Below, piece after piece: positions 1 through 35,637 of a stretch of DNA of 35,637 bases. The stretch spans positions 1-35,637 of the IMG/VR virus record IMGVR_UViG_3300010885_018341; one strand, given 5' to 3'. The DNA comes from a virus. The position numbers were made by a program, and so were the translations under genes. Below the pieces are notes generated by a model. That model was not told where the DNA came from. It ran no database searches and saw nothing but the letters and a program-made list of their open reading frames with translations. The stretch's first letter is position 1. Each line of letters begins with the position of its first letter.

Positions 1-598
1 CATTACCAATATAATGCACGTTTCCTTTTTGCTGACGTTTGTGGAAATGACCGGTAAACACCAAACCCACGTTGTCAAAGTCTTTGGAATTAATCTCGCC
101 ATGATCTGGCATTTCTACCATGGCATTCATCTTGAAATGCGGTAGTTCGAAATGACCCATAACATACTGACTTTTCACGCGGCGCATGTTCTTGTATTCT
201 TCGCCAATAAGCCAAGGTACAAAGGTAACATCGCCTTCAGTATACTGATCGTTGATCAACTGTATGTTTTTGAACTTATCAATGTATTTGACACTGCTGA
301 GTGTGCGTTTGTCTTTGTGATAAAGATCATGGTTGCCGGGAATAAACATAACACGCAAGCCCAATGTGTCCAGTCTTTCTAATATGCGCAGACTGTAGTC
401 CATCGTGTTGATGTTGATGCTGTTTCTATTGTGATGAAAATCACCAAGAAACAGCACCGTGTCACATTCGTTTGTTTTTACAAGATCTATGAACCAATCC
501 ATATAGGCTTCACAATCAGCGTTGAAAACAGCACTGTTGCTTTTGTAACCTAGATGGAGATCGGTAAAGATCGCGGCTTTACTGAATAGATTTGTCAT
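1..598 (-). CDS. 47: Mre11/SbcD-like metallophosphoesterase, T4 gp47-like recombination nuclease subunit (partial)
   Basis: The visible 199 residues are the N-terminal part of a calcineurin-type phosphoesterase; the C-terminus lies beyond the left edge. The five metal-binding motifs appear in order: DLHLG (13-17), GDFHHNR (52-58), GNHDLYH (88-94), GHFEL (148-152) and GHFHK (183-187), followed by HYIGN, the position where T4 gp47 reads RYIGTPW. In T4, gp47 pairs with the ATPase gp46 to process DNA ends in recombination-dependent replication and repair; this is family knowledge, and gp46 is not in the window. The ATG at 596-598 begins MTNLFSKAAIFTDLHLG, with the first motif at the usual distance from the start. 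It follows the gp55-like gene on the same strand after a 38-base gap and is probably co-transcribed. A different SbcD-like phosphoesterase role is possible. Confidence 0.85.
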   Translation of the reverse strand, partial: MTNLFSKAAIFTDLHLGYKSNSAVFNADCEAYMDWFIDLVKTNECDTVLFLGDFHHNRNSININTMDYSLRILERLDTLGLRVMFIPGNHDLYHKDKRTLSSVKYIDKFKNIQLINDQYTEGDVTFVPWLIGEEYKNMRRVKSQYVMGHFELPHFKMNAMVEMPDHGEINSKDFDNVGLVFTGHFHKRQQKGNVHYIGN

Positions 599-636
599 AT
601 AATCTACTATACTGCCTCTTAAAGAAAAGGTCTATA

Positions 637-1488
637 TTACTCTGACGGAGCAGGTGTAATAACTGCTGGGGTACTGGGTACTGATTCAGCAGCTTTGATA
701 GCGTTTTCAGTTTGACGAGTATACGAAGGATTCAAAGAGTTCATTTCGAGGATGTCGTCTCGGAGATTTTGATTTCGTTTTTCGACGTTGAGGACGCGAG
801 TAAAACTGTTAGTGATAGTTGCAGTATAATAAGCAAAAGGATTATTAGATTTACTTTCATCAAATTGTAATCCCACTTGTGATAGTTGAAGTAATGCTTG
901 ACTGCGCATTTCATCATTGTATGTGTAACCGCGCCAGTTTCCTTTTGAACCATAGCGTTCACACAGTTTGATAAACATGCGAGCCAGCTGCGAAGTCATC
1001 TTACCATGGTCGCGGTTGAAATGACCGTTTTGCAATCCACCTTGCCAATGGCTTTTTCCCACACAGATCAACTCATCGTTGTCATCGAAGCGATAGTGTT
1101 GGAATGGTGGAAAATTTACTTTGGTATGGTGATCGGCGGTGGCTTTAGGTGATTTCTTACGACCAGGAGCAAGTGGAATATGATCCCAGCAAATAATACG
1201 AAATATCACTTCGTGTTTTGAGATTTTCTTCCAATCAACTGCGTGATCATCTAATCTAGATTTAACGCCGGTGGCTGTCATAGCCTCCCACGCTCTTTTT
1301 GCGGTTCTATCAGCTCTAGCACGTTTTGCTTCAGCTGTAGTTCGTTGATTAACGCGGCTAAGACTAGGAAGGATAATATCGTACTGATGATCATCTTCTG
1401 TCAGATAGCTGCAGTAAGTATTTTTGCTTTTATGGATCTCTTTTAAGAGATCTTTATTTGTGAGGTAAGGAGTGCGTTTTGTTGCCAT
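637..1488 (-). CDS. 55: T4 gp55-like late-transcription sigma factor
   Basis: A 283-residue protein. Residues about 165-245 read like T4 gp55: NWRGYTYNDEM, then FDESKSNNPFAYYT, SFTRVLNVEK and NQNLRDD align in order with the gp55 stretch containing FSGYTQSWKQEM, FDETKYKNPHAYIT, AFVQRIKKERK. The N-terminus (TPYLTNKDLLKEI) matches the gp55 start (YNYVNNKELLQAI). gp55 is a small sigma-70 relative that recognises TATAAATA late promoters and acts with the sliding clamp. T4 gp55 is 185 residues; here some 110 extra residues (about 45-160, with the motif WDHIPLAPGRKK) separate the two conserved parts. The C-terminus (PSTPAVITPAPSE) lacks the hydrophobic-acidic clamp-binding tail of T4 gp55. It is divergent from the structural block, whose first promoter box overlaps one on its own strand. 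Confidence 0.85.
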   Translation of the reverse strand: MATKRTPYLTNKDLLKEIHKSKNTYCSYLTEDDHQYDIILPSLSRVNQRTTAEAKRARADRTAKRAWEAMTATGVKSRLDDHAVDWKKISKHEVIFRIICWDHIPLAPGRKKSPKATADHHTKVNFPPFQHYRFDDNDELICVGKSHWQGGLQNGHFNRDHGKMTSQLARMFIKLCERYGSKGNWRGYTYNDEMRSQALLQLSQVGLQFDESKSNNPFAYYTATITNSFTRVLNVEKRNQNLRDDILEMNSLNPSYTRQTENAIKAAESVPSTPAVITPAPSE

Positions 1489-1518
1489 AGTTCTTATTAT
1501 ATACTCATATTATGATTA

Positions 1519-1528
1519 GATAAATATT
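1519..1528 (+). promoter_or_regulatory. T4-type late promoter box upstream of gp48/54-like gene
   Basis: GATAAATATT matches the window consensus RATAAATAYT. The core ATAAATA ends 17 bases before the ATG at 1543 and lies in the gap between the divergent gp55-like gene and the structural block, where a late promoter is needed. Confidence 0.8.
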
Positions 1529-1531
1529 TAT
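1525..1531 (-). promoter_or_regulatory. Candidate late promoter box, minus strand, toward gp55-like gene
   Basis: Read on the minus strand this is ATAAATA within AATAAATATTTATC. It overlaps the plus-strand box at 1520-1526 as a 12-base palindrome ATAAATATTTAT (1520-1531). A start site some 6 bases downstream would give a leader of about 30 bases before the gp55-like ATG. It could be only a by-product of the plus-strand box. Confidence 0.4.
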
Positions 1532-1542
1532 TAGAGATTATC

Positions 1543-2448
1543 ATGGTAGATTTTTCCCCTCGTCCCACAAAGAACTATGCAAGGACACCAGCTGTTAATC
1601 AAACAGTGGATAAACCTTTGGACCTAGCAACTGGTACCACACGTTCTCCTGGATCTACTACAACCATTACTAATAACATATTAACAAGTGGTGTTCCCAG
1701 CGGAACTCCGGCATTAAGCACTAGATACAGCAGAATCATGAGCAAGCCAACCGTGGGTAATCGTGCTTATGTTAATCGTAATCCCACTGATACAAGACTC
1801 AGTAATAGCGGTATGAATAAAAATGCTAATCCACTCAGCTACGGTAACCGCCTGTCAGAAAGGTATGCTGGAAGCAGCAGTCCTAAAGTTTTGATAGCTG
1901 ATAAGACTGGTAATTTTGTTAGCGGAGATATCCTTGGAGCTCTTGCTGGTACTGGTGGTGTATTATTTCCTTATACGCCAACTATTACTGTTACTCATAA
2001 AGCCAGTTACGAAATGCAACAGTTGGTTCATACCAATTATGTAACACCCATGTACCAACACAGTGCAGTGGACAACATACACGTAAGCGGAGAATTTTCT
2101 GCTAATACAGCAGAAGAAGCGCAGTATCTTGCTGCTGTTATGTGGTTTTTTAGCAGTGTTACCAAGATGTATTATGGCCAAGATTCCAATGCTGGTACAC
2201 CACCACCGTTGGTGTTCCTAAACGGTCATGGCACCTATTTCTTTAAAGATGTTCCGTGTGTGGTAACCAATTATGAAATGAATTTACCAGCTGATGTAGA
2301 CTATTATACCACTGCTGATGGAAATCAACGTGTGCCTACCCTATGTACTGTCAGCGTTAATTTAACACCAACTTACAGCAGAAACCAAATCAGCAACGAG
2401 TTCAGTCTAGAACAATTTGCTGCTGGTAGTGGCGGAGGATTTATCTAA
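1543..2448 (+). CDS. 48: Baseplate tail-tube cap/initiator protein, gp48/gp54-like
   Basis: A 301-residue protein. Residues 1-140 are low-complexity, rich in Ser, Thr, Asn and Gly. Residues about 140-301 form a compact domain: PYTPTITVTHKASYEM, then a segment proposing alternating strands and a helix (EEAQYLAAVMWFFSSVTKM), then PPPLVFLNGHG and FFKDVPCVVTNYEMNLP. The order 'membrane-like helix, LxxNGHG, VPCVVxxYEMxxP, VNLxPTYSR' is the tail-tube-like fold of the phage baseplate proteins that cap the hub and start tube assembly (T4 gp48 and gp54). Its place directly ahead of gp53, with a TAATG overlap of one base, fits. T4 has two such proteins and I cannot say from motifs alone which one this corresponds to; gp48 is the better guess. 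The flexible N-terminus is longer than I expect from the domain alone. Confidence 0.65.
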   Translation: MVDFSPRPTKNYARTPAVNQTVDKPLDLATGTTRSPGSTTTITNNILTSGVPSGTPALSTRYSRIMSKPTVGNRAYVNRNPTDTRLSNSGMNKNANPLSYGNRLSERYAGSSSPKVLIADKTGNFVSGDILGALAGTGGVLFPYTPTITVTHKASYEMQQLVHTNYVTPMYQHSAVDNIHVSGEFSANTAEEAQYLAAVMWFFSSVTKMYYGQDSNAGTPPPLVFLNGHGTYFFKDVPCVVTNYEMNLPADVDYYTTADGNQRVPTLCTVSVNLTPTYSRNQISNEFSLEQFAAGSGGGFI

Positions 2449-2756
2449 TGGCCGTTACCGCTTACAGTAAAAGCAGTCCTTATTATGCAACAAAAATATT
2501 TGATGATAAATTTTTAGATGTGTTGAGTTACCGCACTATTGAACGTAGACCTGAAGATATACGAACCACCATTGCTGCAACCTATCATCTACGTCCGGAT
2601 CTAATGGCTTATGACTTATATGGTACCAGTGCATTGTGGTGGGTTTTTGCAGCGCGAAATCCCAATGCTTTACCTGATCCACTGTGGAGTTTTACAGAAG
2701 GTACTCAGATCTATCTTCCACAAAGGAAATATCTCACATCCAGTTTAGGTAACTAA
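2448..2756 (+). CDS. 53: Baseplate wedge protein gp53
   Basis: A 102-residue protein matching the compact gp53 family: YSKSSPYYATKIFDDKFLDVLSY, then YHLRPDLMAYDLYGTSALWWVFAARNP (with the family's LYG...LWW.FA..N signature), and a C-terminal GTQIYLPQRKYL that resembles the LysM-like end of the family. In T4, gp53 joins neighbouring wedges during baseplate assembly around the hub. T4 gp53 is about twice as long, so this is a short form, as in many T4-like phages of aquatic bacteria. The start codon overlaps the stop of the preceding gene (TAATG), which suggests translational coupling. Confidence 0.85.
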   Translation: MAVTAYSKSSPYYATKIFDDKFLDVLSYRTIERRPEDIRTTIAATYHLRPDLMAYDLYGTSALWWVFAARNPNALPDPLWSFTEGTQIYLPQRKYLTSSLGN

Positions 2757-2759
2757 TAT

Positions 2760-4571
2760 ATGACAGTGGATGATGCATACAACTACGGGCAAGCCCAAAT
2801 AAGTTATACCAATCCTCCTATGACATCTGGATCTGGTGGCGGCAGTAGAGATAGTAATATTACAGATTCAACGGGTACCACAGGCGGTAATGCTGGTGCT
2901 GATGCTAGCCCTAATATATTGCATGACTATGTTAATTACACCTATCGCAGTTCACTATGGTTAATGGATAAAAACAGTATGGATATCGGCAGTGGACAAT
3001 TCCTGTTTGCTGATAGCGGTGAAGGCAGCGAATCACGGCACAGTGCTTTTCCAGTAGACTTAACCATAGACAATATTCAACTTAAATCAATAGTGGGTAT
3101 TCACAGCGGTACTCAGGGCACTGATGTTTTAAATTTAAAATTTGACATCATTGAACCTTATGCTGCAAATCTGTTTGCTTATTTTGATATGTTGGATGCA
3201 GAAGGTGTAGGATGGAACAAGCTGTTTTTTGCGTTGAAATTAGAATGGTTGGGATATACCCAAGATGGTAGTCCTACAAAAATCACTAGTAAAATCATAC
3301 CTTTTCAATTCACGCAAATAAAAATGAATGTCAAGTCTGGCTGCAGCATTTATTCCGCATCAGGTGTTCCTTATCATCAGGCTGCATTTCTTCCAACCAC
3401 AAACTCAGTGGATATTCAGTTGGAATTACAAGGTAATACTGTGGAAGAATTAGTAAACGGTGGCGGTGGCGACAGTTCAACTGGTATAAAAAGCCTTAAA
3501 GATGCGCTTAATCGCGCTAATGCCACACTGGCTGAAAAAGCAGGCGTTCAACCTGATACCTACGACTTTGTTTTAAATGATGGTATTGGAGATAATGCAG
3601 TTGTTAATAAGGAAAAGATAGCTCTTAATAAATTGCCCAAAAGCAATCCAACCAAAGAGGATTATGATAAGGGCAGGCAGGGCGATATAACTCTTAAAAT
3701 AGATAAGAATGTTTTTAATTTTCAAACTGGTACTAAGATCACAGAAGTCATTAAAAAGATAATAGAAAACAGTGATTTTATGCGAGCTGGAGGCGGTGCA
3801 AAGTATATTAAATTTGATGCTGATGTTCAGTTTGGAGATTATATTAATAGTAAAAATGATTACCAAAAAAATATCACATACATTGTTAGCGAATATCCAA
3901 TCTCAGGTGCTGAGTATGTGGGAGAAAAAATTAGTTTTACATATTCTCCTGCAAATAACATTGTTAAAGAATACAATTACTTTTTTACCGGGCAAAACCA
4001 AGATATACTAAATTTAGACTTAGATTATAAAGCAGCCTTTTTCCTTCCTGTCAATGCAGGTAGTGCTCAATACACAGATGTTGAACAAGATATTATGGAT
4101 GCTGCTGCAGCAAGCGACGCTGGTAACGGCAACAGTGCTGGAAATCTGCCAGTTAAAGATCTAGGCAATCAACCTAGTAAGCCAGCTTTCTTGCGCCCAA
4201 AAGTATATCATGTGCGTGGTATAGCAAATAGACAAAACAGCAGCGGTAATACCGGCGAAGTAGAACTAATTGACATAACCAATTATGTAGAACGTATATT
4301 TGATAATCACGTGGACATGTTAAAAATAAACTTAACCATAGTTGGTGATCCAGATTGGATATGGAACGGCAAAGCATCAGATGGTATTGATTTAAGTAAA
4401 GAAACACATTATAAACTTACATTTAATAGTCCTATGAGTGATTATAATGCAAGTGGGGGGTTCGGTTCAGCTGGATCAGCGGAGTTTACTGGCAGTTATA
4501 AGATTTTGTCTGTTATGAGCGAATTAAAGCAGGGTAAATTCACACAGGTTTTAGAGTCAATAAAAATATAG
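2760..4571 (+). CDS. Probable baseplate hub protein, gp27-like candidate
   Basis: A 603-residue protein. The first 55 residues are a Gly/Ser/Thr-rich linker. A beta domain follows (VDLTIDNIQLKSIVGIHSG, then LKFDIIEPYAANLFAYFDML), a pattern I associate with hub proteins of T4-like marine phages. The C-terminal part has ITNYVERIFDNHVDMLKINL, TIVGDPDWIW, LTFNSPMSDY and FTGSYKILSVMSELKQGKFTQ. GDPDWI and FTG.YKI..V.S....GKFTQ.LE resemble the domains that hub proteins of the gp27/gpD type place next to the spike. The middle (about 230-300) is rich in charged and Asn residues and may be an insertion. Being directly between gp53 and the gp5-like spike fits, since T4 gp27 forms a trimeric complex with gp5. 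T4 gp27 is 391 residues, so this would be enlarged. The assignment is inference; 'virion structural protein' is the safe reading. Confidence 0.5.
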   Translation: MTVDDAYNYGQAQISYTNPPMTSGSGGGSRDSNITDSTGTTGGNAGADASPNILHDYVNYTYRSSLWLMDKNSMDIGSGQFLFADSGEGSESRHSAFPVDLTIDNIQLKSIVGIHSGTQGTDVLNLKFDIIEPYAANLFAYFDMLDAEGVGWNKLFFALKLEWLGYTQDGSPTKITSKIIPFQFTQIKMNVKSGCSIYSASGVPYHQAAFLPTTNSVDIQLELQGNTVEELVNGGGGDSSTGIKSLKDALNRANATLAEKAGVQPDTYDFVLNDGIGDNAVVNKEKIALNKLPKSNPTKEDYDKGRQGDITLKIDKNVFNFQTGTKITEVIKKIIENSDFMRAGGGAKYIKFDADVQFGDYINSKNDYQKNITYIVSEYPISGAEYVGEKISFTYSPANNIVKEYNYFFTGQNQDILNLDLDYKAAFFLPVNAGSAQYTDVEQDIMDAAAASDAGNGNSAGNLPVKDLGNQPSKPAFLRPKVYHVRGIANRQNSSGNTGEVELIDITNYVERIFDNHVDMLKINLTIVGDPDWIWNGKASDGIDLSKETHYKLTFNSPMSDYNASGGFGSAGSAEFTGSYKILSVMSELKQGKFTQVLESIKI

Positions 4572-4578
4572 GACACAC

Positions 4579-7500
4579 ATGCCACAGATATATTCCACAC
4601 ATTTTAATAAGACACAAAAATACCATGATCATCTCCAAGCTGACGGCGTACGAATGTTTACTGGAACCTATGTGGGTATTGTTAAAAACAATGTGGATCC
4701 CAAAAGATCAGGTCAACTGCAGGTTTATATTACTGAACTTGGCGGAGATGCTGATGATCCGGCAGCTTGGCGTGGAGTAGATTATTGCAGTCCTTTTTAT
4801 GGGGTAACCCCCCCAGCAAGTGAAAGACCAGATGGCGAACAGGATTTTAATCAAGGCCCCCATGCATATGGAATGTGGATGGTTCCGCCTGACATTGGTG
4901 TTAAGGTGTTGTGTATATTTGTAGCTGGTGATGCGCAACAGGGTTTTTGGATAGGATGCATACCGGAATTTCCCAGCCTGCATATGGTTCCAGGACTTAG
5001 TAAAAAATTAGATGACAGCGGGGATCCTGAACCAACTATAGAATGGAACGATAAAGGTAGTGAACCCAACGAATATAATGAATTTTGGAAAAAACCCGAA
5101 GCACTGCATGATGTACAGGCAGATATCTGGGAAGAACAGGGTTTATTAGAAGACGAATTTCGGGGTGTGGGTACCAGCAGTGCTCATCGCGAAACACCCA
5201 GCGGAGTTTTTGGTATCAGCACCCCCGGTGCAAAAGTTGAAGATGCTGAAACCATTGATGGTGAAGATTCCAGCCAACTTAATTTTGTTCGAGCTCGCAA
5301 AGGCGGGCATCAATTTGTCATGGACGACGGTGATGAAAACGGTGACAATCGCATGTTCCGTTTGCGCAGCAGTGCTGGTCATATGATACAGATGAATGAT
5401 GTGGAGGGTGCTGAGTTCATCTACATCATCAACAGCAAGGGCACTGCGTGGATAGAAATGGACTCAGACGGCGACATCTACATGTATAGTGGCGACGGTG
5501 TTAAGATATTTGCTAATGGCGATATAGATATCGAGTGCGACAACGATATGAAACTGCATGCTGGTAACAACATGGATATCAAAGCTGACGGCAGGCTAAA
5601 CATTGAGACCAACGAGCTAAACATACTCAGCACCCAAATTGCACGTATTCAAAGTTATGATATCCTAGATATCTATGCCAACAACATGCGACAAACCTGC
5701 ATACAAGCAATTAACATGTATGCCCCAGACGCAATCACTATGAACAGTGAAATGATTTATATTAATAGTGGAGGAGAATGGTTGGCTGACAGTGCAACAG
5801 AAGCTGATGAACCAGAAAACATGCCCACACACGAACCCTATGCTTTTCACAAGAGCAATGCTGGTCATGGTTCACAAGCTGCACAACCCAGCTACGCAAG
5901 TCAATCCGGACTTATAGGCGGCAGTGGTCCATATGGCGCTAGTACTAATTTTGGTAGCAGTGATGTTCAACAGAATTATGGTGTACTACCCCAGGATATT
6001 GGTCCTACTAAATTTGTTAGTGGGTTACAAGGCAGCTATCGTGGACAAGCCAGCGCAGTGGCTCAGAGTGTAGCAAACAATCCCAGTTATGCCCGATATG
6101 ATACACAGGCTACAAATTTCCGTGATAGCGGAGTAGGGCTTAATTTAAATTATCAAAGTTCAGCACCTTACGCTGCTGCGCAACTTATGAACCAAGAACA
6201 AGCGTTGGGACCATCCGCACCGCAAAGCTTCTTACAACAACAAAATAATCCTGGTAAAGTTTTATTCAGTTCCAATGACACCTTTGCTATTGGAAATGCT
6301 AACGGTTACGCTGCATATCTAAAACCTGAAGATGGTATTGCTGCTATGATGCAACAGTTCTATGCAATACAAAGCAACAATTACACAACACCGTTGCAAA
6401 TGATGAGTAGATACCTACAACTTAACACTGAATCAGCAGGAGAAGCTGTGGCTGCAGCACGTTTTATAACCAATATGACTGGTATAAACGCCACAGTACC
6501 TTTAGAGTTTTCTATAAACCGCAATGTGATTGCTTGGGCTAGTGCGGTGATGCAATACTTCAAGATGAAACCCTATACCTATGATCAATTAGTCACGGCA
6601 TGTGCTCTAAGTAGAAATATACCTCGAGCAGAATTTGCTAACAGTTTGATCAGCACCGATTATCCTTGGCAAAACAACTACACGGATCAATCCACTAAAG
6701 GTTTTGTAAGTCCGTTAACACCTAGTTTGATGGAAGGTAAGAGCAGCTTCACTGGTGCTAGCAGTAATAATTTAGGAACTAAAAGCGGATTGCAACGTAG
6801 CGGCAGTGAAAACATCAGTGTGGGTACTGTGGATACAAATGGTGCATACCAAAGCCTAGTAAGTATAGATCAAATACCTCTTTCGGCTGTTAAAGGGCCG
6901 GTAACTGACGAACTACCCATTGACAATTTATATTTTGATAGTAAACTATTGGGAGACCAAACAGAAACATCTACCCAAGGTGCAGCAATGCCCAGCAGCA
7001 ATAATCTACAAAATGCTGCAAACACCAATGCTCAGTATTTCTTACGCAAGGCAGAATTAGCTTTAGAATTCAACAACCGATTAATAACAGAGCTAAACGC
7101 ACAATTAAACAGTACTAATGATCCGCTATTTGTAAAACAAATACAAAACAATCTAGAATTAGCCGAGCAAGCTGCACAAGCAGCTAGAGAACAAATCAGC
7201 GTGTTGGTCAACACCAGTGGCGTGATGGACCAACAGCAGCATGCAACACTTGTGAGAGATGTAGGGTTTGGTGCTATAAAGAAAAATAATAAGTCTAATG
7301 TTCCAGATCTTAGTCAACGCGATCTTGATGCAAATACATTGGCTGAATACAGCAGACAAGTGCAATCAGTACCGCACATGAGTGATCAGATTGCGGCTGC
7401 TTATGGAATAGACAATACCAACACAGTAAATGCAAGTGCTGCTGCTGAATTGCAAAATTCGCGCACTGCTCAAACATTAAATCAAACCATAATGGGTGCT

Positions 7501-7593
7501 GTAAATGCTCCTGGTGAAGGTAGCGCATTAGAAGGCGGTGGTGCTGTAACATCAGAACCTTTAAGTTTGCGCAAATCTGTACCAAATTGCTAA
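4579..7593 (+). CDS. 5: Baseplate hub spike protein, gp5/VgrG-like, with large C-terminal extension
   Basis: A 1004-residue protein. Residues 26-130 look like the OB-fold of gp5/VgrG (GTYVGIVKNNVDPKRSGQLQVYI ... PPDIGVKVLCIFVAGDAQQGFWIGCIPE, split here by unseen residues). Residues about 204-401 are the needle: RETPSGVFGIS, FVMDDGD, RSSAGHMIQMND and then short strands every 8 or so residues (WIEMDSDGDIYMY, DIDIECDNDMKLHA, NMDIKADGRLNIE), the pattern of the trimeric beta-helix. The T4 lysozyme domain that sits between these parts in T4 gp5 is absent. Residues 402-560 are low-complexity (Ser, Gln, Asn, Tyr, Ala). Residues about 560-690 (YLKPEDGIAAMMQQF, TTPLQMMSRYLQ, ITNMTGINATVPL) resemble a helical domain common in phage proteins with predicted cell-wall activity, which might replace the lost lysozyme. 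A helical, coiled-coil-like stretch lies at 823-880. Confidence 0.8.
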   Translation: MPQIYSTHFNKTQKYHDHLQADGVRMFTGTYVGIVKNNVDPKRSGQLQVYITELGGDADDPAAWRGVDYCSPFYGVTPPASERPDGEQDFNQGPHAYGMWMVPPDIGVKVLCIFVAGDAQQGFWIGCIPEFPSLHMVPGLSKKLDDSGDPEPTIEWNDKGSEPNEYNEFWKKPEALHDVQADIWEEQGLLEDEFRGVGTSSAHRETPSGVFGISTPGAKVEDAETIDGEDSSQLNFVRARKGGHQFVMDDGDENGDNRMFRLRSSAGHMIQMNDVEGAEFIYIINSKGTAWIEMDSDGDIYMYSGDGVKIFANGDIDIECDNDMKLHAGNNMDIKADGRLNIETNELNILSTQIARIQSYDILDIYANNMRQTCIQAINMYAPDAITMNSEMIYINSGGEWLADSATEADEPENMPTHEPYAFHKSNAGHGSQAAQPSYASQSGLIGGSGPYGASTNFGSSDVQQNYGVLPQDIGPTKFVSGLQGSYRGQASAVAQSVANNPSYARYDTQATNFRDSGVGLNLNYQSSAPYAAAQLMNQEQALGPSAPQSFLQQQNNPGKVLFSSNDTFAIGNANGYAAYLKPEDGIAAMMQQFYAIQSNNYTTPLQMMSRYLQLNTESAGEAVAAARFITNMTGINATVPLEFSINRNVIAWASAVMQYFKMKPYTYDQLVTACALSRNIPRAEFANSLISTDYPWQNNYTDQSTKGFVSPLTPSLMEGKSSFTGASSNNLGTKSGLQRSGSENISVGTVDTNGAYQSLVSIDQIPLSAVKGPVTDELPIDNLYFDSKLLGDQTETSTQGAAMPSSNNLQNAANTNAQYFLRKAELALEFNNRLITELNAQLNSTNDPLFVKQIQNNLELAEQAAQAAREQISVLVNTSGVMDQQQHATLVRDVGFGAIKKNNKSNVPDLSQRDLDANTLAEYSRQVQSVPHMSDQIAAAYGIDNTNTVNASAAAELQNSRTAQTLNQTIMGAVNAPGEGSALEGGGAVTSEPLSLRKSVPNC

Positions 7594-7608
7594 CAGGTAA
7601 ATAAACAT

Positions 7609-7998
7609 ATGACAACTCTTTACCGCGGTTTTAGCACAATCAGTAGGCCTTTTGGGCCATATAGTCTAACAGACAATGATTTAATTGTTCAAGATCTATT
7701 GAATAACCTTAGTATCCGCAAAGGTGAAAAACTAATGAATCCAGATTTTGGGTGCATTGTGTGGGATAGGTTGTTTGATCCACTAACTGAAGGATTAAAG
7801 TTAGAGATAGTTACCAATGTAGAAACAATTATCAAAAGTGATCCTAGACTAGCGTTTGTAAAGGATATTATATTACAAGAATCTCCTGATGGGCACGGTA
7901 TTCTTCTGGATTTTACAGTGAAATTCTCCTACACTGACCAGTCTGCTAATCTCAGTCTTAAATTTGATAGTCAAAGCCAAAAACTAGCTTTACTATAA
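7609..7998 (+). CDS. 25: Baseplate wedge protein gp25
   Basis: A 129-residue member of the GPW/gp25 family. The signature runs DLIVQDLLNNLSIRKGEK, LMNPDFGCIVWDRLFDPL and a C-terminal beta part ending in SLKFDSQSQKLAL. The family lies in the inner ring of the baseplate and contacts gp6 and gp53; it is conserved in phage tails, R-pyocins and type VI secretion (TssE). The length is that of the family. It sits between the spike and gp6, a common order in T4-like phages of aquatic bacteria. A moderate ribosome site (AGGT) lies 12 bases before the ATG. No promoter box of the window's type precedes it, so it is probably transcribed from 1519. Confidence 0.92.
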   Translation: MTTLYRGFSTISRPFGPYSLTDNDLIVQDLLNNLSIRKGEKLMNPDFGCIVWDRLFDPLTEGLKLEIVTNVETIIKSDPRLAFVKDIILQESPDGHGILLDFTVKFSYTDQSANLSLKFDSQSQKLALL

Positions 7999-8017
7999 TA
8001 TTAGCACTTTTTTTACC

Positions 8018-8027
8018 AATAAATATT
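8018..8027 (+). promoter_or_regulatory. T4-type late promoter box upstream of gp6
   Basis: AATAAATATT matches RATAAATAYT exactly; the core ends 18 bases before the gp6 ATG. A run of T (8008-8014) lies just upstream but no stem precedes it, so I do not call a terminator. Confidence 0.8.
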
Positions 8028-8042
8028 CAAAAGAGTAACCGC

Positions 8043-11000
8043 ATGACTGCTAGCACACGACAAAGTAACCTGTTTGCCTTACAAGATTGGAAAACCCTCT
8101 ATACCACCTTCTCGCAGGCTGACTTTCAAAGCTACGATTTTGAAACCATGCGTAAGGTTATGGTGGATTATATCCGCACCTATTATGCTGAAGATTTCAA
8201 TGACTTTGTGGAAAGCAGCGAATTTATTGCTTTATTAGATTTAATTGCATTCACTGCTCAGAGCACTGCATTTAGAACTGATCTCAATGCGCGAGAAAAT
8301 TTCCTAGACACAGCTGAACGCACAGACAGTGTGTTAAAGTTGGTGAAACAGTTGGGTTACCAACCTAATCGCAACAAAGCAGCAAGTGGTGTATTGAAAG
8401 TTACAAACATCAGTACTACTGAATCACTTACTGATGTAAATGGTGCTAACCTTGCCAACACTCGCATCTATTGGAACGACACTGCTAATCCAAATTGGTA
8501 CAGTCAGTTTGTACAGATAATCAATGCTAGTATTGGCGGCAGCCGTGTGGGTAAACCCTACAGCAGTAAGAATATAAATGGTATCCTTACCGAACAATAT
8601 AATATTTCGTTGCCCACCACAACAGTGCCTGTGTTTAAGTTTGCCACCACACTTGATCAACAGAACGTACCATTTGAAGTTGTTAGTTCTTCATTACAAG
8701 GCACTGATAATATCAGCGAGCAAGCCCCAGGTATGCGTGGTGAATTTGGCATGCTTTACCAAAATGACGGCCAAGGCAACAACAGTACCAATACTGGTTT
8801 CTTTTTAATGTTTAAACAAGGCACAACTGTTGCGCAGGATTTTAACATTGTTGAACGCATACCTAACCGCACCATTAACATAAACACTGACAACATCAAC
8901 AACGAAGACATCTGGCTTTATGACTTAACAAGTGGAAACCTAACCACGCTTTGGAAACAGATAGCTGGTATCTACAGCAACAGTGCTATCTATAGCGGTG
9001 TTGGCAAAGGAATCAGAACACTGTATAGTGTTGCAACCCGCGCAAATGATCAGATAGATCTAGTATTTGGCGATGGCGTATTTTCGGATATTCCTCAAGG
9101 CAACTATCGTGTGTTTTACCGCACCAGCAACAACAGCACCTATCGTATTAGCCCAAGTAATCTTAGCAGTGTGTTGATTACAATACCCTATCTCAATCGC
9201 CAAAACCGAATTGAAACGCTTAGTTTAACTGTGGCATTGCAATACACTGTGAGCAATGCTAGTCGTAGAGACCTGTTGCCTGAAATCAAACAGAAAGCAC
9301 CGCAAGCATTTTACAGCCAAGGAAGAATGGTTAATGGAGAAGATTATAATATTTTTCCATACACCCAATACAGCGACATTGTTAAGATAAAAGCAGTTAA
9401 TCGTTATAGCACTGGTACTTCGCGCGGTCAAGAGATAAATGACCCCACTGGCAAGTACAGCAGTAGTAACCTATTTGCCAGCGACGGTGTGTTTTATAAA
9501 GAAACCACACAGAAAACTTTTAACTTTACATTTAATACACGCAATGATATATTGGAACTATTTGCTAGAGAAATACAGCCGTTGATTAATGGCAGTAAAA
9601 TGAAACAGTTCTATTATGAATATTTCCCCACAATCAATTTCCTTAGTGTGGAAAATGGTGCTACTAGTCCCACTGTATTTTGGAAACAAACCAGCAACGA
9701 CAGTATAAGCAGCACTGGTTTTTTTGTAAGCAGCCAGGATAATGTTTATTCGCTGGGTAATTATAGCACCAGCACCACCAAATACCTTCTAACAAATAGT
9801 CTAGTAAAGTTTGTAGCACCAACTGGATATTACTTTGACAGTGATAATTTGTTGTTTGCCGGTATGCCGACTGCTCCTACGGACCGTACTGTAATTTGGG
9901 CTGGCATTCAGTCAGTGTTGGGCGATGGTACAACTGCAAACTATGTTGCTGGAAGAACTATAGGTGCAGTGGCACTAAGCGAAAATATACCAGCTGGTGC
10001 TATTGTAGACAGTGTGTATCCTCCTTGGAGCACCACGGTGCAGAATAGCACACTTAGTACTATTGCCAATTTAATTTTTAATTACCAAGAATTTGCGCTG
10101 GAATACAACCGCACATTAACCAGCACTTTTAGCGATCCGTGGACAATTATCAGTATTGATAATGCAAATTTATCTATGCCGTTTGACTTTACCACCACTG
10201 GTACCAACGATGACAGCAGTTGGCTGATGTTATTTCAAACTGATGGCACAAAATACACCGTTAATTTCCGCGGCTTAGAGTTTATATTTGGCAGTTCAGA
10301 TGAAATTAAATTTTTAAGTGCTAACTCTAAACCTATATTTGATGCCAGCGTAAACAAATTAGAAACTGATAGCATTACAGTTTTGTCTTATAACAACATG
10401 ATAGATCAACCTGTACGTTTGCGTGTTACAGAAATAATTTTAGAAAACGATGGCTACAGCGACAATAGTAGAATACAAGTGGGGTATCCTGAATCATTTA
10501 CAAGCGGGCTTCCGTTAGATCCAGATATCTTCCGCAAAGTTATCACAGACGGTAGCGTTTACTACAAAGTTTACACAGATAAAGATAATTTAATACGTTA
10601 TGCAGTAATGCCTAATGGATCAGTTTCCAACACCAGTACATATGATACTGGTTTAAAAATTAGCAACAACCAAAATTTATTTCCAGTTGGCAAAGTATTT
10701 TATGCTGCTGCTGACAGTAGGTTTTATGCGATAACAGAAACTGCCAACCGCCAAAAGCAAACCGTGGATGTTAGCAACGAATATCGCGTGTACACCGGTA
10801 GGCAAGACTTGTCGTTCCAATATCGACACAACAGCGCCTATACCACACGCACTGATCCTGCTGTGAGTAACGTTATAGATCTTTATATCCTACAACGCAG
10901 TTATGATGAACAGTTCCGCAACTATGCTTATGATATAACCAACCGAGTGCCTAGACCAGCTGACCCAGACACCACCAGCCTTACCAACAGTTATGAAAAT

Positions 11001-11444
11001 CTCTACAATTATAAAATGATCAGCGATGAATTAATTTTAAATCCCGGAGTGTACAAACTGTTGTTTGGTCCTAAAGCACCGTTGGCATTACAAGCCAATT
11101 TCCAAGTGGTGAAATCTGTCAGCACTACAGTAAGCGACAACGAATTAAAAAGTCGTATTGTTGAAGAAATCAACAACTACTTTTCAATAGAAAATTGGGA
11201 CTTTGGTGATACATTCTACTTCAGTGAATTGAGTGGTTACCTACACAACAAATTAGCAAATATGCTCAACAGTATTGTGCTTGTGCCCACAGACACAAGT
11301 CAACCGTTTGGTAGTCTTTATGAAATACGTAGTCAACCTAATGAAATTTTCATTAGTGCGGCTAATGTGGATAACATTATTGTTACAACTGCTGTATTAA
11401 GTGGTATTAATAATGCTGGTCTTTCGACTGTACAGGTAATCTAA
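8043..11444 (+). CDS. 6: Baseplate wedge protein gp6
   Basis: A 1133-residue protein with the J-type/gp6 N-terminus: LQDWKTLYTTFSQADFQSYD, MVDYIRTYYAEDFNDFVESS, FIALLDLIAFTAQSTAFRTD and NARENFLDTAERTDSVL, then KLVKQLGYQPNRNKAA. The middle holds IDLVFGDGVFSDIPQGNYRVFYR and RRDLLPEIKQKAPQAFYSQG followed by MVNGEDYNIFPYTQY, which are conserved gp6/GpJ landmarks. The C-terminal part (SRIVEEINNYFSIENWDFGD, SELSGYLHNKLANMLNSIVL) is the usual baseplate J end. gp6 forms the iris-like ring that ties the six wedges together. T4 gp6 is 660 residues; the extra length is mainly a beta-rich region at about 520-900, and long forms are typical in cyanophage-type myoviruses. It ends 13 bases before the giant gene. 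Confidence 0.9.
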   Translation: MTASTRQSNLFALQDWKTLYTTFSQADFQSYDFETMRKVMVDYIRTYYAEDFNDFVESSEFIALLDLIAFTAQSTAFRTDLNARENFLDTAERTDSVLKLVKQLGYQPNRNKAASGVLKVTNISTTESLTDVNGANLANTRIYWNDTANPNWYSQFVQIINASIGGSRVGKPYSSKNINGILTEQYNISLPTTTVPVFKFATTLDQQNVPFEVVSSSLQGTDNISEQAPGMRGEFGMLYQNDGQGNNSTNTGFFLMFKQGTTVAQDFNIVERIPNRTININTDNINNEDIWLYDLTSGNLTTLWKQIAGIYSNSAIYSGVGKGIRTLYSVATRANDQIDLVFGDGVFSDIPQGNYRVFYRTSNNSTYRISPSNLSSVLITIPYLNRQNRIETLSLTVALQYTVSNASRRDLLPEIKQKAPQAFYSQGRMVNGEDYNIFPYTQYSDIVKIKAVNRYSTGTSRGQEINDPTGKYSSSNLFASDGVFYKETTQKTFNFTFNTRNDILELFAREIQPLINGSKMKQFYYEYFPTINFLSVENGATSPTVFWKQTSNDSISSTGFFVSSQDNVYSLGNYSTSTTKYLLTNSLVKFVAPTGYYFDSDNLLFAGMPTAPTDRTVIWAGIQSVLGDGTTANYVAGRTIGAVALSENIPAGAIVDSVYPPWSTTVQNSTLSTIANLIFNYQEFALEYNRTLTSTFSDPWTIISIDNANLSMPFDFTTTGTNDDSSWLMLFQTDGTKYTVNFRGLEFIFGSSDEIKFLSANSKPIFDASVNKLETDSITVLSYNNMIDQPVRLRVTEIILENDGYSDNSRIQVGYPESFTSGLPLDPDIFRKVITDGSVYYKVYTDKDNLIRYAVMPNGSVSNTSTYDTGLKISNNQNLFPVGKVFYAAADSRFYAITETANRQKQTVDVSNEYRVYTGRQDLSFQYRHNSAYTTRTDPAVSNVIDLYILQRSYDEQFRNYAYDITNRVPRPADPDTTSLTNSYENLYNYKMISDELILNPGVYKLLFGPKAPLALQANFQVVKSVSTTVSDNELKSRIVEEINNYFSIENWDFGDTFYFSELSGYLHNKLANMLNSIVLVPTDTSQPFGSLYEIRSQPNEIFISAANVDNIIVTTAVLSGINNAGLSTVQVI

Positions 11445-11457
11445 GAGGTAATAACTT

Positions 11458-14400
11458 ATGGCAAAACGTAAAAGTTTGGATTTTCTCCCCCAAATTTTCC
11501 AAACACAGGCTAACCGAAAGTTTTTGAACGCTAGTGTTGATCAACTTATACAGGAGCCTAGCCTCAAACAGGTTTATGGATATATCGGTCAACAAGATCA
11601 CAGTCCCACCTACAAACCTGGTGATTATTATGTGAATGAAAGTGATGATTACAGTCAAGCATACCAATTAGAACCTGGGTTAGTGATTGAAGAAAAAAGT
11701 CGAGGCGGGGATGTATACAGTAAAACCAATGCTTACAACTATGTGGATATGCTTAACCAAATAAGCACTGACGGTGGTTTAGTAAATGATCACAGTAGAT
11801 TATTTGGTACTGAATTTTACAATTACACTGGGTTTGTTGATCTAGACAAATTGGTTAATTATAGACAATATTATTGGGTTCCCAAAGGACCTAAATCAGT
11901 TGTTATAACAACCAAAACCGGCGACTCGGCTGTGGATCTTAATGATCTTTATGTGCAGCGCATCAGTGACGATAGCAGTGACACCAGCCTGGCACAACCC
12001 ACTACTCGTCCAGGGTATAGTTTCGATAGAGTAAACGGTATAAATCCTATTCTATATCTGGTACGCGGTGTACAATACAGTTTTCACATTAATCAACCAG
12101 GACATAAATTTTATATCCAAACTGAACCAGGAGATGGTACAAGTAGACTTCAGCGCAATATCAACACACGCGATCTATTGGGTATAAGAAATAACGGAGC
12201 TGATGCAGGTGTGGTAAATTTTGCTGTGCCTCTTAAGACAGCACAAGACGCATATTATAATCTAGTAGAAGAATCAATTGTTGTGCATACAGTGACAGAT
12301 CTAAATTACAATCAAATCTACGGTCAAATGTATGATGTGTTTGTGCAACAGCACAGTTTAGATGGTATAACTGGATTTAAATCAGTAGTAAAGCACATTA
12401 TGTTCACTAGCAAGACCGGTTGGCCAGCTAGTATAACCGCTGAACAACGCACTGGTATTTGGCAGTTGCGTGTAAATGCTGTGGGTTTTATAGACTTAAC
12501 TTATATGCAGGATTTTCCTCGTAACCACAAAGTGTTTGTGCAGGAAGGAGAACGTTATGGCCATCTGTATGTTTATAGAAATAGTTTAAATCAAATTGCA
12601 CCACTTCCTACATTAACTGCTGTGATAGATCGTTTGTATTATACTGACAGCGTAAATGGTTTTGTAGGTGAAATACATCTTTTGGATCCAACTGCTGATG
12701 CTGTGTTGGATGTAAATGATATCCTAGGACGAACCGAATACACCAGCCCAAACGGTATTCAGTTTAGTAGCGGATTAAAAGTTAAATTTGATGGTAATGT
12801 TACCCCCCAACAATATCAAAACAATGAATATATTGTGGAGCAAGTGGGCCGCGGTATCCAACTAACTGCTTGGAACCAACTTATAACACCTGAATTATAC
12901 AACAATTATCTTGGCGGTGAATTTAGTTCCGATGGATATGACACCAGTGGATTCGATAGCAATCAAAATAATCCGCAGATTAAAGATTACATTGTAAGCA
13001 ATCGAGCCAGCAGAGATCGCAATGCGTGGGCAAGAGGAAATCGTTGGTTTCATAAAAGCGTTTTAGAATACACCAGTGAGATAAATGGTATTGAATTGGT
13101 GTTGGACGAAAATTTTAGAGCACGTAGACCAATTATAGAGTTTAATCCTAATCTAAAATTGTACAATTATGGTACAAATTATTTGGGGTCTGTCAGTTTT
13201 GTTGATACCTCCACTCCGGATTCGTTAAATCAAATACTGGGTCAAAACAACCTTGCTCTGCACCGCGAATTTGTTACCAAAAACATCACCAGCGACACTG
13301 CGGCCGCAGTTACCATATTACCCTTAAACAGCCTAACACGAATTAAAGTGGGGCAAAGTGTAAGTGGAGATGGTATTGCTGCTGGAACTTTGGTAAAATC
13401 CATAAGCACAAAAAATTCCACAGTGGAGCTGGATAAAGCCATTGTTGCTGACATAGGTGGTGGCAGCACTTTGTTCTTTGGAACCTATCTCACTGACGGC
13501 GCACTGTTGTTAAGCGGAAATACTATTGTGTTTACTGCTGATACTGATATGGAAACCCGTAGAACTATTTACAGAGTAGACAATGTGGTTGCTCAAAGTT
13601 ATCGCAATGCTAATGTATTGATAGAGCAATTTTCAGCAGCTGGTACTTTAAGTTTAGTTGTACAAAACTTTGATCACGTGGCTGTGGGATATGCGTTGGT
13701 GGGTGCAAGCATAGCACCTGGTACTACAGTAAGAGCAGTGGATGTGAATACGCTAACAGTGTATATCAGTCATCCCCTCACAAAAGATGTTCCAGCTGGT
13801 AGCTTTATAACTTTTGATAACACCAGCACACAAATAGTGCTAACGCCAATTGGTCGTGCTGAAGAAAATGACATCATTGTTTCCACTGGTGGTATGACAA
13901 ATCAAGGTCGAGTGTTTTATTTTGCTGATGGTAATTGGGTATCAGCACAACAGAAGATTGGCAGACCGCAAGCACCATTATATTATCTTGAAGATCTAGA
14001 AGGGTTTGCTCTTAACGATAAAACGCGATATCCCAGCAGCAACTTTGCAGGCAGCCGTTTATTTGGATATGCTGAAAGTGAAGTATTTGATAAAGAATTA
14101 GGTACAGGCATACTTTATCAAAACATTGGTGCCATTGGCGATATTGTGTTTGACAATTATTATGAACACAGCACATTTGATTACAGTAGCGATAATCTTA
14201 ACCGTAACCCCACGCACAGTTCAGGTTATGCCATATACGATGATGGCACAAATCATAGAAAGTTAACCAACGGTTGGGTACGTGTACCAGAAAAAACCAC
14301 ACAAAATATTCAATTTATAACCATTGCTGATCCAGTAAACCGTAATAATTTTGAATATGATATAGATGTTACAACCAGTAATCGCATAGATCGAATCGAT

Positions 14401-17400
14401 ATTCGCGTTAATGGAAAAAAATTAACCAGCAACGAATACACTATTATACGTGCTGGTAAGAAAAGTCAGATAAAGTTAACAGTTGATTTAGTAGCAGGAG
14501 ATCGGCTTGCAGTATCCATGCCTGGCACAAACAGTCTTTACACCAACGTCTACAGTATTCCGTTTAACCTTACAAACAACAGTGACAATCTTGCCTTTGA
14601 AACCTTAACATTGGGTGAAATGCGCAATCATGTTATTGCTCTTGCTGATCACAGTTTGGATTTTGCTGGCGAACCAGCTGGTGCAAATAATCTGCGCGAT
14701 ATAAACCTTGTAGACAGTTACGGTAAACTGTTGCAACACGCTGCTGGTATGAGTACACATGCTAAACTCAGTGTTAACCCCAACACCAATCTACCCACAG
14801 CCATACGTTACAACATGTGGGCTTATGGACAATTTAAATTAAAACTTTTAGATCGTATCTCTAATGACGAATTTTCTGACAAGTCTAATCCACGTGCATG
14901 CCTAGATCAAATTTTAGATGACATAAACAGTGTTGCAGCTGAGTCTACTGCTTTTTATTACAGTGACATGATGCCATCGGGTATTCGTTATACATTGAGC
15001 AGTAATCCAGTTGTTAATCTAAACTATCGTCAGTTTAATCTTAGCCGCGATTACGATAATAAAGATAACGATTACCATTCGGTATTGGTTTATTTGAACA
15101 ACCAACAGTTGTGCAAAGGCAAAGACTATACCATCAGCGGTTACATTTTAAGCCTCAACGATGCTGTGGTGTTGTCTCGTGCAGATATGATTGACATTTA
15201 TGAATATGCAGATACTTTGGGTTCTGTTATACCAGCCACACCTACAAAATTAGGATTGTGGCCTGCATATGAACCAGCCATAGAAACAGACAACACCTAT
15301 CGCACTGAAATTAATATCATACAGGGGCACGACGGAAGTTGCAGTCCTTGTTGGGGAGATTATAGAGATCAAATTCTGTTAGAATATGAATTGCGTGTTT
15401 ACAACAATATTTTGAATCCGTTTTTAGACGATAGATTAACTGGTATCGAATCTGTAATGCCGGGTGCATTTCGTAAAACCGCGTACAGCATTGAAGAATG
15501 GACTCAACTTTTAGCACCCAGCTATTTGGATTGGTGTGGGCAATTTAACATCGATGCCTTTACCAACACAAACAGTCTGACAGATCCTTTTAGTTATAAT
15601 TTAAGTCAAGCTAAAGATCGTCTGTTTGGTCAAACAGTGCCTGGTTACTGGCGTGGTGTTTATTTCTATTTCTACGACACTGATCAACCACATACTAAAC
15701 CCTGGGAAATGTTAGGGTTTAGTGTTAGACCGCAGTGGTGGGTTAAACGCTATGGACCAGCACCTTACAGCAGTCAAAATATTGTGCTGTGGCGTGACCT
15801 AGAAATGGGTGTGATATACAACAACGGTAAACCCTACATAGACACACGTTTTGCTAGACCAGGACTAAAAGATATTATACCAGTTGATGCAAGCGGAGAA
15901 TTGCTACCGCCAGAAATCAGCGTTATTGGTAGTTGGAAAGGCATTAATCAAAATTTAAGTTGGCGGGTTGGCGACCAAAGTCCTCAAGAAACAGCTTGGC
16001 GTCGCAGCAGCGGTTATCCATTTGCGGTGCAGTTGGCTTGGGCACTTGCCCGCCCTGCTGAATATTCACAGTTGGCTTTCAACACACGCGATGTAAAACG
16101 CATCGATAACTTGGATCAAATAGTGGATGTGCGCACAAATAGTCGCCGTTTCACTGCTGCACTCACCAGTAATGCTGGATATATTCCAGGCACCAACGTG
16201 TGGATACGCGATCAACTGTTGAGTCGTAATCTAAATCTCGACACCAATTGGCGCGATTTTGTGCAGCACAGCTATCTAAATCTTGTTTATAAATTAGCTG
16301 GCTACAGTGACATTCCGCATCTGCAAATCATAGGCGATCAGGTTAGCCCCAATACCACCACCAGTAACATTGTAATACCTACCGAAAACTATGACCTAAT
16401 GTTTACCAAGAGCGCACCCATATCACGGGTAGTTTACAGTGCGGTGATTGTACAAAAAGTTAAAGAAGGTTACCGTATATTTGGATTTGATACAACTAGA
16501 CCCTACTTCCTAGTGTACACCAGTAGACAAAATAACAACAGTTTTGCCATTAGTGTGGCCAAAGAATCTGCTGTCATCTACAACGATGGTCAAGATTATG
16601 TTACCACTTTTCCCTATGGTACAGTGTTTGTTAACCGTCAGCAAGTGATAGATTTTTTAATCAGTTACGGTCGTTGGCTTACTGCCCAGGGATTTGCATT
16701 TGACGATGTGTTGGGCGATTACAGTACCACACAGGATTGGATATTGAGTGCTAAAGAATTTTTATTCTGGAACCAACAAAATTGGGGATTGGGCACAACC
16801 ATTAGTTTAACACCAATGGGGTCCACTGTTAAATTTACAAGCCCTTATGGTGCAATAGACACCATAAGCAATCGCAGCGATTATACTCGTGTGATGGATA
16901 GTAGTGGTCGCACACTTAAAGGCACTGATTATGCAGTGTATAGAGAAGGCAATAGTTTTGAACTTATACTTAAAAATAGTAATAACGGTATCCATCTGAT
17001 AGATGTAGCTGTTGTGCAATATGAGCACACATTGGTGTTGGATAACAAAACAGTATTCAACGACCAAATTTATGATCCAGTGTTGGGTAACCGTCAGTAT
17101 AGATTGCGTGTGCAAGGTTACAAAACACAGGATTGGGACGGAAGTTTGTATGCTCCCGGTTTCTTGGTAAACACCAAAGCTATTGAACCTTGGCAAGCCT
17201 ATACCGATTACTATCGCGGCGATATAGTTACACACAAGAATCATTATTATACTGCAAACCAATTTACCCCAGGTACAGCTAGATTTCACACTAATAATTG
17301 GTACGAGATATCCGGCGATCATGTGCATAAGAAATTAATTCCTTCACCTACATTTAATGCAGCCCAATTCAAAGGGTTTTATGATGTAGACAGTCAGGAT

Positions 17401-20400
17401 CTAAATGTAACAGCAGATGCACTTGCACGACATTCAACTGGATTTGGTCCTAGGAATTATTTTAACAGTCTTGGACTAACCACCATTAGTCAACACAAAT
17501 TCTATCTGGGTATGTTAAAACAAAAAGGCACAGAAGCAGTGTTACGTGCTTTCCAACGTGCTCGCTTGCATGACCAACAGAATGAAATAGCTGTAAACGA
17601 ATTGTTTGCAATAAAAATGCATTCGTTTGGTAACCTAGGTCAAGAGCAACTTTATGAAATTGATTTAGGGCAAAGTTTTAGTGTTAATAATCAATATCCA
17701 ATAAAATTTTTGAGACCAGGAGAAACAGTTGGTAATGCTACCAACGACGTTGCTGCTAAAGATCTCATACAGATACCAATCAATTATCAAGCTGATATAT
17801 TTGCTAATGATATTGTGCAAAAAACCATCATACCCACAGCGGGCCCAGTTCGTTCAGATGAAATAAACGCAACTGTGTTTAACATACAAAAGATATATGA
17901 AATAGACAGTCTTAATCGTGTGCTGGGAGAAGGTAGCCGTATCTGGGTAGCAAGCGATCTTAGCGGTCAATGGGCTGTGATGCGTGTTACACTTACAGAT
18001 AGAATCTATGTGGTGCAAGCTAGTCAGACTGCACCCAACGAACTCACCTTTACAACCAGCGTACCACATGGATTTGCAGTGCTGGATACAGTTATGTTAC
18101 ACACCGCATTAATCAAAGCCAATACAGGTAACAGTAGCAACACCATTGATCTTGGCGGATTCTATAAAGTAAGTCGTGTGGAGAACCTCAGCTTTAGTGT
18201 TAGAGTAAAAAGCAAAGCCAATGTTGGTACCATTGCACTGAACAATCTAGTTTATAAATTAGTAAACGTGCGTTTTGAATCACGTGAAAAATTTGCACAA
18301 TTTACACCAGCGCGAGGTTGGAAAACCGGAGACACTGTTTATATAGACAGTAAAGAAGTATTGCAGAATGTTGATGTGTGGCAGCTAAGTGATGCTAGAT
18401 CACCTGCGTTTGTTACCAGTGCTGATCAATTTGGTAAACAGGCTGTGGTGGGAGTGCAGCAGAATTTTGCTATCGTAAGCAGTCCTAACAAAAATACAAC
18501 TGGGCAACTGTATCTATACAGTAAGAACAGTGTTGATCAATGGCATGAAGCAATTAAATTAGATCCGCCAAACAATCTTGTAAGACAGTTTGGATCTGCA
18601 CTTAATATCAACAACCGCAACGGTATTGCTATCAGTGCCCCCTCCAGTTACGGTAAAGGATTAGTCTTTGTTGCACAAGTAACCAACGAAAACCTGCTAT
18701 TCACACAAGCATTACAATATGATTTTGTAGAAGATAGCAACTTTGGTAGCAGTGTTGCTATGAGTGCTAACGGCGATTGGTTGTATGTTGGTGATGACAC
18801 CAATAATAGGATTTTTGTATACTATTACAAAACTGTACGTGAAGAAATTACGCAACTTATTGGCGACGGTATTGTAACAAGTTTTGTTTATCCTAGTACT
18901 GCACAAGGACTTAATTTGGGTGCTAACGATTTTAGTATTTTTGTTGATAACAAGATACAAGTGCCTAATCAAGATTATATTAGACTTACCACCACTGATG
19001 TGTTTAATTTCATAGTAGCACCACCAGCTGGTAAGCGTGTGGAAATACGTTACACCAGCTATTACAAATTACAAAGTGTGTTTGAAACTGACAATCCAGA
19101 TGCTGTATTGTGGGCAAATCAATTGACTACAAGTGGTGATGGTCGCACAGTTGTTGTGGGAGATCCCAATGGTATTGTCAGTGTATTAGAAAGACAACAA
19201 TTTCAATTCATAAGTTCTGCAGCGCAAACCAAATTTGTGTTGCCTTATGGTATTGGACCAAACTACACTGACACACTCAGCACCACAGAAACCTATTGGA
19301 GTGATGCGCAGGTTTACATAGATAAAACACCAGTTACTGCGTTTGTTATAGAAGATCAAACTGGTATTCCTACATTGGTTTTGGATGTTCCAGTAACTCA
19401 GGGAAAGATTGTAAAAGTTATAGGATTCAACCTTATAGAACTAGAAACTTTAGCAGCACCGGTTTATCAACCCACTAATCAATTTGGTAGTCAAGTTCAG
19501 ATTAATGTAGAAGCAACCGATATATTTGTTAGTGCTCCAGGATATAATGTTACCAATCGTCAAAATGGAGCAGTGTTGCGCTACAAAAATAGTATACTTG
19601 CAACCAGTGTGGCGTTGGGTACTACTCGTAACCCATCTGTGGTTGCTGGTAGTAAAATGTATATTAATGATTTTAATGTAACATTCCGAGCAGGCACTAC
19701 TGCAAACATTATTAGCAGCATCAATGCTGCAAATATACCTGGTATTAGTGCTTCGCTTGTTGCAGGGTGTCTGCAGATACAACTGGATACCAGCATTACA
19801 GACCAAAAATTAACCTTACGAGACGACACCGCTGGTATAGTGGATTATATGGGCTTTGTGAATTATGAATATGTGGAATTAATAACCAGCCCAACCAATC
19901 AAGACACTGAAGAATTTGGTGAAAATATAGCATTGGATCCCGCTGGTGAAGTGTTGTTAGTTGGTGCCACACTAAGCGATAATCAGATAATAACCAGTTT
20001 CGATGGAGGTATTACCACTTGGGATAATCGCACATTAATTGAATTAAAAGACACTGTGTATCGTAGCGGTAGTGCGCATGTTTATGAATACCAAGCTGGC
20101 ACAACTGGTAAATTTGTACATGCAACCACACTTACAAACAGTAGTATAAGCAGTCTAAGCAAGTTTGGAACTGCTGTAGCATTGAGCGCACAGTGGATGT
20201 TTATTACTGCTCCCAACGGTTATGTGAACAACCGCGATCAGGGTGTGGTGTATATCTATAACAACAGCACTGGTGATAGAGTATGGCAAGTTAAACGCAG
20301 CGCACCTGCTAACTACAACAGCAGTGTTATCAAAAGTGCATTCTTGTATGATCGTAGGAAGCGTATAAAATTAGCTAATCTCACAGTGTTGGATCCAGTA

Positions 20401-23400
20401 CATGGTATTTTTGCACCACGTGCAATGGAAAACATAGATTACACCATCAACTATGATCCAGCAGTTTACAATAATGCACCTAGTGCAGCTGGATTTAATA
20501 CAGATATGCGCAACGTGTGGGGCGAACAACAGGCGGGCAAAATCTGGTGGGATACCAACAGTATAAAACTCTACGACAATAACCAAGGCAATTTATTGTA
20601 TAGATTAAACAACTGGAGCATGGGTTTTGCCAACAGCACTGTTGCTGTATATCAGTGGATGGAAAGCAACTACGTGCCAAATGAATGGTACAAGCACAAT
20701 CCAGATCAACCGCCGTTGTACCAGCTGCAGAATGTTTATAGTAGTTTGACAAAAGTAGATAACGAAACTAATCAAACGGTTACACGCTATTATTTTTGGG
20801 TACGCAATGGTAGTATAAACAATCGCAACACCCGCGAAATTGAAAATGCTATTGCAACTGTTCGTCAACAATCTGAACCCTATTTGGCTGTGTTGGATAC
20901 CAATGCAGTGGGCATCTATAACGCAGAAAAAATAATAAACAGCGATATCAGTTTAATATTCACAACACGTTCTAATGAACAAACAAAAACTCATGATGAG
21001 TGGCACCTCATAACTGACAATACTGATATCGGTGCGCCAATGGAATTTTATACTGTATTAAAAAACAGTTTAGTTGGGCAAGACTCAAGTGGTAGACAGG
21101 TACCAGATCTCCGCCTGCCAACAAAACAACGCTACGGTACTGATATTAACAGACGCCAAAGCCTGTTTGTTAAATTAAGTGAAGCTCGCAAATTATTTGT
21201 AAATGAACTTAATAATATTGCTGCGGAAATTCCACTGGCATTGATGAGATCAACTGCAATAGACGCACTAAAAGTTAAAGCTACACCTCCTGCAGCAACT
21301 GAATATTTGCTAGCTGTGGACAACTTAGACCAACTTGGTTGGTTAAATTTGGATGCTTACCGCGCAGATGATCGCATTTTTGTAGTCAGTGATCGGGATA
21401 ATCAAAATCGCTGGAGTCTTAAACAATTACATGGCGATAGATTAGTAAACAAATTTTGGCAAACCATTAAAGCTGAAACCTATAATTTAGAGAAATATTG
21501 GAGCTATGCAGATTGGTATAGTGCCAGTTACAATAGCAAAGTAACTTCCACATACACCATTGACAGTGAAAAAGATCTAACCAGTCTTGTTTTGAATATC
21601 AACGATACTGTATGGATAAAAAACAGCGTGGATGGAGGTTGGAAACAGGTTGCAGTTAAATCCAGTGGATTAGAATTAGTAGCACAACAAAGTGCAACCA
21701 TACAATTTAGCGCAGCGTTGCACGATATAGATCAACTGGGTTTTGGATATTCTACCCGGGGGTTAGACACTGTAACCTACAGTCAAGATGCTAATATAGA
21801 ATTTGGATTGCTAGTTGATGTGGTTGTTGACAAACTGTTAACAGATGAATACCGCTCAAAACTGCGCGGATTAATAAAAACATTAATACGCTATTGTATG
21901 GAACAACCCATAGATGCAGATTGGATAATGAAAACCAGTCTTGTGGATATAGATCACCGGGTGCGTGGTTTAGATCAGATACCGGTTTACCTACCAGACA
22001 TTAGTCAAAGTGTCAGTGATTTTTTCCTAGAAGCTAAACCCTTCCACACTGTGCTTAAAGAATATAAAGCTCGTTATGACAATGGAAACGCTCCTGAGCC
22101 AGCAACATTTGCTGTAACTGACTTTGATCTACAACCCTACTACAATTTAGTTAACAAACAGTATCACAGCCCGCAGTTGGGAGATCAACAGGATGTAACT
22201 CCGCTAACCCTACCTGTTTACCAACCTTGGGTAAAAAATCACACCTATGGTGTAGTGGACACCAACATTATTCAACCAGGCATTGGTTATAGACCAGACG
22301 GTATTGCAGTGGTTATTACTGGTGACGGGACTGGCGCAAAAGCTCATGCTGTGGTTACAGACGGAAGTGTAACAGATATTATTATAGATGCGGCGGGATC
22401 TGGTTATACCACAGCTGAAATATTAATTTTAGGAGCCAACACAATATTAGCCATTGCGAAACCTATTTTAGGTTCAGCTAAACCTCGCACATTCAACACA
22501 ACTATTAAATTTGACCGTTATCGTTATCACAATATAATACAAGATTGGAAACCCAATACTCAGTACACCGTTGATACTGTAGTAGTGTGGAGTGATCCTG
22601 TTTATCGTGTAACTACTGCACACACCAGTGGAAACAAGATTGATTTGTTGAAATTTAAACAGTTGATTATTAAACCTTGGCAGCGCAACACCAGTTATAA
22701 CTTAGATGATATTGTGCTGTACCGTTATAAATCCAAAAACAGCTCTGCTGTTGTTTATCCTTACGTGGTTACAGCAGATTTCACAACTGGGCGTAAACTT
22801 AATGTAACAAATTTACGTACTTTCAGAGGCGAATGGCTGGACAATGCTGCAGATAGAATATGGGCCTACTATGCATCTGCTCCTGGTACTGCTGGTCGAG
22901 AATTGGCACAGTTGATGCGCGGGGTAGGTTATGAGCAGGTTCAAGTACTTGGTCCAGACTTTGATCAACGTGCAGGTTTCGATGTACCCAGTTTTAGTGA
23001 AATTGAATTTGATCCTAATCCCTACGATGCTGATGGTGTAGAAATTATACGTGGACCACAGGCTATTGACACTGTATACTACAGTTTGTTTACAGATCAA
23101 AAATTGGGATTACGACCACAGGACATCAACACTGATGGTGGTAAATTTGTGGATATCTATAGTACCCATGCTCCAGAAGAACTTGTACCCGGTCGAGTAT
23201 TTGACACACTGGATATCCGCGTAAAAACTTTAGCTGCTGCAACCAACTATCCATACGTTAATCCTGATAACCGTATGATGGGTTGGGTTAGTGATGGCAC
23301 AACAACAGTTTATGATTACAGTGGATTGGTAACTGGTGTAAACGTTGATGTCAACAATACTGAATTAATTGTGGTAACCAGCGATCTAGAAGGCACACTT

Positions 23401-25053
23401 ACACCAGATATAGATTACACATTAAATCTGTTTAATCATTCTATCACACTAACAAAACCCATATATGCGGGTTATAGTCTATTTGCTACTATACTAGGCA
23501 GCACTGGTTATAAAGAAACTGTAAATCAAAACTACATGGGCGATGGATACAACAAACGTTTCCTACTACCAGACGTAGGATTTACAGACATAAAACAAAT
23601 CTATATTAAAATAGATGGAGTATTAAGCAACTTTAATACTTACGAAACCAGTACTAATCCTATTGGCATTATTGTTGTATTGAATACTGCACCAGCCAAA
23701 GGCAGCTATGTACACATAAGAGGTTATAATTATGACGTGGGCACACGTGCATTTGCTAGAATTACCCAAGAAACAATAGCGTCTACCCCCGGATTAGCAG
23801 ATTACTTGGTGGCTGATTCAGTGGGGGTAAGCGAACCCTATGCAGCTTACAGCATAATCCGTGTGGGGCAATATTACCCAACCCCAGCACAGCAAACTTA
23901 TTATACAGCAGATGGTATTAATGTCAACTACCCGTTAAATTCCTATAAAATGGATGTTGTTAGTAGTATTGCTGATGGCAACATAACGGTTACAGTGGAT
24001 AATGTGTTGCAACAACTTGGGGTAGAGTACAATGTTATAAGATCAGGTACTGATTATCCGGTAGTGCAATTTTTAACACCGCCCAATGCCAACAGTTATA
24101 TTATCATAAGTGAAAACAGCAGTGCTGAATACACATTAGCTAATGGAAACAATCTTAAATTTAATGATCCAACCTTATTTGTAAACAGTGATAACATATC
24201 AGTAATAAGCATTAATAATCACAATATGATAGATTTTAAAACCGTAGTTTATCGTGTAAAATACTTTACTGGTAGCAACACTGTAGACGAAGGATTTGAT
24301 GGGCCGGATGTGGGGTTGGATACTACTGGATTTGACAACAATATTTTCAATATGAAAATTGATATACCGTTCCCGTTACCAGAACCAGTAACTAATCCAG
24401 CAGATCTTTGGGTTACAGTTAACGGAGATCTACGCTTGCCATATATTCATTATCGATTGGTAAACAATACCCACATTATTTTTGACCAAGCTATGGCTGA
24501 TTCAGATGTTATCGTCTTACGAGTATTTGCTCGTCGTGCTGTAAACAAAGCAATCGAATTTAGACTGTTTAAAGACCTACAGGACAGTTGGGAACACCTA
24601 AGAATTAATCCCAAACGAACCACGCGGTTAACAGAAGATTTGTACATGACTGACCGTTGGATTTATGTGGAAAATATAGAAAACCTTTATGATCCAGATC
24701 CATCTGCTAACAATCCTGGTGTTATATTTGTTAATGGGGAACGTATCATTTACGGTGTTAAAGACAATCACAATTCACGTGTGGGCAACCTGCGACGCGG
24801 TACAGCTGGAACTGGTACTCCCGGGCTGCATAAAAAAGGCAGTGTTATTACTGAAGCTAACGCTATTGAACGAATACCCAGTGGCGATAACAGCAGTATC
24901 AGTGTAGACCATGCTTCAAATTTCTCCACACGTATTGGAACTGTGTTGGTACCAGCCAATAACAAACTAATACAAAATCGTATTTGGCAAGGTTATACTG
25001 AAACACTCGGTGAATCTCTAACAATACAAGCACGTTTCTTAAAAGGTTACTAA
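11458..25053 (+). CDS. Giant virion structural protein (baseplate/tail), multi-domain, 4531 residues
   Basis: One uninterrupted frame with a good ribosome site (GAGGT, 10 bases upstream). The N-terminus (FLPQIFQTQANRKFLNAS, SPTYKPGDYYVNES, YQLEPGLVIEE, VDLDKLVNYRQYYWVPKGP) is a type I know from structural proteins of T4-like marine phages. Conserved blocks follow: LGLWPAYEPAIETDNTY with IQGHDGS and RDQILLEYELRVYNNI (about 1265-1315), and WRRSSGYPFAVQLAWALARP (about 1515-1540). Domains seen: paired VG..V.G..IA.GT.V modules (630-677 and 742-785); a CBM5/12-like W..Y..GDIV....YY module (1910-1952); a beta-propeller with inserted domains (2322-2942); a GSGY module (3610-3655); two more W..NT.Y..D.VV modules (3693-3732, 3738-3782); four copies of a GDG beta module; and a C-terminus with VFVNGERIIYGVKDNHNSRV and LRRGTAGTGTPGLHKKG. 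T4 gp7 occupies this place after gp6, but I see no convincing gp7 similarity. The position suggests a peripheral baseplate or fibre-network component. Confidence 0.75.
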   Translation: MAKRKSLDFLPQIFQTQANRKFLNASVDQLIQEPSLKQVYGYIGQQDHSPTYKPGDYYVNESDDYSQAYQLEPGLVIEEKSRGGDVYSKTNAYNYVDMLNQISTDGGLVNDHSRLFGTEFYNYTGFVDLDKLVNYRQYYWVPKGPKSVVITTKTGDSAVDLNDLYVQRISDDSSDTSLAQPTTRPGYSFDRVNGINPILYLVRGVQYSFHINQPGHKFYIQTEPGDGTSRLQRNINTRDLLGIRNNGADAGVVNFAVPLKTAQDAYYNLVEESIVVHTVTDLNYNQIYGQMYDVFVQQHSLDGITGFKSVVKHIMFTSKTGWPASITAEQRTGIWQLRVNAVGFIDLTYMQDFPRNHKVFVQEGERYGHLYVYRNSLNQIAPLPTLTAVIDRLYYTDSVNGFVGEIHLLDPTADAVLDVNDILGRTEYTSPNGIQFSSGLKVKFDGNVTPQQYQNNEYIVEQVGRGIQLTAWNQLITPELYNNYLGGEFSSDGYDTSGFDSNQNNPQIKDYIVSNRASRDRNAWARGNRWFHKSVLEYTSEINGIELVLDENFRARRPIIEFNPNLKLYNYGTNYLGSVSFVDTSTPDSLNQILGQNNLALHREFVTKNITSDTAAAVTILPLNSLTRIKVGQSVSGDGIAAGTLVKSISTKNSTVELDKAIVADIGGGSTLFFGTYLTDGALLLSGNTIVFTADTDMETRRTIYRVDNVVAQSYRNANVLIEQFSAAGTLSLVVQNFDHVAVGYALVGASIAPGTTVRAVDVNTLTVYISHPLTKDVPAGSFITFDNTSTQIVLTPIGRAEENDIIVSTGGMTNQGRVFYFADGNWVSAQQKIGRPQAPLYYLEDLEGFALNDKTRYPSSNFAGSRLFGYAESEVFDKELGTGILYQNIGAIGDIVFDNYYEHSTFDYSSDNLNRNPTHSSGYAIYDDGTNHRKLTNGWVRVPEKTTQNIQFITIADPVNRNNFEYDIDVTTSNRIDRIDIRVNGKKLTSNEYTIIRAGKKSQIKLTVDLVAGDRLAVSMPGTNSLYTNVYSIPFNLTNNSDNLAFETLTLGEMRNHVIALADHSLDFAGEPAGANNLRDINLVDSYGKLLQHAAGMSTHAKLSVNPNTNLPTAIRYNMWAYGQFKLKLLDRISNDEFSDKSNPRACLDQILDDINSVAAESTAFYYSDMMPSGIRYTLSSNPVVNLNYRQFNLSRDYDNKDNDYHSVLVYLNNQQLCKGKDYTISGYILSLNDAVVLSRADMIDIYEYADTLGSVIPATPTKLGLWPAYEPAIETDNTYRTEINIIQGHDGSCSPCWGDYRDQILLEYELRVYNNILNPFLDDRLTGIESVMPGAFRKTAYSIEEWTQLLAPSYLDWCGQFNIDAFTNTNSLTDPFSYNLSQAKDRLFGQTVPGYWRGVYFYFYDTDQPHTKPWEMLGFSVRPQWWVKRYGPAPYSSQNIVLWRDLEMGVIYNNGKPYIDTRFARPGLKDIIPVDASGELLPPEISVIGSWKGINQNLSWRVGDQSPQETAWRRSSGYPFAVQLAWALARPAEYSQLAFNTRDVKRIDNLDQIVDVRTNSRRFTAALTSNAGYIPGTNVWIRDQLLSRNLNLDTNWRDFVQHSYLNLVYKLAGYSDIPHLQIIGDQVSPNTTTSNIVIPTENYDLMFTKSAPISRVVYSAVIVQKVKEGYRIFGFDTTRPYFLVYTSRQNNNSFAISVAKESAVIYNDGQDYVTTFPYGTVFVNRQQVIDFLISYGRWLTAQGFAFDDVLGDYSTTQDWILSAKEFLFWNQQNWGLGTTISLTPMGSTVKFTSPYGAIDTISNRSDYTRVMDSSGRTLKGTDYAVYREGNSFELILKNSNNGIHLIDVAVVQYEHTLVLDNKTVFNDQIYDPVLGNRQYRLRVQGYKTQDWDGSLYAPGFLVNTKAIEPWQAYTDYYRGDIVTHKNHYYTANQFTPGTARFHTNNWYEISGDHVHKKLIPSPTFNAAQFKGFYDVDSQDLNVTADALARHSTGFGPRNYFNSLGLTTISQHKFYLGMLKQKGTEAVLRAFQRARLHDQQNEIAVNELFAIKMHSFGNLGQEQLYEIDLGQSFSVNNQYPIKFLRPGETVGNATNDVAAKDLIQIPINYQADIFANDIVQKTIIPTAGPVRSDEINATVFNIQKIYEIDSLNRVLGEGSRIWVASDLSGQWAVMRVTLTDRIYVVQASQTAPNELTFTTSVPHGFAVLDTVMLHTALIKANTGNSSNTIDLGGFYKVSRVENLSFSVRVKSKANVGTIALNNLVYKLVNVRFESREKFAQFTPARGWKTGDTVYIDSKEVLQNVDVWQLSDARSPAFVTSADQFGKQAVVGVQQNFAIVSSPNKNTTGQLYLYSKNSVDQWHEAIKLDPPNNLVRQFGSALNINNRNGIAISAPSSYGKGLVFVAQVTNENLLFTQALQYDFVEDSNFGSSVAMSANGDWLYVGDDTNNRIFVYYYKTVREEITQLIGDGIVTSFVYPSTAQGLNLGANDFSIFVDNKIQVPNQDYIRLTTTDVFNFIVAPPAGKRVEIRYTSYYKLQSVFETDNPDAVLWANQLTTSGDGRTVVVGDPNGIVSVLERQQFQFISSAAQTKFVLPYGIGPNYTDTLSTTETYWSDAQVYIDKTPVTAFVIEDQTGIPTLVLDVPVTQGKIVKVIGFNLIELETLAAPVYQPTNQFGSQVQINVEATDIFVSAPGYNVTNRQNGAVLRYKNSILATSVALGTTRNPSVVAGSKMYINDFNVTFRAGTTANIISSINAANIPGISASLVAGCLQIQLDTSITDQKLTLRDDTAGIVDYMGFVNYEYVELITSPTNQDTEEFGENIALDPAGEVLLVGATLSDNQIITSFDGGITTWDNRTLIELKDTVYRSGSAHVYEYQAGTTGKFVHATTLTNSSISSLSKFGTAVALSAQWMFITAPNGYVNNRDQGVVYIYNNSTGDRVWQVKRSAPANYNSSVIKSAFLYDRRKRIKLANLTVLDPVHGIFAPRAMENIDYTINYDPAVYNNAPSAAGFNTDMRNVWGEQQAGKIWWDTNSIKLYDNNQGNLLYRLNNWSMGFANSTVAVYQWMESNYVPNEWYKHNPDQPPLYQLQNVYSSLTKVDNETNQTVTRYYFWVRNGSINNRNTREIENAIATVRQQSEPYLAVLDTNAVGIYNAEKIINSDISLIFTTRSNEQTKTHDEWHLITDNTDIGAPMEFYTVLKNSLVGQDSSGRQVPDLRLPTKQRYGTDINRRQSLFVKLSEARKLFVNELNNIAAEIPLALMRSTAIDALKVKATPPAATEYLLAVDNLDQLGWLNLDAYRADDRIFVVSDRDNQNRWSLKQLHGDRLVNKFWQTIKAETYNLEKYWSYADWYSASYNSKVTSTYTIDSEKDLTSLVLNINDTVWIKNSVDGGWKQVAVKSSGLELVAQQSATIQFSAALHDIDQLGFGYSTRGLDTVTYSQDANIEFGLLVDVVVDKLLTDEYRSKLRGLIKTLIRYCMEQPIDADWIMKTSLVDIDHRVRGLDQIPVYLPDISQSVSDFFLEAKPFHTVLKEYKARYDNGNAPEPATFAVTDFDLQPYYNLVNKQYHSPQLGDQQDVTPLTLPVYQPWVKNHTYGVVDTNIIQPGIGYRPDGIAVVITGDGTGAKAHAVVTDGSVTDIIIDAAGSGYTTAEILILGANTILAIAKPILGSAKPRTFNTTIKFDRYRYHNIIQDWKPNTQYTVDTVVVWSDPVYRVTTAHTSGNKIDLLKFKQLIIKPWQRNTSYNLDDIVLYRYKSKNSSAVVYPYVVTADFTTGRKLNVTNLRTFRGEWLDNAADRIWAYYASAPGTAGRELAQLMRGVGYEQVQVLGPDFDQRAGFDVPSFSEIEFDPNPYDADGVEIIRGPQAIDTVYYSLFTDQKLGLRPQDINTDGGKFVDIYSTHAPEELVPGRVFDTLDIRVKTLAAATNYPYVNPDNRMMGWVSDGTTTVYDYSGLVTGVNVDVNNTELIVVTSDLEGTLTPDIDYTLNLFNHSITLTKPIYAGYSLFATILGSTGYKETVNQNYMGDGYNKRFLLPDVGFTDIKQIYIKIDGVLSNFNTYETSTNPIGIIVVLNTAPAKGSYVHIRGYNYDVGTRAFARITQETIASTPGLADYLVADSVGVSEPYAAYSIIRVGQYYPTPAQQTYYTADGINVNYPLNSYKMDVVSSIADGNITVTVDNVLQQLGVEYNVIRSGTDYPVVQFLTPPNANSYIIISENSSAEYTLANGNNLKFNDPTLFVNSDNISVISINNHNMIDFKTVVYRVKYFTGSNTVDEGFDGPDVGLDTTGFDNNIFNMKIDIPFPLPEPVTNPADLWVTVNGDLRLPYIHYRLVNNTHIIFDQAMADSDVIVLRVFARRAVNKAIEFRLFKDLQDSWEHLRINPKRTTRLTEDLYMTDRWIYVENIENLYDPDPSANNPGVIFVNGERIIYGVKDNHNSRVGNLRRGTAGTGTPGLHKKGSVITEANAIERIPSGDNSSISVDHASNFSTRIGTVLVPANNKLIQNRIWQGYTETLGESLTIQARFLKGY
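18421..20283 (+). other. FG-GAP-type beta-propeller region inside the giant protein
   Basis: Residues about 2322-2942 hold seven blade-like units: QFGKQAVVGVQQNFAIVSS, QFGSALNINNRNGIAISAP, NFGSSVAMSANGDWLYVGD, NQLTTSGDGRTVVVGDP, QFGSQVQINVEATDIFVSAP, EFGENIALDPAGEVLLVGA and KFGTAVALSAQWMFITAP. Most are followed by a G.VY.Y strand (GQLYLYSK, GAVLRYKN, SAHVYEYQ, GVVYIYNN). This is the FG-GAP/integrin-propeller pattern. Units 3-4, 4-5 and 5-6 are separated by other domains. Blade count is by eye. Confidence 0.65.
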
Positions 25054-25054
25054 A

Positions 25055-25213
25055 ATGACAACAGATTCCAACCAGATAAATACTTCTACAGATAGTCAGC
25101 TGACCGAAGAAGAAATTAAAAAGCCAGAAGAGACCAGTGGTCTGCATATCGAAGCTTTTTTACGAATTTCTGAACCTGAAACTGGCCGTATACTTTTGGA
25201 AACTCGCGCATGA
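25055..25213 (+). CDS. Small protein of 52 residues, paralogous to the start of the next gene
   Basis: The ATG follows the stop of the giant gene by one base, AAGG lies about 9 bases upstream within that gene, and the TGA overlaps the next start as ATGA, so three genes are tightly coupled. Residues 1-28 are polar and acidic (TDSQLTEEEIKKPEETS). Residues 31-52 (HIEAFLRISEPETGRILLET then RA) align with residues 7-28 of the following protein (DIKGFLKIYDPENSEVFYES then HNA), both with the pattern I..FL.I..PE......E. It therefore looks like the first beta hairpin of that family on its own. Function is unknown; a small structural or assembly partner of the next protein is a reasonable inference. 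A promoter-like box lies inside it (25075). Confidence 0.7.
   Translation: MTTDSNQINTSTDSQLTEEEIKKPEETSGLHIEAFLRISEPETGRILLETRA
25075..25084 (+). promoter_or_regulatory. Candidate internal late promoter box inside the 52-residue gene
   Basis: GATAAATACT matches RATAAATAYT at all ten positions. Its core ends 128 bases before the ATG at 25210, unlike the 16-22 bases elsewhere. It may be a chance result of the codons for Gln-Ile-Asn-Thr, or may give the downstream gene extra transcription without the small gene. Confidence 0.45.
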
Positions 25214-25812
25214 GCACTGCTAGTCTAGATATTAAAGGTTTTTTAAAGATCTACGATCCTGAAAACAGCGAAGTTTTCTATGAAAGCCACAATGCAATCC
25301 ATTATGAAAATTTTTCACAAGCACTTGCGTTAGCAATGTGCAATGGGGGTACTGGTTTTATTAAAGAAATGAGTTTTGGTAATGGTGGTACTAGTATTGA
25401 TACAACTGGTATCATTACCTATCTCCCCACAAACACCACTGGTAGCAACAGCGGCCTATATAATGAAACCTATACTAAAACCGTAAATCCCAACCTATCT
25501 AGTAACATGGATAGCACCCGCAATACACTGCAAGTGCGGCATATTCCAGGTACTGTTTACAGTGACATCTTTATTACATGTACGTTAGACTACGGCGAGC
25601 CCAGTGGACAACAAGCATTTGACAACAGTTATTTGGTTAACGACAGTTTTGTGTTTGATGAAATGGGTATTAAGACCAGCATGGGTACCAGTACTGGTAA
25701 ATTAATAACTCATGTTATCTTTCATCCTATTCAAAAAAGTTTAAATCGTTTAATTCAGATCGATTACACAATCAGAATACAAAGTTTAACCAACCTAACA
25801 TCAGCAGCCTGA
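25210..25812 (+). CDS. Virion structural protein of unknown role
   Basis: A 200-residue protein that begins with a beta hairpin (IKGFLKIYDPENSEVFYES) and HNAIHYENFSQALALAMC, continues with FIKEMSFGNGGTSIDTTG and ends with KLITHVIFHPIQKSLNRLIQ then IDYTIRIQS. I recognise this pattern (MSFGNGGT and L.THVIFHP..KS.NR...IDYT.RIQ) as a recurring unnamed family in structural regions of T4-like phages of aquatic bacteria; I cannot assign a T4 counterpart. It could be a connector between baseplate and fibres. The start is set by ATGA overlap with the upstream gene, and the neighbour downstream starts 10 bases after its stop. Confidence 0.75.
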   Translation: MSTASLDIKGFLKIYDPENSEVFYESHNAIHYENFSQALALAMCNGGTGFIKEMSFGNGGTSIDTTGIITYLPTNTTGSNSGLYNETYTKTVNPNLSSNMDSTRNTLQVRHIPGTVYSDIFITCTLDYGEPSGQQAFDNSYLVNDSFVFDEMGIKTSMGTSTGKLITHVIFHPIQKSLNRLIQIDYTIRIQSLTNLTSAA

Positions 25813-25821
25813 GGATAGCAA

Positions 25822-26754
25822 GTGACTTATTATGTAAGAAATCAAGATGGCACTGTTGCAATTACACTAGCTGATGGTGTATTGGAAACCAACACCAGTT
25901 TAACTCTAGTTGGTAAAAATTATCCCACTTATGGTGAAATCTTTAATCAAAATTTTTATAACTTGCTGCACAACTTTGCTTATACTACTGAACCGCAGAA
26001 TGCTGTAATAGGTCAAATTTGGTTCGATGCTGGTAATCTTGCGCTTAAAGTTTATAGACCAGGCGCTGATATTAATTATTGGCAACCATTAGCTCACATT
26101 GTTCAAAGTTCACTAGCGCCTGCTAACACAGAAGCTGGAGATCTATGGTGGGATACAATAAATTATCAATTAAAAATTAGAAACAACAATGCTTGGGTTA
26201 CTATTGGTCCGCAAGTTACTAATCCTGGCGAGTTAAGAACAGATAATCCTAGCTTTGTGTTACAGGTACAGGGTACAGAAACACTGTTAGCCAGCAGCAA
26301 TGGGCAGGTAAATTTCCCATACAATGCTGTATTCCAAGGCACATTGCGTAAAAATAACTTTGGTGCAGCTAGTTTTGTTGGGTCAGGGTTAGGCAGTTAC
26401 GATGTGTTTGTGCCTGTCAACAAAGAAATAAACATATCTGCAGCTTGGCAAGAAACTGGTATAATCAGTGCCTTTGTTTGCCCTGCAGATGGAATTTATG
26501 AAGTAAGTGGTTGGATGCAAACATTGGGCGGAGCTAGTGGGTATGATGCTCACAGTATTATGTTCTGGCAAAATCAATTTGATACTAACATTAGAGCACA
26601 AAACAACCATCCAGTTGGGCAAAGTCACACACTATCTGTGCATGGATATTTGAAATGTGCTGCTGGTGACACGTTACAATTCGTTTACAGCGCAGATGCT
26701 GATGCAGAAATTGCTGATCAAAACAGTGGATTCAGCATTAGGCTAGCTGGTTAA
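25822..26754 (+). CDS. Short tail fibre with shared N-terminal adaptor and C1q-like head
   Basis: A 310-residue protein starting at GTG, placed 7 bases after GAGGA; no closer ATG fits and the N-terminus MTYYVRNQDGTV matches its paralogues. Residues 1-90 (TSLTLVGKNYPTYGEIFNQN, LLHNFAYTTEP, GQIWFD, LKVYRPG) are the adaptor also found in the proteins at 26783 and 32387. Residues 104-139 (GDLWWDTINYQLKIRNNNAW) are a second shared segment. Residues 178-310 resemble a C1q/TNF-like jelly roll: FVPVNKEINISAAWQETG, FVCPADGIYEVSGWM, AAGDTLQFVYSADADAEI and a final FSIRLAG. Such heads often sit at the receptor-binding tip of phage fibres; that role here is inference. It ends the unit before the promoter at 26760. 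Confidence 0.75.
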   Translation: MTYYVRNQDGTVAITLADGVLETNTSLTLVGKNYPTYGEIFNQNFYNLLHNFAYTTEPQNAVIGQIWFDAGNLALKVYRPGADINYWQPLAHIVQSSLAPANTEAGDLWWDTINYQLKIRNNNAWVTIGPQVTNPGELRTDNPSFVLQVQGTETLLASSNGQVNFPYNAVFQGTLRKNNFGAASFVGSGLGSYDVFVPVNKEINISAAWQETGIISAFVCPADGIYEVSGWMQTLGGASGYDAHSIMFWQNQFDTNIRAQNNHPVGQSHTLSVHGYLKCAAGDTLQFVYSADADAEIADQNSGFSIRLAG

Positions 26755-26759
26755 CTACC

Positions 26760-26769
26760 AATAAATACT
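26760..26769 (+). promoter_or_regulatory. T4-type late promoter box upstream of fibre gene 26783
   Basis: AATAAATACT matches RATAAATAYT; the core ends 16 bases before the ATG. It lies in a 28-base gap, with GAGG as ribosome site between box and start. Confidence 0.8.
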
Positions 26770-26782
26770 CAGAGGCGAGCCT

Positions 26783-28675
26783 ATGAGTTATAACATTTTC
26801 TTATCAGACGGAACCGGTGCCACCGTAGTACAAGACGGAGCGGTTGATAACACTTTTAGCCAATCATTGATTGGCAAAGGAGTACAGAACTATGCTGAAA
26901 TTATTGGTCAAAATACCATTCACCAATTGGAAAATTTCGCAGGTTTATATCCACCTACCAATCCACTAACAGGTCAATTATGGTTTAATAAAACCAATAA
27001 TACATTGTACGTGTATGACGGTTTAGAGTTTAAAGCTCTGAACAATCATATCAGCAATCTCATTGCTGATAATTTAACCAGCACTGCTGTTACTGCAGAT
27101 ACTGCTGTTATAGACAGTGTATCTGGCAAAACAGCAACATTTAATTCTGTTGTATTAGCAAATCTTTTGGTTAGAGACACTGCAACTATCATTAATGCTA
27201 AGATAAGCACATTGGCTGCTGGGCAGATAACTGGTAGTTTCAATGGTAAAATTGGTGGTACCAAACCAGCTGAGGGTTTCTTTACAAACCTAGATGCAGA
27301 TAAAATAACTGCAAACCTAGCTGGATGGATCGAAGGACCTATTGGAGTAAGCCATCCTAATGTAGCACGTTTTACAACTGTAACTGTGGGGCGCATAACT
27401 GGTAATCACTATGGTAATTTAAGCGGACCTGTAAACCAATTGGGTATAAAATATCCAGGTGCATTCAGTTCACTTACCAGTGATACCCTAGCACTTGCTC
27501 GTTGGTTAACTGCAGAAACTGTGAGTGCAAGCCAAGGCTTGTACGGTACATTGCGCACCCCTGCACAACCAGACATCACATCAGTGGGTATATTGGCAAA
27601 TCTTACAGTTGCTGGTAATATTGCTGTAAACCGTTTGTTTGCATATGGCATAGAAGGTCCGATAACCACAGCCAGTCAACCTTTAATAACTGAAGTTGGC
27701 AATTTAGGTAATCTTGTTGTAACAGATACTGTAACCACAGATAATCTTTTAGCAAATACTATTAAAACCACACTTGTTGATGGAACAATTACTAAACCAC
27801 AACAACCATACATCACACAAGTTGGTAAACTAACCAATTTAGAAGTACTAAATGATATACGCGGCAACCTGCGTGGTCTTGCTGACAGTGCTAGAACTTC
27901 TGTAACTGCTGATAGAACAAAACTTGTTATTGGTAATAGCCAACCACACATAACCAGTGTAGGCGCATTGAGTGACCTAACAGTTACTGGTATTGTAGAT
28001 CTAGGTGCAGTTGGTAACATAAAGATAACTGGTGGTGCTCCTGGGTTGTATTTGGGCCTAGACGGCAACAACCAATTGGCATTTGTGCCAAGTACTGGCG
28101 GGTTGCCTAATATCCGTGGCAAAGCAAATAGTGTTTTAGCCACAGACGGTGCAAAAATATATTGGACAACAGATCCAGCCCTTTCACACAGCAATGCTTT
28201 AGTATCTAGCAATATACCCACCACGTACCTATCCAAAGGTGCAGCACCATACAGTGCTAGATATACTATCCTAAGTGTGGATATGACTGGGCTAACATAT
28301 GCCGAAATGTTTGTAACTTATCGCGAAAACTTTACAAATGAAATATATGCTGGCAAAATTAGCATTACTATTACAGAGATGATAACACCCGCAGCACCGC
28401 CGCAGCTTTTTGGTCAACCTGCGCCGGTCGCTGATCCTCCTTACTACAATTATGTTGTAGATGCCAGCGGCGTTAGTGGTGGAAGTGAAAGCATGATTTA
28501 TATCAGCAGCACCGAACGATTTGACACACCCAACACACCCACTTTAAGTCAAGTTAGTTTAGAAGTTTATGATGGTGATTTTGATATCGTTACGGGTACT
28601 AGAAACAACAGGCAAATAACAGATATCAAATACACATGGCTGCAACGGCTAAGTGATAAAAACCTGTTAAGCTAA
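26783..28675 (+). CDS. Tail fibre with adaptor domain and repeated beta shaft
   Basis: A 630-residue protein. Residues 1-85 are the shared adaptor (FSQSLIGKGVQNYAEIIGQN, LENFAGLYPP, GQLWFNKTNNTLYVYDG). Residues about 140-260 contain a threefold pattern IGGTKPAEGFFTNLDAD, IGVSHPNVARFTTVTV, LGIKYPGAFSSLTSD. Residues 262-401 contain four QP.IT.VG.L..L.V repeats, at 262, 299, 341 and 387. Both patterns belong to the regular beta shafts of long phage fibres, where each repeat contributes a turn of a trimeric structure. The C-terminal 200 residues (RYTILSVDMTGLTYAEMFVT, SMIYISSTERFD) form a separate beta-rich end, perhaps a receptor-binding or trimerisation domain. No chaperone domain is seen at its C-terminus. 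Confidence 0.75.
   Translation: MSYNIFLSDGTGATVVQDGAVDNTFSQSLIGKGVQNYAEIIGQNTIHQLENFAGLYPPTNPLTGQLWFNKTNNTLYVYDGLEFKALNNHISNLIADNLTSTAVTADTAVIDSVSGKTATFNSVVLANLLVRDTATIINAKISTLAAGQITGSFNGKIGGTKPAEGFFTNLDADKITANLAGWIEGPIGVSHPNVARFTTVTVGRITGNHYGNLSGPVNQLGIKYPGAFSSLTSDTLALARWLTAETVSASQGLYGTLRTPAQPDITSVGILANLTVAGNIAVNRLFAYGIEGPITTASQPLITEVGNLGNLVVTDTVTTDNLLANTIKTTLVDGTITKPQQPYITQVGKLTNLEVLNDIRGNLRGLADSARTSVTADRTKLVIGNSQPHITSVGALSDLTVTGIVDLGAVGNIKITGGAPGLYLGLDGNNQLAFVPSTGGLPNIRGKANSVLATDGAKIYWTTDPALSHSNALVSSNIPTTYLSKGAAPYSARYTILSVDMTGLTYAEMFVTYRENFTNEIYAGKISITITEMITPAAPPQLFGQPAPVADPPYYNYVVDASGVSGGSESMIYISSTERFDTPNTPTLSQVSLEVYDGDFDIVTGTRNNRQITDIKYTWLQRLSDKNLLS
27566..27985 (+). repeat. Four QP.IT.VG.L..L.V protein repeats in a fibre shaft
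   Basis: QPDITSVGILANLTV (residues 262-276), QPLITEVGNLGNLVV (299-313), QPYITQVGKLTNLEV (341-355) and QPHITSVGALSDLTV (387-401), spaced 37, 42 and 46 residues. The repeats differ in DNA sequence, so they are old. Confidence 0.85.
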
Positions 28676-28693
28676 ATATATTGCCCCTAGAAA

Positions 28694-28710
28694 AAGGTGG
28701 TTTACGCCTT
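28694..28710 (+). other. Hairpin in the leader of the MGRPLNKKYFGN gene
   Basis: AAGGTG (28694-28699) pairs with CGCCTT (28705-28710), one G-T pair included, over a five-base loop GTTTA. CCTA at 28686-28689 can pair with TAGG at 28720-28723 to enclose it. No T run follows the stem, so it is not a classical terminator; a leader RNA structure is more likely. Confidence 0.45.
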
Positions 28711-28754
28711 AACCCTGCGTAGGACTTAGAACGTCACAACATTTGGAGAAAAAA

Positions 28755-29741
28755 ATGGGTAGACCCTTAAACAAGAAATATTTTGGTAATAGAAACATTG
28801 GTACTACCGGTACTACCGATGACGGCATCGGCGGTGAAGGTGTAGCCAGCGTTGATAACCCAGTTGCTGGTAGTATTAATATTGTTAATGCTTATCCAAC
28901 TTTTCCAGCACTAACAGCATCAGCACCGACTATTGCTAACGGTGTAACAGCGACATTTGCAGTTACTTGGGAAGTTGATACAGTAACAATAGCTGGTGGT
29001 ACTGGTTATACAGCAGGTACTATTACAAGCATCACTGGGTTAGACGGTTATGCAAATGTACCGACAAGATTTACAATCACCGCACCGGGCGGTGTTCCAG
29101 CATTTAATGCATTTACTAATCGCGGTGAATATACTAACATCAACGGAACAGGTATTGCTACTTGGGCCGTAGTTAGGGCACCCGGCGATGGCGCAGCACA
29201 AGCTACTATTAAGTTCCGTGTTAAGAGTATCGCAGTAGTTAACAAGGGATCTGGATACGTAAGTGTACCAAGTTTAAGTTGGGGAACTCTAAGCGGAACT
29301 AGTCCAAGTGGTAACACTCCAACACTAACCACTGATAGCGGTAGTCCTGGATCAGCAACCAACCAAGAAAACGCAATTAAAGTCTATGCTTATATTCCAG
29401 TAGCAAACACTGATGGATATATTTCAGGTGCTGGCGGAAGTTCAGCAATATTGAGTGATATTGTTCGTCAGGCTGGTAGATCCAAGTATCAAGTAAAAAA
29501 TTCACAAGGGCAAGGCATTGTACAACTAAAAACTTCAGCAGCAGCAAACGCAGCTGGCGAAGCTACTATTACTGCTACAGATTATGCTAATTGTACATAT
29601 TATGTGAAGAAAATTTCAGCCCATAGGGTAACACTTATTCGTTATGGAAGCGGCAGTTTTGAATTTGGTAATAATACAAGTATTTCTTGGACATTTGGTT
29701 CAGCAGAAACTGGTATATCAGTTAAGATCGACAACGGTTAA
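28755..29741 (+). CDS. Virion structural protein with GSGY-type beta modules
   Basis: I place the start at ATG 28755, giving 328 residues beginning MGRPLNKKYFGNRNIG: GGAG at 28745-28748 lies at an ideal distance, whereas a TTG start at 28743 would sit before the ribosome site. The MGRPLNKKYFGN start is one I associate with an unnamed structural family in T4-like phages of cyanobacteria and pelagibacteria. The middle has repeated modules with TIAGGTGYTAGTITSITG and SIAVVNKGSGYVSVPSLSWG, the same pattern seen at residues 3610-3655 of the giant protein. The C-terminal 100 residues (IVRQAGRSKYQVKNSQGQG, YYVKKISAHRVTLIRYG) form another domain. Unlike its neighbours it has a longer leader (about 75 bases) with a hairpin and is followed by a strong hairpin, so it may have its own expression control. 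Confidence 0.75.
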   Translation: MGRPLNKKYFGNRNIGTTGTTDDGIGGEGVASVDNPVAGSINIVNAYPTFPALTASAPTIANGVTATFAVTWEVDTVTIAGGTGYTAGTITSITGLDGYANVPTRFTITAPGGVPAFNAFTNRGEYTNINGTGIATWAVVRAPGDGAAQATIKFRVKSIAVVNKGSGYVSVPSLSWGTLSGTSPSGNTPTLTTDSGSPGSATNQENAIKVYAYIPVANTDGYISGAGGSSAILSDIVRQAGRSKYQVKNSQGQGIVQLKTSAAANAAGEATITATDYANCTYYVKKISAHRVTLIRYGSGSFEFGNNTSISWTFGSAETGISVKIDNG

Positions 29742-29760
29742 TCTATATAACTATTTTTCC

Positions 29761-29789
29761 ATGGGCTGTGGGATAAACTCACAGTCCAT
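29761..29789 (+). other. Strong 12-bp hairpin after the MGRPLNKKYFGN gene
   Basis: Bases 29761-29772 pair without interruption with 29778-29789 (two G-T pairs) over a loop ATAAA. On the plus strand the stem is followed by CTTCTTGG, and the T run (29754-29758) lies before it, so it is not a textbook intrinsic terminator. It may be a rho-independent variant, an RNA-stabilising 3' end or a processing site. Confidence 0.6.
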
Positions 29790-29829
29790 CTTCTTGGATA
29801 CCCTATAGTTTTTAGCTTTTATCCTCGCT

Positions 29830-29839
29830 GATAAATACT
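29830..29839 (+). promoter_or_regulatory. T4-type late promoter box upstream of gene 29855
   Basis: GATAAATACT matches RATAAATAYT; the core ends 18 bases before the ATG. It lies at the end of a 113-base gap that otherwise holds the hairpin at 29761 and T-rich sequence. Confidence 0.8.
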
Positions 29840-29854
29840 CTGGGATCCTAACTT

Positions 29855-30571
29855 ATGAGCAGCATTAAAAGAGTAAGTGGTAATTATGACGTGTATACAG
29901 ATCTTATGACTGTATACGGCAATCTAGTGGTTGTTGGTAATAGTACCAGTTTTGCATCTACCAACAGCACTCTGAAAGACAATATAATCACGTTGAATCA
30001 GGGCGAAACCGGAAACGGAGTCAGCAGTGATAAAAGCGGTATTGCTATTGACCGCGGCGTTGCCCAACCAGCTTATTGGGTCTTTAACGAACCCACAAAC
30101 ACTTGGCAGGGATTAATTGGTAGCAACCTTGCTCCAGTAAGCGGTGCTGTACCTACACTATCCAGTCATTTTGTTACATTGGGTTGGTTACAACAACACC
30201 CGGTAAGTGTAAGTGGGGTAGAATATTCACTAACATACGTTCATAACAATGCATTAGATTCCAATCAATATTTAAAAGTAAGCGGATCCAATCTACATGC
30301 ATACGGCGTAAGCATTGGACAAAATACGCTCCAACCCATATCTGCTAATAGCAACCTCTATCTTACGGGAACTGGTACAGGCACTGTTACAGTTAAAGAC
30401 AGTATAAAATTTGATATAGCCACTGCCCCGGCACTGCAAGATCAAGGCACTGTTATCTATGCAAACACTGTGGGAAGTGGAGGCACCGGATTATACTTTG
30501 TAAATAACAGCATGCAAGACGAGTTAATCAGCAAGACCAGAGCAACTGTTTTGGCACTAATTTTTAGTTAA
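29855..30571 (+). CDS. Tail fibre-associated structural protein
   Basis: A 238-residue protein. The N-terminal half (YDVYTDLMTVYGNLVVVGNS, LKDNIITLNQGETGNGVSSD, KSGIAIDRG, AYWVFNEPTNTW) is a module I know from fibre proteins of T4-like phages, where it normally forms a repeated beta-helix-like layer. The C-terminal half (NANSNLYLTGTGTGTVTVKD, ISKTRATVLALIFS) is beta-rich and Ser/Gly/Thr-rich. There is no chaperone or lectin-like end, so it may be a connector or short fibre segment rather than the tip. It heads a three-gene unit with 30581 and 30889. Confidence 0.7.
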   Translation: MSSIKRVSGNYDVYTDLMTVYGNLVVVGNSTSFASTNSTLKDNIITLNQGETGNGVSSDKSGIAIDRGVAQPAYWVFNEPTNTWQGLIGSNLAPVSGAVPTLSSHFVTLGWLQQHPVSVSGVEYSLTYVHNNALDSNQYLKVSGSNLHAYGVSIGQNTLQPISANSNLYLTGTGTGTVTVKDSIKFDIATAPALQDQGTVIYANTVGSGGTGLYFVNNSMQDELISKTRATVLALIFS

Positions 30572-30580
30572 GGATCAGAA

Positions 30581-30889
30581 ATGGCAATATCTAGCACAAC
30601 CCTTACCACCACACCTGCCCCTGTGTATGTTAGCACTGGCGATTCTGTGGTTACACTAATGTATTTTTGCAATACTGATACTGAAACGCAATCAATTAAT
30701 GTGTATCTAGTACCAAATATGGCATCTGCTAGTGATACTAACATAATTTACAAAAATTATAGTATTACATCCGAAGATACCTTTGTAGTAGACAAAGAAA
30801 AGATAATTTTAAGCAATGGCGATGCTGTATATGCAAATGCTAATGTTAGTGCTAAAATCACTACAACAGTTGGATATGTTGGTTTATAA
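30581..30889 (+). CDS. Small beta-rich structural protein, function unknown
   Basis: A 102-residue protein (MAISSTTLTTTPAPVYVSTG, VVTLMYFCNTDTETQSINVY, IYKNYSITSEDTFVVDKEKI, ILSNGDAVYANANVSAKITT). The pattern of strands with 'VT.MYFCN......NVYLVP' and 'EKI.LSNGD.V.A' is that of a single immunoglobulin-like or jelly-roll domain found as a small protein among phage fibre genes. AAGGA lies at a good distance from the ATG. Its stop overlaps the next start as TAATG, so the two are probably translated together and may act together at the tail. I cannot assign a T4 counterpart. Confidence 0.7.
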   Translation: MAISSTTLTTTPAPVYVSTGDSVVTLMYFCNTDTETQSINVYLVPNMASASDTNIIYKNYSITSEDTFVVDKEKIILSNGDAVYANANVSAKITTTVGYVGL

Positions 30890-31299
30890 TGGGTAGATTT
30901 TTAAAAAACGATAGGATCACAAGCGGAAGCACAGCTATTCAGTTGCCATTGGGGTCAACTGCAGATCGACCTGCTAGTCCACAAAACGGTCAGATAAGAT
31001 TCAATACTGACACGCAGCGATTCGAAATTTTCTATAACAACTGGCAAACCATAGCCATAAACGGCACAGTGCCTTTAACAAAAGATACCTTTGCTGGCGA
31101 TAGTACAGAAACAAGATTTATTCTTTCAAAAACTACCACTGATACCAAAACTATTCTGGTATTTGTAGGCAATGTCCATCAAAACCCTGATGATGCTTAC
31201 AGTTTAGATAACAATTATATTGTATTCATAACACCTCCACCACTTGGTCAATCTGTTGTAGTTTATCATGGCTTCGCAAGCACTGACGCAAATGGCTAA
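30889..31299 (+). CDS. Small fibre protein with GDG beta module
   Basis: A 136-residue protein. Residues 1-55 hold a module PLGSTADRPASPQNGQIRFN then TDTQRFEIFYNNWQTIA, a P..GQIR.N.....E.Y...W unit common in fibres. Residues 65-128 hold the GDG-type beta module shared with the giant protein and the next gene: FAGDSTETRFILSKT, ILVFVGNVHQNPDDAY, NNYIVFITPPPLGQSVVVYH. It may be a small accessory fibre, or a broken-off segment of a longer one; the following protein carries the same two modules in the same order after its own N-terminus. It starts inside the preceding stop codon. Confidence 0.75.
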   Translation: MGRFLKNDRITSGSTAIQLPLGSTADRPASPQNGQIRFNTDTQRFEIFYNNWQTIAINGTVPLTKDTFAGDSTETRFILSKTTTDTKTILVFVGNVHQNPDDAYSLDNNYIVFITPPPLGQSVVVYHGFASTDANG

Positions 31300-31313
31300 A
31301 GCAAGATCTTGCT
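31300..31313 (+). other. 14-base perfect palindrome before a late promoter
   Basis: AGCAAGATCTTGCT is its own reverse complement. It begins directly after the stop at 31297-31299 and ends three bases before the promoter box at 31316. It could form a short hairpin or be a protein-binding site. Confidence 0.5.
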
Positions 31314-31315
31314 AG

Positions 31316-31325
31316 AATAAATAAT
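31316..31325 (+). promoter_or_regulatory. T4-type late promoter box upstream of gene 31343
   Basis: AATAAATAAT has the full ATAAATA core but A rather than Y at the next position. The core ends 20 bases before the ATG. Confidence 0.7.
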
Positions 31326-31342
31326 TCATAAAGTGAGTTCTA

Positions 31343-32359
31343 ATGTCCATTTTAGGTAAAGTCGCCGGTCCCATGTTGCGCGATAACCTAGTCCGCAACG
31401 GTGTGGATTTGGTTATAGATAGCAATCTAGCATATTTTGATGTGCTAAACCGTCGCGTTGGTATTAATACTAATGTACCAGAATACGACTTAGATGTTAA
31501 TGCCACAATTAGAACTCGCACTCTTACTGCAACCAACAGCATAGTTCTACCTCCCAATACAGCTTTAAACTATCCTCCCTATCCTAGTGCTGGTGAAATA
31601 CGATATAATGCTGACAGTACCAGCATAGAATTCTATGATGGTGCTGCATGGAATACCCTTGCGCTAGTAGATATGTTTACACAACAAATCTACAGCGACA
31701 AATTTTATGGCGATAACTTAACAACACAGTTTACATTGAGTGCAAACAGCACCAGTAATGGTTCGCTGGTTAGTGTTAACGGTGTTATTCAAGAACCCGG
31801 CACAAGTTATACCATAACAGACAATGTACTAGAGTTCTTTTCTGACATACCAGTAGACACTGACGTTATCGAAGCTAGAACTTTCAGTACATTTGATGTA
31901 TTAAATCGCATACAAAATGCTGGCAGTAAAGTGGATGTGGGTTACCAAAACGGAGCTGGCGCAGTACATGTTACTGTGGACAATTTTCTTACCATTAACA
32001 GCACTGTAACCAATACCTATATCAACAATCAGTTGGTGCTTATGAATGCTATGGTAGCGAGCATGGCTATTAATATTGGAACTGCAGCAACTAAATTAGA
32101 CGAGTTTATTAATAGTCAGTATCGCAGTGCTAGATATACCATAAGCGGAAGCAATCCTGGTATTAGCAAATATCAGATGACCGAAGTCATGTTAATACAA
32201 CATGATGATACTGTAAACTTAACACTGATAGACGATGCTGGTGCGGATGATCTGTATCAGATCACTGCGAATGTTGCAGCTGGAAACACCCGAGTATGGG
32301 TAAGTACAGCTGGTGCGGGAACCCAAATTAGCTACAGCAAAATTTACTTTCCCTGTTGA
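31343..32359 (+). CDS. Tail fibre protein
   Basis: A 338-residue protein. The N-terminus (MSILGKVAGPMLRDNLVRNG, VDLVIDSNLAYFDVLNRRVG, INTNVPEYDLDVNATIRTRT) is the start of a fibre family in T4-like phages, with a GIN...P...LDVN.T motif typical of beta-shaft proteins. Residues about 75-105 repeat the P.AGEIRYN....IEFYDGAAW module, and 120-183 the GDG-type module (FYGDNLTTQFTLSAN, SLVSVNGVIQEPGTSY, LEFFSDIPVDTDVIEA). The C-terminal third (TKLDEFINSQYRSARYTISG, YQMTEVMLIQHDDTVNLTLI) is a beta domain of a kind often found at fibre ends. It appears to be a single-gene transcription unit between promoters at 31316 and 32362. Confidence 0.75.
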   Translation: MSILGKVAGPMLRDNLVRNGVDLVIDSNLAYFDVLNRRVGINTNVPEYDLDVNATIRTRTLTATNSIVLPPNTALNYPPYPSAGEIRYNADSTSIEFYDGAAWNTLALVDMFTQQIYSDKFYGDNLTTQFTLSANSTSNGSLVSVNGVIQEPGTSYTITDNVLEFFSDIPVDTDVIEARTFSTFDVLNRIQNAGSKVDVGYQNGAGAVHVTVDNFLTINSTVTNTYINNQLVLMNAMVASMAINIGTAATKLDEFINSQYRSARYTISGSNPGISKYQMTEVMLIQHDDTVNLTLIDDAGADDLYQITANVAAGNTRVWVSTAGAGTQISYSKIYFPC

Positions 32360-32361
32360 TA

Positions 32362-32371
32362 GATAAATATT
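32362..32371 (+). promoter_or_regulatory. T4-type late promoter box upstream of fibre gene 32387
   Basis: GATAAATATT matches RATAAATAYT; the core ends 18 bases before the ATG, with GGGAG as ribosome site in between. Confidence 0.8.
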
Positions 32372-32386
32372 TTACTGGGAGTTTCT

Positions 32387-33922
32387 ATGAGCTACACAAT
32401 TAACCGAGCAACCGGCCTTAGTCCTATTGTTGTCTATGACAATCAATTGGATACAAGCACAAGTCTTACCTATGTGGGTCGCACATTTAACAATTACGGT
32501 CAGATAATTGACCAAAATTTCCTTAGTTTGTTGGAAAACTTTGCCAACAGCACTGCCCCTACGAAAGCAGTTGCTGGACAATTATGGTATGACACGAGCA
32601 AGCAACAGTTACAAGTTAACACTGGCGGATTGTGGAAAAGTGTAACCAGTGCTTACACTTCAAATACTGCTCCTATATCTCCAGCCACTGGCGATTTTTG
32701 GTTAGATAGTACAAATCCCACAGTGCCGCTGCTTAAAGTTTGGACTGGTAATTTTTGGTTTACAGTTGGATCCAGCGGCTCTAGCGGTGCGCTTGTTGAA
32801 ATTCTAAAAGACAATTTTGGTCAAGATCACACTGTTATTAGCTTAACTATCCTGGGTACACGCTATGCTATTCTAAGCAAAGATCAAGAATTTATTCCCC
32901 TTAATATCATTAACGGGTTTCCTAAAATACTGCCAGGTATTAATCTTATTAGTCAAAGTTATGTGCCTTATAACCGTTTTCAAGGGCAAGCACAGGACAG
33001 TCAAAAATTAGGCGGGCTTTACAGCAATGCCTACATGCGTACAGATATCAATACAGGTACATTGGGTAGTTTAAGCGTACAAAACAATGTGGGTATTAAT
33101 TTAGGTGCAAGCGGGCAAGCTAAATTTAATATCTTTAATGATAATTTACAGTTGATCAACACTGTAAACAATGCTAAGATAGCATTTGTTACTAAAAAAA
33201 GCAACACAGTGTACACTCCTTTTGAACTACAGGGTGCTGATGGTGTATTCCACAATAATTTAACTGTGGAAGGAACTTTAATAACCAATAACCTTGATAT
33301 TTTAACACTGAGAGTGCGCGGTCCTGTAGATAGTACCAACAGTTCAAACGGCGCAGCAATAATTGATTATGGTCTAGCAGTTGGTCATGACATAAATGTT
33401 GGTAGAAAACTTTATGTAGCAAACGGTGCTGCTGTAATGGGCGGTGATATAAACGGTGCTATTAATTTCTATGATCGCAACAATTTTCAAGTTGCTAACA
33501 TTGCTGTAGGTCTAGGCGACGGCAATATTAAAAATCTAGGAATTTATAACACCCACGTAAATGGCGAAATTAATATTGGTACCACAGGTGCTTATAAGTT
33601 GAATTTGGATTCACATGGTAACGTGACTGTAACCGGCAGCGTGACCATGCAAAAACAAAGTTACATGGGCAATATTATCAATGTAAAAATCCAAGGCGGA
33701 GCTGATGGTCAATATGTGGTTACAGACGGCAGCGGTAACCTACGTTTTGATAATCCATTAGCCAACTTCCAAGGTTACGATTATTTGTTCCCGTTGGGAG
33801 ATTGGAACGGCCCTGATTTTGATTATCAAACTCTTGGCCCAGTAGAACTAGCTAACGATCACTATGATATGCAGGCAACCCCACCATATAGAATATATAC
33901 TGTGGATCTGGGTAGTTTTTAA
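32387..33922 (+). CDS. Tail fibre with shared N-terminal adaptor
   Basis: A 511-residue protein and the third copy of the adaptor: TSLTYVGRTFNNYGQIIDQN, FLSLLENFANSTAPTKAVAG, QLWYDTSKQQLQVNTGGLWK. A second shared segment follows (ISPATGDFWLDSTNPTVPLL then KVWTGNFWFTVG), as in the protein at 25822. Then come the fibre motif QKLGGLYSNAYMRTD and long beta-rich repeats (LGSLSVQNNVGINLGASGQ, HNNLTVEGTLITNNLDIL, DINVGRKLYVANGAAVMGGD, NGEINIGTTGAYKLNLDSHG, NVTVTGSVTMQ) typical of a triple beta shaft. The C-terminal 60 residues (YDYLFPLGDWNGPDFDYQTL, PPYRIYTVDLG) may be the tip. It is alone between two promoter boxes, so its amount may be set on its own. Confidence 0.8.
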   Translation: MSYTINRATGLSPIVVYDNQLDTSTSLTYVGRTFNNYGQIIDQNFLSLLENFANSTAPTKAVAGQLWYDTSKQQLQVNTGGLWKSVTSAYTSNTAPISPATGDFWLDSTNPTVPLLKVWTGNFWFTVGSSGSSGALVEILKDNFGQDHTVISLTILGTRYAILSKDQEFIPLNIINGFPKILPGINLISQSYVPYNRFQGQAQDSQKLGGLYSNAYMRTDINTGTLGSLSVQNNVGINLGASGQAKFNIFNDNLQLINTVNNAKIAFVTKKSNTVYTPFELQGADGVFHNNLTVEGTLITNNLDILTLRVRGPVDSTNSSNGAAIIDYGLAVGHDINVGRKLYVANGAAVMGGDINGAINFYDRNNFQVANIAVGLGDGNIKNLGIYNTHVNGEINIGTTGAYKLNLDSHGNVTVTGSVTMQKQSYMGNIINVKIQGGADGQYVVTDGSGNLRFDNPLANFQGYDYLFPLGDWNGPDFDYQTLGPVELANDHYDMQATPPYRIYTVDLGSF

Positions 33923-33924
33923 CA

Positions 33925-33934
33925 GATAAATATT
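33925..33934 (+). promoter_or_regulatory. T4-type late promoter box upstream of gene 33951
   Basis: GATAAATATT matches RATAAATAYT; the core ends 19 bases before the ATG, with AAGGA as ribosome site in between. Confidence 0.8.
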
Positions 33935-33950
33935 TTGGTAAGGATCCAAT

Positions 33951-34814
33951 ATGCCAACCACAGTAAAATTTCGCAGAGCAAATGTTTCAGCTAACAATGG
34001 ATTTACCGGTTCAGCTGGTGAGATTACCATTGATGAAACCAACTGGAATTTAAGAATCCATGATGGTGCAACTGCTGGCGGGCATGCTGTTGGTGGTGGT
34101 GCAGGCGGCGGAGTAAGCCGGATAGTTGCTGGTAGCGGTATAACTTTAAACCCAAGCAGTGGGTTAGGTGCTGTGACCATTAATTCCACTGGCGGCGCTG
34201 GTGCTTTCAGTGGTACTTTGGGTAATGTGAGTGCAGACCCAGTTTCGGAAACAATTAATTTTTGGTGCACCAATTTTAACATTCATTATGGGCGCACTGA
34301 CTATTTGGGAAATCCCAGTCGCCGTGTTGCCAGTTTCCAAGGAGACGGAAACTTTGCTATCTACGACGTAGAAAGCGGATACCATCAGGGCTACGGCGGA
34401 TTTGGTACATCCATCTTTAGTGCAGAAACATATCCTACTGCTAGTCCAAGTGATCATTTGCGCAGTGATCGAAATGATAAAGAAAATATTACTCCTACCA
34501 TCTTGAACGGTATGAATGTGATATTAAATTTACAGGTTGTGGATTTTAAATGGCGTGACGGATTGCGTGAAAACGATGGTGAAATGCACACAGGGTTAAT
34601 TGCCCAGGATGTGAAGCCGTTGGTGCCTGATGCAGTTTGGGCTATCACGCATCCACCGTATGGAGATCCAGCTAAACCATCTTACCGATTAAACAAAGCA
34701 GAAATTGTGCCTAGTCTTATTAAAGCGTTTCAAGAATTAAAAGCTGAAAAAGACAGTGAAATTGCAGCACTACAAGCAGATATACAAATATTAAAAACAA
34801 AATTAGGAATATAA
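33951..34814 (+). CDS. Short tail spike with C-terminal S74 self-cleaving chaperone
   Basis: A 287-residue protein. Residues 1-50 (VKFRRANVSANNGFTGSAGE, ITIDETNWNLRIHDGATAGG) resemble the N-terminal adaptor of Mtd-type receptor-binding proteins and are shared with the next gene. Residues 45-75 are Gly-rich. The C-terminal 120 residues are a peptidase S74 intramolecular chaperone: Ser172-Asp173 in LRSDRNDKENI, Lys177, VVDFKWRDGLREND, HTGLIAQDVKPLVPDAVW, EIVPSLIKAFQELKAEKDSE and a final coiled coil. By analogy with phage endosialidase the chaperone trimerises the chain and cuts itself off between Ser and Asp. After cleavage only about 172 residues would remain, a very short spike. The ATG follows AAGGA. 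Confidence 0.85.
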   Translation: MPTTVKFRRANVSANNGFTGSAGEITIDETNWNLRIHDGATAGGHAVGGGAGGGVSRIVAGSGITLNPSSGLGAVTINSTGGAGAFSGTLGNVSADPVSETINFWCTNFNIHYGRTDYLGNPSRRVASFQGDGNFAIYDVESGYHQGYGGFGTSIFSAETYPTASPSDHLRSDRNDKENITPTILNGMNVILNLQVVDFKWRDGLRENDGEMHTGLIAQDVKPLVPDAVWAITHPPYGDPAKPSYRLNKAEIVPSLIKAFQELKAEKDSEIAALQADIQILKTKLGI

Positions 34815-34835
34815 AACTGTTTAGCGTCCCAGCCT

Positions 34836-34847
34836 ACTATAAATATT
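34836..34847 (+). promoter_or_regulatory. T4-type late promoter box (exact TATAAATA) upstream of gene 34867
   Basis: CTATAAATATTC contains TATAAATA (34838-34845), identical to the T4 late consensus and the only box here with T at its first position. It ends 22 bases before the ATG; GGGA lies between. Confidence 0.85.
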
Positions 34848-34866
34848 CTTTGATTGGGATATTTCT

Positions 34867-35637
34867 ATGACAACTATGGTGCAATTACGCCGCGCTGGTT
34901 CAGGTGCTAACGACCAATACATTGGTGCGGTAGGCGAAATCACTGTAGATATTGATAATTGGGCATTGAGATTACACGATGGTGCAACACCTGGTGGCCA
35001 TATTATTGGTAGTGGTCCACTTGGCACCGGAGTTATATTACCATCTCAGACTGGACAAAGTGGGAAATTTTTAACAACCAACGGTAGCAATTTAAGTTGG
35101 GCTGCAATTCCTGGAGGAAGCAGCGGCAACTATGTTCTGCCTATTGCTAGCGATACTACTATTGGCGGTATTCGAATTGGTAGCGGGTTAACAATAGATC
35201 CTAAAACTGGTGTTGTTAGCGTATTAAGCCAACAAGGTCCTATGGGACCAACAGGGCCAAATGGTCTAACTGGACCAACAGGTCCTCAGGGTGCTACTGG
35301 TGCTCCCGGAACAGTGTTACCTCCTTATGTGTTGCCTATTGCAAGCGCAACTGTGTTGGGAGGTGTAAAAATTGGTGCTGGTGTAAATGTGTTACCAGAC
35401 GGAACCATAAGTGTGTTCGGAACTGGTACAAGTACAATAGCAACAAAATTAGAGGTAGATCCGGGCGGCAAACCTTATACCATCAAAGTAACAAATAGTG
35501 ACGGTACAAATTATCTGGTAACCATGAGAACTACTCAAGGACCAGCTACACCACCACCGCCACCCGCATCTCCTCCACCTCCAGCACCTCCTGGTACACC
35601 ACCGCCTCCAGCTCCTCCTGGTACACCTCCGCCACCG
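34867..35637 (+). CDS. Tail fibre with collagen-like and proline-rich regions (partial)
   Basis: 257 residues are visible and the frame runs off the right edge. Residues 1-50 (MTTMVQLRRAGSGANDQYIG, AVGEITVDIDNWALRLHDGA) are the same adaptor as in the preceding protein. Two copies of a fibre repeat follow, YVLPIASDTTIGGIRIGSG (from 89) and YVLPIASATVLGGVKIGAG (from 154), each ending with ...GVVSV or ...GTISV. Between them lie eight Gly-X-Y triplets (124-147: GPMGPTGPNGLTGPTGPQG, then ATGAPG), a collagen-like rod. The visible C-terminus is proline-rich, with the 9-residue unit PPPPAPPGT repeated. Collagen-like stretches form trimeric rods in many phage fibres; proline-rich ends are unusual and could be a rigid spacer. 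The receptor-binding end is not visible. Start set by GGGA and by the shared N-terminus. Confidence 0.8.
   Translation, partial: MTTMVQLRRAGSGANDQYIGAVGEITVDIDNWALRLHDGATPGGHIIGSGPLGTGVILPSQTGQSGKFLTTNGSNLSWAAIPGGSSGNYVLPIASDTTIGGIRIGSGLTIDPKTGVVSVLSQQGPMGPTGPNGLTGPTGPQGATGAPGTVLPPYVLPIASATVLGGVKIGAGVNVLPDGTISVFGTGTSTIATKLEVDPGGKPYTIKVTNSDGTNYLVTMRTTQGPATPPPPPASPPPPAPPGTPPPPAPPGTPPPP
35236..35307 (+). repeat. Collagen-like Gly-X-Y repeat
   Basis: Eight consecutive Gly-X-Y triplets with Pro at many X positions (residues 124-147 of the last fibre). Confidence 0.9.
35572..35637 (+). repeat. 27-base tandem repeat coding PPPPAPPGT
   Basis: Unit 1 is 35572-35598, unit 2 is 35599-35625 and a partial third unit runs into the window end. 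Each codes for PPPPAPPGT. The two full units are nearly the same in DNA sequence, differing mainly at third codon positions, so the repeat is fairly recent. Confidence 0.85.

Follow-up and report, generated by a model that had tools for sequence, protein, structure and literature searches.

The window analysed here, a 35,637-nucleotide stretch of viral DNA, encodes a giant tail protein in which a first-pass annotation placed seven FG-GAP-like units with whole modules inserted among them. The locus raises the question of whether these units form a single propeller, where in it the modules sit, and whether such an assembly could be a host-binding head. The units had been assigned to nucleotides 18421–20283, which correspond to codon 2322 through the end of codon 2942 of the open reading frame (ORF) at 11458–25053 (Table 1).

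Gene neighbourhood of the giant tail protein

The 35.6-kb virus record is a piece of the tail operon of a T4-like giant myophage, with a gp5-like hub/lysozyme gene, gp25, gp6 and the giant ORF. The giant protein is a member of PHROG 10938 (E = 9.6e-284), described as 'virion structural protein' and assigned to the category 'head and packaging'. The order gp25, gp6, giant gene also occurs in the cultured jumbo phages Phosso, Cassandra, Atu_ph07, Sharanji and K64-1; in K64-1 (L007, NC_027399), RefSeq splits the first half of the giant gene into many tiny ORFs where there is one open frame of 3,326 residues. In phage CBB the homologue, gp236, comes directly after gp6. Mass spectrometry of CBB virions detected 21 peptides of gp236 (PMC5259590). 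From the gp25/gp6 synteny and the CBB mass spectrometry we infer that the propeller-bearing giant protein is located in the baseplate here, and the position of its gene suggests the slot of T4 gp7. Alignment of three conserved regions of the giant protein with T4 gp7 (hhalign, a single T4 sequence) gave E-values of 0.2–0.5, which do not establish homology. When the scaffold regions were compared by sequence with the PDB, no baseplate protein came up; one search gave only chitin-binding modules and weak tail-fibre matches, and the others gave chance-level matches. The CBM5/12 segments that the giant protein carries outside the propeller (approximately residues 1911–1950, and 3697–3726) are present in cultured relatives as well.

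Several fibre-like genes follow downstream. Three ORFs (25822–26754, 26783–28675 and 32387–33922) have a common N-terminal module of approximately 80–130 residues (33–38% identity) and differing C-terminal parts, as if several fibres were fitted with one attachment domain. The products of two further genes, 33951–34814 and 34867–35637 (the latter running off the end), have an N-terminal Mtd_N (major tropism determinant) domain (Pfam E-values of 2.6e-6 and 6.2e-7, respectively); the first has a C-terminal Peptidase_S74 chaperone domain and the second a collagen-like stretch.

Table 1 Features of the giant tail protein and its neighbours in the window
Feature	Nucleotides	Strand	Residues	Basis
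gp25-like baseplate wedge protein	7609..7998	+		Sequence matches
gp6-like baseplate wedge protein	8043..11444	+		PHROG 10646, 3e-268
Giant tail protein (4531 aa), directly 3' of the gp25-like and gp6-like wedge genes	11458..25053	+		ORF; PHROG 10938; synteny
Most conserved scaffold region, including CBM5/12-like segment near 1911–1950	15241..17547	+	1262–2030	Sequence comparison
Small β region directly upstream of propeller	17833..18357	+	2126–2300	
Complete seven-bladed FG-GAP propeller (predicted)	18373..20295	+	~2306–2946	AlphaFold2; VIA-align against integrin α
Blade 1	18424..18561	+	2323–2368	Model; blade profile, 24.7 bits
Blade 2	18580..18717	+	2375–2420	Model; FG at 2378
Blade 3, strands A–C	18736..18831	+	2427–2458 (C 2451–2458); D 2535–2543	Model; 37.9 bits
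Blade 3 C–D insert, GDG-type β module	18832..19059	+	2459–2534	Model; family profile 1.5e-30 (window included)
Blade 4, strands A–C	19099..19197	+	~2548–2580 (C ~2573–2585); D 2657–2665 (within 2651–2665)	Model; 6.7 bits
Blade 4 C–D insert, diverged module of the blade 3 insert family	19198..19425	+	2581–2656	Model; profile
Blade 5, strands A–C	19477..19587	+	2674–2710 (C 2704–2710); D 2804–2809	Model; 28.9 bits
Blade 5 C–D insert, flagellin-IN-like, 93 aa	19588..19866	+	2711–2803	Profile 6.3e-30 (window included)
Blade 6	19909..20133	+	2818–2892	Model
Blade 7	20155..20301	+	2900–2948	Model; Pfam FG-GAP_2, 2891–2934
Conserved block directly downstream of propeller	20290..22077	+	2945–3540	
CBM_5_12 (chitin-type carbohydrate-binding module)	22546..22635	+	3697–3726	Pfam 6.4e-09

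Predicted fold of the propeller

Blade profiles trained on relatives only, with the window left out and a threshold of 5 bits per unit, recovered six units in the window protein, starting at residues 2323, 2427, 2555, 2675, 2818 and 2901. The remaining unit, blade 2 (residues 2375–2420), has no profile of its own and was recognized by the FG at 2378 and by the structural model, which brings the count to the seven units first proposed. When the region was shuffled 1,000 times, 974 shuffles contained no unit and 22 contained one, with a best score of 9.8 bits. Pfam FG-GAP_2 matches all 46 members of the alignment (window included), with one above-cut-off match in the window protein, at residues 2891–2934. 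A PDB search with the alignment profile, using sequence alone, found integrin α4 (E = 1.3e-10).

The AlphaFold2 prediction for residues 2286–2955, made from 46 sequences, is a single domain of seven four-stranded A–B–C–D blades (pLDDT of 90.1 and pTM of 0.92), with neither separate sandwiches nor fewer than six blades. VIA-align superposes approximately 345 residues, spanning residues 21–661 of the model, on integrins αM, αL and αX (Z-scores of approximately 35–38, 2.5–2.7 Å; 33–38 for the integrin α matches taken together). Integrin α propellers are single seven-bladed rings, and this whole-length superposition therefore indicates that the units close into one ring, as the first-pass annotation had supposed. 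Long WD40 double propellers dominated the ranking given by Foldseek, although their TM-scores were poor; for the integrin match we therefore rely on VIA-align and on the sequence profile. One closed, integrin-α-like, seven-bladed propeller is thus well supported by prediction. The interval 2322–2942 holds the seven units, but the ring extends over residues 2306–2946, approximately, with the closing strand and the last strand just outside the original bounds. Blade 6 has a conserved 33-residue B–C loop (residues 2838–2870) with a TFD..T.FD motif. No Ca2+-binding A–B loop of the DxDxDG type is present in the propeller region of the window, and we therefore call the fold integrin-like and make no claim of an integrin; a looser form of the Ca2+-loop pattern occurs in 5 of the 46 alignment rows, mostly within a stretch that is not part of the blades.

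Modules within blades 3, 4 and 5

Three modules are inserted in the ring, as had been noted, but they do not lie between units 3 and 4, 4 and 5, and 5 and 6: the strand order in the model (C, module, D) places them inside blades 3, 4 and 5, in the C–D loops. The fold and the positions of the inserts are predicted with high confidence. A GDG module had been claimed for two of the loops. Related β modules do occupy blades 3 and 4, their families aligning with an E-value of 1.8e-10 (hhalign), but the blade 4 copy has lost the GDG letters, and part of it is modelled at low confidence (model residues 314–325). The same GDG-module family is found in two tail-fibre-like genes downstream (ORFs 30889–31299 and 31343–32359). 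For the blade 5 insert, the likeness to the flagellin IN motif comes from relatives: the Pfam family Flagellin_IN is recognized in two relatives in the alignment (best E-value of 5.5e-5) but not in the window itself.

In β-propellers, the C–D and A–B turns lie on one face of the ring and the B–C and D–A turns on the other. As all three inserts are in C–D turns, they should, on this topological argument, leave the ring from a common face.

One variable site for the propeller cassette

With the propeller as query, tblastn gave no match among cultured phages at 1e-3, and a single-sequence scan of IMG/VR gave none. Only the conserved block that follows the propeller led to relatives, a scan of IMG/VR with it finding more than 560. 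Three scans, each of 80 loci, provided 159 distinct proteins with both anchors, to which a score filter was applied for unit counting. In this sample, which was picked by similarity to three queries and is not a natural frequency, the number of FG-GAP units between the anchors is bimodal: at least four in 97 proteins (mode, six detected), none or one in 60, and intermediate in two. The 159 proteins have no FG-GAP units outside the propeller site, and none of the cultured relatives examined has the propeller.

The distance between the anchors is 203–1,533 residues in cultured relatives, compared with 911 in the window. The small β region upstream of the propeller is found in propeller-bearing relatives and partly in cultured phages, and the downstream block is common to propeller-less cultured phages too. 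The giant proteins of the Rak2-like phages, PA5oct and Atu_ph07 (PHROG 10938) have the same gene position and share parts of residues 1–2200 and the block 2942–3560 at approximately 22–39% identity, but their site lacks an FG-GAP propeller, the gap being filled by approximately 100–1,550 residues of other sequence. The site looks empty in Cassandra, where 'VWIDSINSDNDWAVAVV' joins directly to the downstream block. The propeller is a cassette confined to one variable site, at approximately residues 2300–2945 of the giant protein. In Phosso (L002) and Atu_ph07 (L005) the site holds approximately 1,500 residues rich in GSGY..AP.V.I.GGG-type repeats, and a 58-residue piece of the Phosso sequence matches residues 3604–3661 of the window protein.

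On a scaffold tree of 128 proteins (FastTree), which does not separate gain from loss, the presence of the propeller requires two changes when the intermediate rows are left out, compared with approximately 30 for shuffled labels. Blade 2 at first seemed to be lacking in 20 relatives; these are a second lineage with a shifted blade register. Its member L059, folded separately, gives a full ring (pLDDT of 80.4; integrin Z-score of 37.9 over 360 residues, 3.0 Å). L059, like L082 and L062, has CBM_5_12 segments in its propeller region that score above the Pfam cut-off, and the second lineage appears, from profiles and model, to keep the ring but with chitin-type CBM5/12 modules in it.

The six closest relatives of the window (L008–L013) carry approximately 80–250 extra residues between blades 2 and 3, absent from the window, in one or more modules of approximately 80 residues each with the motif 'SLSNFA.GM.V.G.GIP.GT.I'; these lie at the position of the integrin I domain. 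By eye, similar sequence is present near residues 610–800 of the window protein.

Conservation of the insert positions

Loop lengths were compared in 37 colinear sequences (window included) with blades aligned one to one. Inserts of at least 40 residues occupy the C–D loops of blades 3, 4 and 5 in 36, 35 and 35 of the 37, respectively; no other loop holds one in more than six. Together with the model and the structural matches, these statistics bear out the earlier proposal that the propeller is a platform with inserted modules. Because the three positions are filled in 35–36 of the 37 sequences and the propeller changes only about twice on the tree, comparison of the relatives shows that the arrangement is maintained. 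Both observations speak against a pile-up in which recombination between tail genes leaves modules of little function in whichever loops tolerate them. We regard such a pile-up as improbable, even though the GDG family recurs in other ORFs of the window and the closest relatives have extra sequence between blades 2 and 3 where the window has none.

The A–B loop is of near-constant length, and loop lengths outside blades 3–5 are nearly invariant in the colinear set. Among close relatives, identity is 0.40–0.43 in the inserts and 0.39–0.58 in the blades; the inserts do not clearly exceed the blades in variability, and their divergence is weaker than expected for a receptor-contacting surface. 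This modest variability keeps alive a competing explanation in which the propeller is a rigid baseplate block whose inserts dock wedge or fibre proteins and make no host contact. The near-invariant loops favour it too, as do the candidate fibre genes downstream, which need docking sites, and the SU10 nozzle, whose propeller forms the tail body and holds a fibre dock and nozzle domains (PMC9509320). However, the same baseplate protein is built without the propeller in cultured relatives, and the CBM5/12 modules of the second lineage fit glycan binding better than docking. On balance a purely structural hub seems unlikely, although it is the strongest competitor to host binding.

Comparison with known propellers

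Integrin α chains (αM, αL and α4) likewise have seven FG-GAP blades, the whole ring superposing with a Z-score of 38 at 2.5 Å. In integrins αM, αL and αX, the I domain is spliced into the propeller between blades 2 and 3. The splicing of an extra domain into the propeller is a second likeness, and the closest relatives of the window also have a blade 2–3 insert. In contrast, the phage inserts discussed here lie in the C–D hairpins of blades 3–5, the window is without the Ca2+ loop, identity is 15–18%, and the phage protein is not a cell receptor.

Among phage proteins, the SU10 nozzle is a seven-bladed tail-protein propeller that has a fibre-dock loop and, inserted between its blades 2 and 3, Ig-like nozzle domains; it has been compared with the T7 nozzle (PMC9509320). 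It differs in being a podovirus nozzle rather than a neighbour of T4-like baseplate proteins and in the positions and kinds of its inserts, and the passages on it do not mention an FG-GAP type. Domain insertion in tail-protein propellers is thus already known, and the architecture is the norm in the sampled clade (97 of 159 similarity-selected proteins), so that its description as unusual calls for qualification. The C-terminal domain of PhiKZ gp131 (4GBF) is a seven-bladed propeller at the baseplate periphery of a jumbo myophage and has been speculated to bind the receptor (PMC4901313). This is a C-terminal domain and not an inserted cassette, blade inserts are not mentioned in the passage on it, and gp131 gave no match to the alignment profile at E ≤ 1 in the PDB search. 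In the phi11 receptor-binding protein Gp45, as described in the same paper, the propeller is termed a 'platform' within the host-recognition device and is thought to hold a GlcNAc site, but it has five blades, is homotrimeric and is not part of a giant protein. A limited literature search for FG-GAP together with phage tail fibre or baseplate gave no match.

Phage endosialidases contain propeller folds as well (PMC4901313), which might point to an enzyme, or a depolymerase, with surface sugars as its substrate. Such an activity is very improbable for the window propeller: its fold matches are integrin α adhesion domains, and Pfam gave no convincing match to a catalytic family.

Proposed role and implications

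We lean, by a narrow degree of confidence, towards a rigid integrin-α-like ring, carried as a single-site cassette, whose blade 3–5 C–D modules touch the cell surface. The seven-bladed ring would be held at the variable site of the giant protein, near the cell-facing baseplate, and the C–D hairpins of blades 3, 4 and 5 would hold, on one face, small β modules reaching to the cell surface. These modules would probably make weak, multivalent contacts with glycans or surface proteins ahead of irreversible binding, and lineages would retain the ring while swapping either the modules themselves or the blade loop in which they sit. Host binding by the propeller head is a good guess, argued by analogy from the phage precedents, the CBM modules of the sister lineage and the baseplate-wedge neighbours. 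Set against it are the cultured relatives, which infect without the propeller, the only modest variability of the inserts, the lack of the Ca2+ loop and the PHROG category 'head and packaging'.

Propellers in phage tail proteins have precedents in the SU10 nozzle, the phi11 receptor-binding protein and PhiKZ gp131. If the favoured reading is true, phages display small binding modules on the baseplate of a contractile tail by means of an FG-GAP propeller of the integrin type, with three fixed hairpins as the sockets. The giant tail protein of this group, annotated only as 'virion structural protein', has a site at which lineages hold wholly different material, and residues 2306–2946 offer a separable unit for tests of how the phages of this large group, few of them cultured, attach to their hosts. 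More tentatively, and with slightly less conviction than doubt, a large uncultured clade of T4-like giant phages may carry an integrin-like adhesion head in a baseplate megaprotein, with the hairpins as a socket array for exchangeable GDG, flagellin-IN and CBM5/12 modules. If so, lineages would retune their attachment to hosts without change to the scaffold.
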